A DNA stretch of 64,000 nt, from positions 124,001 through 188,000 of the forward strand of contig MKVQ01000042.1 in assembly GCA_001899635.1 (NCBI GenBank). Reading direction: 5' to 3'. Made by a program: the position numbers and the translations under genes. The notes under the pieces are model-generated. The model worked only from the letters and a program-made list of their open reading frames with translations. It had not been told where the DNA came from and did not search any database. The number at the start of each line of letters is the position of its first letter. The stretch's first letter is position 1. Source of the stretch: Myxococcales bacterium 68-20. Its GTDB lineage: Bacteria > Myxococcota_A > Polyangia > Polyangiales > Polyangiaceae. Shown here in pieces: positions 1 to 64,000 of the stretch.

Positions 1-261
1 CGACGTCGACGTCACCGCCGGCATCTCGCGCCTGCGGGCGCGCTCGAGGCGTGCGAGCCTCCGAGCCCTTGCTGATCGCACCGGATCCCACGGTCGTCCC
101 ATGAGGCATCCGAAGTGCCAGGCCACGCACGGGCCCTGCGCGAGCGCCAACTCATCGCGGACGCTCGTGCTTCGGTGGCCCGCACGTCCGCACGCTTCGA
201 GCGTTCCGAGCTCGGCCCTCGTGCTCGCAGCGTGGCCGCGAGCACGAGCCATCTCAGAGCG
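1..261. other. Unassigned left edge of the window
   Basis: No gene can be supported here. All frames open in this stretch are Arg/Ala/Ser-rich, as expected for the wrong frame of GC-rich DNA. One plus-strand frame ends in a stop near position 113 and could be the last codons of a gene lying outside the window, but nothing in it is recognisable. Confidence 0.4.
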
Positions 262-1023
262 CTACTTCCCGACCTCGACGATGACCGGGAGTGCGAACGC
301 GCCCTGCGCCGGCGGCGTCGTCTCCTTGTACGTCATCTTGTTCCCGTCGACGCAGTAGTCGTAGGTCCGCGTCGGGTCCGTCGTCGTCACCACGCCGTCC
401 GCCGCCGTGTACGCGTCGTCCTTCTTCTCGTCGACCGTCGTGGCGACCGTGCAGTTGCAGAGCGCGCCACCGTCCGTGCACGTCGCGGTGTCGAACTTCG
501 GCGCTCCGGGGATCGCTCCCGACTGCAACGCGGCCCCGATGAAGGCGCAGTTGCTCACGCCCTGTGCACACGACTTCGGGACGGCCACCTTCCCCGAGAG
601 CGTGAGCGTCGTGGTGCGCTGTACCTTGGTCGCGGTCGCGACCACCGTGCCGCTCGCTTTGATGACGACGTCGCTCTCCTGGAGGCCATCGCACTGCGCC
701 TTCGCCTCGGCGAACACATCGCTGCTGACGCAGCCGCCCGTCACCTTCCAGGAGCCGACGATGTCGCCACCGCACTTCGTGAACGTGGGGCACGTGCCAT
801 AGGTGATGTCGACGGTGGCAGCCGGGCCGCTGTCCTCCGGGGTGCCCGAGTCGACGGGGTCCCCGCCGGAGTCCTCGGCGCCCGCGTCGTTTCCGTTCGG
901 GGTGCCCGCATCGGGATCGACCACTGCGCCGGGCGCCGAGCCGGCGTCGCCCGAGCAGCCTGCCCAACAAACGGCTCCGGCAAGGGTGACCATGACTGCG
1001 AGCGCAACGCTCCTGTTGAGCAT
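262..1023 (-). CDS. Secreted lipoprotein of unknown function
   Basis: The product (253 aa) begins with a short basic segment and a hydrophobic stretch ending in an AGCS-type context, as in a lipoprotein signal peptide cleaved before Cys. A linker rich in Asp, Ala, Gly and Pro with DAG/DSG repeats follows, which is typical of myxobacterial lipoproteins. The mature part holds many cysteines (CPTFTKCGG, VTGGC, CNC), suggesting a disulfide-stabilised beta-rich fold outside the cytoplasm. I chose the ATG at 1023 because a GGAGG box lies about 7 nt upstream; an in-frame GTG four codons earlier is less likely, as it would place that box inside the gene. It is downstream of, and co-directional with, the M28 peptidase gene. 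I do not recognise a named family. Confidence 0.75.
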   Translation of the reverse strand: MLNRSVALAVMVTLAGAVCWAGCSGDAGSAPGAVVDPDAGTPNGNDAGAEDSGGDPVDSGTPEDSGPAATVDITYGTCPTFTKCGGDIVGSWKVTGGCVSSDVFAEAKAQCDGLQESDVVIKASGTVVATATKVQRTTTLTLSGKVAVPKSCAQGVSNCAFIGAALQSGAIPGAPKFDTATCTDGGALCNCTVATTVDEKKDDAYTAADGVVTTTDPTRTYDYCVDGNKMTYKETTPPAQGAFALPVIVEVGK

Positions 1024-1061
1024 GAGAACCTCCACCTGGAACGGTAGCTCAGCTTACTGCC

Positions 1062-3275
1062 TCAAAGCGACAGCGCCGTCGTGACCACGGTCACATCGCC
1101 GTCCTGGAACGGCGTCGCGTTCTTCGGACGCGCGGCCGCCGCCGCCTCGGCCTTCGTGCCGGGAGGAAGGGAATAGGAGCGATCGAGGAGAGTGAATGCG
1201 ATGGGCCCCGACGACGGCGAGTCGAGCTCGACGACCACGCCCTCGGCCGGGACGGCGAGCAGGCCGACCAACGAGCCGCTCAGGATCGGACGCGGGATCG
1301 CGAAGCGGCCTTCGACCTTCACCTCGACGTGCCGTCCGAGCGGAAGCACGATCGCGAGCGACGACGCTCCGCGTGGAGACCGGAGGCGCGCGCGGACTCG
1401 GTGTCGTTTACCGTCGTCCTCGACCGAGAGCACCTCGGACGAGGGCGCCGCGAGCTCGACGCGCGGTACGTCCGCGAAGGGCGTCGGGATCGTCCATGGA
1501 AGGGCGGAGTCCTTCCGGACCGATCCGCCGATCGCGTCGAGCATCGACGGTGGCGGCGCCCCCCACGTGGACGGGCCCCAGGTCGTGTCGACGAACACGC
1601 GAGCGGAGCCGTCGTCCTGACGGAAGACGACGTTCGCGCGTTGCGGGACGGTGGCGGTGAACTTCGGTACGACGAGCGCGACGCCCGACGCGACGAGAGC
1701 GATCGCCGCGAGCGCCGCCGGAACACGCCGCCCGACTCGCGCGGGCACGTCCACGAGCATCGGCGCGAGCGTGGTCGTGAGGAGGAGCGTCGGCAACGCA
1801 AGGAGCGGAGCGACCGCGAACCCGAGCGCTTCGTAGAGGCTGGTGGCGAGCGCGAAGACGAGCATCGCTGCGGCGACGGCTGGTGCCACGCAGGCGCCCG
1901 CGAGCGGAAGCCATCCCGCGATCGCCGCCACCAGCGTCGGAACGACGAAGAGGTAGCTCATCCCGGGCGCGATCGCCGCGGTGACCACGCCGAGCGCTCC
2001 CCAGCCGATCCACGTGCCGGCCCAGAGGGCGCGCGGCGTCGACCGGCGCGCGAGAAGCAGACTGACAGCGAGCACCGCCGCAGCCGCGCTCGTGTGGATC
2101 GCGACGAGCGCCGGATACGGCTGCGCGACCCAGAACGCGGGGAGCGCACCGGTGTTCCCCAGCGCGAAGCCCGCAAGGATCGCCGCGAGGATCCCGGGCA
2201 CGAGCGACGCGAAGAACACGACGAGCCCTCGATCGAGCGCCCGCCCGCGGATCGCATGCCCCACGACGAGCGAGATCGCGACGAGCGCGAGGAGCATCGT
2301 CCAGCGCTCCGGCCAGCGCACGAGACCGAACGCGAGCACGTCGAACCAAACCGCATCGCCCTGCACCGCTGCGCCCGGAGCGAGATCGGACTCCGCGAGC
2401 GCGCGCGTCATCGCAAGCGCGTGGTCGCCGTGATGTTGCAGCGTGCGCGGGCTCGACACGTCGAGCGCGTCGAGCGGCGTGTGGTAGTGCTCGATGCCGG
2501 CGAGGTTCGCGAAGTTCACACCGGACGCGATCGTCTTCGTGACGCTGAAGTCGGTGTCGTTCGGCATCCGCTTGTAGACCTCGTAGAAGAGCGAGGTCGT
2601 CACGGGCCTCTCGAGATGATCCGCCATGAGCGCGACGAGCCATGCGTTGCCGCGGCTCGTCTCGAACATCTGCGACGGACCGTGGCTGCCGCGGGAGTCG
2701 ATGTTGACGGTCGCCCGCACCGTGCCGGCGAGCGGGTGACCGCGGACGAACGCCTCCGCGCCGAGGAGGCCCGCCTCCTCGGCGTCCGTGAACACCGCGA
2801 CGACCGTCCGGCGCGGACGCGGACCTTGCGCGAGCGCGCGCGCCGTCTCGATGAGCGTGACGGTGCCGAGCCCGTCATCGCTCGCGCCCGGGCTCACCGG
2901 AACGGAGTCGTGATGCGCGGTGATGAGCACGCCCGGAAGCGCAGGCTCGCGTCCCGAGAGGTACGCGACGACGTTCGCGATCGGCGCGCACGTCCCGTGA
3001 TGGCTGCACGACCACGCGCTCTGGGTCTCGACCACCCAGCCGATCTTCTCGAGCTCGGCGGCGATCACCGCACGCCCGCGTGCGTTGCCTTCCGTACCGA
3101 CGAAGCGCGTGGCACCGTCGGAGACGAGCCGCGCTTGCACCTCGCGTGCGCGCATCGCCGAGAACCGCAGGGACGGTGCGTCGGCCGGCACTGGTGCGGG
3201 CGGCGAATACCGGCTCAGTGCCAGAGCGAAGACGAGCGCAAAAAGCGTGAGCGTGACCGCGAGCGCGCGTCGCAT
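1062..3275 (-). CDS. M28-family zinc metallopeptidase with C-terminal membrane domain
   Basis: The 737-aa product has one N-terminal membrane segment (residues 5-20), then an M28 aminopeptidase-like domain (about 40-290). The usual metal and catalytic positions are present: AHHDS near 120-124 (HxD), SDDG near 132-135, AEEAG near 165-169, NIDSRG near 191-196 and EHYHTP near 262-267. The C-terminal part is strongly hydrophobic with about eight predicted membrane spans, followed by a soluble beta-rich tail. This layout matches ERMP1/Fxna-like membrane peptidases, which is known family architecture. The active site is probably extracytoplasmic, cutting N-terminal residues from peptides. The gene lies 14 nt downstream of the small gene at 3290-3622, so the two are probably cotranscribed. 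Confidence 0.88.
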   Translation of the reverse strand: MRRALAVTLTLFALVFALALSRYSPPAPVPADAPSLRFSAMRAREVQARLVSDGATRFVGTEGNARGRAVIAAELEKIGWVVETQSAWSCSHHGTCAPIANVVAYLSGREPALPGVLITAHHDSVPVSPGASDDGLGTVTLIETARALAQGPRPRRTVVAVFTDAEEAGLLGAEAFVRGHPLAGTVRATVNIDSRGSHGPSQMFETSRGNAWLVALMADHLERPVTTSLFYEVYKRMPNDTDFSVTKTIASGVNFANLAGIEHYHTPLDALDVSSPRTLQHHGDHALAMTRALAESDLAPGAAVQGDAVWFDVLAFGLVRWPERWTMLLALVAISLVVGHAIRGRALDRGLVVFFASLVPGILAAILAGFALGNTGALPAFWVAQPYPALVAIHTSAAAAVLAVSLLLARRSTPRALWAGTWIGWGALGVVTAAIAPGMSYLFVVPTLVAAIAGWLPLAGACVAPAVAAAMLVFALATSLYEALGFAVAPLLALPTLLLTTTLAPMLVDVPARVGRRVPAALAAIALVASGVALVVPKFTATVPQRANVVFRQDDGSARVFVDTTWGPSTWGAPPPSMLDAIGGSVRKDSALPWTIPTPFADVPRVELAAPSSEVLSVEDDGKRHRVRARLRSPRGASSLAIVLPLGRHVEVKVEGRFAIPRPILSGSLVGLLAVPAEGVVVELDSPSSGPIAFTLLDRSYSLPPGTKAEAAAAARPKNATPFQDGDVTVVTTALSL

Positions 3276-3289
3276 CAGGTCCGGCGATA

Positions 3290-3622
3290 TCAGCGTCCGT
3301 CGTCGGCGTCGAGGTTCGCGACCTCGTCGGCGATCTGCGAGAGCTCGGGCGGCGCCGGGATCGTCTCGCGGATCTCACGACGCGCGAAGCGCTCGACCTC
3401 CTCCTCGGACACGGCCGGACGCATCCCGCTCTTCGCGCGCTCCTTCTCGAGGAGCGCCGCGATCTCCGCCGGATGCAGCTTGGTCGTGACATCGCCGAAC
3501 GCGTGGACGGCGGCCGGCGCGCGCTCCTCGCTCGCGTCCCGAAGCTCGGCGGGGATGTTCCGCTTCAGCGTCGGGGCCTCGAAGTCATCGTCGTCGAGCG
3601 GAGATCGAGGGAGCTTCACCAC
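3290..3622 (-). CDS. Small acidic/charged protein, unknown function
   Basis: The 110-aa product is soluble, charged and predicted largely helical. It has an acidic N-terminus (DDDDFE), a PAEIAALLEKERAK segment and an EEEVERFARREIRE segment that could form amphipathic helices, and no signal peptide or membrane span. The start is a GTG pair at 3622/3619 without a clear ribosome binding site. It ends 14 nt before the M28 peptidase, so it is probably the first gene of a two-gene operon. The family is not recognised. Confidence 0.6.
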   Translation of the reverse strand: MVKLPRSPLDDDDFEAPTLKRNIPAELRDASEERAPAAVHAFGDVTTKLHPAEIAALLEKERAKSGMRPAVSEEEVERFARREIRETIPAPPELSQIADEVANLDADDGR

Positions 3623-3722
3623 GCGCGGAGCCTACACCCGGCTCGAAGCGCCTGACCAGCCTCGCCGGCCGCGACAAAAGACGCCGGCCTGTGCGCGACG
3701 ACGAGGTGTACAACATCACGCG

Positions 3723-4571
3723 ATGAGCATCGGTGACTCGAGTCTGAAGGGCCGCAACATCGTCGTGACCGGAGCCAACACGGGCATCGGTCGCATCACC
3801 GCGGAGACGCTCGCGAAACGCGGTGCGAAGGTGACGCTCGCCTGCCGGTCGGAAGAGAAGACCCGTCCCGTGCTCGACGCAATCGCGGCAGCGGGCGGCA
3901 CCGCGGAGTTCCTCGAGCTCGATCTCGGCGACCTCGCGTCCGTCCGCGCCGCAGCGCAATCGCTGCTCGATCGCGGCGAGCCGCTCCACGTCCTCATCAA
4001 CAACGCCGGCGTCGCAAGCGCCCGAGGGAAGACGAAGGACGGCTTCGAGCTCGCGTTCGGCACGAACCATCTCGGCCACTTCCTCTTCACCACGCTCCTC
4101 TTGCCTCGCCTGCGCGAGTCCGCGCCCGCGCGGATCGTGAACGTCGCGAGCAAGGCGCACTACCGCGCTGCGGGCGTCCCGTTCGATCGGCTCCGCGAGC
4201 CGACGAAGAGCAGGACCGGCTGGCCGGAGTACGCATCGAGCAAGCTGTGCAACGTGCTCTTCACGAAGGAGCTCGCACGCGGCCGCGCAGGCGACGGCGT
4301 GAAGAGCTACGCGGTCCACCCCGGCGTCATCGCGTCCGACCTGTGGCGCTCGCTGCCGAGCATCGTCGGTCCGGTGATCAAGCTGTTCATGAAGTCGAAC
4401 GAGGAAGGCGCTCGCAGCTCCATCTACTGCGCGACCTCTCCCGAAGTGGCCGAGCACGACGGCCGCTACTACGACGAAGACTGCCGGGAGAAGCGAGGGA
4501 GCAGCCTCGCGAACGACGCTGCGCTCGCGGAGGAGCTCTGGGAGAAGAGCGAGGCCTGGACGAAGGAGTGA
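3723..4571 (+). CDS. Short-chain dehydrogenase/reductase (retinol dehydrogenase-like)
   Basis: This is a 282-aa classical-type SDR. It has the nucleotide-binding TGANTGIG motif at about residues 16-23, NNAG at 93-96 and the catalytic YASSK at about 170-174, followed by HPGV. The arginine after the glycine motif (ACRSEEK) suggests NADP(H) preference. The sequence style (LVINNAG, FTKELARR-like region, YCATSPEV near the end) resembles the retinol/WW-domain oxidoreductase-like group, whose bacterial substrates are generally unknown. The ATG at 3723 is the first start that yields the complete Rossmann fold; a much longer open frame upstream is antisense shadow of the peptidase gene. It stands alone, divergent from the gene at 3290. 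Confidence 0.9.
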   Translation: MSIGDSSLKGRNIVVTGANTGIGRITAETLAKRGAKVTLACRSEEKTRPVLDAIAAAGGTAEFLELDLGDLASVRAAAQSLLDRGEPLHVLINNAGVASARGKTKDGFELAFGTNHLGHFLFTTLLLPRLRESAPARIVNVASKAHYRAAGVPFDRLREPTKSRTGWPEYASSKLCNVLFTKELARGRAGDGVKSYAVHPGVIASDLWRSLPSIVGPVIKLFMKSNEEGARSSIYCATSPEVAEHDGRYYDEDCREKRGSSLANDAALAEELWEKSEAWTKE

Positions 4572-4666
4572 GCACGCCGGCCGAGCGCGTTGCCGACGGA
4601 GGTGCCCCGTGCCAGGCGCTCGCTCAGCAGTGGTTCAGGAGGAACCAACCTGCAACGGCGCGAGCG

Positions 4667-4912
4667 TCAATCCCAGGTGAACTCGTAGTCGATCGACGCA
4701 GGACCGGGATTCTTGATGTCCCAATCGTACGTGCAGCGGACGTTTTGGTACTTGAACACGCCGTCGAGCGCGAAGCGGAGGAAGCCCTCGGCGACCGGAC
4801 CGATGTACTCCCATGTCCAAGCGTCATGAGCGACGATACGATGGGCCGCACGCGTGATGGACGTTCTGGCTGACGTACTTTCCGTAACTCGAATGGGGGC
4901 GACTGTGATCGC
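4667..4912 (-). pseudogene. Start-less 3-prime fragment of an unknown protein-coding gene
   Basis: On the minus strand, about 82 codons are open from a stop complementary to 4913-4915 down to the stop at 4667-4669. There is no ATG, GTG or TTG in frame. The last 50 residues look like real protein rather than shadow: they include HDAWTWEYIGPVAEGF, FALDGVFKYQNVRC and TYDWDIKNPGP, ending in YEFTWD. Aromatic and acidic residues are frequent, unlike neighbouring wrong frames. Part of it runs antisense to the start of the AraC gene. It is best read as the surviving 3-prime end of a lost gene. Confidence 0.35.
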
Positions 4913-5846
4913 TCAGGCCGAGCTCGTACCTCCCTGGGGGCTCGAGATCGATCCCATCGCGGAGGCACATGTGCATGTCGTTCAACGCGGCTCGTGTTGG
5001 CTCCGCACGTCGCTGGAGCGTCGGCAGATTCAGGTGGGCGCAGGCGACGTGCTGTTGATCCGGGGCGGAGTCGGGCACTCCCTCTGCGATAGTCAGAAGA
5101 CGAAACCCGCGCCCCACAAGAAGGTGCTCGAGGCGATGCCGCGCCGCCTGGCATCGCTGCCGAAGTCGCGTGCGCACGAAACGACCGTCGTGCTTTGCGC
5201 CAAATATCTGTTCCAACACGTGGGACCGCATCCGCTTACCTCGCTGCTTCCGCCGCTGATTCACCTGTCGGCCCACGAGGCGGAGCGCCATGTCCAACTT
5301 CAGCTCCTTCTCCAACTTCTCCGCCACGAAGCGATCGACGCCGGAAGTGGTACGGAGCTCGTGATCCCTCGGCTCGTCGATAGCCTGCTCGTCTTCGTCG
5401 TACGAGCGTGGCTCGAAGGGCAGCCGGTCGGTGCTGGGGGATGGTTCGGCGCGCTCCGGGATCCGGCGATCGCGAAGGCCTTGTCCCTCATTCACGAGCG
5501 ACCGCAAGCGCCGTGGTCCGTCGAGAGGCTCGCGCGAGAAGTTGCCCAGTCTCGAGCCACGTTTGCTCGCCGATTCGGCGAGCTCGTAGGCGACGCCCCC
5601 GTCGCGTACCTGACACGCTGGCGCATGTGTATAGCAACCAAACTGCTGTGCGAGACGGACGTCTCCCTCGACGAAATTGCCTCCCGCGTGGGCTACGAGA
5701 CGGCGGCTGCCTTCTCGAAAGCTTTCCGGCGAAGCCACGGGAGTGCGCCGGGTCGCTTCCGGTCGCAGGCTCGCGAGCAGCTCGAGGCGCGCGGAGCTGA
5801 ACGCACACGCGCAGCTCGTGCGGTGAGACGAACGGACATGACTTAG
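4857..5846 (+). CDS. AraC-family transcriptional regulator with cupin-like sensor domain
   Basis: The 329-aa product has an N-terminal AraC-type cupin/ligand domain (about 15-195, with HVHVVQRGSCWLR and a GDVLLIRGGVGHS strand) and a C-terminal double helix-turn-helix domain (about 205-305). The second HTH is the conserved part: VSLDEIASRVGYETAAAFSKAFRR followed by GSAPGRFR, here quoted in two pieces of 20 or fewer residues by position rather than as one string. The ATG at 4857 follows an in-frame GTG one codon earlier. The regulator lies 68 nt before, and in the same direction as, a GST/YCII/DNA glycosylase operon, so it probably controls it in response to a small electrophile or similar ligand; that role is inference. 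Confidence 0.88.
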   Translation: MDVLADVLSVTRMGATVIAQAELVPPWGLEIDPIAEAHVHVVQRGSCWLRTSLERRQIQVGAGDVLLIRGGVGHSLCDSQKTKPAPHKKVLEAMPRRLASLPKSRAHETTVVLCAKYLFQHVGPHPLTSLLPPLIHLSAHEAERHVQLQLLLQLLRHEAIDAGSGTELVIPRLVDSLLVFVVRAWLEGQPVGAGGWFGALRDPAIAKALSLIHERPQAPWSVERLAREVAQSRATFARRFGELVGDAPVAYLTRWRMCIATKLLCETDVSLDEIASRVGYETAAAFSKAFRRSHGSAPGRFRSQAREQLEARGAERTRAARAVRRTDMT

Positions 5847-5914
5847 AGCGTGGCGGGCCTGTTCGTCTCGTCTGCCACCATTACGATGGGTGGCACGGAC
5901 GAAAGGAAAACACC

Positions 5915-6556
5915 GTGCTCGAGTTCTTCACGTTTGGTTCCACCAATGGTCACAAGGTCGCAATCGCGCTCGAGGAGTTAGGGCTCCCCTACGAGGTCCG
6001 CACCGTGAACGTGTTCGCGGGCGAAGGGCAGTCACCGGAATTTCTAGCCATCAACCCGACGGGGAAGATTCCGGTCATTCGGGATCGCGAGGCCGATCTC
6101 ATTCTGACGGAGTCGGATGCGATCTTGCTCTACCTGGCTGACAAGGTGGGACGCCTCGTGCCGCCATCCGGGAAGGAGCGCATGCGCGCGATCGAACTTT
6201 TGTTTCTACAGGCATCGCTTCAGGGACCGATGTTCGGACAGCGGATGCACTTCTCGGTCTTTTCGGCAGAGACGGTTCCGTACGGAATTCGTCGCTACGA
6301 GGAGCAAGGGGAGATCATCGACGAGTTGGTCGATCACCTGCTGTCCGGACGAAGCTACTTCCTCGGGTCCGAGTACTCGATCGTCGATATCGCGTTCTAC
6401 GGTTGGTACTTCGCGGCGAAGCGGGCCGGCTTCGATTTCACCCAGCACACGAACCTCGACGAATGGTTCGAACGCGTAGGTTCTCGACCAGCCGTCGCAC
6501 GTGGCGTCACCATCCCGAGCCGCCTTCCCAAGCTTCCTCCACGGAAGCGGCCATAG
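5915..6556 (+). CDS. Glutathione S-transferase family protein (YfcG/Ure2p-like)
   Basis: The 213-aa product has the full GST length. It has an N-terminal thioredoxin-like domain (about 1-80: FTFGSTNGHKVAIALEELG, then the cis-Pro strand GKIPVIRD and the glutathione-contacting ESDAILLYLA) and an all-helical C-terminal domain (about 90-205). The TNGHKV start and NPTGKIPVI strand are characteristic of the YfcG/YghU/Ure2p branch, which has thiol-disulfide or peroxide activity with glutathione. The GTG start at 5915 is preceded by an AAAGGAAAA box. It is the first gene of a close-packed operon with the YCII gene and tag (gaps of 12 and 9 nt), pointing to defence against alkylating or electrophilic compounds. 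Confidence 0.9.
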   Translation: MLEFFTFGSTNGHKVAIALEELGLPYEVRTVNVFAGEGQSPEFLAINPTGKIPVIRDREADLILTESDAILLYLADKVGRLVPPSGKERMRAIELLFLQASLQGPMFGQRMHFSVFSAETVPYGIRRYEEQGEIIDELVDHLLSGRSYFLGSEYSIVDIAFYGWYFAAKRAGFDFTQHTNLDEWFERVGSRPAVARGVTIPSRLPKLPPRKRP

Positions 6557-6568
6557 GAGAGCGGAACC

Positions 6569-6859
6569 ATGCACGTCGTACTTCTGAGATTTTCGAACAA
6601 CAAGAGTCGGGCAGCCGAGCTCATGGCGGGCCACAACGAATGGATCAAGCGCGGGTTCGATGAAGGCGTCTTCATGCTCGTCGGCAGCCTTCAGCCCACT
6701 CTTGGGGGCGTCGTCATCGCGCACAACACGACGCGCGCCGAGCTGGAGGCGAGGGTCCAAGCAGACCCATTCGTCGCGCAGGACGTCGTGAAAGCCGAGC
6801 TACTCGAGGTTTCCCCGTCCAAGGCGGATCCTCGCCTCGCGTTCCTGCTCGCGTTGTAG
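6569..6859 (+). CDS. YCII/YciI-like protein
   Basis: This 96-aa protein is in the size range of the YCII family. It has an N-terminal strand (MHVVLLRFSNNK), a GHNEWIKRGFDEGVFMLVGS segment and the family ending pattern DPFVAQDVVKAELLEV, where YCII members carry DPF followed by V. Such proteins adopt a ferredoxin-like fold with an active-site His/Asp pair; His22 (GHNEW) is in the expected place. Enzymatic roles in the family are varied and often unknown. The gene has a GGAG box before its ATG and sits between the GST and tag genes. Confidence 0.85.
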   Translation: MHVVLLRFSNNKSRAAELMAGHNEWIKRGFDEGVFMLVGSLQPTLGGVVIAHNTTRAELEARVQADPFVAQDVVKAELLEVSPSKADPRLAFLLAL

Positions 6860-6868
6860 AGCTCCGCG

Positions 6869-7486
6869 ATGATCTCGACGATGCCAGGGTCGGACGGAAA
6901 GCCGCGGTGCCCTTGGAGCTACGCGGCTCCAGACTTTCTCGAATATCACGACACGGAATGGGGGATGCCGGTCACGGACGACCACCGGTTGTTCGAGAAG
7001 CTCTGCCTGGAGGGCTTTCAGTCGGGCCTGAGCTGGCGAACCATTCTGTCGAAGCGCGAGAACTTCCGTGCGGCGTTTCGTGGCTTCGACTTCGACAGGG
7101 TCGCGCGATTCACGAGCCGTGACGTCGAACGCCTCCTCGGGGACGAGGGAATCGTTCGCCATCGCGGCAAGATCGAGGCGGTGATCAACAACGCGCAGCG
7201 GGCGCGTGAGCTCGTGAGGCAAGAAGGATCCCTGGCGGCCTTCGTCTGGCGCTACGAACCTGACGCACGAACGCTTGCCAGACCGCAAACGGTGTCCACG
7301 TCCGTCGAAGCGATCGCCCTCTCGAAGGAGCTGAAGACGCGCGGCTGGAAGTTCGTCGGCCCGACCACGGTCTACGCCTTCATGCAGGCGATGGGGCTGA
7401 TCAACGACCACGCCGAGGGCTGCTTCGTGCGGGCCAAGGTCGAACGGGCCCGTCTGGAATTCATGCGGCCAGGACGGCCAAACTGA
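6869..7486 (+). CDS. tag: DNA-3-methyladenine glycosylase I
   Basis: This 205-aa protein matches Tag over its length. The N-terminus has RCPWSYAAPDFLEYHDTEWG, containing the first zinc ligand Cys and the conserved YHDxEWG, followed by LFEKLCLEGFQSGLSWRTIL and the FRxAFxGFDFxxVA segment. The C-terminus has AFMQAMGLINDHAEGCF, where His and Cys complete the zinc site. Tag removes 3-methyladenine from alkylated DNA in the cytoplasm and starts base excision repair. Position as last gene of the GST/YCII/tag operon behind an AraC regulator supports a DNA and small-molecule alkylation response. Confidence 0.95.
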   Translation: MISTMPGSDGKPRCPWSYAAPDFLEYHDTEWGMPVTDDHRLFEKLCLEGFQSGLSWRTILSKRENFRAAFRGFDFDRVARFTSRDVERLLGDEGIVRHRGKIEAVINNAQRARELVRQEGSLAAFVWRYEPDARTLARPQTVSTSVEAIALSKELKTRGWKFVGPTTVYAFMQAMGLINDHAEGCFVRAKVERARLEFMRPGRPN

Positions 7487-7540
7487 TGCGCCTGTCGCAG
7501 GCTGGATGCTCATCGCCGCTCGACCGGCGCCGTCGCTCGC

Positions 7541-8557
7541 TCATCGGTGGCGCCGCGGGTCGACGTCCTCGAAGAAGATTCGCCACTCGGGATCCGGCGA
7601 GTTGTCGAAGTCACCGGGCTTCGGAGCGTCGCGCTCGGCCAGAGCATCGATCCGAGCCACCGTGGCCTGCTCGTCTCGAGCGTAAACGTAGTACTCGGCC
7701 TGCCCGCGACGAATGCACGTGGCGACGAGCACCGCCACTTCTCCTTCCTCGACTGCGTCCTTCATTCGTCGCTCGAAGCGCTCGAGGAGATCGAGGACAT
7801 CGGGCGACGGCAGACCGACTTCGTCGCCGTCGTAGTCCTTGATGAAGCAGACGAGAGAGGCGTAGGCGCGCAAGTCGAACACCCACTCTCCCGTCGGGGC
7901 AAACGGCCACGGCATCTGCCGGAAGCGAACGATTCCGGTGCGACGATCTTCGTCGTCGAAGCTGACGGACGTGGTCCAGCTGCGCCCCGATCGCAACATG
8001 GCCTCGACGGAGGGAGCCACCCGTGTGCCGATCGGAACCGCGCGCCGTGCGGCCGCGACCAGATCATCGATGCGTTCCCGACTCCGTCGTGCGTCCGGTG
8101 ACGAGCCATCCGGGTCGAGGAGCATCCACCCCTTGCCATCGGCCACGAGCTGCGGAAGCTCGAAGAGCTGTCCGTGATACGTCTCGAGGAGCGCGTTCTG
8201 GAAGATACCGTCGCCGGCCGCGGCGTCGCTCGCGAGCTCGGGAGCTCCCATCGCTCGCCAACATGCTTCGTGGAACGGCACATACTCCTCCGAGTCCACG
8301 ACGGAGCCGCGATGACCGCTATCGCGATCGCTCAGATACCCGTCCTCCACACGACCGCGCAGGCGTCCGGGACCGTTTCCACCACGCCGCAACCCCACGG
8401 CGTCCTCGAGCCACGCGTGCTCCGGAGTGAAGCTCAACGTACCTCCGGGTTCGTGGCTCGGGCGCGAGCCTCGGTAGATCCAGGACGTCCCGGGCACGAG
8501 GTGATCGTGCTGAACGGGGAGGCCACACAACGCGCAATTCGTTCCGATGACGGCCAT
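7541..8557 (-). CDS. Unknown protein with N-terminal zinc-knuckle and possible DUF695-like C-terminus
   Basis: The 338-aa product is cytoplasmic by sequence. It starts with CALCGLPVQHDH, a likely zinc knuckle made of a CxxC pair and nearby His residues, followed by a region with another FHEACW motif. The C-terminal third (EVAVLVATCIRRGQAEYYVYARD, given by its elements VLVATCIRRG and EYYVYARDEQ) resembles the beta-hairpin of DUF695-type proteins, but I am not certain of that. It is convergent with tag and lies 12 nt downstream of the lipoprotein gene at 8570-9208, with which it may form an operon. Confidence 0.65.
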   Translation of the reverse strand: MAVIGTNCALCGLPVQHDHLVPGTSWIYRGSRPSHEPGGTLSFTPEHAWLEDAVGLRRGGNGPGRLRGRVEDGYLSDRDSGHRGSVVDSEEYVPFHEACWRAMGAPELASDAAAGDGIFQNALLETYHGQLFELPQLVADGKGWMLLDPDGSSPDARRSRERIDDLVAAARRAVPIGTRVAPSVEAMLRSGRSWTTSVSFDDEDRRTGIVRFRQMPWPFAPTGEWVFDLRAYASLVCFIKDYDGDEVGLPSPDVLDLLERFERRMKDAVEEGEVAVLVATCIRRGQAEYYVYARDEQATVARIDALAERDAPKPGDFDNSPDPEWRIFFEDVDPRRHR

Positions 8558-8569
8558 CAGTCTGCCCCT

Positions 8570-9208
8570 TCACTTCGAAGCAAAGCTCGCCTTCGCGAGC
8601 TCGACACGAGCGTCCCCAGCCGCGCTCACGGTCACGGCTGCTTCGTAGGCGAAGCCCGCGGGAGGGGAGTGCGACCAGCGTACCCTGAAGCCACGAGCAG
8701 CGTCGCCCGTGACCTTTGCGCCATCCTCGGTGACCCATGGTCCAGGATGGGGTTGGCGTTCGGCCGGTCTCCGACGCGCGTACGCCGCGTCGAGCGCCGC
8801 ATTCGCCGGTCCGACGGCACGCCGAATCGCGTCCCGTGCGGTCGTCACGGCGTGTGTCGAGCCGGACGTCGAGGTACCGCCGTCTCCCGGCGGTACCTCG
8901 AGTGCGCCGCTCGCGGCAGGAGGTGAGATGCTCACGGGCGTCTCGGGACATGTGTTGATGCACGAGAGGCATCGGCCATCGGACGTGCATCCGTTGTCGA
9001 TGACGACGTGGGACTCGCAGTCCTGGATCGCACAGACCGGGGTCGAGCGCGAAGAGGTCCCCGCTTCTCGCTCGTCATGGGAGGCCTTGCTGCAGCCCGC
9101 TGCGAGAAGCAGCAAGACTGCGCCGAGCGCGAGTACGAGCCGGTGACCAGCTCCTCGGGCAATGAGTGCGAACGAAACGCGATGCTTCACGCTGTGAGCC
9201 TCATGCAA
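8570..9208 (-). CDS. Secreted lipoprotein, unknown function
   Basis: The 212-aa product has a long N-terminal region, a hydrophobic core (LVLALGAVLLLLAAGCS) and a clear lipobox LAAGC. The mature part begins with a cysteine-rich segment (CAIQDCESH, NGCTSDGRCLSCINTC) that could form a small disulfide-bonded domain, then a Gly/Ser/Thr linker and a C-terminal domain with an FRVRWSHSPPAG strand. An in-frame GTG six codons after the annotated ATG has a GAGG about 8 nt upstream and is a plausible alternative start. The upstream DNA holds two TTCGAA palindromes (about 9214-9232) that could be operator sites. Confidence 0.65.
   Translation of the reverse strand: MHEAHSVKHRVSFALIARGAGHRLVLALGAVLLLLAAGCSKASHDEREAGTSSRSTPVCAIQDCESHVVIDNGCTSDGRCLSCINTCPETPVSISPPAASGALEVPPGDGGTSTSGSTHAVTTARDAIRRAVGPANAALDAAYARRRPAERQPHPGPWVTEDGAKVTGDAARGFRVRWSHSPPAGFAYEAAVTVSAAGDARVELAKASFASK
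8870..8900. repeat. Perfect 13-bp inverted repeat inside a coding region
   Basis: CGAGGTACCGCCG (8870-8882) and its exact reverse complement (8888-8900) are separated by the 5-nt loop TCTCC. The hairpin lies inside the lipoprotein gene on the minus strand, where it codes for part of a Pro/Gly-rich linker. A perfect 13-bp stem of this GC content would be very stable in mRNA. No T-tract follows, so it is not a classical terminator. Confidence 0.6.
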
Positions 9209-9432
9209 ATTCGAATCCCTCGTTCGAACAAGCGCTTCGGCGAAGCATTCGCAGCATCGTATTCCGTGGACGTCGAGGACGTACAGAGACGCTCTTCGAC
9301 ATCACCGTGAGGGAGAGAGATGCGCTCGAAGTGCAGTCTTCTTCACTCCGGGCCCCGGAACGGCAGATCTTGCACCCGGTACCATGCGACCTTCGTGGGC
9401 CCCGGCGGCAAGGCGAGCTAGAGAAGGGCGAC

Positions 9433-9846
9433 ATGACCCCTTGGGAAACGTGGACGGCCCTGCTCGCGAAGCCCGCCCCGGAACGCTCCGCTGCGGAGGC
9501 CACCATCGTGCGCGCCTACATCCTCGCGATGGAGCTCGAAGGCGGCGGGCTCTCGGCGTTCCTCTACAACGTGAGCCCGGCGGAAGGAGAGCCCGCGGCC
9601 TGGCTCGAGCTCCGCGCGACCGCCGACGCGCTCGACGCGCTCGATCTCCCCCGTCCAGCCGAGCGCCTCCGCGCGATCGCGATGCGCTTCGACCAGGCGG
9701 GGCCGAGCGGCGCGACGTGGGACGACCGCATCCAGGGCGCCGGCCCCGAAGGATGGCTCGACGCCCACGCGGCGGCGATCGAGCCCCTTGCCGACGCGAT
9801 CCTCGCGGCGCTCGAGCGGTACACGCGCGCGACCTTCGGCACCTGA
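9433..9846 (+). CDS. DUF4375 (DMP19)-like protein
   Basis: The 137-aa product is soluble and mostly helical. The segment MELEGGGLSAFLYNVSP followed by ATADALDALDLPRPAERL matches the pattern of DUF4375, in which an NGGF-type turn leads into an FFYNS-type motif and then a helix counting leucine-rich positions; DMP19 is a DNA-mimic protein with this fold. The assignment is by pattern and moderately sure. The ATG at 9433 follows a GAGAAGGG purine-rich box. No cotranscribed partner is seen, and the DNA just downstream holds a decayed gene fragment. Confidence 0.6.
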   Translation: MTPWETWTALLAKPAPERSAAEATIVRAYILAMELEGGGLSAFLYNVSPAEGEPAAWLELRATADALDALDLPRPAERLRAIAMRFDQAGPSGATWDDRIQGAGPEGWLDAHAAAIEPLADAILAALERYTRATFGT

Positions 9847-10181
9847 CGACGAGGCGACTCGCCAGCGCGCTGCGACACTCGCCATCGACACGACGATCAC
9901 CGACAACGCGTTCGACTACTCGATGGCGCCGATGAGCGTCACGACCTTCGTCCTCCATGGCAGCTGAGGCGCCGCCAGGCTGCACGCGAGCGGCGCACCG
10001 GTGCCTGACACGGTACAGCTCATGAAGGTCCGCGTGCTCCTTGCAGCAAGAACGGATCGCTGCGCGCGGACGAGCGCCCGCGAAGCTCGTCCGGCCGAGG
10101 CCGAGACATCATGAGCCCGCAGAGAGCGCGAGCACCGGAGCGTGCTACGCCTTCTCATCGTCCCGGTGAGCGCGGCAGCGG
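9847..10181. other. 335-bp gap with a gene remnant and otherwise no recognisable content
   Basis: The first third holds the fragment described at 9848-9967. The rest (9968-10181) precedes the first gene of cassette A and should contain its promoter. I could not find a convincing sigma-70 or ECF-type promoter by eye, nor any tRNA or hairpin. Confidence 0.4.
9848..9967 (+). pseudogene. 3-prime remnant of a secreted glycoside hydrolase-like gene
   Basis: Directly after the stop of the DUF4375-like gene, another frame reads about 39 codons ending TLAIDTTITDNAFDYSM, APMSVTTFVLHGS and a TGA at 9965-9967. A closing strand of the form F-x-Y-x-x-P-x-x-S-V-T-T-F-V-L is the usual C-terminal beta-sandwich strand of clan GH-A type glycoside hydrolases such as GH30 and GH44 enzymes. 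There is no start codon, signal peptide or catalytic domain, so it is a decayed end. Identification rests on this short motif. Confidence 0.4.
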
Positions 10182-11258
10182 ATGGCTTTCGTGACGCTGC
10201 GTCGGATGCTACTGTCGACGGCGGCAGTGCGGGCACGGCGGCGTATCGGACTGCTTTTCGTTGCGTCGCTCGCTTGGGCGCCCACGAGCCGAGCAGCACC
10301 CGAGACGGATGAGCACGCGTCCATCCGTCCCATCCGCGTGACGCTGAGCGAGAGCCTACCCGAGGAGTGCGCTGCCACGGCACCGCTGTTCGAGCGCGTC
10401 GTCGCGCGCACCGACCGCATCATGCGCGTGACGACCGACGCCGACGCATTCGTTCGCCTCGTCGTCCGGCGTGAAGGCGACGAGCTGCTCGGTGAGCTCA
10501 CGGTCGACGAGGGAGCGGGCCGCACGGAGCGCTCCGTGTCGGCATCGACGTGCGAGGCCGTCATCACGGCGTTCGCCGTGATGCTCGTCGTGGCGCTGGA
10601 TCCCCATGCCGAGCGTCGCCCGCCAAGACTGCCTGCACCGCCGGAAGAACATTCGGCGGCTCCGGCGCCGCGTCCCACCACGCCGGCCCCCACCACGCCG
10701 CCCCCCACCCCTGCGCCACCAAGAAACGACGTCGAGCCGGCGATCGGGCTCCGCGGAGGCGTCGGTCTCACACTCCAGGGCTACGAAGGAGTCGTCTTGG
10801 AGCGTTCGGCCATGCTCGAGCTGAGCATCGGGACGGTGCTCTACCCACGCGTGCGTGCAGCGATCGCGCGAAGCGCGCACGTCACGGTGCCGACTCCCTC
10901 CGATCGAGTCGATCTGGTGTGGACCACCGGCCGCGCGTCGCTCTGCGGCGCTCCGGAGTGGCTCCAGCGGCAGCACATCAGCCTTTGCGCCAGCACGTCG
11001 GTCGGGGCGCTCGATGCCACGGTAGCTCGTCCGGGAGGCCCCGAACGGCGCCTTCTCTGGATCGCTGCAGGTCCTACGGCTGTGCTCGGCATCGACCTCG
11101 GCTGGAGGCTCGGGCTCGAGCTCGAGGCCGGCTTGTCGATTCCAGTGCTCCGGGACCGGTTCTTTTTCGAGCCCGCAAGGCTCCACTACGAAGCGCCCCT
11201 CGCGTACCCCTTCATCGGAATGACCCTCGTGAGCCACCTCTTCCAGTCGGGAGGGTGA
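10182..11258 (+). CDS. Cassette A gene 1: secreted two-part envelope protein (paralogue of 46724-47878)
   Basis: The 358-aa product has a twin-arginine-free signal peptide (basic segment RARRR, hydrophobic core, AAP cleavage region). A small alpha/beta domain (about 40-145, with one conserved Cys pair, EECAATAP and ASTCEAV) follows, then a Pro-rich linker (PAPRPTTPAPTTPPPTPAPP) and a C-terminal domain (about 185-358) with alternating hydrophobic strands that looks like a small outer-membrane beta-barrel. The same domain order, Cys pair, linker and barrel recur in the first gene of cassette B. Placement just before an ECF sigma factor gene suggests a sensor or signal-transmitting role, which is inference. 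A second ATG at 10206 is possible. Confidence 0.75.
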   Translation: MAFVTLRRMLLSTAAVRARRRIGLLFVASLAWAPTSRAAPETDEHASIRPIRVTLSESLPEECAATAPLFERVVARTDRIMRVTTDADAFVRLVVRREGDELLGELTVDEGAGRTERSVSASTCEAVITAFAVMLVVALDPHAERRPPRLPAPPEEHSAAPAPRPTTPAPTTPPPTPAPPRNDVEPAIGLRGGVGLTLQGYEGVVLERSAMLELSIGTVLYPRVRAAIARSAHVTVPTPSDRVDLVWTTGRASLCGAPEWLQRQHISLCASTSVGALDATVARPGGPERRLLWIAAGPTAVLGIDLGWRLGLELEAGLSIPVLRDRFFFEPARLHYEAPLAYPFIGMTLVSHLFQSGG

Positions 11259-11268
11259 GTGAGATCCC

Positions 11269-11291
11269 GATCGACGATCCAGTGATCGATC
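11269..11291. promoter_or_regulatory. Inverted repeat upstream of the cassette A sigma gene
   Basis: GATCGA (11269-11274) and TCGATC (11286-11291) form a 6-bp inverted repeat with an 11-nt spacer in the 71-nt gap before the ECF sigma gene. The corresponding gap in cassette B also has a GATC-based inverted repeat. The arms are short, so this is only a candidate operator. Confidence 0.25.
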
Positions 11292-11329
11292 GCCGTTGAG
11301 CCGGACATCGTATGCGTCGGAGGTACGAC

Positions 11330-11914
11330 GTGGTCACGGCTCGAGTCCATTGCCCCACCCGTCCAACGGAGTCCGAGCTGACCACCGACGCACGCGACGC
11401 GCATGCTCGCTTGCGACGTCTTTTCGAGCAGGAGTACGACTTCGTCTGGCGGTCGCTACGCCGATTCGGCGTCGAGGCCGAGAACACCGAAGACGCCGCG
11501 CAGCAGGTGTTCGTCATCGTCTCGAAGAAGCTCGACCAGATCGAGCGCGAGGACGAGCGCCGCTACCTGTTCGGCATCGTCCTTCGGGTGGCATCGAACG
11601 CCCGCCGGTCGCGTGGGCGGCGCCGCGAGGTCTCCCAGGACAGCGTCGGCGAGCCCCTGGACGCCGCAGTGACCGCTGACGGTCTCATCGAGAAGAAGGA
11701 AGCACGCGCCCTGCTCGAGCGCGTGCTCGGCGCCCTCTCCGACGATCTGCGCGTCGTCTTCGTCTTGTTCGAGCTCGAAGAGATGACGCTGGTGGAGATC
11801 TCCGCCGTGCTCGGGATCCCTGTCGGGACGGCCACGTCACGGCTACGGCGCGCACGTGAGCAGTTTCGGACGATCGCTGCACGACTGCGACGGAGTGGAG
11901 GTTCGGATGTCTGA
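11330..11914 (+). CDS. Cassette A gene 2: ECF (sigma-70 family) sigma factor
   Basis: The product (194 aa) has the two ECF regions. Region 2 runs from LRRLFEQEYDFVWRSLRRFG through EDAAQQVFVIV, and region 4 from LLERVLGALSDDLRVVFVLF to the HTH with LVEISAVLGIPVGTATSRL. There is no region 3, as expected for ECF factors, which direct RNA polymerase to a small regulon after release from an anti-sigma factor. I chose GTG 11330 because a GGAGG box lies 6 nt before it; the upstream ATG at 11312 would place that box inside the gene. The downstream membrane-protein gene overlaps its stop by 8 nt, a coupling typical of sigma/anti-sigma pairs. Confidence 0.92.
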   Translation: MVTARVHCPTRPTESELTTDARDAHARLRRLFEQEYDFVWRSLRRFGVEAENTEDAAQQVFVIVSKKLDQIEREDERRYLFGIVLRVASNARRSRGRRREVSQDSVGEPLDAAVTADGLIEKKEARALLERVLGALSDDLRVVFVLFELEEMTLVEISAVLGIPVGTATSRLRRAREQFRTIAARLRRSGGSDV

Positions 11915-12764
11915 GTCGTTGAAACCGCTCCTGCGCGAGGATGCAGACGAGTTCGAGCGCGCGCTCCTGGGTTCCGCGGCGGACGAGGAGCTGCCGCCGC
12001 CCGGCGCTCGCGATCGCGCCATGGCCGCGCTCGGTCTCTCGCCCACACCCCCGGGCGGCCCGCGAGGCCCGGCGTCGACGAGCGCGAGCGCCCCCTCCGG
12101 AATGCTCGCGGGGCTCGTGCTCGCCGCGACGTTGGGAGCGGGCAGTGCGGTGATCGCCGTGTCGTGGGGGTCGAGCGACGCGACGGATGACGCGCGAACG
12201 GGCGCGACGGCGCCCTCGAACGAGAGCGCGGCGGAGAATGCTCATGGGGGCGCGACCGTCTCGGGTGAGCACGTCGCTCCTCCGAGCTCGGCGCCTTCAC
12301 CGCACGTCGCCGAGACGCCGGCCCCCACGATCACGCCGAACGCGTTGCCGAACGCTCGGCCCGAGCGCGCGACTGCCGTCCCGAGCGCCCGACGCGCTCC
12401 CGAGCACGCCCCACGCGCTCCCGAGCACGCCCGAGCCGAGAGCCTTCCACGCGATCGCGCGTACGACGACGCTCTCACGCGAGAGACGTTGCTCGTCGAT
12501 GAGGCTCGCCGTGCAGTGGCGAGCGGAGATCCGACACGCGCCCTCGGCTTGCTCGACGCCCATGCTCGAGACTTCTCCCCGGCCGCGTTCGCCCTCGACG
12601 CCGATGTTCTGCGGATCGAGGCGCTCGAGCGAGCTGGCCGCACCGCCGACGCGGATCGACTCGCCCAAGCGTTTCTGGTGCGCCACGTCGAAGGCTCTTA
12701 CGCCCGGCGTGTTCAAGCTGTTCGCGACCGTATCCGTGCCGCGTCGGCCGCTGATCTCCGATGA
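11907..12764 (+). CDS. Cassette A gene 3: single-pass membrane protein, candidate anti-sigma factor
   Basis: The 285-aa product starts with about 65 cytoplasmic residues (LREDADEFERALLGSAADEE, then GARDRAMAALGLSP), one membrane span (about 70-92, MLAGLVLAATLGAGSAVIAV), a long Pro/Ala/Glu linker with repeated APEHAPR units, and an extracytoplasmic C-terminal helical region (ALTRETLLVDEARRAVASGD, ALGLLDAHARDF, ADADRLAQAF) that reads like one or two TPR-type hairpins. The order matches an anti-sigma factor that receives a periplasmic signal, but there is no ZAS zinc motif (HxxxCxxC). The ATG overlaps the sigma gene and has GGAGG upstream. The cassette B equivalent is 48579-49286. Confidence 0.75.
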   Translation: MSESLKPLLREDADEFERALLGSAADEELPPPGARDRAMAALGLSPTPPGGPRGPASTSASAPSGMLAGLVLAATLGAGSAVIAVSWGSSDATDDARTGATAPSNESAAENAHGGATVSGEHVAPPSSAPSPHVAETPAPTITPNALPNARPERATAVPSARRAPEHAPRAPEHARAESLPRDRAYDDALTRETLLVDEARRAVASGDPTRALGLLDAHARDFSPAAFALDADVLRIEALERAGRTADADRLAQAFLVRHVEGSYARRVQAVRDRIRAASAADLR

Positions 12765-12775
12765 GGGACCATCCA

Positions 12776-13945
12776 ATGAAGCGTATCGTCTTCGGCTCGA
12801 TTCTATCCTTGTTCGCAGCCGTCGTAGCTTGTGCGAACTCCGCATCGCTCGGCCCGGAGTCTGCGCCGGACCCCAATCCCGGTTCGGGCCAAACGTTCGA
12901 GCCGTCCACCCCGGACGCGAGCATCGACGACCCTTCGCAGCACCTCTGCGTCGCGACCGATTGCCCTGCCCCCTACGCGACCTGCCCTGGCGTTCCGGGA
13001 GTTTGCACGACGAACCTGGACAAGGATTCTCTTCATTGCGGCTCGTGCGGCAACGCGTGCCCACCGTACACCTCGGGCATCAATGGGTCCTTCTTCTGCA
13101 TGAAGGGCACGTGCCAGCTGATTTGTGAAGAGGGCACCGGTGATTGCAACGGCTTCGTCGACGATGGCTGTGAGGCCAAGCTCCTCTTCGACCCAGCAAA
13201 CTGCGGCACTTGCGGGACGCAGTGCGCTGCCGGCGAGCCCTGCTTCCAGGGCCAGTGCGGATGTCCAAAGGGATATTCGGCGTGCAACGGCGAGTGCGTG
13301 CGCCTCTCGACCGACTCCGCCAATTGCGGGGCTTGCGGACACGATTGTTCCGAGGACGCGCCGGGCGCGGGGGCGTGCGGAGGGGCTGTTCCTCCGAACA
13401 GCGCGTTCAACTGCAAAGATTCGCAGTGCGGGCAACACTGCGCTTCCGGCTTCGCCGATTGCAACAACGACTTCTGTGGAGACGGCTGCGAAACTCGGGT
13501 GGCCAACGACAAGCTGAATTGCGGCGCGTGCGGCAACGCCTGTGCCCCTGGACAGGTCTGCGCCGCAGGGAAGTGCCTTTGCGACCCGGTCACCGATCCG
13601 GGAGGCACCTACTGCGGCGGCTCCGGGTGCACGGACCTCCAGACCGACCCGAACAACTGCGGCGCATGCGGGAACGACTGCAAGGGGCTCATACCGCCAG
13701 TCGGCGGATACGCCGGCAGCCCGCCCTCGGGCGCTCCCGCCTGCGTGCTCGGACGCTGCACGTATGAGTGCGCGGCCGGCTACGGCAACTGCGACGGCCG
13801 CATCGACAACGGCTGCGAGATCGATCTCATGGTCGATCCACGCAACTGCGGCGCCTGCGGGAATCAATGCGATCTCGCGAATGGTCAGCCGTGCGCCGGC
13901 GGCAAATGCCTCACGAAGCCCTGCGATGCCGGAGTTGTCCAGTGA
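12776..13945 (+). CDS. Cassette A gene 4: cysteine-rich NCG-repeat lipoprotein
   Basis: The 389-aa product has a signal peptide with lipobox VVAC and a Pro/Asp linker. It then has six copies of a motif of the form NCGxCGxxC (for example NCGTCGTQC, NCGACGHDC, NCGACGNAC, NCGACGNDC, NCGACGNQC), alternating with DCNGFVDDGCE-type acidic turns. Such modules are common in secreted myxobacterial proteins and resemble the calcium/metal-loop repeats of MopE-like surface proteins; each probably folds as a disulfide-bonded unit. Automated pipelines sometimes mislabel these proteins as tryptophan synthase; nothing here supports that. The start at 12776 has a GAGGGA box. It begins 11 nt after the stop of gene 3. 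Confidence 0.85.
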   Translation: MKRIVFGSILSLFAAVVACANSASLGPESAPDPNPGSGQTFEPSTPDASIDDPSQHLCVATDCPAPYATCPGVPGVCTTNLDKDSLHCGSCGNACPPYTSGINGSFFCMKGTCQLICEEGTGDCNGFVDDGCEAKLLFDPANCGTCGTQCAAGEPCFQGQCGCPKGYSACNGECVRLSTDSANCGACGHDCSEDAPGAGACGGAVPPNSAFNCKDSQCGQHCASGFADCNNDFCGDGCETRVANDKLNCGACGNACAPGQVCAAGKCLCDPVTDPGGTYCGGSGCTDLQTDPNNCGACGNDCKGLIPPVGGYAGSPPSGAPACVLGRCTYECAAGYGNCDGRIDNGCEIDLMVDPRNCGACGNQCDLANGQPCAGGKCLTKPCDAGVVQ

Positions 13946-15132
13946 ACCGCCTCCCCCGAACGTTCGGTGCCTCCCTTCTCTCGATCCTGGCCGGCGCGGC
14001 GCTCCTCCATGTCGTGACGAGCTGCGCAGAAGGCGATCCCCTCGCTCCAAGCGCCGCCGACGACGCGGGGACGGAGGTGCCGGACGCCACGCTCATTCCC
14101 GAACAGCCAGACGCCGCTCCGCCGTCTTTCTGCGAGGCCGACCAATGGTGTTCGGTGACGCTTCCGGTAACCACTCAAGTCTCGATCAATGGAGTCTGGG
14201 GATCAGGCCCGAACGACGTCTGGATCGTCGGCAGTCCTGATCTCATTCTCCACTGGGAAGGCTCGAAGCTGACTCGCTCCACGGCGTACCAACGTGACGT
14301 TCCGTCGGCTACGAAGTTGACGCTGTTCGGAGTCTGGGGAAGCGGTGCGGACGACGTCTGGACGTTCAACGCGGGCAACGCGCTCTGGCACACGGGCGGG
14401 GCGGATCTCTGGTCGGCCTCCCGCGCCGACGCTCCCCCCCCGATGCCAAGCCTGGTCACCGCGATGTGGGGACGGAGCGCGAACGACATCTGGGCCGTGG
14501 GCCCCCTCTCCCATCAAACCCTGACACCGACCGTGTGGCACTGCGATGGTTGGCGCGACGGGACCGTCAAGTGGGTTCCCTCACGGGCAGACGTCAATAA
14601 CAATCCCGACTTCTTCGGCTTCCCCTACTCCTTCAACGGCATCTGGGGAAATGATGCCAGCGTCTGGATCGTTGGCCAGAACGGAAAGACGCGTCGTACG
14701 GAGGGGTGGAACGGTGAATCGACGGCCTGGACGCCGGTCGAGAGCGGCACGTCGCAAGAGCTGAACGCCGTCTGGGGAAACGGCGACGGAGAGGTCTGGG
14801 TCGCCGGCGCCGGCGGCGTCGTCCGCCGTCTCTCGCGCCAGGCGGACGGATCGTATCTCGTCGCGTCCCTCGACCTGCCCACACGGGCCACGGTCTTCGC
14901 GCTGACGGGCTTCGGGCCCAACGACGTCTGGGCAGCGGGGGCCGATGGCACGCTCGCACACTGGGACGGCGCGACGTGGTCGCTCGTCGAGGTGCCCGGT
15001 GAGGAAAACGTGCCGAACGATCTCCTCGCGATCTGGGGATCGGGCCCGGACGACATCTGGGTAGCCGGACAAAATCTACTGCTTCACAAAGGCAGCGCTG
15101 TTCTGCCGGGGACGACGATGAGGAAGCCATGA
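13942..15132 (+). CDS. Cassette A gene 5: Trp-rich beta-propeller lipoprotein
   Basis: This 396-aa lipoprotein starts at a GTG overlapping the stop of gene 4 (GTGA) and has lipobox VTSC. The mature protein carries a repeating strand pair of the type GVWGSGPNDVWIVG: AMWGRSANDIWAVG, GIWGNDASVWIVG, AVWGNGDGEVWVAG, GFGPNDVWAAG and AIWGSGPDDIWVAG, each followed by a strand and a W-G or H-W-x-G turn. Seven such blades suggest a beta-propeller displayed on the cell surface. Propellers of this type are binding platforms, with no catalytic motif visible. Gene 6 is a tandem homologue. Confidence 0.85.
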   Translation: MNRLPRTFGASLLSILAGAALLHVVTSCAEGDPLAPSAADDAGTEVPDATLIPEQPDAAPPSFCEADQWCSVTLPVTTQVSINGVWGSGPNDVWIVGSPDLILHWEGSKLTRSTAYQRDVPSATKLTLFGVWGSGADDVWTFNAGNALWHTGGADLWSASRADAPPPMPSLVTAMWGRSANDIWAVGPLSHQTLTPTVWHCDGWRDGTVKWVPSRADVNNNPDFFGFPYSFNGIWGNDASVWIVGQNGKTRRTEGWNGESTAWTPVESGTSQELNAVWGNGDGEVWVAGAGGVVRRLSRQADGSYLVASLDLPTRATVFALTGFGPNDVWAAGADGTLAHWDGATWSLVEVPGEENVPNDLLAIWGSGPDDIWVAGQNLLLHKGSAVLPGTTMRKP

Positions 15133-16379
15133 GAAGTCTGCTGACCTTCAGTTTGGCCATCGTGTGCGCCGCCGGTCTCGTGCATTGCACGGCCGACGGT
15201 ACCGAGGGGAGCGCGCTCGCGGTGCCCCCGAACGAAGAGGCCGACAGCGCGGTTCCGGACCCGGGTTCCAGCACGTCGCCGGACGCAGCGCCCGACGCGG
15301 CGCCCGACGCGGCGCCCGACGCAGAGCCGCCAATCGAGGCTGGCGCTTGCAGCGCCGACCACTGGTGTCGCACGCCGCTCCCTTCACAGGACCTCGAGCT
15401 TCGAGCCGTCTGGAGCTTCAGTACCGACGACGCGATCGCCGTCGGTACTGCCGGCGCGATCCAGTGGAATGGCACGTCATGGTCCGTAGTCTCCTCTCCC
15501 GAAGTGAGCCTCGAAGGCCTGACCGGCCTCTGGGCGACCGGGCCGAATGACATCTGGGGAACCGAGGAGTCCTCGACCCGCATCGTCCATGGCTCCCGTA
15601 CGGCGCCGGGAGCTCCGTTCCAGTGGAAGGAGCTCACGGGCTACTCCTTTCCCTTTCCGGTGAGCTTCCTTCGCTCGACCGGTCCGCGGGATCTCTGGGG
15701 TCTGGCGCGATGGCCATCTAGCAGTGTCTACTTGGTGCACGGCGTTTTGCCGGACGCAGACGAACCTGGCGAGCCGGTGTGGACCACGACCGCGCTCCCC
15801 CTCAGCATCGGGTGGGACTTCACCGTCAACGGGTTCGCGATCACCGAAAACAGGGAGGTCTGGATCGGCGGCCACGTGGAGAGCTGGTGGTCGCCTGCGG
15901 TCGCACGCGTGTTCCACGGCTCACCGCCGCTCACCGAGGGTGACGCCTACACCTGGGAGGAGAGCTTGAGCACGGACGAATCGTTGCCCACGCTCGTCGC
16001 AGGGATCTGGGCCCCACGCTCGGACGACGTCTGGGTCATCTCGAATCTCGGCTACGCCTCGGAGCCGATCACGAAGCCGACCGTGAACTACCGTCGCAAG
16101 ACGGGCGGGAACGGATCCGCTGCATGGAGCAGCGTCCCGAACAACTCGTCTGCCAACGCCGTCGCGGTTTGGGGCAGCGGGAAAGACGACGTTTGGACCG
16201 TTGGCACCTCCGGCGCGATTCGACGCTGGAACGGAACGAATTGGAGCACCTCTCGGATCTCCGTGAACGGAATGCCGCTCTTCAAAGATCTGGCCGCCAT
16301 TCACGGGTCCTCGGCCAACGACATCTGGGCAGTTGGAAACGGTATCGCGCTCCATCGCGCAATCGGAGGTGCACCTTGA
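15129..16379 (+). CDS. Cassette A gene 6: second Trp-rich beta-propeller lipoprotein
   Basis: The 416-aa product overlaps gene 5 by ATGA. It has a signal peptide with lipobox LVHC and an Ala/Pro/Asp linker containing DAAPDAAPDAAPDAEPP. A CSADHWCRTPLPS Cys pair opens the mature domain, also seen at the same place in gene 5 and in the cassette B propellers. Blades recur as AVWSFSTDDAIAVG, GLWATGPNDIWG, GIWAPRSDDVWVIS, AVWGSGKDDVWTVG and AIHGSSANDIWAVG. It is paralogous to gene 5 and to 51648-52877. The function is probably surface binding or structure; this is inference. Confidence 0.85.
   Translation: MRSLLTFSLAIVCAAGLVHCTADGTEGSALAVPPNEEADSAVPDPGSSTSPDAAPDAAPDAAPDAEPPIEAGACSADHWCRTPLPSQDLELRAVWSFSTDDAIAVGTAGAIQWNGTSWSVVSSPEVSLEGLTGLWATGPNDIWGTEESSTRIVHGSRTAPGAPFQWKELTGYSFPFPVSFLRSTGPRDLWGLARWPSSSVYLVHGVLPDADEPGEPVWTTTALPLSIGWDFTVNGFAITENREVWIGGHVESWWSPAVARVFHGSPPLTEGDAYTWEESLSTDESLPTLVAGIWAPRSDDVWVISNLGYASEPITKPTVNYRRKTGGNGSAAWSSVPNNSSANAVAVWGSGKDDVWTVGTSGAIRRWNGTNWSTSRISVNGMPLFKDLAAIHGSSANDIWAVGNGIALHRAIGGAP
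15282..15329 (+). repeat. Four tandem 12-bp repeats in a lipoprotein linker
   Basis: Four consecutive 12-nt units of the form GACGCGGCGCCC encode DAAP repeats in the linker of cassette A gene 6. Units 2 and 3 are identical, and 1 and 4 differ by a few bases. Because the unit is a multiple of three, copy-number slippage would change linker length without a frameshift. Confidence 0.8.
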
Positions 16380-17833
16380 TGACGACCACGACCCCCAAGC
16401 GAAGCGTCCTCGGCGTCTTCGTGGCCCTGGGGCTCGTCACGCTGCTCTTCGCCTGCGAGACGAGCGAGCAGCCGGGCGATCGCGAGACGATCGACACGGA
16501 TGCTGGCGGTACCGTCGACGCACCAGCCCCCGACGCGGGCGTCGACGCGAACAACCTCGACTCCGGCGCAGACGATGACTTCGTCGTTCCGGACGCCTCG
16601 GTCGTATGCGGCTCAGGCCCATGTGCCCTCTCCATCACGGGTCACGGAGATTCCTTCTGCGTCGTCCTGCAGAATGGCAAAATGAGCTGCTGGGGGTCGA
16701 ACACCTCGGGTCAGCTCGGGTACCACGTCGACGGTGACTCGTTCTCCGCGACGCCACGGATCCTCAGCGGCCTCGCGAGTGTGACGAGCGCGAGTGTCGG
16801 TGACGGCAACACCTGCGCGCGGGTAGAGAACGGAGACGTGTTCTGCTGGGGAGCCCCGGAGCTCGTCAACGCGGGCATGGCGGACGGTGGCGGAGGCTCC
16901 TCCGATCCCATCACGCAGCCGACACGCGTGGGTGCCGTACCTGCCGCCAAGAGCATCGCGGTCGGGACGGGCTTCGCGTGCGCCACCGCGAGTGACGGAT
17001 CACTCTCGTGCTGGGGAAAGAACGCGAACCGCGAGCTCGGTCGCGGCAGCAGCACGAGCGACACCATCGAGCCGCCCGCGAAGGCCCTGCTCATCGCACA
17101 AGCGGTCGCGACGGCGGTGCCCGGCGTCGGGCGCACGTTCGCGATCACGCCGAGCGGTGACCTGCTCTCGTGGGGCTCGGGCGGCATGTACGGGCGCGAC
17201 GATTGGGGCCGGTTCAAGAGGCTCGTGGACTTCCTCCTGGGGCGCGACATCTCCGACGATCCGGACGGCGTTCCTGCGCTCGTGCCGGGTCTTGAAGGTG
17301 TGCGCGGAATCGCATCGAGCACGGTGCATGCGTGCGCCGTCGTTCGACGCGACGTCTACTGTTGGGGCACCAATCTGAGCGGTCAGCTCGGACGAGGCTC
17401 GTTCAATCCAGCCCCTACGACCTTTCAACTTCCCCCCAGCTTCCTCCCGGACTTCTCGAACCTTCGCTTCGTTGCCGACGCGGACAGCAAGATTGCAGGA
17501 GAGTCGGAGAAAGACGTCCCCGTCCAGGTCGCCGTCGCCGACGAGCACTCGTGCGCCGTGATGGGAAGCGGGCGCGTCTACTGCTGGGGAAAGAAGGGCA
17601 ATGCGGGGGTCCTCGGGGCCAACGCCACGGAGGACATCGTCGGGACACCGACACGCATCGACGGCCTCAGCGAGCCGGCCGTGGGAGTCGCATCCGCAGG
17701 CTCCTCGGTCTGTGCACTCCTGCGCTCGGGAGCGGTCGAGTGTTGGGGTTCGAATGGGCAGGGTCAGCTCGGGACGGGAACAGCCGATGAGCTTCCGCAC
17801 CCGAACCCCTCCCGCGTGGTCTTGCCAAACTGA
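16379..17833 (+). CDS. Cassette A gene 7: RCC1-repeat lipoprotein
   Basis: This 484-aa lipoprotein has lipobox LFAC and a DAGG/DAPAPDAG linker, then RCC1 (regulator of chromosome condensation 1)-type repeats: MSCWGSNTSGQLGYH, LSCWGKNANRELGRG, VYCWGTNLSGQLGRG, VYCWGKKGNAGVLG and VECWGSNGQGQLGTG, with degenerate copies between. Unusually, most blades carry Cys before the WG, so disulfides may staple the propeller. Bacterial RCC1-like proteins of this kind are secreted propellers, with no exchange-factor role. The ATG at 16379 lies in TGATG overlap with the stop of gene 6, and a GGAGG box sits upstream. The counterpart in cassette B is 52874-54127. Confidence 0.88.
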   Translation: MTTTTPKRSVLGVFVALGLVTLLFACETSEQPGDRETIDTDAGGTVDAPAPDAGVDANNLDSGADDDFVVPDASVVCGSGPCALSITGHGDSFCVVLQNGKMSCWGSNTSGQLGYHVDGDSFSATPRILSGLASVTSASVGDGNTCARVENGDVFCWGAPELVNAGMADGGGGSSDPITQPTRVGAVPAAKSIAVGTGFACATASDGSLSCWGKNANRELGRGSSTSDTIEPPAKALLIAQAVATAVPGVGRTFAITPSGDLLSWGSGGMYGRDDWGRFKRLVDFLLGRDISDDPDGVPALVPGLEGVRGIASSTVHACAVVRRDVYCWGTNLSGQLGRGSFNPAPTTFQLPPSFLPDFSNLRFVADADSKIAGESEKDVPVQVAVADEHSCAVMGSGRVYCWGKKGNAGVLGANATEDIVGTPTRIDGLSEPAVGVASAGSSVCALLRSGAVECWGSNGQGQLGTGTADELPHPNPSRVVLPN

Positions 17834-18780
17834 TGGAGTCCTCGACGATGTCCACTCTCCTGACCAAACAACGTTGCCTCGCGTTCGTAGCCGCAATCAC
17901 GAGCGCCGCCGCGGCCATCCATTGCTCGACGGAGCGCCAGGTGTTCGATGACGAGACGCCCGATGCGGCGCCGCCTCCGCCCCCCGCTCCGTTCATCGAC
18001 GCTTCCGTGGAGGAAGCGAGCGTTCCCGAGCCGGATGTCGAGTGCGCCGACACGAACAAGCAGATCTACGTCCTCTCCGCGAACGACAAGTCGATCTATC
18101 GCTTCAACCCGATCGAGCTGACCTTCACACGTCTCGGCAGGCCCAACTGTGGGGCGCGCAGTGGCATGTACTCCATGGCCGTCGATCGGCGAGGTTTTGC
18201 CTGGATCGAATACGGGGAAGGACGGGTCTTCAAGGTGAACCTCGAGGACATGTCGTGCACCGACTCCGGGTACCGCCGAGACGCGTCGGAGTTCGGGCTC
18301 TTCGGAATGGGGTTCGCGAAGAACGACGGCGACACGGACACCAGCGTCAACGCGGGTGAGACGCTCTGGGTGGTCGGTGCCGCGCTCGCTCGACTCGACA
18401 CGAAGACGCTCGAGCTGTCCATCGTTGGGAAAGGCGGGCTCGGGAGGGCCGAGCTCAGCGGAACGGGAACCGGAGCGCTCTGGGCGTTCCTGAGCATCGG
18501 CGGACGAGTCGCTCTTCTCGACAAGACTACGGGCGAGCCCCAGAAGATCTTTCAGACCGGCATCGGAAACCTATCCTCATGGGCGTTTGCCGCGTGGGGT
18601 GGTGACTTGTGGCTCTTCAGCACGCCGGAGCGCCCCTACGACCCGTGGAACATCGACACCTCGACCGTCACGAAGTACTCGCCAGCAACGGACACGACGA
18701 CGACCCTGATGGAGAACGTCGGCCTCGATATCGTGGGCGCGGGCGTGTCGACGTGCGCTCCGACCGAGCCGCCGCGCTGA
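17833..18780 (+). CDS. Cassette A gene 8: lipoprotein with propeller-like C-terminus (no cassette B counterpart)
   Basis: The 315-aa product has an N-terminal signal region with lipobox AIHC, a Pro-rich linker (DAAPPPPPAPF) and a mature domain with strands such as KQIYVLSANDKSIYRFNP, GMYSMAVDRRGFAWIEYGEG and GETLWVVGAALARLDT. These look like blades of a six- or seven-bladed propeller akin to SMP-30/YVTN-type repeats. It overlaps gene 7 (TGATG). Cassette B has nothing between its RCC1 and IgGFc-type genes, so this is an addition to A or a loss from B. Confidence 0.75.
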   Translation: MESSTMSTLLTKQRCLAFVAAITSAAAAIHCSTERQVFDDETPDAAPPPPPAPFIDASVEEASVPEPDVECADTNKQIYVLSANDKSIYRFNPIELTFTRLGRPNCGARSGMYSMAVDRRGFAWIEYGEGRVFKVNLEDMSCTDSGYRRDASEFGLFGMGFAKNDGDTDTSVNAGETLWVVGAALARLDTKTLELSIVGKGGLGRAELSGTGTGALWAFLSIGGRVALLDKTTGEPQKIFQTGIGNLSSWAFAAWGGDLWLFSTPERPYDPWNIDTSTVTKYSPATDTTTTLMENVGLDIVGAGVSTCAPTEPPR

Positions 18781-18907
18781 CGTCTCGTCCAATCCGGGAG
18801 CCATTCGGTTCAACATGCGCATGATCCTGCGTCCTCGATCAGGCCTCACTCCATCTTCTCCCGCTCCTGTTCCTGCTCCCGCGCCGCGGCCGCGCAATAC
18901 GCGGAGC

Positions 18908-20530
18908 ATGCGGCCCGTCGCGTCGCTCGCGCTTCTCTCGATCGTCTCCTCGATCTCGGTCGGCGCGTGTGGCAGCTCGGATCGCTCCGGGTTCGACGGA
19001 GAGGCAAACGGCGGCTTCGACAACGATGGCGGAGTGGAGAAGGAGCTCGATCGGGATCCGATCACGTGCGCCGAGGCAACGCAGGCTCGGACATACGTGG
19101 GATGCGACTACTGGCCCACCGTGACAGGCAACGTCGTTCCCGACGTCTTCGACTTCGCGGTCGTCGTCTCGAACAGCGGACAGACGGAAGCGAACGTGAA
19201 GGTCACCGGGCCGAACGACTTCACGGTCGAGGTGAAGGTCGCCCCCGGCACGCTCGAGAAGGTGTTCTTGCCCTGGGTGCCCGCGTTGAAGGGAGACGGG
19301 ATCGTCGTCGTCAATCAGGCGACGCCGTTCTCGTCATCGGTCCTGGCGCGCAAAGGCGCATACCACTTGGTGAGCTCCGTTCCCGTCGTCGTCTACCAGT
19401 TCAACCCGCTCGAATATGCGGGCAAGGGAGGACCGCCGGGCAAGAGCTGGTCGGAATGTCCTGAGCTCGGCGGGCCCGGGAGCGGATGTTTCAGCTACTC
19501 GAACGACGCTTCGCTCCTGTTGCCGAGCACCGGCTGGACCGGAAACTACCGCGTGCTCGGCATGCATGGCTGGAGCAACGTGACCCCGCAAGGAACATCG
19601 CAGCCCTTGCTCGGCTCCTACGCCGCGATCACGGCATCGCAAGACGGAACCAAGGTGAAGGTCGCGCTCGGCGCCAAGGCGAAAGTCCTCGCCGGCCAGG
19701 GCATCGCCGCCGGTGGTCCCGGTAAGGTGATCGAGATCGCTCTCGACGCCGGAGACGTTGCGCAGATCGTGACGGAGAAGGGCGACCAGTTCGAGCTCTC
19801 GGGCTCGCTCGTCCAGTCAAACAAGCCGGTTCAGGTCATCTCCGGCGTCCAGTGCATCAACGTCCCGGCCGACACCCCCGCCTGCGATCACGTCGAGGAG
19901 TCGGTCCTGCCCGCGGAGGCCCTCGGCAAGAAATACGTCGTGACCACGCCGACGCGTCCGAGCGGCACTCCCGGCCTCCACGTCGTCCGCTTCGTCGGCA
20001 ACCGCGACGACACCAAGCTCACCTATGCGCCGTCGAAGCCTGCTGGCTGTCCCGACAGGCTTTCCGCTGGTGAGGTCGCGCAGTGCGATGGTCCCGTCTC
20101 GACTGACTTCGTCGTCAGCGGAACGCAGGAGTTCGGCATCGCGACGTTCATGGTCGGCGCGGCGATGTACGAGGCCTCGAACCGGAAGGCGAAGGGCGAT
20201 CCGTCACAGACGGTCTTCGCCTCGACGGAGCAGTTCCGGACGAGCTACCTCTTCCTCACCCCCGACGACTACGACATCAGCTACGCGGTGATCGTCGGAC
20301 CGGAGAGGGCGAACCCGGTCCTCGACGGCGTAGCGCTCACGGGCTTCGAGCTGCTCGCCGAAGGCTTCGGCGTCTGGCGCACGACGCTCGCGCGTGGCAA
20401 AAACGGCGCTCATACGTTGAGCGCGTCGTTTCCGGTCGGTCTCCAGGCGATGGGCTATGGCGCGTTCACGAGCTACCAGTTCCCGGGCGGCCTCGACGTG
20501 AAGCGGATCGCTCCGCCGCCGCCGAAGTGA
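18908..20530 (+). CDS. Cassette A gene 9: IgGFc-binding-type lipoprotein
   Basis: The product (540 aa from this start) has a signal peptide with lipobox VGAC and a short linker. A long beta-rich domain follows with the marks of the IgGFc-binding protein N-terminal family: YVGCDYWPTVTGN at the start, then DFAVVVSNSGQTEANVKVTG, PVVVYQFNPLEY, DASLLLPSTGWTGNY, QVISGVQCINVP and HVEESVLPAEALGKKYVVTT-type strands. Known bacterial members are secreted and uncharacterised, probably adhesive. An upstream in-frame ATG at 18815 would add a Pro-rich extension before the signal peptide and is less likely, because the cassette B homologue begins directly at the signal peptide. Confidence 0.85.
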   Translation: MRPVASLALLSIVSSISVGACGSSDRSGFDGEANGGFDNDGGVEKELDRDPITCAEATQARTYVGCDYWPTVTGNVVPDVFDFAVVVSNSGQTEANVKVTGPNDFTVEVKVAPGTLEKVFLPWVPALKGDGIVVVNQATPFSSSVLARKGAYHLVSSVPVVVYQFNPLEYAGKGGPPGKSWSECPELGGPGSGCFSYSNDASLLLPSTGWTGNYRVLGMHGWSNVTPQGTSQPLLGSYAAITASQDGTKVKVALGAKAKVLAGQGIAAGGPGKVIEIALDAGDVAQIVTEKGDQFELSGSLVQSNKPVQVISGVQCINVPADTPACDHVEESVLPAEALGKKYVVTTPTRPSGTPGLHVVRFVGNRDDTKLTYAPSKPAGCPDRLSAGEVAQCDGPVSTDFVVSGTQEFGIATFMVGAAMYEASNRKAKGDPSQTVFASTEQFRTSYLFLTPDDYDISYAVIVGPERANPVLDGVALTGFELLAEGFGVWRTTLARGKNGAHTLSASFPVGLQAMGYGAFTSYQFPGGLDVKRIAPPPPK

Positions 20531-20593
20531 GCGCCGCGTTCCGCTCTTCTCGCCCTCGAGCACGTTGAGCCCCTCATGCCCTCGGAGGCGGCA

Positions 20594-22123
20594 TCACGTT
20601 GAGCCGAACCTGGCTCGGAGCTCGCGCTTCAAGAGCTTGCCGGCCGTGTTCTTCGGCAGCGCCTCGACGAAGTGGACTCGCTTCGGGACCTTGAACGGCG
20701 CGAGCCGTGCCCGGGCGTGCTCGACGAGCGCGACCTCGTCGACGACGGCCCCCTCACGGAGCACGACAACCGCGGTGACCGCCTCGATCCATTTCGGATC
20801 GGGGACCGGGATGACGGCGACCTCACGCACCGCCGGATGCAGGAACAGCGTCTCCTCGACCTCGCGTGAGGAGACGACGACGCCGCCGCTCTTGATGATG
20901 TCCTTCTTGCGGTCGACGATCGTGATGTACCCCTCTTCGTCGATGCGGGCGAGGTCACCCGAATGGAACCACCCGCCCGCGAACGCCTCCTCGGTCTCGG
21001 CGGGCTTGTCCCAGTAGCCGAGGCAGAGCTGAGGCGACCGGTAGACGACCTCACCGACCTCGCCGGGCTTCACGTCGTTCATGTCGTCGTCGACCACACG
21101 TAGATCGACGAAGGGGATCGCGCGCCCCGCCGAGGCTGGCCGCGCCTCGTGCTCCTCCGGGCGAAGCACCGTCGCGAGCGGACCGATCTCCGACTGCCCG
21201 AAGCAGTTGAAGAAACGGAGCTCCGGCAAGAGCTCGCGCAGCCGCTCGAGCACCGGCGTCGGCATGATCGACGCGCCGTAGTACGCTTTTCGCAGGTCGC
21301 GCACGCGGCCGGCGTTGTTCTCGATCAACGCGAGGAGCGCGATCCAGACGGTTGGCGCAGCGAAGAACGCGTCGATGGAGTGGTCCGCGATCGCCGCGAG
21401 GACACGCGCGGGATCGGGCGCCTCGAGCAGCCAGTTCGGCGCCCCGAGCATCAGCGACGGCATCATGAACACGTGCATCTGCGCCGAGTGGTAGAGCGGC
21501 AGCGCGTGGAGCTGCCGCTCCGACGCGCGCGCGTCGACCGCCAGTGCAGCGGACGCGTAGTGGAACACGAGCGCCCGGTGCGTGAGCATCGCCCCCTTCG
21601 GCTCGCTCGTGGTGCCGGAGGTGTAGAGGATCTGCGCAAGGTCCTCGTCGTCGACTTCGACCTCGAGCGCCGGCACGGGGCCGTCGCCCCGACTCCACGC
21701 GAGGACGTCGCGATCGCCCGCGCCATCCCGAAGCGAGCCGACGATCTCGAGCGAGACGCCGCACTCGTCGACCGCTGCACGGAGCGCGCGGTCCGTGAAG
21801 ACGGCTCGCGCCCCGGACTGCCGAAGGATGTACGCAAGCTCTCGTCCGGTCAGTGCGAAGTTGACGGGGACGTGGACGAGCCCGGCCTTCACGACGGCGA
21901 GCCAGAGGATCACGTACGCGTCCGAGTTCTTGCCGAACGCGGCGACGCGGTCGCCCTTGCGAAGGCCCGCCGCCAGCAGTGCAGCGGCGACACGCGTGCT
22001 GGCCTCGTCGAGCTGGCGGTACGTCCAGCTCCGCTCGTCGAAGCTCAGAGCCATCGCGTTCGGCACACGCCGCGCGCTGCGCCGGATCACGTCCCCCACG
22101 GTGCTTCGATTGGTGGCGTCCAT
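20594..22123 (-). CDS. Fatty-acid/acyl-CoA ligase (ANL superfamily)
   Basis: The 509-aa product has the adenylating-enzyme motifs: the P-loop ILYTSGTTSEPKGAMLTH (about 165-182), LPLYHSAQMHVF, NCFGQSEIGPLA, the ATP-ribose GWFHSGDLARIDEEGYITI, the hinge DRKKDIIKSGG and the C-terminal catalytic Lys in LPKNTAGKLLKRELR. This is the pattern of medium/long-chain acyl-CoA synthetases that activate a carboxylate as acyl-AMP and then transfer it to CoA. The ATG at 22123 gives normal family length; the frame stays open further upstream only as shadow of the divergent gene. It is convergent with cassette A. Confidence 0.9.
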   Translation of the reverse strand: MDATNRSTVGDVIRRSARRVPNAMALSFDERSWTYRQLDEASTRVAAALLAAGLRKGDRVAAFGKNSDAYVILWLAVVKAGLVHVPVNFALTGRELAYILRQSGARAVFTDRALRAAVDECGVSLEIVGSLRDGAGDRDVLAWSRGDGPVPALEVEVDDEDLAQILYTSGTTSEPKGAMLTHRALVFHYASAALAVDARASERQLHALPLYHSAQMHVFMMPSLMLGAPNWLLEAPDPARVLAAIADHSIDAFFAAPTVWIALLALIENNAGRVRDLRKAYYGASIMPTPVLERLRELLPELRFFNCFGQSEIGPLATVLRPEEHEARPASAGRAIPFVDLRVVDDDMNDVKPGEVGEVVYRSPQLCLGYWDKPAETEEAFAGGWFHSGDLARIDEEGYITIVDRKKDIIKSGGVVVSSREVEETLFLHPAVREVAVIPVPDPKWIEAVTAVVVLREGAVVDEVALVEHARARLAPFKVPKRVHFVEALPKNTAGKLLKRELRARFGST

Positions 22124-22237
22124 CGTTCGAAATCCTAACGACCGCACCCCCATCGTGAAAGGCAGCCAGCGGCAGAGCTCGTCGACCGCAACGAAGGATG
22201 CGTCCCATGCATCGAAGCCGTGTAGATGTAGACATCG

Positions 22238-23170
22238 ATGACGTCGCGCAGCGCAGGAGGCCTCGCGCTCGCCGTGATCGCTCTGGCGAGCGGCTGCGGG
22301 ACCGATGCGGGACGGCGTGGTCCCGCCCCTGCCCCTGCGCGCGCCGAGACGCGCGGACCGGAGCGGCTCGCGCTTCGCTACGATCGGCATCTTCCGAGCG
22401 TGCCGGTGTTGCTCGACGGCTACCTCGACGCGCGGTTCGCCTTCAACACCGGGATCGGGCTCAACCTCGTCTCGAAGTCGCTCTGCAAGATGCTCGAGTG
22501 CGTGAGCGCGGGAACGTACGTCGGCAAGCGTATGTCCGGTCAGCAGGTCACAGTCCCTCTCGCCAAGGTCCGATCGCTCGCCGTCGGCCACGAGGAGCAA
22601 CGCGACGTCGTCGTCGGAGTCATCGACCTCGACGGGTTCGTCGATGCACGGGACATCCAGGGCTTCGTGTCGCTCGGATTCTTCGCTCATCGCCCCTTCA
22701 CGCTCGACGAGCGACAGAGCGAGCTCGTGCTCGAAGACGAGGCGTCGCTCGAGAGGCGCGTCGCGGGTGGCACGGTGGTGAACGTCGACGTCCGGCGCGA
22801 AGGCGAGAGCCTGACGGTGTTCCTTCCGCTCGAGATCGCCGGGCAGGCCGTCCTCGCGGAGGTCGACACCGGCAGCGACGCGCTCATCCTCGACGAGCGC
22901 TTCATGGCGCCGCTCGGCATCGACAAGGCGCAGGCGAGGGTCGTCGAAGGCCGCGACGAGACCGGGCACGCCTTCACGCGCTGGTTCACCGATCTCAGCG
23001 TCGCCGTCCACCCGGCGGGCGCGCCCGCGATCCATCGAACGGGCCTCCGGACGATGTTCCAGAAGATCATCCACGACGGGCTCGTCGGCCGCACGTTCCT
23101 CGAGCCGTATGCCGTCACGTTCGATCTGGCGCGCCAACGGATGGTGTTCGCGCCGCACGCACCTCGTTAG
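22238..23170 (+). CDS. Retropepsin/pepsin-like aspartyl protease-fold lipoprotein
   Basis: The 310-aa product has a signal peptide with lipobox ASGC. Two related half-domains follow. The second contains EVDTGSDALILDERF, the active-site DTG of aspartyl proteases followed by the usual hydrophobic-hydrophobic pair and a late LVGRTFLEPYAVTFDL flap/strand. The first has FNTGIGLNLVSKS at the equivalent place, with Asn where the catalytic Asp should be. A single complete DTG could act as a homodimer, as retropepsins do, or the protein may be non-catalytic. It is divergently transcribed from the acyl-CoA ligase. Confidence 0.75.
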   Translation: MTSRSAGGLALAVIALASGCGTDAGRRGPAPAPARAETRGPERLALRYDRHLPSVPVLLDGYLDARFAFNTGIGLNLVSKSLCKMLECVSAGTYVGKRMSGQQVTVPLAKVRSLAVGHEEQRDVVVGVIDLDGFVDARDIQGFVSLGFFAHRPFTLDERQSELVLEDEASLERRVAGGTVVNVDVRREGESLTVFLPLEIAGQAVLAEVDTGSDALILDERFMAPLGIDKAQARVVEGRDETGHAFTRWFTDLSVAVHPAGAPAIHRTGLRTMFQKIIHDGLVGRTFLEPYAVTFDLARQRMVFAPHAPR

Positions 23171-23362
23171 CGCGCGCACGGCCCGGCGCAGCTACGGCGA
23201 ACCGTGAGCTGCTTGCCGATGGCTTCGTCAGCCGCGCCGTTCGTCGGACCGAGGCAGGCCAACGGAGAATTTTCCGTTCGTCCTAGACGCTCCGATGAGA
23301 ACGCCGGCAAGGACTGGACGCGGACTCCGTCGAGATGGACGATGGCCTTTGGGGCGATAGGG

Positions 23363-23746
23363 ATGAAGAAGCTCGGCGACATGGGAGCGAACCCGACGAT
23401 CCAGATCGACGTGGTCGATCTGGACGAGGTGAGGCTCGAAGCGATGATTGCAGAGGCTCCCGCCTCGACGCCGACGCTCGGCCGCTCGCTGCCTCCGCCG
23501 CTACCTCCATCGGCCTTGGAGTCTCGACAGCCTCCCGCGACGTCGGTAGCGGAGGCGCCGCGGCGCTCGAACCTCGTTCTCGTCCTTGCGCTGGTCGCGT
23601 GCCTCGCTGTCAGCTTCGGAGTGGTCGCTCTCCTGCGAATGCGCAGCGCCGCTGCACCGACGCCGGCGCCGAATCCGACGACCTCCCCGTCGGTCATCAC
23701 GGTCCCGACCGTCGACATGAACGACGAGACGCCAGCCGCGCGCTGA
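23363..23746 (+). CDS. Small single-pass membrane protein
   Basis: The 127-aa product has a soluble N-terminus (GANPTIQIDVVDLDEVRLEA), a Pro-rich stretch, and one membrane span near 75-97 (LVLVLALVACLAVSFGVVAL) followed by a Pro/Thr-rich external tail. The start is uncertain: 23363 has a GGG-rich box, and 23342 is an alternative ATG. A frame on the opposite strand is open too, but it is Arg/Ser-rich and looks like shadow. The family is not recognised. Confidence 0.5.
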   Translation: MKKLGDMGANPTIQIDVVDLDEVRLEAMIAEAPASTPTLGRSLPPPLPPSALESRQPPATSVAEAPRRSNLVLVLALVACLAVSFGVVALLRMRSAAAPTPAPNPTTSPSVITVPTVDMNDETPAAR

Positions 23747-24112
23747 GCTGTCGGCGACCGTCGCTCCGACCTCAGGGACGCACTCGCACGGCGCGAGTCA
23801 GGTACCTGCACGCCGCACGAAGTCCACCGCAGGCGCACTGCCGCGACATGCGAACGTCGCACGTCGATCCTCCTGCCGCATTCCCTCGTGCCGCGCGCAG
23901 ACCTCGACGCCACGCGTTGGAAGAGACGAGGTCGTCGACAGGTTGCGTCGGGTGGAGCGACGCCCATGGACGACGACCGCAACATCCGGACGGACATGGC
24001 GGAGCCGCGCACCCCCGACGGCACGACTCGACGAGGCGATGTTCACGTCGATCGCGTCCATCGCGCAGATGCTGAACATCCTGCCGCCGAAGATGAGGAC
24101 CGCCCGACCGCG
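23747..24112. other. 366-bp gap before the acetoacetyl-CoA synthetase gene
   Basis: No complete gene is visible. A plus-strand frame around 24030-24100 reads LDEAMFTSIASIAQMLNIL with consistent G/C third positions and could be a coding scrap, but it runs into Arg-rich nonsense at once. The gap should also hold the promoter of the thiotemplate operon; none was identified by eye. Confidence 0.35.
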
Positions 24113-26098
24113 ATGGAGGCGATCGGGAGCACGTCCGTCTCGACTGCGCGGGCGCTGTGGGCTCCCACGGCCGAGCGCATCGCGAAGACCGCGATGGCCG
24201 CGTTCCGCTCCGCCGCGTCGCGCGAGGCCGGCGTGAGCCTCGAAGATCCGTCCGCTCTGCACCGCTGGTCGATCGCGCACCCAGAGCAGTTCTGGCCGCT
24301 CCTCTGCAAGCACGTCGGCCTCTGCTTCGTCGATCCGCCGGTCGAGGTCACGAGTGACGAGGCGATGCCGCGCACGCGGTGGTTCCGCGGAGGAACGCTC
24401 AACTACGCGCAGCACCTCCTCGACGGAGTGGACGACTCCGCCACCGCGATCATCGCCGTCGACGACGACCATCGGACGCGCACGGTGACGTTCGGCGAAC
24501 TGCGGGCGGAGGTCGGACGCGCCGCGGCCGTGCTGGATCGGTTCGGCGTCGTGCCCGGCGACCGTGTTGCCGCCTACCTTTCGAACGGCGTGGAGGCGGT
24601 CGTCGTGCTCCTCGCATGCGCCTCGCGTGGCGCAGTGTTCACGAGCTGCTCGCCGACGATGGGCGCCCCGGCGACGATCGACCGCTTCGCGCAGGTCGAC
24701 CCAAAGGTGTTCTTCGTGACCGACGGCTACTGGAGCGCCGGCAAGTATCACCGGAGCGACGCCGAGAGGCTGGTGGAAGCGCTGCCGACCGTGCAGCACG
24801 TCGTGTGCGTTCCGGGCCGCGACGATGTCACCTCCGCATTTCCTTCGTGGAAGGACGTCGTGCAGACCGCGGAGCCCGCGCTGCGCTTCGTCCCACTCCC
24901 CTTCGATCATCCGCTCTACATCCTCTACACGTCGGGGACGACCGGGCTACCGAAGTGCATCGTCCACCGCGCCGGCGGCGCACTCCTCACGCATCTGAAG
25001 GAGCACCGGATCCACTGCGACATCCGTAAAGAGGACGTCGTCTTCTTCCAGACGAACACCGGCTGGATGATGTGGAACTGGCTCGTCTCGGCGCTCGCGT
25101 CGCAAGCGACCATCGTGCTCTTCGGCGGAACGCTCTTCCACCCCTCGCGCGACGCTCTCTGGCGGCTCGCTGACCGGCTCGGCGTCACCCACTTCGGCAC
25201 GAGCGCGACGCACATCCACAGCTCTCTGCGCATCGACATGCGCCCGCGCGAGATCGCCGGGCTCGACGCCCTCCGCTGCGTCATGTCCACCGGCTCGCCG
25301 CTCTCACCCGAGGGCTTCGAGTGGGTGTACTCGGCAGTGAAGGACGACGTTCATCTCGCGAGCATCAGCGGAGGCACGGACATCGTCGGCTGCTTCATGC
25401 TGGGCGACCCCACACGTCCGGTGTACGCCGGGCAGATCCAGGGTCCCGCTCTCGGCGTCGATCTCTGCGCCTACGACGAGGCGGGCGCGCCGGTCATCGG
25501 CACGGCGGGTGAGCTCGTGTGTCGTCGTCCCCTGCCCTCGATGCCCCTGCGCCTCTGGAACGACGACGGAGACACCAAGTACGTCGAGACGTACTTCGCG
25601 AAGTACCCGGGCATCTGGCGTCACGGCGACCGCATCGAGATCACGCCGGAGGACGGCATCATCGTCTGGGGCCGTAGCGACGCCACGCTGAAGCCGGGCG
25701 GCGTCCGCGTCGGGACGGGTGAGATCTACCGCGCGCTGGAGGACGTACCGGAGGTCGTCGAGGCCCTCGCCGCCGGAAAGGAAGACGGCCATGACGTCGC
25801 GATTTGGCTCTTCGTCGTATTGAGACCGGGTGCCATGCTCGATCGCCAGCTCCGGCAGCGGCTGAGCAATGTCGTGCTCAAGCGCACGACGGCGCAGCAC
25901 GTTCCGAGCGGCATCTTCCACGTCGCCGCTCTTCCGCGAACGCACAGCGGCAAGCTCATGGAGCTCGCGGCGACGCACGTCATCAATGGGCGAAACCTCG
26001 ACAACCTCTCGGCCATCGCGAACCCGGAGACGTTGACGGCGCTCGCCGTCGCTGCCGGCGTCACGCCGCCACGCTCGCTCGGGGGGAGCTCGTCATGA
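24113..26098 (+). CDS. Acetoacetyl-CoA synthetase-like acyl-CoA ligase
   Basis: This 661-aa protein has the length and order of acetoacetyl-CoA synthetases. An N-terminal domain carries ALWAPTAERIAKTAM and WFRGGTLNYAQHLL, followed by YILYTSGTTGLPKCIVHRAG (P-loop), SGGTDIVGCF, HGDRIEITPEDGIIVWGRSD and a C-terminal domain with RTHSGKLMEL carrying the catalytic Lys. The enzyme would use ATP and CoA to activate acetoacetate or a similar short oxo-acid. It is the first gene of a five-gene operon (ATGA overlap with the next gene) that also encodes carrier proteins and a thioesterase, so here it may supply an acyl-CoA starter for carrier-bound chemistry rather than serve in ketone metabolism. The start at 24113 fits family length. 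Confidence 0.9.
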   Translation: MEAIGSTSVSTARALWAPTAERIAKTAMAAFRSAASREAGVSLEDPSALHRWSIAHPEQFWPLLCKHVGLCFVDPPVEVTSDEAMPRTRWFRGGTLNYAQHLLDGVDDSATAIIAVDDDHRTRTVTFGELRAEVGRAAAVLDRFGVVPGDRVAAYLSNGVEAVVVLLACASRGAVFTSCSPTMGAPATIDRFAQVDPKVFFVTDGYWSAGKYHRSDAERLVEALPTVQHVVCVPGRDDVTSAFPSWKDVVQTAEPALRFVPLPFDHPLYILYTSGTTGLPKCIVHRAGGALLTHLKEHRIHCDIRKEDVVFFQTNTGWMMWNWLVSALASQATIVLFGGTLFHPSRDALWRLADRLGVTHFGTSATHIHSSLRIDMRPREIAGLDALRCVMSTGSPLSPEGFEWVYSAVKDDVHLASISGGTDIVGCFMLGDPTRPVYAGQIQGPALGVDLCAYDEAGAPVIGTAGELVCRRPLPSMPLRLWNDDGDTKYVETYFAKYPGIWRHGDRIEITPEDGIIVWGRSDATLKPGGVRVGTGEIYRALEDVPEVVEALAAGKEDGHDVAIWLFVVLRPGAMLDRQLRQRLSNVVLKRTTAQHVPSGIFHVAALPRTHSGKLMELAATHVINGRNLDNLSAIANPETLTALAVAAGVTPPRSLGGSSS

Positions 26099-27078
26099 TC
26101 GAGACATTCGACCTGACCCCGAGCCACGTCGGGCTCGGCGACCTGAACGAGTTCGCGCTGCTCACGCTCGTCGCAAACACGCACTATCGCATCCTCACCC
26201 AGGGCACCGACGCCACGCCTCGCGAGATCTTCGACAAGTCCGGCGAGGCCCTCTACCCGAGCGTCTTCGCGCTGCACCTCCGGGCTCCGATCGCGCGTCC
26301 GATCGAGGCGCACGCCCTCTGGGAGAAGCTCAGCGTCGGGGCGGACGTGCGTTGTTTCGGGCGGAGCTTCCTCGACGTGCGCGGCGTGATCGGGAGGGCC
26401 GGTGAGGTCCCTGAGACGCCGGAGACGTGGGCCCGCGCTCCGCTTCCGAGCGTGAGCTGGGCGGGGGCGTGGACGCTGAAGGGCGAGGTGGCGATGCCCG
26501 CGCCGACCTTCGTCGAGAACGTGCCTCGCGCCGCGGCGCCGCCCGAGCTCCTCTCGCTGTTCCGCGCGGTCCAGTCGAGAGGCATCATCGCCGAAGCGGA
26601 GGGACCATCGGCCCCGAGCGCGCCCGTCCTCTACCCGGTCGAGGCCGGGCGCGACGTCGCGCGCGGTCGGCAGATGATGTTCTCGCAGTTCGTCGTCGTG
26701 ATGGACCACGCGGAGCGCGTCTTCCTCACCGAGCGCGTGTGGCCCGCGTTCCCATGCGAGCTCGTCGAATGCCGTACGACGCTCGAGCGACGCATCTTCT
26801 ACTTCGGGAACTGCCGAGCCGACGACGTCATCGAGACCGTCGTCGAGGCGCGCCTCGAGAAGATCGCATCGCCCTCCGGCGAGGACCTTCCCTTCGTGCC
26901 GAGTGCCGTCGTCACGCTCACGATGGCGCTAACCGACAAGCGCTCTCGGCGGCTGGTCGCCCTGTGCGAGACGAGGAAGCTGCTCGCGATCCCCAGAACG
27001 CAGGCCGGGCTCATTCGTGAGGCCGCGCGGATGTTCGCTCGCCACGGCGAGCACACTCCGATGAAGGAGCAAAAGTAG
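26095..27078 (+). CDS. LnmK / Pnap_2097-like hot-dog biosynthetic protein
   Basis: The 327-aa product opens with LTPSHVGLGDLNEFALLTLV, resembling the LnmK/Pnap_2097-type N-terminal pattern (L-x-P-x-x-x-G-x-x-x-L-N-E-x-x-L) of double hot-dog proteins in thiotemplate clusters. LnmK itself is a bifunctional acyltransferase/decarboxylase that loads propionyl onto an acyl carrier protein from methylmalonyl-CoA. A second half with SWAGAWTLKGEVAMPAPTFV and a late VTLTMALTDKRSRRLVALCE fits the second hot-dog unit. The neighbours are an acyl-CoA synthetase, two carrier proteins and a thioesterase, which fits loading of a carrier protein. The assignment is by pattern and context. Confidence 0.6.
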   Translation: MIETFDLTPSHVGLGDLNEFALLTLVANTHYRILTQGTDATPREIFDKSGEALYPSVFALHLRAPIARPIEAHALWEKLSVGADVRCFGRSFLDVRGVIGRAGEVPETPETWARAPLPSVSWAGAWTLKGEVAMPAPTFVENVPRAAAPPELLSLFRAVQSRGIIAEAEGPSAPSAPVLYPVEAGRDVARGRQMMFSQFVVVMDHAERVFLTERVWPAFPCELVECRTTLERRIFYFGNCRADDVIETVVEARLEKIASPSGEDLPFVPSAVVTLTMALTDKRSRRLVALCETRKLLAIPRTQAGLIREAARMFARHGEHTPMKEQK

Positions 27079-27080
27079 TC

Positions 27081-27344
27081 ATGAACATCGAGAAGCTCGT
27101 TCACGAGAAGGTGCTTGCGGTCGTACGTCTGCGGCGGCCGCATGCCCGGGCCGTCACGGCCGACCAGGAGCTGCGCGGAGACCTCGGGCTCGACTCGCTC
27201 GACCTCGCTCAGCTGGGCGCCGAGATCGAGACCGCGCTCGACGCACCGATCTTCGAGGAGGTCGCCGTCGGCGCCGTCCTCACGATCGGGGACCTGACGG
27301 CCATCTGCGAGGAGACCCTCGCCAAGTTGAAGCGGGCGAGCTGA
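27081..27344 (+). CDS. Acyl carrier protein
   Basis: The 87-aa product is a free-standing acyl carrier protein: four helices, with the phosphopantetheine attachment serine in DLGLDSLDLAQLGAEIE, in agreement with the D-S-L consensus. The residue after DSL is D rather than the V/I found in fatty-acid-synthase ACPs, which suggests a specialised carrier. It starts 2 nt after the LnmK-like gene and overlaps the thioesterase gene (TGATG), so it is in the same operon. Confidence 0.93.
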   Translation: MNIEKLVHEKVLAVVRLRRPHARAVTADQELRGDLGLDSLDLAQLGAEIETALDAPIFEEVAVGAVLTIGDLTAICEETLAKLKRAS

Positions 27345-28303
27345 TGGCACCGGACGCGACCAAGGATCTCCTCCTCGCGCTGTTACGCCAGCAGGAGACT
27401 CCGGCCGAGGCGAAGGGCGACGCCGACCCCTTCGACGGCAGCCTCGTGCGCCTCCAGCCGGCGGGGAAGAAGCGCCCCTTCTTCTGCGTTCATCCGGCCT
27501 CCGGCACTGTCGGCGTGTTCCTCGAGGTCGCCCAGATGATCGATCCCGAGCGCCCGTTCTTCGCCTTCCAGCCGCCCGGGGTCGATGGAGAGTGCGACCC
27601 CTTCTTCGATCTGCGCGTGCTCGCGAGCGGCTACGTGCGCCAGATGCGGAAGGTACAGCCGAAGGGACCCTACACCTTCGGCGGCTGGTCGGTGGGCGGG
27701 TTGATCGCCTTCCAGATGGCACACGAGCTGCGGGCATCGGGCGAAGAGGTGGACCTCCTGGTGCTCTGCGACACCGCGAACAGCGAGGTCTTCACTGCCC
27801 TGCCGTACACACGCCAGGAGATCGCCAAGTTCGTCCATCAGCAAATGGCGCTGATGGTCGCGCATCTCGCGCAGCAGCGTGGGATGGTCTTCGACGTGAC
27901 CGGAGCGCTCGACCGGATCGAGGCCGTCAAACAACGCTCGCTCCGATCGCGCGCCGAGTTGATCTTCGAGCTGCTGCAGGAGGCGGGGGTGTTCCGCTCG
28001 CTCGACAAGCGGCTCTTCGACGTCTTCCGCAAAGTCTTCCGCGCGAACCTCGTCGCGGTTGCGCGCTACGACGCGCCGGCGGAGCCGCTCGACGCTACGA
28101 TCACCCTCCTCCGCTGCGAGAACGAGGAGTTCGTCCTGAAGCTCGCCGAGGTCACCCCCTCGTACGGGTGGGCCCCCAAGACGACCCGCCCTGTCGACGT
28201 GATCGACATGCCCTCCCATCACTATGCGCTGTTCCACGGCGACGTAGCCCCCATCACTGCTCGAACGCTGAGGAGCCTGCTCGACGCGGCCGATCGACCA
28301 TGA
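27344..28303 (+). CDS. Type-I/II thioesterase (alpha/beta hydrolase)
   Basis: The 319-aa product matches the thioesterase family that releases acyl chains from carrier proteins. It has FFCVHPASGTVGVFLEVA (the oxyanion region), the nucleophile elbow GGWSVGGLIAFQMAHEL with Ser in GWSVGG, and an acid followed by a late His in DMPSHHYALFHGD (catalytic His). Free-standing domains of this type occur in NRPS/PKS clusters as proof-reading or chain-release enzymes. It overlaps the ACP gene at its start and the second carrier gene at its end (ATGA). Confidence 0.9.
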   Translation: MAPDATKDLLLALLRQQETPAEAKGDADPFDGSLVRLQPAGKKRPFFCVHPASGTVGVFLEVAQMIDPERPFFAFQPPGVDGECDPFFDLRVLASGYVRQMRKVQPKGPYTFGGWSVGGLIAFQMAHELRASGEEVDLLVLCDTANSEVFTALPYTRQEIAKFVHQQMALMVAHLAQQRGMVFDVTGALDRIEAVKQRSLRSRAELIFELLQEAGVFRSLDKRLFDVFRKVFRANLVAVARYDAPAEPLDATITLLRCENEEFVLKLAEVTPSYGWAPKTTRPVDVIDMPSHHYALFHGDVAPITARTLRSLLDAADRP

Positions 28304-28638
28304 ACGACATTCCCCAGACCACTTCGCTGCTCGACACGCTGGCCGGCTTCTTCGCCCAGGCGCTCGGGCGTCCCTCGTTTGCGCTCTCCGACAGCTTCTT
28401 CGCCGCCGGCGGAGACTCTCTCGGCGCCGCAGACGTGCTCATGAGGATCGACGAGACCTTCCACGTCGAGCTCAAGTTCCGCGACATCCTCGAGGCGCCG
28501 ACTCCGCTCCGCCTCGCGCTGACGATCCTGCGCGTCCGCGCGAAGGCGGCGAGCCACGATCTGGCCGCCGAGCTCTCCACGCTCTCGAGCGAGGACGCGA
28601 GCAGGTTGCTCGCGCACCTGCAAGGACCGACGCCATGA
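28300..28638 (+). CDS. Peptidyl/acyl carrier protein (NRPS-type)
   Basis: The 112-aa product is a second carrier protein of a different type. FFAAGGDSLGAADVLMRIDE carries the attachment Ser in GGDSL, the consensus of peptidyl carrier domains in nonribosomal peptide synthetases. The tail is rich in Ala/Leu/Ser. The ATG overlaps the thioesterase stop. An operon with one DLGLDSL-type and one GGDSL-type carrier, an acyl-activating enzyme, an LnmK-like protein and a thioesterase, but with no ketosynthase or condensation domain in this window, is unusual. Confidence 0.9.
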   Translation: MNDIPQTTSLLDTLAGFFAQALGRPSFALSDSFFAAGGDSLGAADVLMRIDETFHVELKFRDILEAPTPLRLALTILRVRAKAASHDLAAELSTLSSEDASRLLAHLQGPTP

Positions 28639-28678
28639 ACGCGTAGTCGACGTCGAGGTCGGCGCTCCAACCGTCCCG

Positions 28679-29839
28679 TCATGTCAGCTTGTACGATCGG
28701 GCGCCCGTCCCGGCGAGCTTGCCGCCTTCGACGATCAGATACTCCGGCCGAATCGGCTGCCCCGCGAAGAAGGCCTGGAGGATCTCCAGCGTGCCCGCCG
28801 CGTAGCGCGCCTGCGCCGACAGTGTGGTGCCGGCTATGTGCGGGGTCATTCCGTTGAACGGCATGCGTCGCCAAGGATGGTCGGCAGGCGCCGGCTGCGG
28901 GAACCAAACGTCGCCGGCGTAGCCTGCCAAACGGCCCGACTCGAGCGCTCGCACGACAGCGTCGCGATCACACAGCTTGGCGCGTGCCGTGTTGACGAGA
29001 TAGCTGCCGCGCTTCATCCGCGCGAACATATCGTCGTTGAACACGTGCTCGGTGGACGGATACAGCGGCATCTGGAGGTTCACCACGTCGCAAACGGAGA
29101 CGAGCGACTCCGGGGAGTCGTGGTACGTCACCTTCAGCTCGGTCTCCAGCTCCGGGATCAGTCGATGCGGGTCGTAGTAGTGGAGGTGGAGGTCGAACGG
29201 CGCGAGCCGACGTAGCACCGCGAGGCCGATGCGACCGGCGCCGACCGTGCCGAAGTGCATCCCCTCCACGTCGTAGCTGCGAGCGACGCAGTCGGCGATG
29301 TTCCAACCGCCTTCGACCGCGTATCGGTGTGACGGAAGGTAGTTGCGCACGAGCGAGAGCACCATCATCACGACGTGCTCGGCCACGCTGATCGAGTTGG
29401 AGTAGGTCACCTCGGCGACCGTGATCCCGTGCCCGGCGGCGGCCTTCAGATCGACGTGGTCGGAGCCGATTCCGGCGGTCACGACCAGCGCGAGCTTCTT
29501 CGCCCGGGCGATCCGCTCGGCCGTGAGATAGACGGGCCAGAACGGCTGCGAGATGACCACGTCCGCATCCGGCAGGTGGCGCTCGAACGCCGAGCTCTCA
29601 CCGTCTTTGTCGCTCGTGACGAGCAGCTCGTGCCCATTGCGCTCGAGATAGGGACGAAGGCCGAGCTCGCCGGAGACGCATCCGACCAGCTCACCGGGCT
29701 TGAAGCCGAGCGGGCCGTCCGGCGTGGGAGCCGTCTGCCCGTTCGGGTAGCGGCTGATCGTCGGAATGGTGTCGCGCGCGTAGTCGGGCGGATAGCCAGC
29801 GACGGGATCGGGATAGAGCACACAGACGACCTTGGCCAC
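28679..29839 (-). CDS. fdh: NAD-dependent formate dehydrogenase
   Basis: The 386-aa product is a D-2-hydroxyacid dehydrogenase-family enzyme of the formate dehydrogenase branch. It begins MAKVVCVLYPDPVAGYPP, as in the Pseudomonas enzyme, and has the Rossmann motif GTVGAGRIG, SNSISVAEH (substrate Asn), NTARAKLCDRDAV (Arg), DVWFPQPAPADHPW (Gln) and MTPHIAGTTLSAQARYA (catalytic His). These are all the residues known to be needed for hydride transfer from formate to NAD. The C-terminus EYLIVEGGKLAGTGARSY is specific to this branch. It is convergent with the thiotemplate operon and has no obvious partner subunits, as expected for the metal-free enzyme. Confidence 0.95.
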   Translation of the reverse strand: MAKVVCVLYPDPVAGYPPDYARDTIPTISRYPNGQTAPTPDGPLGFKPGELVGCVSGELGLRPYLERNGHELLVTSDKDGESSAFERHLPDADVVISQPFWPVYLTAERIARAKKLALVVTAGIGSDHVDLKAAAGHGITVAEVTYSNSISVAEHVVMMVLSLVRNYLPSHRYAVEGGWNIADCVARSYDVEGMHFGTVGAGRIGLAVLRRLAPFDLHLHYYDPHRLIPELETELKVTYHDSPESLVSVCDVVNLQMPLYPSTEHVFNDDMFARMKRGSYLVNTARAKLCDRDAVVRALESGRLAGYAGDVWFPQPAPADHPWRRMPFNGMTPHIAGTTLSAQARYAAGTLEILQAFFAGQPIRPEYLIVEGGKLAGTGARSYKLT

Positions 29840-30364
29840 GGCCGGGCTCCTTTCTGCGCTGCCTGCGGCTCCGTCGAACGCAGTCGAATCACGCGCTCCG
29901 CGCCGCTACGAGAAAGGTCGGCGCTGCACGACGCATACCGTGGAGCAAGGACGACGTTTCCCCGACACGGCGGCCGACCTCGATCCGCCCTCGCTGTTGA
30001 CGCGGCTGTGCGCTCGACGCGCTTCCGCACGGTCCGGTACGCGCGCCTGCTCGCCTCCGCGAGCACGCTGCGGCCTCATCATTCCGAAGCCTCGAAGCCT
30101 CCTGACGCGCTGCCCGCGCCGACCAACGGAACGGTCCATTCGGCGTGTACGTCTGCGGCATCGACAAGGATGCGAGCTACGCCCCCTCGCTCGGGGTCAC
30201 GGCCACGCGCCGAAATCGCTCCTGAACGACCTACGTGCTCAGCTTGGCGGCCTCACTTCGGGCTCTGCCGTTTGCGACCCAGGCGACCAGTTTGTTCACA
30301 CATCTAGTTTTAGTCGCTCAGGCATGAGCGACACGACCCATATGCCACACTGAAGGACGCTTTC
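29840..30364. other. 525-bp gap with a gene remnant and the edge of an AT-rich patch
   Basis: No intact gene is visible. The stretch 30130-30225 carries the IgGFc-type remnant listed separately. From about 30290 the base composition becomes noticeably AT-rich and continues through the small gene at 30365-30577. The part next to 29839 should hold the formate dehydrogenase promoter, which I could not recognise. Confidence 0.5.
30130..30225 (+). pseudogene. 3-prime fragment of an IgGFc-binding-type gene
   Basis: The frame starting at 30130 reads 31 codons, NGPFGVYVCGIDKDASY then APSLGVTATRRNRS and a TGA at 30223-30225. The last part of the cassette B IgGFc-type protein reads NGPFGLYVWGVDSFASY at the corresponding place. 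Thirteen of these 17 residues are the same by my count, including NGPFG, the YV pair and ASY. The fragment has the same strand as both cassettes and lies between them. It is most simply the remains of a third, deleted copy. Only this short piece is recognisable. Confidence 0.55.
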
Positions 30365-30577
30365 TCAGTTTTCCAAAAGCCACTTTACGCCCACGATGAA
30401 CATGACAATGACCGAGATCACATACTTTATTCTAATACCATGCCCCTTTCTGTAGGCGACATAGATACCTACAGACATCAGGGCCGCAATGGCCACAATG
30501 AACCACCCAAACATGGAAGCATCTCCAAGCTTTATCTCCATCGGATTGGTTTTCCCATAAAGGATGGTTCCGATCAA
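30365..30577 (-). CDS. Small two-span membrane protein in an AT-rich islet
   Basis: The 70-aa frame has two membrane spans (MFGWFIVAIAALMSVGIYVA and YVISVIVMFIVGVKWLL) separated by a basic loop (YRKGHGIRIK). The base composition is unlike its neighbours: my hand count over 30361-30540 gives about 45% G+C in a genome that is otherwise clearly above 60%. The start is uncertain: a TTG at 30577 has AAAAAGG 7 nt upstream, while an internal ATG at 30514 has a TTGGAG box and would give a 49-aa protein. The frame also happens to be the same as kdpC after its stop codon. I do not recognise the family; foreign origin is likely. Confidence 0.55.
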   Translation of the reverse strand: MIGTILYGKTNPMEIKLGDASMFGWFIVAIAALMSVGIYVAYRKGHGIRIKYVISVIVMFIVGVKWLLEN

Positions 30578-30605
30578 CCGAACCTTTTTGCCTTCGTCAT
30601 CATGA

Positions 30606-30641
30606 CCGTGGACGACCCACGCGCTCTACGCGCCTCCACGG
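30606..30641 (-). terminator. Inverted repeat at the end of the kdp operon
   Basis: CCGTGGA (30606-30612) and TCCACGG (30635-30641) are perfect 7-bp arms around a 22-nt loop that contains the kdpC stop codon. There is no T-tract on the minus strand after it, so termination is only suggested by position. Confidence 0.3.
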
Positions 30642-31246
30642 TCGAGGCGATCGAGCGCCAGGTTCAGGAGTAGAACGTTCACGCGCGGCTCGCCGAGGAC
30701 ACCGAGGTCGCGGCCCTCGGTGTGCGCGGCCACGAGCTCCCTCACGCGCTCCTCCGGCAAGCCGCGAGCACGTGCCACCCGGCGGAGCTGATAGGCGGCC
30801 GCGGCGGGCGAGATGTGCGGGTCGAGACCGCTGCCCGAAGCGGTGACGAGATCGATGGGGACCGGCGCAACGTTCTCCGGATCGACGGCACGAAGCGCCT
30901 CGACGCGATCCCGCGCGGCCTTCGTCAGCGCATCGTTCGTCGGTCCGAGGTTGCTGGCTGCGGAGGCCCCGGCGTTGTAGGGCACGGGGCTCGTGGCGGA
31001 GGGGCGGCCCCAGAAGTACTTCGGTTCCGCGAACGGCTGGCCGACGAGACGCGAGCCGATGACCTTGTCATCAAGGGCGATCAGGCTGCCGCGGGCTCGC
31101 TCGGGGAATGCGAGCTGCGCCACCGCAGTGACGAGCAGCGGATAGAGCACGCCGGTCAGAAGTGTGAGCACGGCGAGCATGCCGAGCGCTCGTCCGGCGA
31201 GCGACGCGACGGAGACGGGCGCAGGGGACTTCGGATCGGTGGACAT
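30626..31246 (-). CDS. kdpC: Potassium-transporting ATPase KdpC subunit
   Basis: The 206-aa product has one N-terminal membrane span ([20 protein letters not shown], about 15-37) and the conserved periplasmic domain: [21 protein letters not shown] quoted by elements ([17 protein letters not shown]), [12 protein letters not shown] and the C-terminal [15 protein letters not shown]. KdpC stabilises the KdpA-KdpB complex and is thought to raise ATP affinity. It is the last gene of the kdpF-A-B-C operon, 8 nt after kdpB. Confidence 0.97.
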
Positions 31247-31254
31247 GACGGACC

Positions 31255-33456
31255 TCAGGTCAGGTGGAGCACGACGAGGGCGAGATCGATCAGCTTGATG
31301 CCGATGAACGGCACGACGATCCCCCCCACGCCGAAGACGAGGAGATTCCGGCGAAGGAGCGCTCCCGCGCCGATGGGGCGGTAGGCGATGCCGCGAAGCG
31401 CGAGCGGGATGAGGAATACGATGACGAGCGCGTTGAAAATGACGGCGCTCAGGATCGCGCTCGCCGGCGTCGCCAGGTGCATGACGTTGAGCGCGTCGAG
31501 CCTCGGATAGGTGACGGCGAAGGCCGCCGGGATGATCGCAAAGTACTTCGCGATGTCGTTGGCGATGCTGAAGGTCGTGAGCGCACCGCGCGTCATGAGC
31601 ATCTGCTTTCCGATCTCGACGATCTCGATCAGCTTCGTCGGGTTCGAGTCGAGATCGACCATGTTGCCGGCCTCTTTGGCCGCCTGTGTCCCGGAGCTCA
31701 TCGCGACGGCCACGTCGGCCTGCGCGAGCGCGGGCGCGTCGTTGGTGCCGTCGCCGGTCATCGCGACGAGCCGGCCGCCGCTCTGCTGCTCGCGGATCAG
31801 CTTCAGCTTCGCTTCGGGGGTGGCCTCGGCAAGGTAGTCGTCGACCCCGGCCTCCGCGGCGATGGCAGCAGCGGTGAGCGGGTTGTCGCCCGTGATCATC
31901 ACCGTCTTGATCCCCATCCGCCGGAGCTCCGCGAAGCGCTCCTTGATGCCGCCCTTGACGATGTCCTTCAGCGCGACGACCCCGAGGACGCGCACCGCGC
32001 CCGATGCCGTCGGTGCGGGGGCCTCGACGACGACGAGCGGCGTACCGCCCTTCTTCGCGACCGCGCTCACGGTGGCCCGCACGGCCTCGGGGAACGTGCC
32101 GCCCCTGCCCTGGACGAACGCCTCCATCGCGTCCGACGAGCCCTTGCGAAGCTGGCGGTCGTCGACGTTCACACCGCTCATGCGCGTCTGCGCCGTGAAG
32201 GGAACGAACACGGCGCCGAGGTCGCGGATGCTCCGCTCCCGGATGGCGAACTTCTCCTTCGCCAGCACCACGATGCTGCGCCCCTCGGGGGTCTCGTCCG
32301 CCAGCGAGGCGAGCTGAGCGGCGTCGGCGAGCTCGAGGTCACCGATGCCGGGAGCCGGATGGAATGCAGCGGCCTGGCGGTTACCGAGCGTGATCGTGCC
32401 GGTCTTGTCGAGGAGGAGGACGTCGACGTCGCCCGCGGCCTCGACCGCGCGGCCGGACGTGGCGATGACGTTCGCCTGGATCATGCGGTCCATGCCGGCG
32501 ATGCCGATGGCGGACAAGAGGCCGCCAATCGTGGTCGGGATCAGGCAGACGAGGAGCGCGACGAGGACCGTCATCCCTACGGGCTGACCGGAGCCCGCCG
32601 CCTTCACGCTGAAGATCGAGAATGGGAGGAGCGTCGTCGTCGCGAGGAGGAAGACGACCGTGAGCGCGGCGAGCAGGATGTCGAGCGCGATCTCGTTCGG
32701 TGTCTTCTGGCGCTTGGCGCCCTCGACCATGGCGATCATCCGGTCGAGGAACGTCTGGCCTGGGTCCGCGGCGACCTTCACGACGAGCCAGTCCGAGAGG
32801 ATGCGCGTCCCCGCGACGACCGCGCTGCGATCGCCGCCGGCCTCGCGGATGACGGGCGCGCTCTCGCCCGTGATCGCGGCCTCGTTCACGGAAGCGACGC
32901 CCTCGATGACCTCGCCGTCGCACGGGATGTCGTCGCCAGCCTCGATGAGCACGATGTCCCCTTTGCGGAGGAGCGACGACGAGACGACCTCGACCGGCGC
33001 ATCACGCGCCGCCTCGGCGAGCTTCTTCGCCGGCGTGTCCCTCCGCGCCTGGCGGAGCGAGTCGGCCTGCGCCTTGCCGCGCCCCTCGGCCATCGCCTCG
33101 GCGAAGTTCGCGAAGAGGACGGTGAACCAGAGCCAGAGCGACACCCCGAGGATGAAGCCCGCCGGCGCCTCGCCCTCCCCGACGAGCGCGTCGACGAAGA
33201 GGAGCGTCGTGAGGATGCTCCCGACCTCGACGACGAACATCACCGGATTCCGGATCTGGTGTCGTGGGTCGAGCTTCTTGAACGAGTCGGCGATCGCTCG
33301 TCTCACGATCGGCCACTCGAACAGCTTTCGCTCGGACTGCTTGCGAGGCGGCCGTGCGACCGGCGGAAGCAGCGGCGCGAGCCTTGGCTGCGAGGTCGAA
33401 GCGGGCGAGTCGTCTGCCGTCGGTTCGGCAACGGGAGCGTGCGCCTTGCGGCTCAT
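31255..33456 (-). CDS. kdpB: Potassium-transporting P-type ATPase KdpB subunit
   Basis: This is the energising P-type ATPase of the high-affinity potassium pump, about 733 aa. It has TGESAPV (dephosphorylation loop), [12 protein letters not shown] (phosphorylated Asp), [10 protein letters not shown] and [21 protein letters not shown] (hinge), plus the expected membrane spans. I use the ATG at 33456, which has an AAGGAG box; an ATG eight codons upstream at 33480, one base after the kdpA stop, lacks a good box. The N-terminal extension of about 45 residues rich in Pro and Ala is longer than in Escherichia coli. Confidence 0.97.
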
Positions 33457-33481
33457 GGAGGTCTCCTTCGAGTGAGCCATG

Positions 33482-35227
33482 TCAGGACCCGTGAGCCATC
33501 AGGTGCTCGACGATCGGGCCGAGCGCGAGGGCGGGGATGAAGGTCAGAGCACCGACGACGATGATCACGCCGACGAGCATCACGACGAAGAGCGGGTCAT
33601 GCGTCGAGAGCGTTCCGCTCGATCGGGGTACGGACTTCTTCTTCACGAGCGAGCCCGCGATCGCGAGCACCGGCACGATCAGCCAGTAGCGCGCTCCGAA
33701 CATGCAGATGGCGCCGAGCGTGTCGTAGAAGGGCGTGTTCGCCGTGAGACCGGCGAAGGCGCTCCCGTTGTTGTTCGCCTGCGAGGAGAAGGCATAGAGG
33801 ATCTCGCTGAACCCGTGGGCGGAGGGGTTCGCGACGCCACGCTGGCCGGCGTCGGTCACGCAAGCGATCGCGGTCGCGACTAGGACGAGCGCGGGAGGAA
33901 CGAGGATGACGAGCGACGCCATCTTCATCTCGTACGCCTCGATCTTCTTACCCAGGTATTCGGGGGTGCGCCCGACCATCAGGCCGGCGATGAAGACCGC
34001 GACGATGGCGAAGACGAGGATGCCGTAGAGCCCGGACCCGGCACCGCCGAAGATGACCTCGCCGAGCTGCATCAGCCACATGGGGACGAGACCGCCGAGC
34101 GGAGTGAACGAGTCGTGCATCGCGTTCACGGAGCCGTTCGAGGCGGCGGTGGTCGCCGTGGCCCAGAGCGCGGAGTTCGTGATCCCGAAGCGGACCTCCT
34201 TCCCTTCCATGTTGCCGCCGGAATGGATCGCGCTCGCCGCCTGGTCGATCGGGAGGCCGGCCAGCGCAGGGTTGCCCGCTTGCTCCTGGGTCACGCAGAG
34301 CCAGAGCAGCGGAAGGAAGATCACGAACATCGCGGCGAGCAGGGCCCAGCCCTGCCGCGTGTCGCCGATCATCTTTCCGAACGTGTAACAGAGCGCCGCC
34401 GGGATGATGAGGAGCGAGAACATCTCGACGAAGTTCGAGAGCGGCGTCGGGTTCTCGAAGGGATGAGCCGAGTTGACGTTGAAGAAGCCGCCACCGTTCG
34501 TCCCGAGCTGCTTGATGATGATCTGGGAGGCCGCCGGCCCGACGCCGAACACCTGCTGGGTGACGGTGTTTCCGGCCGGGTCCTTCACCGCCTCGACGAG
34601 CGCGCCACTCGCGAACGGACCGAAGGTCTGCACGACGCCCTGCGACACGAGGAAGATCGCACCGACGATCGCGAGCGGCAGCAGGATGTAGAGCGTCGTC
34701 CGCGTCAGGTCGACCCAGAAGCTCCCAAGGGTCGACGCGCTCTTTCGCGAGAAGCCACGCACGAGCGCGATCAAGATCGCCATACCCGTCGCTGCAGAGA
34801 CGAAGTTCTGCACCGTGAGACCGATCATCTGCGTGAGGTAGCTGAGCGTCGTCTCGCCCCCGTAGCTCTGCCAGTTCGTGTTCGAGGCGAAGCTGACGGC
34901 GGTGTTGAAGGCGACGTCGGGAGCGACCGCTCCGAGGCCGGCGGGATTCAGCGGCAGCGATCCCTGCACGCGCGCGAGCAGGTAGACGAAGAGGAGCCCG
35001 GCGATGTTGAACGCCATCGCGGCGAGGGCGTACGTTTTCCAGGTCATCTCCTCGCCCGGATCGACGCGGACGACGCGGTAGACGAGCCGCTCGAGCGGCC
35101 CGAGCACACGCATCGCGAAGCGCGCTTCGCCCTCGTAGACGCGCGCCATGTAGCCGCCGAGCGGCTTCACCAGAAGGGCGAGCAGAGCGCAGTACAGCGC
35201 GATCTGGAGGAGGGCATTCGTGGTCAC
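33482..35227 (-). CDS. kdpA: Potassium-transporting ATPase KdpA subunit
   Basis: The 581-aa channel-like subunit resembles potassium channels of the MPM superfamily. It has ten or so membrane spans and the selectivity-filter-like segments [56 protein letters not shown] and [12 protein letters not shown], each with the Gly/Asn pattern of the four filter loops. It starts with GTG overlapping the kdpF stop (GTGA). Together with KdpB, KdpC and KdpF it pumps potassium into the cell at micromolar external levels. Confidence 0.97.
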
Positions 35228-35316
35228 GAGAACCTCTCCGGCTTCAGCATCGCGAACACGAGATAGAACAGGAGGCCGACCGCCACGGCGGCCCCCACGG
35301 CATGGAAGATGGGCAT
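35224..35316 (-). CDS. kdpF: KdpF small membrane subunit
   Basis: A 30-codon gene too short for most gene callers. It encodes one hydrophobic helix ([18 protein letters not shown]) followed by KPERF, the usual C-terminal signature of KdpF (xx-L-L-x-P-E-x-F). Its stop overlaps the kdpA GTG start, and it lies directly after a second tiny gene. KdpF is a lipid-like stabiliser of the Kdp complex. Confidence 0.88.
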
Positions 35317-35320
35317 GACG

Positions 35321-35410
35321 TCACTCCGGCCGGACCGAGTCGCAGAGGCGAATCAGACCGAGCGTCAGGGCGAAGAGAACGAGAGCCAGACCGACGAAGA
35401 CGATGTCCAC
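35321..35410 (-). CDS. 29-aa membrane peptide encoded before kdpF
   Basis: A GTG-started 29-codon frame with a GAGG box 8 nt upstream encodes one helix (DIVFVGLALVLFALTLGLIR) followed by LCDSVRPE. Similar tiny proteins with a C-D-x-x motif after a single span appear just upstream of kdpF in other bacteria, as far as I recall. It starts 65-90 nt downstream of a candidate KdpE box and is the first gene of the kdp operon. Confidence 0.7.
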   Translation of the reverse strand: MDIVFVGLALVLFALTLGLIRLCDSVRPE

Positions 35411-35474
35411 GGTGCACCTCGCACGTCGCAGCGCTTCTCCAGCGCCGCGCTTCCGTGAACCTAGCGAGAGCGGG

Positions 35475-35491
35475 ATCAGGGTTCCGTTAAG
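35475..35491 (-). promoter_or_regulatory. Candidate KdpE box upstream of the kdpFABC operon
   Basis: ATCAGGGTTCCGTTAAG lies 65 nt before the 29-codon gene. It resembles three other sequences next to potassium-related genes in this window (37288, 42501, 42569); the shared pattern is ATCARGRTNYCGT followed by an A-rich triplet. Assignment to KdpE is inference from gene context. Confidence 0.5.
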
Positions 35492-35536
35492 GCTGCGTCA
35501 GTGAGATCGCAGCGAGCATCGTGCAGCGGACGTGCC

Positions 35537-36871
35537 TCAGAACCACGCCGTCGCGCCGAGGAGGAGCGTGTCCTGCGTCCTCGCATTCGGGATGTACGAA
35601 GCCGCGGCGCTGCCGTCGCCCCGTACGTTGCGGCCGAAGAACAGCGGCGCACCGGCCATATCGTGGCGGTACTCGAGGCGCACCGACAGGTTGTCGTGGG
35701 GCCGCACGTCGACCGTGCCGGCCACCGAGCTCACCCATTCGACGCCACCCCAGAAGAGCGGCGAGCTCGATCGACCTCGCCCATCCGTGGCGAGGTGCTC
35801 GTGGAAGCGGTCGCCTCGAACCGCCAGGTAGAGGCGGTCACTCGACGAGACTGCAAAGCGCTCGAAGAGGGCGAGCGGCTTCATGCGCGCATACACCGCG
35901 CCGGCGGTCCATCGCGCCGTTCCGATGCGGTTCGGCTCCCAGCCGTGATTGCCCTGCGCCATCACCGAGAGCCAGGTCGTGGCGTGATACTGCGCCGAGA
36001 GATCGAAGTCGTGACGCCACCACGGGCCCTCGGGGCGTGATGCCGCCGGCCGCTCGACGCCGCCGAAGTAGAGCGCCTGCACGACGAGCTTCTGCGGGAT
36101 CTTGTAGGTCAGGTTCGTCTGGACGCTCTTCTCTTCGTTGTTGTCGACGACGCTGTTCCATCCGTTGAACACGGCAAACGTGCTCGACAGCTCGTCGGTC
36201 CACTCGTACGTGGCGCGAAGACCTGCGTGGTAGAACGGGAGCCCGAAGAAGAGGTTCGACCGCGAGTAGTTCCAGTTGTCCTTCACGGCGAACGCCTCGA
36301 TCCCGATCGGTGACGGGACGAGACCGATCTGGAGGAGCAATCCTCGACCGACCGGCGCCTTCCACGCGATGTTCGCCTCCTGGAGGTACTTCCAGAGCTC
36401 GGGTCCGGACGCATTCGCACCGCCGGTGCCGGCGAGCGCCGGCTCGCCCAGGTAGTAGGTGCTCGGCGTGGAGCCGTATTGGAGGACGATGCGAGCGCTG
36501 ACCGGACCGGACTCCGCGCTCGCGCCGAGAACGGCGTTCGCGAGGGTGAAGGTGTTGTGACGGTTGTCGAAGCCGCGGAAGTTCGTGATGCCGTTCGACG
36601 GACGGTTGAGGTTGTACGCGTAGTGGGCTTCAACGTACCCGAGCGGAGTCACTCGGTACGCCGGCTCCGCAGGCGCGGGCGCAGGCGCAGGCGCGAGGGC
36701 CAGAGCGGGCGCGGGCGCCAGAGCGGGCGCCAGAGCGGGCGCGGGCGCGGCGGGGGTTGCTGGCGTGGGCTCCGCGTCCTCCGGCGGCGTGGCCTGGGCG
36801 CGAGCGACGCGCGGCGCGAGGAGCGCCGACGTGCAGAGCAGCGCGGCTACCGAGATGGAGAGCGGCTTCAT
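35537..36871 (-). CDS. BBP2/OmpL-like beta-barrel porin
   Basis: The 444-aa product has a signal peptide ending ARA-Q, an Ala/Pro-rich linker of about 35 residues (PALAPALAPAPALALAPAP) and a C-terminal beta-barrel with many alternating strands ending in LLLGATAWF, where a terminal aromatic is typical of outer-membrane proteins. VTPLGYVEAHYAYNLNRPSN and NTFTLANAVLGASAE match the putative porin-2 (BBP2) family. The ATG at 36871 has an AAGGAG box. It sits between the kdp operon and a small membrane protein, which is consistent with a role in ion passage across the outer membrane; that is inference. Confidence 0.8.
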   Translation of the reverse strand: MKPLSISVAALLCTSALLAPRVARAQATPPEDAEPTPATPAAPAPALAPALAPAPALALAPAPAPAPAEPAYRVTPLGYVEAHYAYNLNRPSNGITNFRGFDNRHNTFTLANAVLGASAESGPVSARIVLQYGSTPSTYYLGEPALAGTGGANASGPELWKYLQEANIAWKAPVGRGLLLQIGLVPSPIGIEAFAVKDNWNYSRSNLFFGLPFYHAGLRATYEWTDELSSTFAVFNGWNSVVDNNEEKSVQTNLTYKIPQKLVVQALYFGGVERPAASRPEGPWWRHDFDLSAQYHATTWLSVMAQGNHGWEPNRIGTARWTAGAVYARMKPLALFERFAVSSSDRLYLAVRGDRFHEHLATDGRGRSSSPLFWGGVEWVSSVAGTVDVRPHDNLSVRLEYRHDMAGAPLFFGRNVRGDGSAAASYIPNARTQDTLLLGATAWF

Positions 36872-36912
36872 CGTGGACTCCTTGGTCCGGCGTGTGCGCG
36901 AGGGCAAGAGCT

Positions 36913-37173
36913 TCACGGGAGGGTCGATCGATCGGGGTGAGAGCCTGAACGGCAGGCGCGCGGATGCGACAAGCCCTCTTCGGCGATACGGGCATCCGCC
37001 CGTTCGGCGAGCTCCGCTCTCGCGACGAAGAAGAGGACCGTGAGCCCGAGCGAGAGCTCGACCGAACATTGCCGGCCGACGATGCCCACGAGCACGCCGA
37101 GGGCGCCGACGAGCACGAGGACGATCGCGACGAGGCGATCGTCTCCACCGGAGAGGCGCGCGCTCCGCTCCAT
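36913..37173 (-). CDS. Small membrane protein 1 of the potassium island
   Basis: This 86-aa protein has two membrane spans (LVAIVLVLVGALGVLVGIVG and LSLGLTVLFFVARA) and a charged tail. It is similar in order and spacing to the protein at 42133-42477 (LLAIVLFVAGLIGVVIGAV, then a TELTLGAILAALG segment), so the two are paralogues. The ATG at 37173 is chosen; an in-frame GTG at 37221 is possible. It lies 41 nt upstream of the porin and downstream of a candidate KdpE box. The function is unknown. Confidence 0.6.
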   Translation of the reverse strand: MERSARLSGGDDRLVAIVLVLVGALGVLVGIVGRQCSVELSLGLTVLFFVARAELAERADARIAEEGLSHPRACRSGSHPDRSTLP

Positions 37174-37287
37174 GCTCGGCGCGCGACGCGTCGCGGGGCT
37201 TCGGTACGGGTGCCAGGCCACGCGTCGAAGCTACTGCCCTCGGGATCAAGGAACCGCAAAGCCGCGCTCGCTCGACCTCTGGAAAGA

Positions 37288-37304
37288 ATCAGGATGTCGT
37301 CGAA
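37288..37304 (-). promoter_or_regulatory. Candidate KdpE box upstream of the small membrane protein/porin genes
   Basis: ATCAGGATGTCGTCGAA is the weakest of four related sites. It differs from the 42569 site at four to five positions, mainly at the end. It lies 67-115 nt upstream of the small membrane protein gene depending on the start chosen. Confidence 0.35.
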
Positions 37305-37336
37305 CGCTCCTCATCGGCCGATTCCCTCCGCGGTCC

Positions 37337-37376
37337 GATGCTCACTCCTCCGTCTTCAAGCGGCATCCCCAGCCCG
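37337..37376 (-). pseudogene. Duplicated 3-prime end of kdpE
   Basis: About 40 bp repeat the 3-prime end of kdpE at 38705-38744. The core of 24 nt (37340-37363 and 38708-38731) is identical and encodes RLKTEE plus the TGA stop; the flanks are diverged (TGWGCRLKTEE here against PGVGYRLKTEE in kdpE). The copy is in the same orientation as kdpE, so the lipoprotein gene at 37443-38678 is bracketed by direct repeats. This resembles an insertion into the end of a gene that replaced the end and left the old one behind, but no integrase is present. Confidence 0.65.
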
Positions 37377-37442
37377 TGATGCTCGCGGGCCAATCGGCAC
37401 TTCAGAGCGTAGGGAGGACCAACTCGCGCTAGCCTTTGCCGA

Positions 37443-38678
37443 ATGTCGCGACTCGGCCGAACCCTCGTCGTATCCCTCAATGCTTGCATCGCGTTTTCGC
37501 TCGCGTGCACCGGAGACGATCCCGTCTTCTCGCCCTCGCAGCCGGCGGATGACGGTGGGGTGTCCACGGTGGATGCGAACGTGAGCTCTGGCGGCGAGGC
37601 AGGCGCAGACGCCGCGGCACCTGTGTGCCAGGAGCCGCTCGCCGACTGCAATGATGACGGCGTTTGTGACACGTCGCTCGACGTCGATCCGAAGCACTGT
37701 GGACGCTGCAACCACGATTGCGGTCCCGGCAGCGCGTGCGTCGGAAGGAAATGTCAGCCAGTGACGCTGATGGACAACCTCACCGGTGCAGTGTCGCTCG
37801 CCGTGAACCAGACTGCGCTCGTCGTGCTCGCGGACGGGGGACCGAAGGTCTGCGCGAAGACCGGGTGTAATGGTGTGTCAGGGACCAGCCTGGCGACCCA
37901 GGAGCTCGTCGCCAATGGCCCGCATGCCGTCTACATCAACGAACAAGATGCGTTCTGGCTCGGGCGGACCACTGCCGGAGCCCGCTACGAGCTTCGCCGG
38001 TGTGCGATCGCGGGCTGTGGGCTCTCGCCGTCCGTCATCGACGACGAACAGCTGGGTGCCGAGCTTCGGGGCGAGGGCAACCGCCTCTTGCGCTACGATC
38101 CCACGGGCGAGCTTTCGGCCATCTTCATCGACGGCAGCTCGCCGAAGGCATACTTCCCGCTCGCTACCAGACCGTCGTCCTCGCGGTTCGTCGTCGGCGG
38201 CGGCAAGATGGCGTTCAGCTGTCTCGACGGCTCGACCAGCGAGAACCGTGGCGTGTGGTTCGGCGCCTTCGCGAACGCCTCACCCACGAGGCTAATGAAC
38301 GACGGACACGTCGTCGCGATGCACGGCGGGGTAGTCTACGCTTCGCGTCCCGTCGACGGCACCCACGAGGCGATCCATGCCTGCGCGGCCGGCGGCTGTG
38401 GCGGCGTCGGCGCGAACGTCGGCGGGACCGGGCCGGGTGCGGGGACAGGAACGATCACCGACATGACGGCTGACGCGTCCGGGCTCTACTGGTTGGAGAA
38501 CCTCGGTTCCGCGGGTAGGGTGATGTTCTGCGGGCTCCCAGACTGCCCCGACGGACCAAAACCGCTCGCGGTCTCCCAGGACAAGCCTACGTCGATCACC
38601 ACGGATGCGAGCTTCGTGTACTGGGTGAACGCGGGCTCCGGTCCCTCGAACGGCGCCGCGCTTCGCGTGGCGAAGTGA
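37443..38678 (+). CDS. Propeller-type secreted lipoprotein
   Basis: The 411-aa product has a signal peptide with lipobox SLAC and a linker with DDGG and GGEAGADAAAP. A Cys-rich module (CNDDGVCDTS, HCGRCNHDCGPG) resembles one NCG repeat of the cassette proteins. The rest has repeats with paired cysteines and aromatic turns (CAKTGCNG, CAIAGCGL, CAAGGCGG, CGLPDCPDG) followed by strands such as GLYWLENLG and FVYWVNAGSG, a common myxobacterial six-bladed propeller layout. It lies between two copies of the kdpE 3-prime end and is oriented against its neighbours, so it looks inserted. Confidence 0.8.
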   Translation: MSRLGRTLVVSLNACIAFSLACTGDDPVFSPSQPADDGGVSTVDANVSSGGEAGADAAAPVCQEPLADCNDDGVCDTSLDVDPKHCGRCNHDCGPGSACVGRKCQPVTLMDNLTGAVSLAVNQTALVVLADGGPKVCAKTGCNGVSGTSLATQELVANGPHAVYINEQDAFWLGRTTAGARYELRRCAIAGCGLSPSVIDDEQLGAELRGEGNRLLRYDPTGELSAIFIDGSSPKAYFPLATRPSSSRFVVGGGKMAFSCLDGSTSENRGVWFGAFANASPTRLMNDGHVVAMHGGVVYASRPVDGTHEAIHACAAGGCGGVGANVGGTGPGAGTGTITDMTADASGLYWLENLGSAGRVMFCGLPDCPDGPKPLAVSQDKPTSITTDASFVYWVNAGSGPSNGAALRVAK

Positions 38679-38709
38679 TCGCCGTGACCGGTGGAGGGCC
38701 GCGCGACGC

Positions 38710-39411
38710 TCACTCCTCCGTCTTCAAGCGGTAGCCCACGCCCGGCTCGGTCACGAGGTACCGGGGTCGCGTCGGGTCGGCTTCGAGCTTGTGACGGAGC
38801 TGCACCATGTAGACACGTAGGTAGTGGGTCTGCGAGGCATACGCCGCGCCCCAGACCTCCTTCAGCAGCTGCCGGTGCGTGAGCACCTTCCCCGCGTGCT
38901 TCATCAGGTACGCGAACAGCTTGTACTCGTTCGGGGTCAGGTGGACCTCGCGCCCCGACACGACGACGCGACGGCGATCGAGATCGATCCCCAGCTCGCC
39001 GATCTGGAGGAGCGGCTCGGTGCTCTCTTCTTTTGCTCGCGACGAATGACGAATGGCGACGCGAATGCGTGCCAGGAGCTCGCCGGTGCCGAAGGGCTTC
39101 GTGAGATAGTCATCCGCGCCGAGATCGAGCGCGCGGACCTTGTCCTCCTCCTGCCCGCGGGCGCTGATGACGACGATCGGCTTGGCCGACCATTCTCGAA
39201 GCGCCTTCGTGACGTCCATCCCGTCCATGTCGGGGAGGCCGAGATCGAGGAGGACGAGATCCGGGTTGTGCGTACGCGCGAGCTCGATCCCTTCCTTTCC
39301 GCTGGTCGCCTCGAGCGTGCGATAGCCCTCGGCGGTGAGCGAGGCGCGGAGGAACTTCTGCATCTGAGGCTCGTCCTCGATCACGAGGATGCGCATCGGC
39401 ACATAGGTCAT
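38710..39411 (-). CDS. kdpE: Response regulator KdpE
   Basis: The 233-aa OmpR/PhoB-family regulator has a receiver domain (about 6-120: ILVIEDEPQMQKFL, phospho-acceptor in LVLLDLGLPDMDG, then PIVVISARG and the conserved Lys in DYLTKPF) and a winged-helix DNA-binding domain (about 140-230: LTPNEYKLFAYLMKHAGKV, HYLRVYMVQLRHKLE, EPGVGYRL). It starts 4 nt after the kdpD stop. It would be phosphorylated by KdpD and activate the kdp operon. Its last codons are duplicated at 37337-37376. Confidence 0.95.
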   Translation of the reverse strand: MTYVPMRILVIEDEPQMQKFLRASLTAEGYRTLEATSGKEGIELARTHNPDLVLLDLGLPDMDGMDVTKALREWSAKPIVVISARGQEEDKVRALDLGADDYLTKPFGTGELLARIRVAIRHSSRAKEESTEPLLQIGELGIDLDRRRVVVSGREVHLTPNEYKLFAYLMKHAGKVLTHRQLLKEVWGAAYASQTHYLRVYMVQLRHKLEADPTRPRYLVTEPGVGYRLKTEE

Positions 39412-39415
39412 GGGG

Positions 39416-42121
39416 TCACGCTCCCTCCGCTCGCGGCAGCGACTCCGGCATCTCGATCATCGGGGGCTCCCCTTCGATCGGAAGGGTGAAATGAAAGGCC
39501 ACGCCGCCACGATCGCCGCTCACCGCCCAGATCTTGCCACCATGGGCAGTGATGATCCCGTTGCAGATCGTGAGCCCGAGCCCGACACCGCCGCCCCGCC
39601 CCTTCTCCGCACGGTAGAACTTCTCGAAGATGCGTGTCTCCTCGCCGGGGGCGAGCCCTGGGCCTTCGTCCGCGACGATCACCTCGACGCCATCGTCGCG
39701 AAGGCGCGCCGAGACCGTGATCGGCGTGCTCGCGTGAGTGTACTTGGCGGCGTTCTCGAGGAGGTTCACCAGCACCTGCTGGAGCAAGATCGAGTCGTAG
39801 GGAACGAGAGGGAGATCGGCGGGGACGTCCGTCGTGACCGGTCGTGAGCCGAGCACGCTGGTCGTGCGCTCGAGGGCGGCGCCGACCGCCTCCTCGAGGG
39901 GCTGCCACTCCTTCTTCACCTCGACGGCGCCGGCTTCGAGGCGCGTCATGTCGAGCAGGTTGCGGACGAGGCGGTTCAGACGCTCGGCTTCGGTCAGGAT
40001 CGCCTCCGTGAGCTCTCGCTGCACGGGCGGTTCGACCTTCGTCTCGAGCAGCGTGCTCGCCGTCCCGGTGATCACGGCGAGCGGCGTCCTGAGGTCGTGC
40101 GAGACCGACGAGAGGAGGGAGTTGCGAAGCTGCTCTGCCTCGATCCGGAGCTGCGCTTGTTGCGCCCGCTCGGCGAGCCGCGTGCGCTCGAGGGCACCCG
40201 CGATCTGCCGCGCGAAGGCCTGCAGGTGCTGGGTCCGCTGGTGATCGAGCCCACCGCCATGCGGCTGCCGGATCCCGAGCACACCGATGCGTGAGGACGA
40301 TGCCTCGAGCGGGACGTACGAGCCGACCGACGCCGGCAAGGTGTCCGTCCCTGCGCCGGCCGGTCGACCGTGCTGGCGCGTCCATTCGGCGACCGCGAGC
40401 TCTTTCTCGTCGACGTCGAACGAGCACGCGGTCCCGCCCCCCTGCTGCGCGAGGTGCCCGTCGAGCCCGACCACCAGCACGCATGCTCTCGCGCCGAACA
40501 CGTCGTGGACATGTTTGGTGCCTGCGTCGGCGACGTCGGCCGTCGTCTTCGCGAGCGCGAGCGCGCCGCTGAGGGAGTAGAGGCTCGCCGTGCGGATCTC
40601 GCGCTCGCGAGAGGCCTCTGCCTGATCGCGGACGCGCTTCGTCAGTCCGCTGATCACCGCCGCGACGATGAACATCACGGCGAACGTCACCACGTGGCTG
40701 ACGTCCGAGACCGCGAAGGTGTTGAGCGGCGGAATGAAGAAGTAGTCGAGGGTGAAGACCGAGAGGACCGCGGCGAGGAGCGACGGCCAGAGCCCCCAGC
40801 GAAGCGAGACCAGGACGACCGCCAGCAGGTAGACCATCACGACGTCCGCGAGCTGTGCGCTCGCGAACATGAAGCTCCCCGCCCCCGTCGTCGCGGCGAC
40901 GACGGCAGGGGCAGCGACGAAGCCCGCGAGCTCGAACCGACGCGATGCGTGTCTCTGCGATGCCGGCGGTCGAGAGCCCACCGCGCTCTCGCCGGTGAGC
41001 ACGTGCACTTCGATGTCGTCGGTGAGCCGGACGAGCTGATCGAGGAAGGACGGGCGCAGCCGGTCGCGCCACCGAGCATGCGTCGGCTTGCCGACCACGA
41101 TGCGTGTCACGTTGCGCGAGCGCGCGAACCGCGTGACCTCCTCGGCGCTGTCTGCGCTGCTGAGGGTCACCGTCTCGGCGCCGAGGCTCTGCGCGAGCCG
41201 CAGGTGCTCGGCGATCCTCCGCCGATCGGTCGCCGAGAGGCGGAGCGACGCCGGCGTCTCGACATAGGCCGCGATGAAGTCGGCATGCAGGCCGGCTGCG
41301 AGGCGCCGCGCCCCGCGGATGACGCGCTCGGAGGCGGGGCTCGGGCTCACGCACACGAGGACACGCTCGGCCGCCGCCCAGGTGCGATCGATCCCGTGCT
41401 TCTCCCGGTACTCGCGCATCTGCGCGTCGACCCGCTGCGCCGTCAGACGGAGAGCGAGCTCGCGGAGCGCGATGAGGTTGCCTTCGCGGAAGAAGCGCTC
41501 GCGTGCGAGCTCGGCTTGCTCGGAGACGTAGACCTTTCCCTCGCGCAGCCGCTCGAGGAGCTCGTCGATCGGGAGGTCGATGAGGCGAACGTCGTCCGCT
41601 CCCTCGAAGACGGAGTCCGGGACGGTCTCGCGGACGATCACCTGAGTGATCTGGGCGATGACGTCGCTCTGGCTCTCGAGGTGCTGGACGTTGAGCGTCG
41701 TGTAGACGTCGAGTCCGGACGCGAGGAGCTCCTCGATGTCCTGCCACCGCTTCGCATGCCGCGAGCCCGGCGCGTTCGTGTGCGCGAGCTCGTCGACGAG
41801 GATGAGGCCGGGACGGCGTGCGAGCGCGGCGTCGAGGTCGAGCTCCTCGAGCCGCACCCCTTTGTGTTCGGTCTTCCGGCGCGGCAAGATCTCGAGGCCG
41901 AGCAGGAGCGCGCCGGTGTCGTAGCGGCCATGGGTCTCGACGATCCCGACGACGACGTCGCGGCCCTCCTCGCGTTCGAGGCGCGCCGACTCGAGCATCG
42001 CGTACGTCTTGCCGACCCCAGGCGCCGACCCGAAGAAGACCGTCAGCCGACCGCGCGCCGCTCGCTCCTCTTCCCGCCGCACCTCGGCGAGCAAGGCATC
42101 CGGGTCTGGCCGCTCAGCCAT
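39416..42121 (-). CDS. kdpD: Sensor histidine kinase KdpD
   Basis: The 901-aa product is a complete KdpD. It has the N-terminal KdpD domain with Walker A GSAPGVGKT (residues 31-39) and ILVDELAHTNAPGSRH, a USP-like domain (about 250-380), four membrane spans (about 400-500), a GAF-like region (about 525-660), the phospho-acceptor H-box SHDLRTPLAVITG, and a C-terminal ATPase with VNLLENAAKYT, ADEGPGLAPGEE and GGGVGLGLTICNGIITAHGG-type boxes. It senses potassium or ionic strength and phosphorylates KdpE. It starts 11 nt after the stop of a small membrane protein gene, so the three form an operon. Confidence 0.96.
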   Translation of the reverse strand: MAERPDPDALLAEVRREEERAARGRLTVFFGSAPGVGKTYAMLESARLEREEGRDVVVGIVETHGRYDTGALLLGLEILPRRKTEHKGVRLEELDLDAALARRPGLILVDELAHTNAPGSRHAKRWQDIEELLASGLDVYTTLNVQHLESQSDVIAQITQVIVRETVPDSVFEGADDVRLIDLPIDELLERLREGKVYVSEQAELARERFFREGNLIALRELALRLTAQRVDAQMREYREKHGIDRTWAAAERVLVCVSPSPASERVIRGARRLAAGLHADFIAAYVETPASLRLSATDRRRIAEHLRLAQSLGAETVTLSSADSAEEVTRFARSRNVTRIVVGKPTHARWRDRLRPSFLDQLVRLTDDIEVHVLTGESAVGSRPPASQRHASRRFELAGFVAAPAVVAATTGAGSFMFASAQLADVVMVYLLAVVLVSLRWGLWPSLLAAVLSVFTLDYFFIPPLNTFAVSDVSHVVTFAVMFIVAAVISGLTKRVRDQAEASREREIRTASLYSLSGALALAKTTADVADAGTKHVHDVFGARACVLVVGLDGHLAQQGGGTACSFDVDEKELAVAEWTRQHGRPAGAGTDTLPASVGSYVPLEASSSRIGVLGIRQPHGGGLDHQRTQHLQAFARQIAGALERTRLAERAQQAQLRIEAEQLRNSLLSSVSHDLRTPLAVITGTASTLLETKVEPPVQRELTEAILTEAERLNRLVRNLLDMTRLEAGAVEVKKEWQPLEEAVGAALERTTSVLGSRPVTTDVPADLPLVPYDSILLQQVLVNLLENAAKYTHASTPITVSARLRDDGVEVIVADEGPGLAPGEETRIFEKFYRAEKGRGGGVGLGLTICNGIITAHGGKIWAVSGDRGGVAFHFTLPIEGEPPMIEMPESLPRAEGA

Positions 42122-42132
42122 GCCGCTTCATA

Positions 42133-42477
42133 CTACGCGGAAGGACCGGCGACGAACGTGGTCGCGGGCGGGGCGTGCGTCGTCGGGTGGTGGCGAGCCG
42201 ATGGCGGGCCCGCGACGCGTTCCCGCCGCGGCGGACTTCGGCGCTCGGCGCGTGCGCGCTGCCTCCAGAACGTCCAGGCACCGAGCGCCGCGAGGATCGC
42301 TCCAAGCGTGAGCTCGGTCGCATGCGCCCGCGGCGAGACGGCGCCGATGACGACGCCGATGAGCCCGGCAACGAACAAGACAATCGCGAGCAGATGCTCC
42401 TCGAGCACATCCGGGCTCGGCGGCTCCGGCTTTCCGGGGCCGGTCTCGGAGCGGTAGGGAGACGGTCCGGTGCTCAC
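42133..42477 (-). CDS. Small membrane protein 2 of the potassium island
   Basis: The 114-aa product has a Pro-rich N-terminus, two membrane spans (LLAIVLFVAGLIGVVIGAV and TLGAILAALGAWTFW), and a basic and Pro/His-rich tail. It is a paralogue of the protein at 36913-37173. It starts with GTG and ends 11 nt before kdpD. Both paralogues are near a candidate KdpE box and next to a Kdp-associated gene, suggesting a shared accessory role that is not known. Confidence 0.7.
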   Translation of the reverse strand: MSTGPSPYRSETGPGKPEPPSPDVLEEHLLAIVLFVAGLIGVVIGAVSPRAHATELTLGAILAALGAWTFWRQRARAERRSPPRRERVAGPPSARHHPTTHAPPATTFVAGPSA

Positions 42478-42500
42478 ACCCGATCGCTAGCAGTCTCCGC

Positions 42501-42517
42501 ATCAAGATCTCGTGAAG
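42501..42517. promoter_or_regulatory. Candidate KdpE box 2 (divergent kdpDE/kup region)
   Basis: ATCAAGATCTCGTGAAG lies 24 nt upstream of the small membrane protein/kdpD/kdpE operon, in the 164-nt region between it and the divergent kup gene. It shares 14 of 17 positions with the site 68 bp downstream. Confidence 0.45.
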
Positions 42518-42568
42518 TTCATCGGTGCTTCCCCCCGCATTTCCAGCGGCGAAGCACACCTCGCCCGG

Positions 42569-42585
42569 ATCAAGATTTCGTTAAT
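42569..42585. promoter_or_regulatory. Candidate KdpE box 3 (divergent kdpDE/kup region)
   Basis: ATCAAGATTTCGTTAAT is in the same orientation as the 42501 site and lies 57 nt before kup. With the first it could serve both divergent promoters. It is the least GC-rich element in this intergenic region. Confidence 0.5.
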
Positions 42586-42641
42586 ACGGCCGCCCGAACC
42601 GCTCCACGGAGGCGGCGCTCGATTAGGCTGCGGTCGCACCG

Positions 42642-44588
42642 ATGGCGATGCGTTCGCAGCTGAGCTCCGTCCCAGCAGCTCGGGCCGAACAGAAGGCGAC
42701 TCCAGCAAGGGACGCTGGGGTCAGGCTCGCCGTGGCAGCGCTGGGTGTCGTCTACGGCGACATCGGCACGTCACCCCTCTATTCGCTCAAGGAGTGCTTC
42801 CTACCGCCGCACGGCGTGGCCGTGACCACCGCCAACGTGTTCGGCGTGCTCTCGCTCGTCTTCTGGGCGCTCACGCTCGTGATCGTCGTGAAGTACCTCA
42901 CGTTCGTCCTTCGCGCGGACAACAACGGTGAGGGCGGCATCCTCGCGCTCCTCGCGCTCCTCAAGCCCAAACGAGAGCTCGGCCAGACGCCGTCCGAGCA
43001 AGCCCGGTGGCTCAAGATCCTCGTGGCGCTCGGGCTGTTCGGCTCGGCGCTGCTCTACGGCGACGGCGTGATCACGCCCGCGATCTCCGTCCTCAGCGCG
43101 GTCGAAGGCCTCGGCGTCGCGACGCACGTGCTCGACCCCATCGTCCTGCCGATCACCGTGGCGATCCTCGTCGGGCTCTTCCTCTTGCAACGGCACGGCA
43201 CGGCCGCCGTCGGGCGCGTCTTCGGACCGGCGACGCTCATGTGGTTCGTGACGCTCGTCGCGACGGGACTGCCCTGGATCATCAAGCGTCCGGAGATCCT
43301 CGGAGCGATCGATCCGCGCTACGCCGTCGCCTTCTTCGCGCACAACGGCGGGCACGGCTTCCTCGTCCTCGGCGCCGTCGTCCTCTGCATCACGGGTGGC
43401 GAGGCGCTCTACGCGGACATGGGCCACTTCGGCCGGAAGCCGATCAAGCTTGCCTGGTACACGATCGTCTTCCCGGCGCTCCTGGTGAGCTACTTCGGAC
43501 AGGGAGCGCTCTACCTCGAGCGCGGCGCGCAGGTGCAGAACCCGTTCTACGAGCTGACCGACGGGTGGGTACGCTACCCCATCGTCGTGATCGCGACCGT
43601 CGCGACCGTCGTCGCGTCACAGGCGTTGATCTCGGGCGCCTATTCGATCACGCGCCAGGCGATCCAGCTCGGCTACTGGCCGCGCATGACCGTCATCCAC
43701 ACGTCGGGCACCACCGAGGGGCAGATCTTCATGCCTCAGGTGAACTACGCGCTGATGGTCGCCTGCATCGCGCTCGTCTTCGGCTTCAAGACCTCGTCGG
43801 GTCTCGCAGCCGCCTACGGCATCGCCGTCACCGGAACGATGGCGATCACGAGCGTCCTCTTCTACGCCGTCGTGCGCACGCAGAAACGGATGAATGCGAT
43901 CGCCGCCGCCGCCATCCTCGTCCTCTTCCTCGTCATCGATCTGTCGTTCTTCGGAGCCAACGCGACGAAGGTCGCTGCAGGTGGCTGGTTCCCGATCGCG
44001 GTCGCGGGCGCGATGTTCGCCCTCATGACGACCTGGAAGAGCGGACGCGATGCGCTCGCGAGGTTCATGGCCCAGGCGACGCTCCCGCTCGACGTCTTCC
44101 TCGCCGATCTGCACGAGAACCCGATCCACCGCATCCCGGGCACGGGCGTGTTCATGACCTCGAACCTGGACGGTGTGCCGGCCGTCCTCCTCCATCACGT
44201 CAAACACAACCGGGTGCTCCACGAGCACGTCGTCCTCCTCGCGGTGACGACCCTCACCGTCCCCGAGGTCCCGGCCGCCGAGCGTGCGAAGGTGACGAAG
44301 CTCGGCGAGGGCTTCTACCTGGTGAAAGCGCAATACGGCTTCATGGAGTCGCCGAACGTCCCCGACATCCTCCGGCAGTGCGGTCCAGCAGCCGGCTTTC
44401 CGATCGGCGAGCACGAGGTCTCGTACTACCTGGGTCGCGAGACGCTCCTCACCACCGGTACCTCGAAGCTCGCGACCTGGCAGAAGCGCGTCTTCTCGCT
44501 CATGTCTCGCAACGCGCAGCCGGCGACGGCCTTCTTCAACATCCCCCCCAACCGGGTCGTGGAGCTCGGCACGCAAGTGCAGCTCTGA
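42642..44588 (+). CDS. kup: Low-affinity potassium uptake transporter Kup
   Basis: The 648-aa product has about twelve membrane spans and the Kup/HAK/KT signature GVVYGDIGTSPLYSLKE near residue 35, followed by LTLVIVVKYL, ADNNGEGGILAL and ALYADMGHFGRKPI. The C-terminal cytoplasmic domain has GTGVFMTSNLDGVP and LVKAQYGFMESPNVP. Kup imports potassium, probably with protons, and is not induced like Kdp, so Kdp and Kup together give high- and low-affinity uptake. It is divergent from the kdpDE operon. Confidence 0.96.
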   Translation: MAMRSQLSSVPAARAEQKATPARDAGVRLAVAALGVVYGDIGTSPLYSLKECFLPPHGVAVTTANVFGVLSLVFWALTLVIVVKYLTFVLRADNNGEGGILALLALLKPKRELGQTPSEQARWLKILVALGLFGSALLYGDGVITPAISVLSAVEGLGVATHVLDPIVLPITVAILVGLFLLQRHGTAAVGRVFGPATLMWFVTLVATGLPWIIKRPEILGAIDPRYAVAFFAHNGGHGFLVLGAVVLCITGGEALYADMGHFGRKPIKLAWYTIVFPALLVSYFGQGALYLERGAQVQNPFYELTDGWVRYPIVVIATVATVVASQALISGAYSITRQAIQLGYWPRMTVIHTSGTTEGQIFMPQVNYALMVACIALVFGFKTSSGLAAAYGIAVTGTMAITSVLFYAVVRTQKRMNAIAAAAILVLFLVIDLSFFGANATKVAAGGWFPIAVAGAMFALMTTWKSGRDALARFMAQATLPLDVFLADLHENPIHRIPGTGVFMTSNLDGVPAVLLHHVKHNRVLHEHVVLLAVTTLTVPEVPAAERAKVTKLGEGFYLVKAQYGFMESPNVPDILRQCGPAAGFPIGEHEVSYYLGRETLLTTGTSKLATWQKRVFSLMSRNAQPATAFFNIPPNRVVELGTQVQL

Positions 44589-44611
44589 TGCGCAGCTCGA
44601 TGCCCTTTCGG

Positions 44612-45592
44612 TCATGCATCGCACGGCATCGCGGCGGATCGGACGGCGTGTCTCGCGGACACGAGCAAGAGCACGGCGCACACGACGACGGCAGGCCAGG
44701 TCAACGCGACGCCGATGGGCCATAGCCCGTCCAGCGCGGTGCTCGACGCCGCCGTCATCGTGGCCGCCGCCGTCATGCCCAGCGGAAAGGCCGTCGCCCA
44801 CCGTCGGACGTCGAAGCCGAGCCGCGGCCAGCGCACCTCGCAGATCACGAGCACCACGTATCCCACCCAAGCGAGCGCGAGGATGGCGAGGGTCGCGATT
44901 CGGAGCACGTCGCGCAGCGGTGGTCCCCATCCGAGGGCGGCGCTGGCTCTCACGAGCTCACCTGCTGCGAGCGCGCTGATGGTGAGCGCGCCAGTCCACA
45001 CCCAGTGATCGCCCGCCCCCACCTCGAGCTCGGTGAACGCGAAACGCCGTAGGACGAGCCCGTAGAAGGCCAGCCCGACGATGAAGGCCACCGTGGAGAG
45101 CACTGCGATCCAGCCCTCGTCCAGCATCACCGCGACCATGGCGCCGAGCACGGCGACGGCCTCCGTAGCGACGCAGAGCATGAAATGCGCTCCGACGGTG
45201 GGAGGCGCCCAGTGCACGAGCACGGCAGGGACGAGCACGACCCACGCGACGGCCGCAATGACGAGCGCCGCGATCGCCACGACGTCCCACCCGAGGAAGG
45301 CACAGCGGCTACCGAGGACTGCAGTGGCGGCGACGCCGGTAAGCGCCGCCGGCGTGTCTGCCTCCTTCAGCCACCGGGCTCGATGCGCGATCAGCCGAGC
45401 CCCGACGACGGCGACCAACATCACCCAGATCGCACCTCCGATCGCCAGCCAGAGCTCCGAGAACGTCTCGTAGCCCGCGAGATGCAGCGCCACCGAGAGG
45501 ATCCCCGTCGCCATCGCCGCGGCTCCGGCACCGGGCTCGACCGCGTCCAACGCACGGCTCGCGCTCCACGTGACTCGCTCGCCACCGACCAC
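44612..45592 (-). CDS. TDT/SLAC1-family anion channel or dicarboxylate transporter
   Basis: The 326-aa product has about ten membrane spans and the N-terminal pattern AAMATGILSVALHLAG found in the tellurite-resistance/dicarboxylate transporter (TehA/Mae1/SLAC1) family. Members of this family carry anions such as malate, sulfite or nitrate, or act as channels; the substrate cannot be read here. It is convergent with kup (23 nt between stops). Confidence 0.8.
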   Translation of the reverse strand: MVGGERVTWSASRALDAVEPGAGAAAMATGILSVALHLAGYETFSELWLAIGGAIWVMLVAVVGARLIAHRARWLKEADTPAALTGVAATAVLGSRCAFLGWDVVAIAALVIAAVAWVVLVPAVLVHWAPPTVGAHFMLCVATEAVAVLGAMVAVMLDEGWIAVLSTVAFIVGLAFYGLVLRRFAFTELEVGAGDHWVWTGALTISALAAGELVRASAALGWGPPLRDVLRIATLAILALAWVGYVVLVICEVRWPRLGFDVRRWATAFPLGMTAAATMTAASSTALDGLWPIGVALTWPAVVVCAVLLLVSARHAVRSAAMPCDA

Positions 45593-45679
45593 GATCCGAT
45601 GATGATGACGGCACGGCGAGTTACCAACGGCTCGCGCGATCGCCGCCGCTCGCGCTCGGACGAGCGCAAGCTCACGTCG

Positions 45680-46414
45680 TCAGCGGCGCTGCCCCACCAC
45701 GATGTACTGCTCCGGGAGCTCGACCGGTACGACCTCGGCGCTGAGCCCCGCGGCGCGTAGATCGGCCACGATCGCATCGGGCGCCAGCCGGTGCTGCTTC
45801 GGCGGGCCGAGCTTGGCGTCGAGCTTGAAGTCGACCACCGCGATCCGGCCACCTGCCCGGAGCCCCGCAGCGAGCTGCTTGGCGTAGGCGACGCGATCGC
45901 CGAGGTGGTGCCAGACGTCGACGACGAGCACGCGATCGACGGCGCCGGCGGGCAGCTTCGGATCGTCCGGCAGCGCGTGGACGACCTCGATGTTGGCGAG
46001 CCCCTCGCGCGCCGCGCGCTCCTTCAGGTAGCGCACCATGTCGGGCTCGATGTCGTTCGCGATCACCCGTCCTGCAGGCACCGCGCGCGCGAGCCTCACC
46101 GTAAAGTAGCCGGTCCCGGCACCGATGTCCGCGACGGTCATCGCCGGCGTCAGCTCGAGCGCGGCGATCACGCGGTCGGGCTGTTGCCACGCGTCGCGCG
46201 CGGGATCATCGAAGACCTTCGCCCATGCCTGGGCGTCCTCGAAGCGGTGGTGCATACCACCGCCGTGATGACCGGCGTGGTGACGATGCCCATCGCGAGC
46301 GCCGTCGTCGTGTCCATGCGCGTGGGCCACGGGCGCCGTCGGCTGCGGCGGGGTCGCGTGCGGAGCGCCGCAGGCTGCAACGAGGACGAATGCGAAGCGC
46401 TTCACGCCTCGCAC
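45680..46414 (-). CDS. Lipobox-bearing class I SAM methyltransferase with His-rich N-terminus
   Basis: The 244-aa product has an N-terminal signal segment FAFVLVAACGAP with lipobox VAAC, then a His-rich linker (HAHGHDDGARDGHRHHAGHH, probably metal-binding) and a Rossmann methyltransferase domain. The SAM motif is VADIGAGTGYFTVRLAR, with the acidic IANDIEPDM and the ALPDDPKLP loop; the domain ends DGLQ-free and close to a UbiE-like form. An exported methyltransferase has no known source of SAM in the periplasm, so either the lipid anchor is wrong or the domain is used for binding. GTG starts at 46414 and 46405 are equally possible. Confidence 0.75.
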   Translation of the reverse strand: MRGVKRFAFVLVAACGAPHATPPQPTAPVAHAHGHDDGARDGHRHHAGHHGGGMHHRFEDAQAWAKVFDDPARDAWQQPDRVIAALELTPAMTVADIGAGTGYFTVRLARAVPAGRVIANDIEPDMVRYLKERAAREGLANIEVVHALPDDPKLPAGAVDRVLVVDVWHHLGDRVAYAKQLAAGLRAGGRIAVVDFKLDAKLGPPKQHRLAPDAIVADLRAAGLSAEVVPVELPEQYIVVGQRR

Positions 46415-46723
46415 TTAGCACGGCCGTCGTAGCTCCGCCGACACCAAGGCCTCGTCGGAGATCTGCCGCTTTGGAGCGCGACTCGGCCGGAAAGGCGTGC
46501 CCGTGAGCTCTTCGCACTCGGTCGTGAGACGATCGACGGCGGAGAGAGACAGTCGCAATGCGGTAGCCTAAGCTTCGGCTCGAGCAGAGTCGAGCCGCGC
46601 CACGATTCTTCGAACTGTCCTCTTCTCGTACGTTCGCGTTCGCACGGGCGGATGGCATACGGAGAACGTTCATCCCTGTCGCACGCGCGTGATTCGGTGA
46701 GAAGAAGGCTCGTCCGACCAGGA
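46415..46723. other. 309-bp intergenic region before cassette B
   Basis: No gene is seen. The divergent arrangement (methyltransferase minus, cassette B plus) means promoters for both. A perfect 8-bp inverted repeat lies at 46576-46597. A reading frame on the plus strand reaching to 46652 is open but lacks coding character. Confidence 0.5.
46576..46597. promoter_or_regulatory. Inverted repeat upstream of cassette B
   Basis: CGGCTCGA (46576-46583) and TCGAGCCG (46590-46597) are perfect 8-bp arms around GCAGAG, 127 nt before the first gene of cassette B. It could be an operator or an mRNA hairpin; no T-tract follows. Confidence 0.4.
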
Positions 46724-47878
46724 ATGAAGAAGGCACGGACCACGAAAGCCTTGGCACGGCTCCTGGTCGTCCTGTCCTTCGGCGGCACACTGTGCTCGAG
46801 GACGGAGCGCGCAGGCGCAGCACCGCCCGCCCCGGCTGACGCAGACACCGATCGACCTCGCGGCTTTTCGCTCGTCTACGAGGCGCCTGCCTCGTGCCCC
46901 TCGCGCGAAGCGCTGCTCGCGGCCGTCGAGGCGCGCCGGCCCCCACGCGCCTCGCGCGCAGCGGACACGCGAACGTTCGTCGTGCGCCTCCGACCTTCAC
47001 CTCGTGGTGGCTTCGACGCGAGGCTCGACGTTGCGCGCGACGGAGAAGCGCCGACCACCCGCGAGGTGCACGCGGCTTCGTGCTCCGCGGCCATGACCTC
47101 GATGGCCGTGTTCATCACGTTGGCCCTCGCCCCCACGGATGAGCTCACTGGCGCCGAGAGACGCATGGAGCCGAGCGACGGTGGCACTACGAAGACGCCC
47201 GACGAGCCACCGGAATCGACGGGACCCGCCAGCAATGCGCGCGGGGGCGGACTCGCGGGCTCGGCTTCCTCGGGTGCTCGAGCGCGTCCATCGGACCAAG
47301 CGCCCTCTCTGCCATCCGCAAGCGCGCCTCGGCTTGCATCGCCTGCCGCTCCAGCGTCCCTCGTTTGGACCGGCGGCGCGAGCTTGGTGACGGCTGGGCT
47401 AGGTGCCCGGGCCACCGGCGCGCGCGTATCGGGTGAGCTGGCACGCGTTCCGGCGAGCACGCGCCTCGGCATCGCATTGCGCCTGTCGTGGGGGTGGGCC
47501 GACTTCAGCCTCTTTCCTCCGCGTGCGGGAGAAGCACGGTTCCGCTTGAACAGCACGCGCGCCGAACCATGCCTGGTGATGCCCTGGGACCGGCTATCCA
47601 TCTCGGCATGCGGGGCAGCGGAACTCGGAGCGCTCTCCGCGACGGCGGTCGGCTTGCCCGTGAGCGGGCGTGCAACGATGGCCTGGATCGCGGCGGGAGC
47701 TTCGGCCCGAATCCGTGTGCACATCGTGCACGGGCTCTCGCTCGAAGCCGGAATGGCAGGGCTTGTCCCCTTCGCCCGGCGCACCTTCGCGCTCACCGAG
47801 CCCGTGCGGGGGATCTTCCGCCCGACTCCGGTGCTCCTCGAAGGCTCGCTCGGGGTCCAGATGAGCGCGACCTTCTGA
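46724..47878 (+). CDS. Cassette B gene 1: secreted two-part envelope protein
   Basis: The 384-aa product has a basic signal segment and hydrophobic core (LARLLVVLSFGGTLC), then a small domain (FSLVYEAPASCPSREALLAA, with a second Cys in VHAASCSAAMTSM), a Pro/Ser/Ala linker and a C-terminal barrel-like domain (WIAAGASARIRVHIVHGLSL, GVQMSATF). Domain order, the Cys pair and the motif WIAAG are shared with the cassette A counterpart at 10182-11258. The start at 46724 is the first ATG before the signal peptide; an upstream frame is open but lacks signal features. It precedes the sigma factor gene by 69 nt. Confidence 0.75.
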   Translation: MKKARTTKALARLLVVLSFGGTLCSRTERAGAAPPAPADADTDRPRGFSLVYEAPASCPSREALLAAVEARRPPRASRAADTRTFVVRLRPSPRGGFDARLDVARDGEAPTTREVHAASCSAAMTSMAVFITLALAPTDELTGAERRMEPSDGGTTKTPDEPPESTGPASNARGGGLAGSASSGARARPSDQAPSLPSASAPRLASPAAPASLVWTGGASLVTAGLGARATGARVSGELARVPASTRLGIALRLSWGWADFSLFPPRAGEARFRLNSTRAEPCLVMPWDRLSISACGAAELGALSATAVGLPVSGRATMAWIAAGASARIRVHIVHGLSLEAGMAGLVPFARRTFALTEPVRGIFRPTPVLLEGSLGVQMSATF

Positions 47879-47918
47879 AGACGGCCTCGGTCCAAATCGG
47901 ACGGCGTCGTGATCAAAC

Positions 47919-47935
47919 GATCCGGGTGCGGGATC
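47919..47935. promoter_or_regulatory. GATCC inverted repeat upstream of the cassette B sigma gene
   Basis: GATCC (47919-47923) and GGATC (47931-47935) flank a 7-nt spacer just before the ECF sigma gene. A second small repeat, GTCC-AAATC-GGAC, lies 20 nt upstream. As in cassette A, a GATC-based repeat precedes the sigma gene, but arms are short. Confidence 0.25.
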
Positions 47936-47947
47936 AATTAAGGGGGC

Positions 47948-48586
47948 ATGGAGAATGGGAGCCCGTTTCCCGCGCTCGCCCGGATGCTCTTTGCATCCGA
48001 TGAGCGTGCCCGCCCCGCGCCATCGTCCTTCGATGGGGAGAAGAACGCCGTGAGCGTGGAGGACGCCTCGCGCAAGCGCAAAGAGCAGATCGACCAGCTC
48101 GTCCGCGACCACCACGACTTCGTGTGGCGAACCGTGCGGCGCTTCGGCGTCGGCGATACCGACATCGACGACGTCGTGCAGGAGGTGTTCCTGATGGTCA
48201 CCCGCCACGTCACGGACATCGTGCGCGAGCGCGCCTTTCTGTTCCGCGCGTGCCAGTTCGCAGCCGCACGCGTGAAACGCACCGCGCTGCGCAGGCGGGA
48301 GGTCGATGGAGACGAGCTCCTTCCCACTCAAATCGACGCGAACGCGAATCCCGAGGAGAGCGCCGAGGCTTCCGAGGCGCGACGTCGGCTCCAGACGATC
48401 CTGGACGCCATGCCCGACGAGCTCCGAAACGTCTTCGTCCTCTTCGAGCTCGAACGCATGACCATGGCCGAAATCGCCGAAATCACGAGGACGCCGCCGG
48501 GAACGGTCGCATCCCGCTTGCGCAGAGCGCGCGAGCAGTTCCTGGCCGCTGTGAACACGAATGCCAGCGGAGGCGGTCATGAGTGA
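47948..48586 (+). CDS. Cassette B gene 2: ECF (sigma-70 family) sigma factor
   Basis: The 212-aa product has region 2 (QIDQLVRDHHDFVWRTVRRF, DIDDVVQEVFLMV) and region 4 (LQTILDAMPDELRNVFVLFE, MAEIAEITRTPPGTVASRLR), without region 3. It is clearly paralogous to the sigma factor at 11330-11914 (DFVWR, RRFG, VFVLFELE and SRLRRAREQF shared). The ATG at 47948 has a purine-rich AAGGGGG directly before it; a GTG at 48050 with a GGGGAG box would give 178 aa. The next gene overlaps its stop by 8 nt. Confidence 0.92.
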   Translation: MENGSPFPALARMLFASDERARPAPSSFDGEKNAVSVEDASRKRKEQIDQLVRDHHDFVWRTVRRFGVGDTDIDDVVQEVFLMVTRHVTDIVRERAFLFRACQFAAARVKRTALRRREVDGDELLPTQIDANANPEESAEASEARRRLQTILDAMPDELRNVFVLFELERMTMAEIAEITRTPPGTVASRLRRAREQFLAAVNTNASGGGHE

Positions 48587-49286
48587 TATGCGTCCTCTTC
48601 TCGACGAACCCCTTTCGGGAGAAGCGGCGAAGCTCTTGCGCTCTGCCGCAGCCGACGCCCCTCCGCACCCGGAGGCGAGCCACGCTCGCGTGGCGACGGC
48701 CATGGTGGCCTCGCCCCGCATCGAGGTCGTCACGTCCGCCGCCAAGACGATCGGTGGGGCGCCCCTCGCGCTCGTCGGTCTCGTCCTCGTCGCGGGCTCT
48801 GCCGCCTTCATCGCATCCAGGAGCGAGGAACCGACGCCCACGAACGCTCGCACGCCCTCCGCGACCACGTTGCCCGCGCCCGCACAACCCGAAGCACCGT
48901 CGTCGGACGATGGCACCGTGTCCGCGGCGTCGCCGTTGCCGTCGCTCAGGGTCGAAGATCTTCCCTCGGCGACGCCGAAGACGATCGCGTCGAGCGCGCC
49001 GGCGGCGCCGCGAGCGGCAGCCGTCGACGAGCTCGCGATGATCGATGCCGCCCGCGCCGATCTCACGGCAGGGCGTCCGGACGCCGCCCTGCAGCGCGTG
49101 GCAGCCTATCGCGCCCTCGGCCGCGCCCAGACCTACGCCGTCGAAGCCGACGTCATCGAGATCGAAGCGCTGAGCTCGGCGCGGCGCACCGCAGACGCAC
49201 GCGCGCGCGCCGAGCGGTTCTTGAAGCAGCATCCGCGCTCTCCTTACGAGCAGCGGGTCCGAGGCCTTCTCGAGGAGATGCCGTAA
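48579..49286 (+). CDS. Cassette B gene 3: single-pass membrane protein, candidate anti-sigma factor
   Basis: The 235-aa product has the same plan as the cassette A gene 3 protein: a short cytoplasmic part (LLDEPLSGEAAKLLRSAAAD), one span (PLALVGLVLVAGSAAFIA), a Pro/Thr/Ala linker and a helical extracytoplasmic part (AMIDAARADLTAGRPDAALQ, ARARAERFLKQHPRSPY) similar to TPR hairpins. It has no ZAS zinc motif. It overlaps the sigma gene by 8 nt with a GGAGG box upstream and overlaps gene 4 at TAATG. Confidence 0.75.
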   Translation: MSDMRPLLDEPLSGEAAKLLRSAAADAPPHPEASHARVATAMVASPRIEVVTSAAKTIGGAPLALVGLVLVAGSAAFIASRSEEPTPTNARTPSATTLPAPAQPEAPSSDDGTVSAASPLPSLRVEDLPSATPKTIASSAPAAPRAAAVDELAMIDAARADLTAGRPDAALQRVAAYRALGRAQTYAVEADVIEIEALSSARRTADARARAERFLKQHPRSPYEQRVRGLLEEMP

Positions 49287-50509
49287 TGGGTACGTTTGTC
49301 GAGACACGCACGAGCACCTGGCGACGGCGCACGCTCGCCGTCGCCGCGGTCGCCGCAATCGCTTCCGCCGCTTCATGCGCGCAAAACGAACGCGATCTGT
49401 TCTTCGGCGCTGGAGAGATCGCCGACGGCGGCTCGAGCGGCTCGTTCGCAACCCCGGATGCGGCAACACCCGAGCCCAGCGATGAGGCGAGCACCCCGCT
49501 CGCGCTCTGCGTATCGTCGGAGTGCCCAGCTCCATATGCGACCTGTCCGTCGTTCACCGGGCTCCCTCGCTACAAGTGCTCGATCAACCTCCTCACGGAC
49601 CGCGAAAACTGCGGCAGCTGCGGAAACTCTTGTGCGGTCCAGGCACCGAGCAGCGTACGCCTCGAGTGCGTGGAGGGCGAATGCACGGCCCTCTGCCCGA
49701 TGGGGCGCTTGAACTGCAACGGCGTCATCGACGATGGCTGCGAGACCGATCCCCTCACCGACGCGAAGAACTGCGGCGGCTGCGGGCTCGCATGTGCTCC
49801 CGGCGTCGAGTGCATCGAAGGCGCGTGCGGGTGTCCGCCGGGCCAGGTCGCCTGCAACGGAAAATGCGTCGACCTCACTTCGGACGACGCGAACTGTGGT
49901 GCTTGTGGCTTCGCCTGCGCAGCGAATCCGCCCGACGCAGGCACGCCGCCGGATCACATGTTCTACGGATGCGGCAACGGCACGTGCCGCACCCTGAAGT
50001 GCCAGGCCGGATGGGGCGACTGCAACGACGATCTCTCCGACGGCTGCGAGGTGTCTCTGACGGCCAAAGACGCCAACGGCTTCAACGATCCGAACAACTG
50101 CGGCGGGTGCGGCATCGTCTGCGCACCGAACGAGAAGTGCTTCGTGGCCTTCGGCCAGAGCGCCATCAAATGTCAGTGCCCGACCGGTCAGACCGTCTGC
50201 GGTGCCGGCACGTGCGCCAATCTCCAGACTGACATCAACAACTGCGGCTCCTGCGGTTACCGGTGCGGGGGCATTCCTCCCTACGGGCAAGGACTTCACG
50301 CCACCTGCGAGCGCGGGCGGTGCGGACTCGCATGCGACGACGGCAAGTCGGATTGCAACGGCAACATCGAAGACGGTTGCGAAACGGACTTGCTGCGTGA
50401 CCCGCGAAATTGCGGCGGATGCGGCGTCACTTGCGATGTCGCTGCCGGCCAACCTTGCGTCAACGGCGTTTGCGTCACGCAAGAGTGCCAGGGAGGAGAG
50501 ACCAAATGA
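49286..50509 (+). CDS. Cassette B gene 4: cysteine-rich NCG-repeat lipoprotein
   Basis: The 407-aa product has lipobox SAASC and an Asp/Gly/Ser linker, then six NCGxCGxxC copies (NCGSCGNSC, NCGGCGLAC, NCGACGFAC, NCGGCGIVC, NCGSCGYRC, NCGGCGVTC) alternating with DCNGNIEDGCETD-type acidic turns. The number and order of repeats match cassette A gene 4, with different loop content. The ATG overlaps the previous stop (TAATG), with GAGGAG upstream. The next gene starts within its stop (ATGA). Confidence 0.86.
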   Translation: MGTFVETRTSTWRRRTLAVAAVAAIASAASCAQNERDLFFGAGEIADGGSSGSFATPDAATPEPSDEASTPLALCVSSECPAPYATCPSFTGLPRYKCSINLLTDRENCGSCGNSCAVQAPSSVRLECVEGECTALCPMGRLNCNGVIDDGCETDPLTDAKNCGGCGLACAPGVECIEGACGCPPGQVACNGKCVDLTSDDANCGACGFACAANPPDAGTPPDHMFYGCGNGTCRTLKCQAGWGDCNDDLSDGCEVSLTAKDANGFNDPNNCGGCGIVCAPNEKCFVAFGQSAIKCQCPTGQTVCGAGTCANLQTDINNCGSCGYRCGGIPPYGQGLHATCERGRCGLACDDGKSDCNGNIEDGCETDLLRDPRNCGGCGVTCDVAAGQPCVNGVCVTQECQGGETK

Positions 50510-51651
50510 AACGCCCGCTTCTTCTCGGCCTTGGCTCCCTCGCGGGCGCGGCCCTCGGGCTCTTCGCCTGCGCTCATGACGATGCAATAGCACTGACGTC
50601 CGACGAAGAGCCTTCACCGCTGCCGGCGCTGGACGGCTCGACAGGCGCGGACGCATCGCCGGAAGACGCGAGCGATGCGAATGCCTGGAGTCCCTGCAGC
50701 GGATTCGGATTCTGCCTTCTCGACACCGAGCTTCCGCCCCTCGTGGCGCTGAACGCGATCACCGGAACGGCGGCCGACGACGTCTGGATCGTCGGAACGA
50801 AGGGCACCGTGCTGCACGGTAGCGGCACTTCGTTTGCTCCCGTTCCGGCGGGGACCGACGAGAGCCTCTTCTCGGTGTGGAGCCCAGCGCGCGACAACGT
50901 GTGGATCTCCGCTTCGAGCGCGCCGCTCCACGGTTCGGCGAAGGAAGGCGGTGGGGTCAAGTTCGAACGGGTCCCAGGCTCGACCTGGAACCCGTCGGGG
51001 GCCACGGGCGGAAGGATCTGGACCGTGTGGGGCAGCTCCGCGGACGACGTCTGGTTGGCCGGTGAGCCTTCGAGTCGCTTCGGCGGCAATGCCAGCGTCT
51101 GGCAACTGACCAGCGACGATGCCGGAGCGCCTGGATGGCGTTCGGTGTCGATCTGCGCTCCAGGAAAATTTTGCTCTCCGAACATCCGAGCGAGCTGGGG
51201 AAGCCCGAACGGTCCTGCCTGGCTCGTCGGCTCTCGTGGTGAGAACTACACGCCCGAGGTGGCCGACGGCGGCACGCTCTGGGCCTCCAAAGACAGCCGC
51301 ACGCTCATCGCTCTCGAGTCCGTCTGGGGCGCCCCGAACGGAGAGGCTTGGGCGGTGGGCGCGGGCGGAACCGTTCGTCGCTTCGCGCCCGACAAGAACA
51401 GCTGGGAGGTCATCGAGAGCCCGGTCTCGACGGCGCTCCACGGCGTGTGGGGACGCAATGCCGATGACGTATGGATCGTCGGCGATGAGGGTGTCGTCCT
51501 CCACTGGACCGGGAAAGCTCTGGAGCTCGAGACGATGCACGACCGCACGACGGTGGCTCCGGACCTGAATGCGATCTGGGGAATCGACCGGCAAATCTGG
51601 ATTGTCGGCAACGGCGTGATCTTCCACGCCGCCGACGCGGGGTCGCCATGA
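50506..51651 (+). CDS. Cassette B gene 5: Trp-rich beta-propeller lipoprotein
   Basis: The 381-aa product has lipobox LFAC, a Pro/Asp/Ala linker, a CSGFGFC Cys pair and blades with a central Trp: AITGTAADDVWIVG, SVWSPARDNVWISAS, TVWGSSADDVWLAG, SVWGAPNGEAWAVG, GVWGRNADDVWIVG. It overlaps gene 4 by ATGA with an excellent GGGAGGAG box. It is paralogous to the propellers of cassette A. No catalytic residues are visible. Confidence 0.85.
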   Translation: MKRPLLLGLGSLAGAALGLFACAHDDAIALTSDEEPSPLPALDGSTGADASPEDASDANAWSPCSGFGFCLLDTELPPLVALNAITGTAADDVWIVGTKGTVLHGSGTSFAPVPAGTDESLFSVWSPARDNVWISASSAPLHGSAKEGGGVKFERVPGSTWNPSGATGGRIWTVWGSSADDVWLAGEPSSRFGGNASVWQLTSDDAGAPGWRSVSICAPGKFCSPNIRASWGSPNGPAWLVGSRGENYTPEVADGGTLWASKDSRTLIALESVWGAPNGEAWAVGAGGTVRRFAPDKNSWEVIESPVSTALHGVWGRNADDVWIVGDEGVVLHWTGKALELETMHDRTTVAPDLNAIWGIDRQIWIVGNGVIFHAADAGSP

Positions 51652-52877
51652 AACTTGGAAAGACGCTTGCCCTTGCGCTGGTCGTGCCCGCGGCCGCGCG
51701 CGTGATCATCGGGTGTGCGAACGACGACTTCTCCGCTTCATTGGAGAACGTGCCCGATGGCGGGCAGCCGGACGCGTTCGTCGCCGCCGATGCATCGACA
51801 GAGGACGTCGCCGATGCGAGCGAGCTGCCCGATGGGGCGGCAGACGGTGGAATCCCCTGCAGTCCGGACGGGTTCTGCCACACGCGCTTGCCCGCCAGAG
51901 AGACCTTCGACGCGGGGGATCTCGCGCCCGATCTGCCCGTCTCGTTCGACCTCGTCGACGTCTCGGTCCTGCCGGGAGGCTCGGCGTGGGCCGTATCGGC
52001 GGGCGGGCACGTCCTCGAGTGGCGGGGCGAAGCGTGGTCGGTCGTGCACGTGGTCAGCACTCAGCTGAAGAAGGTCTGGGCCGCGACTGCCGATGACGTG
52101 TGGATCGCGGGAAATAGCGGCTTCGTGATGCACGGAACGCGAACGCCAGGCGCGCCGATGACGTTCGAGGACGCGAGTATCGGAGGCTTCGGCGCGATCC
52201 TCGGACTGGCGGGCGTCGACGACGAGGTCTGGGCGTACGCCAACAACATCCTCTACCGACGCGTCACTACGGAGGACGGAGGCGGGGCGTGGGCCGTCAC
52301 AGCCTATCCGTTCTCGGTCCCCGGGACCTCCCCGGCCGCACAGCTAACGGGCATGTGGCGAGGGCCAACCGGCCAACTCTGGCTCACCGGACGCGTATAC
52401 AATTCCTGCTTCTCCGGCTGCCAATACGTCTCTCGCGGAGCCCTCTGGAGACGCACGGTGGTCGACTCCGTCGTTGGTTTCGAAGAGGTTCCTTTCACCA
52501 CCGAGGGCATCTCGTATACCGGCGTGATCGCAGGAGCCGACCGGGGCGGTCATCCGGTCGTCTGCATCGGACAACCCTGCGCATCCGTCCTCCACGTCGC
52601 CGACGACGGCACCACCACCACCGAGAAGACGGGGTTGAGCGAAGGCTCGATCGAAGCCGCGTGGGCGAGCGGGCCCGACGATGCGTGGCTGGTAGGAAGC
52701 CCCGGCGTCGTCCGCCGCTGGAACGGTGCCGAGTGGACCTACGCCCGCGTCACCGTGACGAGCGCGCCGGTCGTCAAACCGCTTCACGCCGTGAACGGCG
52801 CGGTGAGCGAGTCGGGAGTCATCGACATGTGGATCGTCGGCAAAGACACGGCCCTGCACCGAACGGTGAAACCGTGA
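51648..52877 (+). CDS. Cassette B gene 6: second Trp-rich beta-propeller lipoprotein
   Basis: The 409-aa product has a signal peptide with lipobox IIGC, a DGGQPDAF-type linker, the CSPDGFCHTRLPAR Cys pair and blades such as VWAATADDVWIAG, LAGVDDEVWAYAN, GMWRGPTGQLWLTG and AWASGPDDAWLVG, with a final DMWIVGKDTALHR. It overlaps gene 5 (ATGA). It is the tandem partner of gene 5, as in cassette A. Confidence 0.85.
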   Translation: MKLGKTLALALVVPAAARVIIGCANDDFSASLENVPDGGQPDAFVAADASTEDVADASELPDGAADGGIPCSPDGFCHTRLPARETFDAGDLAPDLPVSFDLVDVSVLPGGSAWAVSAGGHVLEWRGEAWSVVHVVSTQLKKVWAATADDVWIAGNSGFVMHGTRTPGAPMTFEDASIGGFGAILGLAGVDDEVWAYANNILYRRVTTEDGGGAWAVTAYPFSVPGTSPAAQLTGMWRGPTGQLWLTGRVYNSCFSGCQYVSRGALWRRTVVDSVVGFEEVPFTTEGISYTGVIAGADRGGHPVVCIGQPCASVLHVADDGTTTTEKTGLSEGSIEAAWASGPDDAWLVGSPGVVRRWNGAEWTYARVTVTSAPVVKPLHAVNGAVSESGVIDMWIVGKDTALHRTVKP

Positions 52878-54127
52878 AGCACCTCAACTCACGAGCGCCG
52901 GTAGGCGCGTCGGGCTTCGCCATGCTGCTCTGCGTGCTCGCAGCGTGCGGTGATGACGCGACAGCGCTGCCCTTCGACGCGGACGGTTCCGCGCCGCCCG
53001 TCGAAGACGCCGGGACGGGAGAAGTCGCGCCCTCGACCGACGCCGCGACGCCCCCCGACGCCTCGGACGGTGCATCGCCCCGCGCCCCGTTCGATCCCAC
53101 GCCCGCCGAAATCACCTGTGGGGACGGGGCCTGCGCCAAGCGCATCGTCGCCGGCTATGGCCACTACTGCGTGGTGCTCGCGGATCAATCGCTGCGCTGC
53201 TGGGGCAAGGCGCGCGCGCTCGCACCGAGCGTCGACGCGTCGGAGCCGAGCACTGGGCCTCGCACCGTCGCAGCCGTCCAGGCCGTCATCGACGTGGCCG
53301 CCGGAGGTGACGGCACGTGTGCCGTCACGACCGACGGGAGCGTCCTCTGCTGGGATACGACGCGGAGCACGCCGACGCCGGTGGCCGGCATTGCGGGCGC
53401 GGACAGGGTTTGGGTCGCGAGCAACGGCACCATGCGGTGCGCTCGCGTCGCCGGCGATCTCATGTGCTGGCGTGGTGGGGCGGTCTCCAAGTTGGAGACC
53501 GGTGTGCCCGGCGTCGTAGAGGCCGTCGCGCTATCCTCGAACGCCACGTTCGTGATCGCAGACGGCGGAGAGGTCAGCTCGGCTGGTACGGACGGGCTGC
53601 TCCTCGGGCGACCGGCGTCCAGCGTCGCGGGCTCGCCGTCGCCGGTCGAGGATCTTCCCCTCGTCCTCTCGATGGGGGTGAGCTCGCATGCGTGCGCCAT
53701 CGCCGTCGACGGCCGACTCTTCTGCTGGGGCCGCGGAACGGGCGGGCAGCTCGGGCTCGGCTACAGCCGCGACGAGATCCGGCCCGCCGAGGTCCGCTTC
53801 CCCACGCGCGCGTGGCCGCAACAGATCGCCGTCGCGAGCTACCACAGCTGCGTCCGGACGACGGACGGCGCCCTCTGGTGCTGGGCTGGAACGAACGACC
53901 GAGGACAGCTCGGCTATCCGGAGAGCACCGGCGTCTACGTGCCGACGCGCGTGACGACTCTCGGGACGACGGCGACGGCGGCAGTAGCTACCGCCGACAA
54001 GTCCACGTGCGCGATCGCCACCGATGGAACGGTGCGCTGCTGGGGGGACAACCGGAACGGAGAGCTCGGGCAAAAAGCTCTCGACCAGCTCCGCCATCCC
54101 ATGCCCGCCATCGTCGATCTCGAGTGA
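52874..54127 (+). CDS. Cassette B gene 7: RCC1-repeat lipoprotein
   Basis: The 417-aa product starts at a GTG overlapping the stop of gene 6 and has lipobox LAAC and an Asp/Ala/Pro linker. RCC1-like blades carry a Cys before Trp: LRCWGKA, VLCWDT, LFCWGRGTGGQLGLG, LWCWAGTNDRGQLGY and VRCWGDNRNGELGQ. It has one blade fewer than the cassette A protein by my reading. It is a secreted propeller and not related in role to eukaryotic Ran exchange factors. Confidence 0.88.
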   Translation: MKHLNSRAPVGASGFAMLLCVLAACGDDATALPFDADGSAPPVEDAGTGEVAPSTDAATPPDASDGASPRAPFDPTPAEITCGDGACAKRIVAGYGHYCVVLADQSLRCWGKARALAPSVDASEPSTGPRTVAAVQAVIDVAAGGDGTCAVTTDGSVLCWDTTRSTPTPVAGIAGADRVWVASNGTMRCARVAGDLMCWRGGAVSKLETGVPGVVEAVALSSNATFVIADGGEVSSAGTDGLLLGRPASSVAGSPSPVEDLPLVLSMGVSSHACAIAVDGRLFCWGRGTGGQLGLGYSRDEIRPAEVRFPTRAWPQQIAVASYHSCVRTTDGALWCWAGTNDRGQLGYPESTGVYVPTRVTTLGTTATAAVATADKSTCAIATDGTVRCWGDNRNGELGQKALDQLRHPMPAIVDLE

Positions 54128-54138
54128 GAGGAACGAAC

Positions 54139-55890
54139 ATGAAGCTCTCTTTGCGGACCGTCGCGTTCGCGTCGTTCATCGTGACGTCCGGGCTCATCGC
54201 CTGCAGCTCGGTGGACCGAGGATTCGAACAGCGCGAGACCACCTTCTCCGGCTCCGATGCTGCGCCCGACGCGCCCGCGTCGTGTGAGGGGCGCAAGTGT
54301 TCGCGGGATCTCCACGCCGTCCTCGACGGCTGTACGGAAGCCGTGGTGGAGACATGTGAGCCCTCGTCGGGGTGTGCGAACGGTACGTGCGTTCCGGCAT
54401 GCGATAGCGCCGCTCAGTCCCACGGCTCCATCGGTTGCTCGTTCTGGACGACGCCGCCCGACGTCGTCCCGCAGGCGGACAACTCGTGCTTCGCCGCCTT
54501 CGTCGCCAATACCTGGTCGACCCCCGTTCGCGTGACGGGGACATATGGCAAGAACGCCCTCGACCTCTCGCGATCGATCTACCGGGCCGTGGCGACCGAC
54601 GGCGCGATCCGATACGAGCGCATCGAGGGGGCCATCCCTCCCGGCGAGCTCGGCATCGTCTTCCTCTCGCAAGCGCCGGATCGACCCGAGACGAAGGGAA
54701 ACTCGGTGGCGTGCCCGGACGGAGTCGAGGTCGCGCACGTGGGCATCGCGGTCGCCGAGCACGCGACGAGCATCTATGACGCTTTCCATCTCGAGACCGA
54801 TGCTCCGGTCTCGGTGTACTCGATGTTCCCGTACGGCGGCGCGAAGAGCTACCTGCCCTCCGCGACGCTGGTCCTCCCCTCTTCGTCGTGGTCGACCTCG
54901 TACGTGCTTCTCGACGGATGGAAGACGACCGAGTCGGACTCGTTCATCCAGATCGTCGCCGAATCGGACGACACCGAAGTGCGCGTGCGCCCGATCGTCG
55001 ACGTCCAGCCGGGCGTCAACGTCGATGCAGCTCCGCGCGGCTCCGTCGCGACATGGCGCCTGCAGCGTGGGCAGGTGCTCGAGCTGATGCAGCGAGACAG
55101 CCTCGCCGGTAGTCTCATGGAGACCTCCGCGCCGGTGGCCGTCTTCGGCGGCACGACCTGCCCGTACATCCCTGCAGGCGTAACGGCATGCGATTCGCTC
55201 CACCAGCAGATCGCGCCGGTCAACCAGTGGTCATCGCGCTATTCGGCGGTGCCCTACGCGTCGCGTCGAATCGCGGCCGACGGCACGAGCGTGGCGGAGT
55301 CGGTACCGTGGCGGCTCGTGGCAGCGCAGGACGGCACGGTGTTGACCTACGAACCGTCGCGTCCCGAGGGAGCGCCGACGGTCCTGGCTGCGAGCGAGTC
55401 GGTCACGTTCACGACCGATTCCATCTTCTCGGTTCGGAGCCAAGACGCGGCCCATCCGATTCACCTGTCGACCTACATGACGGGCGCTCGGAAGAACTCC
55501 ACGCTCGGCGACCCCGACTTCGTCAACATCGTCGCCGACGATCAGTTCCTCGACCGTTACGTGTCCTTCGTCGACCACACGTACAGCGACAGCACGCTCA
55601 CGGTGGTTCGCCGCAAGGACCAGCTCGGGTTCCACGACGTCGAGCTCGATTGCATCGGCGCGATCGGGGACTGGAAGCCGCTCGGAACCGACGGCACGAC
55701 CGAATACGCCTGGGTTCAGGTCACGAAGAACAGGCGAGGCGTGGGCGCATGCACCTACGGGCGGCACGAAGCGACGAGCAACGGTCCGTTCGGCTTGTAC
55801 GTCTGGGGCGTCGACAGCTTCGCAAGCTACGGCTTCCCGGCGGGCGCCGGCAGCCGGCCGACGTCGCCGGTACAGATCACGGTGCGCTGA
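54139..55890 (+). CDS. Cassette B gene 8: IgGFc-binding-type lipoprotein
   Basis: The 583-aa product has a signal peptide with lipobox LIAC, a Cys-rich entry (CEGRKCSRDL, CEPSSGCANGTCVPAC) and a long beta-rich domain with IgGFc-binding N-terminal features: SIGCSFWTTPPDVVPQ, CFAAFVANTWSTPVRVTG, PVSVYSMFPYGGAKSYLPSA, STSYVLLDGWKTTES, PVAVFGGTTCPYIP and a closing NGPFGLYVWGVDSFASYG. It starts 11 nt after gene 7 with a GAGAGGAACG box. It is homologous to 18908-20530, and a decayed piece of the same end lies at 30130-30225. Confidence 0.86.
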   Translation: MKLSLRTVAFASFIVTSGLIACSSVDRGFEQRETTFSGSDAAPDAPASCEGRKCSRDLHAVLDGCTEAVVETCEPSSGCANGTCVPACDSAAQSHGSIGCSFWTTPPDVVPQADNSCFAAFVANTWSTPVRVTGTYGKNALDLSRSIYRAVATDGAIRYERIEGAIPPGELGIVFLSQAPDRPETKGNSVACPDGVEVAHVGIAVAEHATSIYDAFHLETDAPVSVYSMFPYGGAKSYLPSATLVLPSSSWSTSYVLLDGWKTTESDSFIQIVAESDDTEVRVRPIVDVQPGVNVDAAPRGSVATWRLQRGQVLELMQRDSLAGSLMETSAPVAVFGGTTCPYIPAGVTACDSLHQQIAPVNQWSSRYSAVPYASRRIAADGTSVAESVPWRLVAAQDGTVLTYEPSRPEGAPTVLAASESVTFTTDSIFSVRSQDAAHPIHLSTYMTGARKNSTLGDPDFVNIVADDQFLDRYVSFVDHTYSDSTLTVVRRKDQLGFHDVELDCIGAIGDWKPLGTDGTTEYAWVQVTKNRRGVGACTYGRHEATSNGPFGLYVWGVDSFASYGFPAGAGSRPTSPVQITVR

Positions 55891-55965
55891 GCGCGCTCGA
55901 CCATCATCCAGCCCGAGCAGCGGCTCCTCGCCCACGACGCCAAGCGAAGCCCGACAGCTTCACGC

Positions 55966-55987
55966 GCCGGGCGACGGAGCGCCCGGC
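55966..55987. terminator. GC-rich hairpin between cassette B and regA
   Basis: GCCGGGCG (55966-55973) and CGCCCGGC (55980-55987) form a perfect 8-bp stem with loop ACGGAG, directly next to the regA stop. The flanking genes are convergent, so a bidirectional hairpin is expected here. No T-run follows on either side. Confidence 0.4.
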
Positions 55988-56533
55988 TCACTTCGCGGCC
56001 GGATATTTGGCGAGCTTTCGCTGCAGGCTGCGCCGATGCAGGCCGAGGAGGCGAGCCGCCTGCGTGATGTTCCCTCCGCAGTCGGTCAGGACGCGGTTGA
56101 TGTGCTCCCATTCGGCGCGCGCGAGGGACGGAACGCCGTGGTCGATGACCGCCGGAGCGTCGGGTGGGCGGTTCGCTCGCTCGAACGCCGCGAGGATGTC
56201 GTCCACGTCGGCGGGCTTCGTCAGGTAGTGCGTAGCTCCTAAGCGCACGGCCTCGAGGGCCGTCGCGATGCTCCCGTATCCGGTGAGGACGACGACGTTC
56301 GTCGCTTGATCGATCGCTTTGAGCTCGCGCACGACGTCGAGCCCCGAGCCGCCGGGCATGCGGAGATCGACGACGGCGAGCTCCGGACTCTCCGTCCGTG
56401 CGAGCTCGATCGCAGCCGCGCCGTCGGCCGCTGCTCGAACCTCGAACCCGCGGCTCTCGAAGGCGCGCACGAGCCGCGTGCGGAACGTCGCGTCGTCGTC
56501 GACGACCAATACGGTAAGAGACGCCTCAACCAT
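55988..56533 (-). CDS. regA: RegA/PrrA-type redox response regulator
   Basis: The 181-aa product has a receiver domain (about 6-120: LTVLVVDDDATFRTRL, phospho-Asp in AVVDLRMPGGSG, then VVVLTGYGS and the Lys in HYLTKPAD). The C-terminal Fis-like helix-turn-helix contains WEHINRVL, CGGNITQAARLLGLHRRSLQ and RKLAKYP, near identical in form to RegA/PrrA/ActR family regulators. These respond to quinone redox state and control respiration and cytochrome genes. It overlaps the kinase gene by 8 nt. Confidence 0.9.
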   Translation of the reverse strand: MVEASLTVLVVDDDATFRTRLVRAFESRGFEVRAAADGAAAIELARTESPELAVVDLRMPGGSGLDVVRELKAIDQATNVVVLTGYGSIATALEAVRLGATHYLTKPADVDDILAAFERANRPPDAPAVIDHGVPSLARAEWEHINRVLTDCGGNITQAARLLGLHRRSLQRKLAKYPAAK

Positions 56534-57896
56534 CTTCGTCGCTTCCCCTTCGCGGTAGCTCGATCGTCGCGATCGTTCCTCGCCCCGGAGGCGACTGGAT
56601 GGCGAAGCTGCCACCCCAGCGCTCGGCGAACGTCCGGGCGAGGAAGAGACCGAGCCCCATTCCCTCCCCCGGGGCCTTCGTCGTGACGAAAGGCTCACCG
56701 ATGCGCGACAGGACGTCTTCCGTGATGCCGACACCGTCGTCCGTAACGACGAGGCGCACGGTCTCCGGTGTGCAGGTCGAAGACAGCACGACCTTGCCAC
56801 CCGCCCCGCGCACGGCCCATCGCGCGTTCTGCACGAGGCTGAGGAGCACCTGGATCGTCCCTTCCGTCGGACAGGTGAAGCGTACGAGCTCGCTCGTCTC
56901 GACCACGACGTTCTCCGAGGCCTCCTTACCGAGGCGATCGATGCAGCCGCGGAAGATCTCTTCGGCGCTCGTCACGCGCGGGATCTCTCCCATCGTCTCC
57001 CCGGCCTGCGCGGCCATGCGCTGGACGATGGCGCGGCAGCGCTCGACCTCCGTGCGAATGAGCCGAGCGTCGTCGATCGCTTCGTCGGCGTTCGACCGGA
57101 TCGTCCGCTCGAGCTCCTTCGAGGCGACCGCGATCGTACCGAGCGGCGTGCCGAGCTCGTGCGCCGCGCCCGCTGCGAGGGTCGTGAGCGATGCGAGCTT
57201 CTCCGAGCGGGCGGCCATCGCGCGTGCGTCGGCCAGCTCTGCCTCGCGTGCTCGAAGCGCGCCGGCGACGCGCGCGACGAAGTAGGCGATGAGCGAGGCC
57301 GCGATGGTGAAGGCGATCCACATCCCCTGGAGGTGAACCGAGAAGGGCGACGGGCCGTGGTGGTGGGCGTGACTGAGCTCGGCAACGGGCACGTGCCAGA
57401 AGAAGAGCGCCGCGTAGAGGACCGCAGAGAGCGCGACCATGGCCCCAGCCCACCGCACTCCGAGGACGAGCGCGGCCAGTGTCACGTGGACGAGGTACAT
57501 CACGCTGAACGGATTCGACGGACCGCCGGAGCAGTAGAGGAGGCCGGACAGGACGAAGACATCGGCCGCGAGGACGAGACCGATGGTCCGCGTCGAGACG
57601 TCCTCGACCTTCCTCAATCGAGCCGTGAGCACGCCGTTGGAGACGACGGTCACTCCGACGAGGAGCGCGAGAGGGAGGAGCGGCAAGTCCAAGTCGAGAC
57701 CGAAGGTCGCGACGGCGATCGTGACCGTCTGCCCGAGGACGGCGCCCCAACGCAGGCGAACGAGCCAGGCGACCGTGATGGCCGCAGGAGAGCGACTCGC
57801 CCTCGCCCTCGCGCTCGCGCCGTGCGCGGGCGAGGCTGCATGAACGTTCTTACCGGGGCCGATGGCGGCCTCGCGAGGAGCTTCGGCGACTTGCAC
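56526..57896 (-). CDS. regB: RegB/PrrB-type redox-sensing histidine kinase
   Basis: The 456-aa product has about five or six membrane spans in its first 250 residues. It contains CSGGPSNPFSVMYLVHVTLAA, here meaning the GGxxNPF quinone-binding motif known in RegB, then the H-box AAGAAHELGTPLGT, VQNARWAVRGAG and the GMGLGLFLARTFAERWGG ATP lid. RegB is inhibited by oxidised quinone and activates RegA when the pool is reduced. A GTG start at 57896 has a GGAG box 10 nt upstream. A perfect palindrome lies 62 nt upstream. Confidence 0.92.
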   Translation of the reverse strand: MQVAEAPREAAIGPGKNVHAASPAHGASARARASRSPAAITVAWLVRLRWGAVLGQTVTIAVATFGLDLDLPLLPLALLVGVTVVSNGVLTARLRKVEDVSTRTIGLVLAADVFVLSGLLYCSGGPSNPFSVMYLVHVTLAALVLGVRWAGAMVALSAVLYAALFFWHVPVAELSHAHHHGPSPFSVHLQGMWIAFTIAASLIAYFVARVAGALRAREAELADARAMAARSEKLASLTTLAAGAAHELGTPLGTIAVASKELERTIRSNADEAIDDARLIRTEVERCRAIVQRMAAQAGETMGEIPRVTSAEEIFRGCIDRLGKEASENVVVETSELVRFTCPTEGTIQVLLSLVQNARWAVRGAGGKVVLSSTCTPETVRLVVTDDGVGITEDVLSRIGEPFVTTKAPGEGMGLGLFLARTFAERWGGSFAIQSPPGRGTIATIELPRRGSDEDG

Positions 57897-57957
57897 GGAA
57901 CTACGCTCTCCAGCTTAGCGGATGGAGGTCGCCCCGCGCCCAGGGAGCGACAACATG

Positions 57958-57974
57958 CCACGCTCGGAGCGTGG
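57958..57974. promoter_or_regulatory. 17-bp palindrome upstream of regB
   Basis: CCACGCTC-G-GAGCGTGG is a perfect palindrome with 8-bp arms, 62 nt upstream of the regB start and 55 nt downstream of the cytochrome-rhodanese stop. The half-site GAGCGTGG also occurs at 59113-59120, upstream of the cytochrome-rhodanese gene. Such length and symmetry suggest a dimeric regulator binding site; the regulator is unknown. Confidence 0.45.
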
Positions 57975-58028
57975 TCACGAAGGAGGCTGGTGCCGATCCG
58001 TAATCGCGCCCCCTTGCGGACTCTGCCG

Positions 58029-59078
58029 TCATGGGTTCGGTCCCGACCGCACCGGATACCCGCGATCGCGCCAGACGAAGTAGCCCTCGTCGAGGATGGT
58101 CACCTTCGTGAAGCCGTTCGCGAGGAGTGTGTCGGCCAAGACCCCCGATTCCGCGTGAGGACAGCCGCAGTAGGAGACGAGCCACTTGTCCTTCGGCAGC
58201 GCGAAGAGGTAGTCGCGCGCCTCGTAGAACGGGACGCTTGCAGCGCCGGCGATGTGCTCCTCGACGTAGTCGGACCCCGCGCGGGCGTCGAGGAAGCCCA
58301 TCGCGGCGCCGCGGTCGAGCTCCGCCTTGATCGTGTCGACCGACGTGAAGCGATTGCCGACGGTGAACGCGGGCTCGGGTCCGTCGGGGTTCAGGACGAT
58401 CGGACCGAGCGTCCCGGGGATCGGCACGCTCCCCGTAGCCACGGGCTTCGCCCAGCTTCGAAGCAGCGCGACGATGTCGGCGATCTCGTCCTCGGTGAGC
58501 TCGCCTCCGTATCCCCTCATCGTCGTGCCGGGGCGCCCGTTCACGATGGCGTAGCGAAGGAACTCGTCGCTGGCGACGTCGAGGAATTCGGCGTTCGCGA
58601 GGCGGACGTTGGGTCCCTCCGATCCCGTCGCTCCATGACATGACGCACACGCAGCCGCGTAGCTATCCGCGCCGCGAGCGGCATCACCTGCGAGCGGCGT
58701 TTTGCTGAGCGTCACGCTCGGGCTCGTCTGCCACGTCCGCATGTAGGCGACGATCCCGGCGATCGATGCGTCGTCATACGGACCGCCGCGGTTGCGGCTC
58801 CATGCGGACATCGTGGTGCCGGGACGTCCGCGAGCGATGCTCCGTGCCAGGTAGTCGTCCGACGCGGTCGCGAGGAAGGTCGCGCTCCGGAGCGCCGTCG
58901 CATTGTCGGCCAGGTAGCCCTCGCCGTTCTTCCCGTGACACAGCGCGCATGTCTTCTCGTAGTTCTGCGCGCCGACCGCGCTCGAGCTCGCAGAAGGCGG
59001 CCGAGTCTCGTCCGAGCTGCAACCGGGCTGGAGGACGAGCCCGGCAACGATGACCGTGGCGAGGATTCTCGGCTTCAT
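58029..59078 (-). CDS. Lipoprotein fusing two cytochrome c domains with a rhodanese domain
   Basis: The 349-aa product has a signal peptide with lipobox QPGC. Two c-type cytochrome domains follow: CALCHGKNGEGY with an axial Met in RPGTTMSAW (about 45-115), and CASCHGATGSEGP with RPGTTMRGYGG (about 145-210). The C-terminal rhodanese-like domain (about 235-345) has DARAGSDYVEEHIAGAASVP and the active-site loop YCGCPH, with Cys at the catalytic place. Heme is attached outside the cytoplasm. It could pass electrons from a sulfur substrate (thiosulfate, persulfide) to the respiratory chain. Upstream of regB on the same strand, it is a plausible RegA target. Confidence 0.92.
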   Translation of the reverse strand: MKPRILATVIVAGLVLQPGCSSDETRPPSASSSAVGAQNYEKTCALCHGKNGEGYLADNATALRSATFLATASDDYLARSIARGRPGTTMSAWSRNRGGPYDDASIAGIVAYMRTWQTSPSVTLSKTPLAGDAARGADSYAAACASCHGATGSEGPNVRLANAEFLDVASDEFLRYAIVNGRPGTTMRGYGGELTEDEIADIVALLRSWAKPVATGSVPIPGTLGPIVLNPDGPEPAFTVGNRFTSVDTIKAELDRGAAMGFLDARAGSDYVEEHIAGAASVPFYEARDYLFALPKDKWLVSYCGCPHAESGVLADTLLANGFTKVTILDEGYFVWRDRGYPVRSGPNP

Positions 59079-59132
59079 GGTGTCTCCGGTCTCGCGCCGT
59101 GCTCGGTTCGTGGAGCGTGGATTGAATCAGCT

Positions 59133-59486
59133 TCAACGTCCCGAGCGCGACGGCTCCTTCTCGATCGCGCTCAAGACGCGCCTGCCATCTTCCGTCGACG
59201 TGAACGTGAAGCTCACGCGATCGCCGGCGTCGAGCCCTGCGAGCTGTTCGGGCGTTCGAGGCTCGAACGACATCGTCATCGCTTCCATGTAACCAGGGAT
59301 CTTGTCGTGGGCGATGTTGACGTACTTGCGACCGTCACCGAAGGACTTCACGACGCCGCGCGTGCTGTACGTCCCCGAGCCGCAGGCCTGTGCGACGGAT
59401 GGCGAATACCATTGCACGACGGCGACGATCGAGGTGAGGGCTACGCCGAGGACGGCTAGATGCAGCATGCGGGAGAGACGCGGCAT
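59133..59486 (-). CDS. CusF-like periplasmic copper-binding protein
   Basis: The 117-aa product has a signal peptide (VALTSIVAVVQWYSPSVAQA) and a single CusF/OB-like domain: STRGVVKSFGDGRKYVNIAH, IPGYMEAMTMSFEP and VSFTFTSTEDGRRVLSAIEK. The IPGYMEAMTM segment provides the Met ligands, and an upstream His is in the usual place for copper(I). Such proteins often sit beside cytochrome oxidase maturation genes. It ends 54 nt before the cytochrome-rhodanese gene, so both may share a promoter. Confidence 0.9.
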   Translation of the reverse strand: MPRLSRMLHLAVLGVALTSIVAVVQWYSPSVAQACGSGTYSTRGVVKSFGDGRKYVNIAHDKIPGYMEAMTMSFEPRTPEQLAGLDAGDRVSFTFTSTEDGRRVLSAIEKEPSRSGR

Positions 59487-59610
59487 GACGACCTCATGAC
59501 ACGAGATCGTTCGAACGAGAGCGTGGCATGTCGTCGCGCCCTTCCGTCCCGAGCCCGTCCGTGTCGGGACCGCCGAGCAGCCTCTGACACTCGCCGCGCG
59601 CTCGCCCCGA

Positions 59611-59680
59611 CGAGCCCAGACGAGCCCAGACGAGCCCAGACGAGCCCAGACGAGCCCAGACGAGCCCAGACGAGCCCAGA
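59611..59680. repeat. Seven perfect tandem 10-bp repeats
   Basis: The decamer CGAGCCCAGA occurs seven times without a mismatch at 59611-59680, with a partial copy at each end. The unit is about one helical turn, and the array lies between the divergent cusF-like and ccmH-like genes. It is not a CRISPR array, since it has no spacers, and it is not part of a reading frame I would accept. Confidence 0.95.
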
Positions 59681-59767
59681 CGTGGCGATCGAGCTGAGCC
59701 TTGATGCGAAGAGGCGCGACGATTGGCCACGCCCGGCGCGCGGCCGTCCAACGCTACGCTCACGCGT

Positions 59768-60244
59768 GTGCGACGGTCGTTTCGAAGTTTCCTGGTCGGG
59801 GTCGCTGCCGCCCTCACGTTCGTCGTTACGTGCGAGACGAGCCGGGCGTCGCCCGCCGGAGCCCAGGCGCTCGAGGCTCGCTTGTACGCCCCGTGCTGCT
59901 ACGGCGGGACGCTCGACATCCACGAGTCCGATCTCGCTCGCTCGCTCCGCGAGGAGATCGCGCTCAGGCTCGAGGGCGGCGAGACCAGCGACTCGATCCA
60001 GGCCGACTTCGTCGGGCGCTATGGCGAAAAGATCCTCGCCGCACGCAGCGACTCGCCGATTCGCGCGATGGGCCTCGGCGTCGCGATCCTCACGTTACTG
60101 TCCGGCGCGGCGCTCGTCTTCGTCATGCGCCGGTGGACACGTCGACTCCGCCCCGCCGAAGCACACGCAGCTCCCGCAGCCAGCGCGAAGCGAGACGCTC
60201 TCGATGCACGCATCGATGCGGAGCTGGCCGACCTCGACGCTTGA
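59768..60244 (+). CDS. ccmH: CcmH/CycL/NrfF-like cytochrome c maturation protein, variant Cys motif
   Basis: The product (158 aa) has a signal peptide, one C-terminal membrane span (GLGVAILTLLSGAALVFVMR) and the CcmH core: LYAPCCYGGTLDIHESDLAR, LREEIALRLEGGETSDSI and FVGRYGEKILA. In the canonical family the redox motif is L-R-C-x-x-C; here the pair is adjacent (PCC), while the SDLARSLR helix and RYGE motif are retained. CcmH-like proteins reduce apocytochrome before heme attachment. The GTG at 59768 gives a proper signal peptide; a TTG at 59723 is possible. It is close to c-heme and copper proteins. Confidence 0.75.
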   Translation: MRRSFRSFLVGVAAALTFVVTCETSRASPAGAQALEARLYAPCCYGGTLDIHESDLARSLREEIALRLEGGETSDSIQADFVGRYGEKILAARSDSPIRAMGLGVAILTLLSGAALVFVMRRWTRRLRPAEAHAAPAASAKRDALDARIDAELADLDA

Positions 60245-60325
60245 GGACGCTGAAGCTCGAACGGTCCGAGGACGAGGTCGCCAGCGGCGGCACGAGCGCC
60301 TGATGCCTTGCTTCGCGCGCTCGTC

Positions 60326-60907
60326 TCAGCGCGTTTGCAGGGCGCAGCCCAGGGTCTTCCCTTCCTTCCGACGAGGCTCACGTCCGGCGAGGAGATCATC
60401 GAGCGCCTCTCGCAGGTACTCCTGTGGCTCGTCGGTCAGCCGATTCTTGTCGGAGTCGATCCCTCCGCGGTACAGCACCTCTCCATTCGGATCGAGAACG
60501 ACGCTGTAGGTCGCGTATTCGGCGCCGAGCGCTCCGGCGAGCCGGCCGCCGGGATCGATCGCGATCGGAGGAAGGTCACGCTCGCGGACCGCGGCGGTCG
60601 CGCGTTCCATCGTCGCTCCAACCTCGGAGTCGACGAGAAGAAAGGCGACGCCTCGCGAAGCATACGTGCGAGAGAGCTCCCGGATGCGCTCCTCGTGAGC
60701 ACGAAAGCACGGGCAGCGATCGGCGTAGAAGACGACGACCGTCAGCTTCGAACGCGCGAGATCGCCAGGGAGCGACGTGCGCGTTCCGTTCGTATCCACC
60801 ACGCTCATCGACGGCGCTCGAACCGGAGAGCGCGCCTCGCAGGCCACGAGCGCACACGCGGCGGCCAAGACCAAGCACCAAAGCGTCCTCGGCGAAGAAC
60901 GGGTCAT
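60326..60907 (-). CDS. Redoxin/AhpC-TSA-family thioredoxin-fold lipoprotein
   Basis: The 193-aa product has a signal peptide with lipobox VAC, then a thioredoxin fold: LTVVVFYADRCPCFRAHEER with a C-P-C redox pair, VAFLLVDSEVGA, then the conserved AIDPGGRLAGALGAEYATYS and VVLDPNGEVLYRGGID (the cis-Pro region replaced by a serine/Val). Such TlpA- or AhpC-like envelope proteins carry out thiol-disulfide exchange. The ATG at 60907 is 8 nt after the stop of the OM gene. It is convergent with ccmH. Confidence 0.85.
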   Translation of the reverse strand: MTRSSPRTLWCLVLAAACALVACEARSPVRAPSMSVVDTNGTRTSLPGDLARSKLTVVVFYADRCPCFRAHEERIRELSRTYASRGVAFLLVDSEVGATMERATAAVRERDLPPIAIDPGGRLAGALGAEYATYSVVLDPNGEVLYRGGIDSDKNRLTDEPQEYLREALDDLLAGREPRRKEGKTLGCALQTR

Positions 60908-60915
60908 GATTCTGC

Positions 60916-61884
60916 TCAGTACCACGCGTACACCGCAGTCACCGCGAGCGCGGCGGTAGCGATCTGGTTCTTGCCCAGATGATCGAGAGGTGGAGTGAAC
61001 GACGGGCCGCCCTGGAGACGGAAGCTGTCCGAGAAGGGCACGACGCCGAAGAGCCCGACGGAAGGGATGCGCCGCGACGAGCCCGGGACGGGAACGCCGT
61101 CGAGCTCGGCATCGCCTTCGACCGTGTACGACGCGGAGACCGCGACCGCGTAGTCTCCCGGCAGCGTGTAGGCCACGGCCAACAGGGCCGTCCACTGCGC
61201 TCCGAGCGAGCTCGTCGTCTCGTGGATCGTGCGGGTCGCGCGCTTCGCCACGAGCCCATACGCCGTGACCAGCCACGGCCCGAACGTCTGCTCGACGGCG
61301 AGGCCGACGTTGCCCTGGAATGCTCCCGTGCCGGTAGCGTCGACCGCGAGAGGCGGCGAGGCCGACTCCGGAGAGGTCCCCGTCGGAAAGGTGACGCCGG
61401 CGAGCAGGGCAACGCCAGGCACGTACCGGGCGCGGCCGGCCAGGAAGAAGTCGTAGCGCGCGCTGAGGTTCACGTCCCCCAGGCCGCCCCCGAAGTCCGA
61501 CGCACCGCCCGCCGCACGCCGAGTCTCGACGAACGGGACGAGGCCCGTCACCTGAAGGCGTGACGCAAACGGTAGCCGGACCGAGGCCATCAAATCTTGA
61601 CCGAAGTTCTGCTCGGAGACGCCGACACTCGAGGGCACGTAGCGCGCACGACCGTCGAACGATCCGAAGACGTGCGCCGCCCGCAGCTGCAGACCGACGA
61701 GCGCGTCCTCGTGGAGCGCGAGGCGCCCCGGCGTCACGGCCCCGGCCCCCGCACAGCACGCTTGCCCCCACGCCGTCCTGGGCGCGACGAGCACGACGAG
61801 CACGGAGAAGACGAGCTTCAACGAGTGGAATGGGGGCCGCACGAACCGCGGAGCTCTACGCTTCTTCGTCGCCTCAGGGAACAT
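60916..61884 (-). CDS. Outer-membrane beta-barrel protein (transporter-type)
   Basis: The product has a signal peptide (LKLVFSVLVVLVAPRTAWGQ) and a CC pair right after cleavage (ACCAGAG), then a barrel with many strands (LHEDALVGLQLRAAHVFGSF, LGDVNLSARYDFFLAGRARY, YALPGDYAVAV-type). It ends in a Tyr-rich strand (AVTAVYAWY) as seen in outer-membrane proteins. It resembles the transporter family of meta-pathway phenol-type OM proteins, but the substrate is not readable. The ATG at 61884 overlaps the preceding small gene; a GTG at 61926 is another option. Confidence 0.7.
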   Translation of the reverse strand: MFPEATKKRRAPRFVRPPFHSLKLVFSVLVVLVAPRTAWGQACCAGAGAVTPGRLALHEDALVGLQLRAAHVFGSFDGRARYVPSSVGVSEQNFGQDLMASVRLPFASRLQVTGLVPFVETRRAAGGASDFGGGLGDVNLSARYDFFLAGRARYVPGVALLAGVTFPTGTSPESASPPLAVDATGTGAFQGNVGLAVEQTFGPWLVTAYGLVAKRATRTIHETTSSLGAQWTALLAVAYTLPGDYAVAVSASYTVEGDAELDGVPVPGSSRRIPSVGLFGVVPFSDSFRLQGGPSFTPPLDHLGKNQIATAALAVTAVYAWY

Positions 61885-61990
61885 CGATCGCGACGACGGC
61901 CTCGTCGTTTCCACTCGAGTCGACACGCATCAGCTTTCTCGCGATGCCAACCGGCGTCCGCCGTCGGTGTCGAAGATTCGGGTCGACCAT
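61874..61990 (-). CDS. Possible 38-aa small protein
   Basis: An ATG at 61990 with a strong AGGAG box 6 nt upstream opens 38 codons (DPNLRHRRRTPVGIARKLM, then RVDSSGNDEAVVAIDVP). The stop overlaps the start of the outer-membrane protein gene by 11 nt, so translational coupling is possible. The sequence is basic in its first half. Coding use is not strongly biased, so it may be a leader peptide rather than a functional protein. Confidence 0.35.
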   Translation of the reverse strand: MVDPNLRHRRRTPVGIARKLMRVDSSGNDEAVVAIDVP

Positions 61991-62191
61991 CTCGTTCTCC
62001 TGCGCGACGGGGGCCTCGTCGTGCGCGCGGCTCTTGTAGCGAACGAAACTGGTTCGGGGGACGTGTCAAATCGTCGCTCCTGCGCGCCGGGCCGGAGCCC
62101 TCGGGAGGGAGAGGGGCGCCGAGCCGGCCAGAAGCTCGCCTCGGCCCGTGCGCCCGGAGAGACGTGACCTGCCACTTTGGTGAGACACCGC

Positions 62192-62476
62192 TCAGAGTGT
62201 CAGCTTGCGCGCCATGGCGAGAAGAAGCACGCGGCCGGTTCCGCCGCGGAGCGCCGAAGCCACAATGACGCCGGCGCCGAACGCTGCGCCGATCGTCATG
62301 AGCGGGCGCGCCCGAAGCGCAGTCGCCAGCTGCTTCATTGCAGAATCGAGCCGCGCGCGCGCACGACCCCGCTTCGATGGCCGCGTGCGGGAGCAGGGAG
62401 TGACTCCGGGGATCGGTCCCTCCCAGTCACGAGTACCGATGTCGTCGTCGAGCGTCGCGTGATTCGTCTGCATCAT
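62192..62476 (-). CDS. Small membrane protein, DUF883/YqjD-like C-terminus
   Basis: The 94-aa product has a hydrophilic N-terminus, a basic central region (SRTRPSKRGRARARLDSAMK) and a C-terminal span (RPLMTIGAAFGAGVIVASAL) ending RGGTGRVLLLAMARKLTL. The pattern RP-hydrophobic-GAAFGxGxxxxxxLRG is similar to membrane-anchored ElaB/YqjD/DUF883 proteins, which bind ribosomes in stationary phase. The ATG at 62476 has an AGGAG box. Function here is inference. Confidence 0.7.
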   Translation of the reverse strand: MMQTNHATLDDDIGTRDWEGPIPGVTPCSRTRPSKRGRARARLDSAMKQLATALRARPLMTIGAAFGAGVIVASALRGGTGRVLLLAMARKLTL

Positions 62477-62876
62477 GGTCTCCTGTTCGTTCGTGCGTCC
62501 GAGACCTCGCATTCGAGGCCGAAGAATCGGCGAACAGTGCGTTCGCTCGGCCCGTGCTCCGAGGGAAGCGTGCTTGCGAGCCTCCAATCCGCAAGCCTGT
62601 CGCCGTGACGTTCGGTCTGCTCGTTTCGTGCCACTGCGTACGTGTCGAACATCACGTAGCAGGCTCGCCGTACGCAGCCGCGATGCGACGCGATTTGGGG
62701 CACGTGTGGCGAGGATGCCGCGACAACCGCTTCCCGTGCGAACCCGGATGCCAGACCGTGATGCACCGGGACTCAGCTGAAGAATGGGTTTCGTCTCGGG
62801 TCGATCCGACCGCTGCGCACACACTGCGCGCCCATCGATCGCCCACGCGGCACATGCGTTGCTGGGTCGCCGCGTC
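62477..62876. other. 400-bp divergent intergenic region
   Basis: No gene can be supported. Several frames are open but Arg/Ser/Ala-rich. It should carry divergent promoters for the small membrane protein (minus) and the coiled-coil lipoprotein (plus). No regulatory motif was recognised by eye. Confidence 0.45.
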
Positions 62877-63482
62877 ATGAAGACTCCCAACGTCCCTACG
62901 AATCTCTCGGCCACGTTCCTCGTCCTCGCCGGCCTCGCGGCGTGTGAGAAAAACCCCAACGCCGAACTGACGTCTTCGCAGGCGGAGCTGACGAGTGAGC
63001 AACGCAAGGCGCAGCAGGACGAAGCCGAGCTTCGACAGAAGCAAGCGAACGAGCGCGTCGAGAGCCAGAACGCCAGTCGCGACGACCACGCGGAGCTCCG
63101 TCGCAAGCAGGAGAGCGATCGCGCCGAGACGACCGCCGAAGGTCAGCTCGCCACCTCCGAAGCGCAGCGTGACGTCACCCACGCTCGCGAGAAGATGGCG
63201 CAGGACCGGCGCGACTTCGAGACGAAGTCGTCGGAGCGCCTCGTGAAGATCGACGCCAAGGCGAAGGAGATGAAGACGAAGAGCGCGAAGCTGGCTGCCA
63301 ACAAGAAGCAGCAGTTCAACACCAACTACGCGCGCTACATGAACGACCGTGACACGGTGAGCGCCAAGATCAACGGGCTCCACATGGTCACCGACGACAC
63401 CTGGCAGAACACCAAGCGGGACGTCGAGGGCAAGCTCGACGCTCTCGAGAACGACCTCGACAAGATGGACAAGGGACTCTGA
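62877..63482 (+). CDS. Coiled-coil lipoprotein
   Basis: The 201-aa product has lipobox LAAC and then a continuous charged coiled coil of about 140 residues (SSQAELTSEQRKAQQDEAEL, ELRQKQANERVES, HAELRRKQESDRAET), with heptad Leu/Ala spacing, followed by a helical tail (DTWQNTKRDVEGKLDALEND). It is rich in Gln, Glu and Lys and has no catalytic motif. Long lipid-anchored coils of this kind often span the periplasm or bind peptidoglycan. The ATG at 62877 precedes the signal peptide. Confidence 0.85.
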   Translation: MKTPNVPTNLSATFLVLAGLAACEKNPNAELTSSQAELTSEQRKAQQDEAELRQKQANERVESQNASRDDHAELRRKQESDRAETTAEGQLATSEAQRDVTHAREKMAQDRRDFETKSSERLVKIDAKAKEMKTKSAKLAANKKQQFNTNYARYMNDRDTVSAKINGLHMVTDDTWQNTKRDVEGKLDALENDLDKMDKGL

Positions 63483-63497
63483 GTCCGACGCGTGGCC

Positions 63498-63532
63498 GGC
63501 GGGGCGGCGATCGCTTCGAGCGTGGCCCCGCC
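63498..63532. terminator. GC-rich hairpin between convergent genes
   Basis: GGCGGGGC (63498-63505) and GCCCCGCC (63525-63532) form a perfect 8-bp stem with a 19-nt loop, located between the stops of two convergent genes. There is no T-tract, so a rho-independent terminator is only possible. Confidence 0.4.
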
Positions 63533-63564
63533 GATCGCGTCCGCGCTCGGAGGAGCGCCGGCGA

Positions 63565-64000
63565 TCAGGCCGCCTCTTGGAGGCCGACCTTTTCGGCCGC
63601 CCAGACGCGAACCGGCTTCACGCGCTCCTTCAAGAGAAGGATGACTTCGTCGTCGGTCATCGGCCCGCCGAGGCGGACGTATCGCTTGGCGAGCGTCTTG
63701 TACTGACCGGTCCAGAGCAGGACGGAGACGAAGAAGAAGTCGAGACCTTCGAAGACGATTGCGCCCTCTTGGGCGTACTTGTCCTTGTTGGCGATGAAGT
63801 CGGCGGGCATCTCCGACCAGTGACGGTTGGGGCGGAGGTGATGGCCGATGTGATAGCCGTCGTTGAAGCAGCGCTCGTTGTAGCCGCTGTTGATGCAGGT
63901 GATCGCGTTGGCGAGCCCGTTGTTCTTCTTCGCGACGTTGATGAACGCGTGCTGTCCCCAGTTGCCCACCATCATCATGATCCGACAGGTGGCCCAGGGA
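63565..64000 (-). CDS. Fatty acid desaturase, C-terminal part (cut by the window edge)
   Basis: The reading frame is open across the right edge, so the N-terminus lies beyond position 64000. The visible 145 residues contain GNWGQHAFIN, NSGYNERCFNDGYHIGHH (the third His box, HxxHH-type, coordinating the di-iron centre) and HWSEMPADFIANKDKYAQEG. This matches membrane-bound fatty acid desaturases. The C-terminal end EKVGLQEAA is complete. Substrate and position of the double bond are not readable from this part. Confidence 0.85.
   Translation of the reverse strand, partial: PWATCRIMMMVGNWGQHAFINVAKKNNGLANAITCINSGYNERCFNDGYHIGHHLRPNRHWSEMPADFIANKDKYAQEGAIVFEGLDFFFVSVLLWTGQYKTLAKRYVRLGGPMTDDEVILLLKERVKPVRVWAAEKVGLQEAA

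Follow-up and report, generated by a model that had tools for sequence, protein, structure and literature searches.

Five intact open reading frames occupy positions 24113-28638 of the 64,000-nucleotide stretch of DNA that was analyzed (the window), and they are tightly coupled (Table 1). The first two genes share an ATGA overlap, a 2-nt gap separates the second from the third, the third and fourth meet at TGATG, and the last two are again joined by ATGA. These reading frames and junctions had been listed in an initial annotation of the DNA and are borne out on rereading. Between positions 23600 and 29000 there are no promoter-like sites (0.2 in shuffled sequences) and two terminator-like sites (1.2 in shuffled sequences).

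Table 1. Genes of the five-gene operon, with the evidence for each assignment
Feature	Position	Strand	Evidence
AACS-family AMP-forming acyl-CoA ligase (AACS), 661 aa	24113..26098	+	TIGR01217; best PDB match 4wd1
LnmK-like double-hot-dog protein, 327 aa, proposed CoA:ACP acyltransferase	26095..27078	+	TIGR04098; fold
Acyl carrier protein (ACP), 87 aa, LGLDSL	27081..27344	+	PF00550 E 2.3e-6
Alpha/beta-hydrolase thioesterase (TE), 319 aa, free-standing, type I TE-like	27344..28303	+	PF00975 E 1.2e-26
Peptidyl-type carrier protein (PCP), 112 aa, GGDSL	28300..28638	+	PF00550 E 5.4e-13

As the annotation had proposed, two of the products are carrier proteins, which share the PF00550 domain and differ in the motif around the carrier serine. 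This serine is Ser39 in the ACP (27195-27197) and Ser40 in the PCP (28417-28419). Two matches to the PPTase family are present in the genome, and the operon itself holds no adenylation domain for the PCP. The TE matches 7crn, the EntF TE, and the Pks13 TE in the PDB, and carries Ser116, Asp143, and His292 or His293 at positions that presumably make up its catalytic triad.

The first gene product scores 721.6 bits against TIGR01217 (curated cutoff 520.9), and its match to the acetoacetate-CoA ligase 4wd1 has an E-value of 1e-161. An alternative assignment as an exosortase-A-associated ligase (TIGR03098) yields only 75.1 bits against a cutoff of 592.35. Alignment with 4wd1, 8rpk, and Myxococcota homologs reveals that the SGGTD pocket motif (within SISGGTD; Gly420 at 25370-25372) and the C-terminal SGK lysine (within HSGK; Lys614 at 25952-25954) are kept. 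In acetyl-CoA synthetase a tryptophan restricts the acetate pocket, and SGGTD occupies the position of the Trp-Trp of that enzyme in the alignments with 4wd1 and 8rpk. Family and motif together suggest that the substrate is acetoacetate. The operon AACS resembles the acetoacetate-CoA ligases represented by TIGR01217 and 4wd1 in score and motifs, but it differs from them in being coupled with two carrier genes and in its long branch. In a tree of AACS proteins, from which one fragmentary sequence (L003, see below) was omitted, its end branch measures 1.63 against a median of 0.36, and this length could reflect an altered substrate. At the 29 other best Myxococcota AACS loci, flanks of up to 1.5 kb contain no match to the LnmK-like protein, ACP, TE, or PCP.

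The assignment of the second gene product required several lines of evidence. Its TIGR04098 (LnmK) score is 69 bits (E 3.9e-19), which falls below the cutoff of 100; among the 14 genomes with a match in the phylum sample, just one exceeds that cutoff, and a control search of E. coli also returned a match below it. When the protein was searched alone against the PDB with phmmer, no match was found, whereas a profile of its family matches LnmK structures with an E-value of 2.6e-14. The AlphaFold model of the window protein is poor (mean pLDDT 47.4), although LnmK still ranks first for it (Z 11.8, rmsd 4.8, 227 residues). A homolog that is 23% identical (L020) gave a good model (pLDDT 82.6), which aligns with LnmK 6x7p at Z 28.9 and rmsd 2.7 over 292 residues. 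In the structural comparisons, acyl-CoA and acyl-ACP thioesterases rank directly behind LnmK. The LnmK double-hot-dog fold is thus supported by the family profile, by Foldseek, and by structural alignment, the last limited by the poor window model. The initial annotation had named a missing hot-dog fold as grounds for refuting its reading of the locus, and on this count the reading survives; its additional label of "Pnap_2097-like" fails, and membership of that family was rejected, because TIGR04099 gives 19 bits against a cutoff of 125.

Two positions of the LnmK-like protein bear on its possible chemistry. Tyr54 (26254-26256) is invariant in all 12 alignment rows and aligns with residue 62 of LnmK chain 6x7l, although this stretch is weak in another alignment. 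We take Tyr62 of LnmK to be its acyl-transfer tyrosine. At the position of the asparagine in the DxNG loop, the window protein has Ala189 (26659-26661). This asparagine is kept in LnmK and in 10 of 10 other aligned homologs, and it is replaced by alanine in both copies of the operon, the one in the window and a second one (L003) described below. The weak TIGR04098 matches L013-L017 (19.5-25.3 bits) were omitted from these alignments. Because the family profile and E. coli MadA/YiiD give no meaningful alignment, MadA gave no means of locating the loop asparagine, which is taken here as the decarboxylation asparagine of LnmK. One paper (PMC8666670, where the name is printed LmnK) states that for decarboxylation LnmK relies on an asparagine located on a similar loop of the hot-dog fold. 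Since the DxNG asparagine is missing from both operon copies, it is plausible that the LnmK-like protein acts as a CoA-to-ACP acyltransferase that does not decarboxylate. Such a role would fit the ligase, because acetoacetyl-CoA, if that is its product, has no carboxylate to lose.

The initial annotation had envisaged a decarboxylation step, which the loss of the loop asparagine leaves unsupported even though Tyr54 is kept. A fuller version of that idea is that the enzyme converts (methyl)malonyl-CoA to acetyl- or propionyl-ACP, that AACS separately feeds the PCP, and that the two carriers meet through an enzyme encoded elsewhere. Homology to LnmK speaks for this arrangement, as does the ACP gene directly downstream, which recalls the grouping of lnmK and lnmL homologs in leinamycin-type clusters (PMC9396626, as far as the consulted part of that paper extends). 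We nevertheless regard it as improbable, given the alanine in both copies and an operon that lacks a partner enzyme.

None of the genome's 18 ketosynthase matches (PF00109) and neither of its two condensation-domain matches (PF00668; both at E <= 0.001) falls on the 321-kb contig that carries the operon (C42). The operon is therefore an orphan, as had been proposed for this thiotemplate locus, and a full PKS/NRPS cluster around it was rejected. Both condensation-domain matches lie at a locus on another contig (C48), where an ACP-like gene, a second AACS-family ligase (AACS2; 622 bits against TIGR01217), and a multidomain protein (A, KS, AT, PP-binding, and aminotransferase) stand side by side. 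This neighborhood invites the explanation that the operon is a trans-acting accessory, for loading and for proofreading or release, to the PKS/NRPS locus on C48. Such a role appears equally improbable: the operon and this locus lie on separate contigs, AACS and AACS2 share only 40% identity and are both long-branched, and the second genome with the operon, which is given as 96% complete, has no match at the level of AACS2. The C48 locus shares with the operon the proximity of an ACP-like gene to an AACS-family ligase; it differs in containing condensation, KS, AT, A, and aminotransferase domains and in having no LnmK-like match.

The second copy of the operon was found in another genome of the genus, Labilithrix (L003, JAHBWA010000234.1). 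All five genes are present there in identical order, although the contig ends within AACS and leaves only the 323 C-terminal residues; a search of that genome for the missing N-terminus returned nothing. Three junctions are identical to those of the window, and the LnmK-like gene and the ACP gene are joined by an ATGA overlap rather than a 2-nt gap. Because the set recurs in the same order, the five-gene arrangement is not due to chance. All five genes are under purifying selection, with dN/dS values between the two copies, by a simple Nei-Gojobori estimate from this single sequence pair, of 0.21 (AACS C-terminus), 0.22 (LnmK-like protein), 0.27 (TE), 0.41 (ACP), and 0.45 (PCP), the two carriers being highest.

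The LnmK-like protein was detected in two of 183 genomes of the order, and the window protein is the single match in its host genome. Searches for LnmK in another class (90 genomes) and one family (17 genomes) added no locus to those found, and tblastn with the LnmK-like protein against plasmids gave no match. This rarity, together with the contig devoid of KS and C domains and a PCP for which the operon supplies no adenylation partner, might point to a decaying PKS/NRPS remnant, or to a ketone-body AACS co-transcribed by chance with leftovers. We consider either explanation very unlikely. The motif residues of carriers, TE, and AACS are intact, dN/dS is below 0.5 for all five genes, and the block is conserved in two species even though the genes downstream differ. 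Nor does AACS belong to the core metabolism of the genus, a possibility that was rejected because TIGR01217 matches above 300 bits occur in only two of 12 genomes, both of them carriers of the operon. Least probable of all is that the LnmK-like protein acts on acyl-ACP as a hot-dog thioesterase or hydratase instead of being an acyltransferase, for although its loop residues have changed and thioesterases come close behind LnmK when the poor window model is compared (Z 10.2 vs. 11.8), LnmK is clearly first for the good L020 model (Z 28.9 vs. 17.7) and Tyr54 is invariant.

To account for the gene content and coupling, the conservation of the block in two species under purifying selection, the pattern of kept and lost residues, and the contig without ketosynthase or condensation matches, we tentatively propose, at somewhat short of even confidence, a self-contained, dissociated pathway for acyl activation and carrier loading, in which LnmK-like transfer proceeds without decarboxylation. 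The AACS-family ligase would form a small acyl-CoA, for which acetoacetyl-CoA or a close analog is the most likely candidate. The LnmK-like protein would accept the acyl group from CoA, probably on Tyr54, before transferring it to the phosphopantetheine on Ser39 of the ACP; decarboxylation would not accompany this transfer because the loop asparagine tied to it is missing. The PCP may offer a further site for loading, and the TE would either free the acyl group or hand it to an acceptor. Every substrate in this scheme is a prediction, as are the direction of flow, the loader of the PCP, and the acceptor used by the TE.

In a more specific form, the proposal amounts to a minimal beta-oxoacyl pathway that pairs a non-decarboxylating LnmK-type CoA:ACP acyltransferase with a derived acetoacetyl-CoA ligase; the pair would serve a two-carrier line that has no KS or C domain and is unloaded by the free-standing TE. 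In all its particulars this form is unlikely. If true, it would mean that natural variation separates acyl transfer from decarboxylation within the LnmK fold, and would offer a direct test of the loop residue that drives decarboxylation. It would also mean that a five-gene unit runs carrier-protein chemistry without a ketosynthase or condensation domain. Mining efforts centered on these domains could overlook such loci.

Comparison with known systems helps to place the operon. It shares with LnmK/LnmL a double-hot-dog enzyme, a tyrosine aligned with residue 62, and an adjoining discrete ACP, and departs from that pair in a score below the family cutoff, the lost loop asparagine, and the absence of an HMG-CoA-synthase-like gene from the operon and of an adjoining PKS; AACS, TE, and PCP are grouped there instead. 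In the parts of the open-licence literature consulted, a non-decarboxylating CoA:ACP acyltransferase role is reported for no LnmK relative. The open-licence literature also yielded no publication on TIGR04098, TIGR04099, or Pnap_2097, on acetoacetyl-CoA synthetase in a cluster context, or on a stand-alone LnmK with acetoacetyl.

Loci of LnmK relatives elsewhere comprise a PKS-like cluster, a polysaccharide locus, and loci without a recognized PKS. The initial annotation had asked whether homologous loci always sit beside a PKS/NRPS cluster, and they do not, as seen in Roseobacter and, as far as they were read, in the Myxococcota loci. Plasmid pRLO149_63 of Roseobacter litoralis encodes a fusion of a hexapeptide acyltransferase with LnmK (annotated as Pnap_2097 family) that, like the operon, has an LnmK domain and no annotated PKS; it differs in its polysaccharide context, its fused acyltransferase domain, and its DINGVG loop, which is kept. 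A further locus (L024), truncated and hence omitted from the LnmK tree, pairs an ACP gene with an LnmK gene separately from the operon and also has a divergent acyl-CoA ligase. Among the weak TIGR04098 matches, the gene at L013, L015, and L017 is by eye a small ordinary hot-dog protein, and gene calling gave no hot-dog gene at L014 and L016.

The arrangement of five open reading frames described in the initial annotation, including every junction between them, was borne out. The genome that carries them (G000; 11.9 Mb in 52 contigs, with the window at C42:124001-188000) gives 18 ketosynthase and two condensation-domain matches. Because none of these lies on the 321-kb contig of the operon, the operon is an orphan.

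Features of the operon, its surroundings and the C48 contig of the same genome
Feature	Position	Strand	Remarks
AMP-binding ligase	20597-22243	-	Upstream; unrelated
Aspartyl-protease-like gene	22238-23167	+	Upstream
Small ORF	23363-23743		Upstream; no Pfam match
AACS	24113-26098	+	ORF; ATGA overlap with LnmK-like gene
LnmK-like	26095-27078	+	ORF; 2-nt gap before ACP gene
ACP	27081-27344	+	ORF; TGATG junction with TE gene
TE	27344-28303	+	ORF; ATGA junction with PCP gene
PCP	28300-28638	+	ORF; last of the five operon genes
2-Hydroxyacid dehydrogenase	28682-29839	-	Downstream
KdpC	30629-31246	-	Downstream; Pfam
Assembly-line locus (L066, L067)	G000:C48:385281-400623

Matches to the LnmK-like protein (E <= 0.001) were found in two of the 183 genomes of the order, both from the same genus, and the window's own genome contains a single match. 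The second genome, a Labilithrix sp. MAG (contig L003), has all five genes in the same order with 77-86% identity, although its AACS gene ends at the contig edge and the genes downstream of the operon differ from those in the window. Simple Nei-Gojobori dN/dS values for this one sequence pair (AACS C-terminus, 0.21; LnmK, 0.22; ACP, 0.41; TE, 0.27; PCP, 0.45) indicate purifying selection on all five genes.

Assignment of the second gene product to the LnmK family was upheld in part: it matches TIGR04098 with an E-value of 3.9e-19, but its 69 bits fall under the cut-off of 100. Its Myxococcota relatives are mostly below the cut-off as well, with only one of 14 matching genomes exceeding it. The proposed likeness to Pnap_2097 did not hold, as the TIGR04099 match is negligible. 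Searching with a 12-member family profile brought up LnmK structures (E 2.6e-14). AlphaFold models the window protein poorly (mean pLDDT 47.4), yet LnmK fills all of the top seven Foldseek and VIA rows (Z 11.2-11.8; next 10.2). A homologue at locus L020 yields a good model (pLDDT 82.6, pTM 0.85) that aligns with LnmK across 292 residues (Z 28.9, rmsd 2.7, 16% identity); the next family reaches Z 17.7. Together, these structural and profile matches give good support to a double-hot-dog fold in the family; for the window protein itself, this fold is likely by homology. The two operon copies are a distinct subgroup, and the inner branch leading to them in an 11-row tree is saturated (4.61 changes per column) and subject to a long-branch warning.

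Tyr54 is invariant in all 12 aligned rows and pairs with LnmK residue 62 in the profile alignment, and weakly so in a second alignment; we take LnmK Tyr62 to be the acyl-transfer residue. At the loop preceding the second hot-dog helix, D-x-N-G is present in 10 of 10 rows besides the two operon copies, which lack the asparagine (DVARG in the window, DAARG in L003). The LnmK loop reads DVNG, and its asparagine falls at position 216 of 6x7l when counted from alignments. One report shows that malonyl-ACP decarboxylation by MadB depends critically on Asn45 of its hot-dog loop, and states that LnmK (printed LmnK) employs an asparagine on a similar loop (PMC8666670). We infer that this is the DxNG asparagine; a MadA comparison gave no placement of it. 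The small stand-alone acyl-carrier pathway first envisaged is still plausible, but its decarboxylation step has probably been lost, judging by the loop residue missing from both copies.

The remaining operon proteins retain recognizable functional features. The AACS exceeds the TIGR01217 cut-off (721.6 vs 520.9 bits), and its closest solved structure is acetoacetate-CoA ligase 4wd1. Both the GWMMWNWL stretch and the SGK lysine are kept, as is SISGGTD, where acetate-CoA ligase 8rpk has Trp-Trp; Trp at the SGGTD-equivalent place limits the acetate pocket. Both ACP and PCP have the phosphopantetheine serine, and the genome contains two PPTase-family matches. The thioesterase resembles type I TE domains of NRPS/PKS proteins (7crn, EntF, Pks13), and its candidate residues Ser116, Asp143 and His292 or His293 presumably form the catalytic triad.

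AACS is not a rare enzyme in the phylum: 94 of 377 sampled genomes have a match at E <= 1e-110. Within the genus, TIGR01217 scores above 300 bits occur in two of 12 genomes, exactly those with the operon. Among the best 30 AACS loci, surveyed over flanks of at most 1.5 kb on contigs several of which end early, only the window's has LnmK, ACP or TE matches alongside. A 31-row tree was built from the window AACS, the C48 copy and the 29 next-best phylum matches, some of which are fragments. The end branch of the window AACS is 1.63 long in this tree (median 0.36), with a program warning of possible attraction to the other long branch, C48.

That C48 copy, a second AACS-family ligase in the same genome, belongs to an uncharacterised assembly-line locus. 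Its neighbors include one protein that combines A, KS, AT, PP-binding and aminotransferase domains, as well as a condensation-domain gene, an ACP-like gene slightly below its cut-off (PF00550, 19.3 bits) and two hydrolases weakly like exosortase-A-associated ones, also below cut-off. An MBOAT-like gene was noted by reading only. The second operon-bearing genome has no match at the level of the C48 ligase, which argues against an obligate partnership between operon and C48 locus.

Other LnmK relatives occupy varied settings. TIGR04098 (E <= 0.001) matches 14 genomes of the 377-genome phylum sample. Nine of these, counting the window's, score 67.7-100 bits; the five at 19.5-25.3 bits were set aside. 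Around the eight other substantial loci, no PKS/NRPS genes were recognized in stretches of 8-20 kb by reading gene calls and comparing them with the window's five proteins, rather than by a domain scan. At locus L024 of another Myxococcota genome (G450; 17277-19950), a carrier gene (PF00550, E 1.1e-10) lies 2 nt upstream of the LnmK gene, within which the contig ends, and a divergent acyl-CoA ligase is also present. A plasmid search with the L020 protein yielded two records. The Azospirillum argentinense match lies next to a pair of very large proteins that carry the annotation SDR-family oxidoreductase, together with an ACP S-malonyltransferase, a phosphopantetheine-binding protein and an enoyl-CoA hydratase; we read this neighborhood as a PKS cluster. 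In Roseobacter litoralis (L079:14317-15774), a polysaccharide locus encodes a fusion of a hexapeptide acyltransferase with an LnmK domain, a hint that LnmK-type proteins may supply acyl groups for the acylation of sugars.

Near the operon, ARAGORN calls a 95-nt tRNA-Met (23659-23753, reverse strand) overlapping the end of the small ORF; this is probably a false positive because Rfam gives no match at gathering level across 18000-32000. Further downstream is a Kdp potassium-transport region (30626-42408, reverse strand), in which A, B, D and E were assigned by reading only, and which also includes two short ORFs (86 and 91 aa) that lack annotation.
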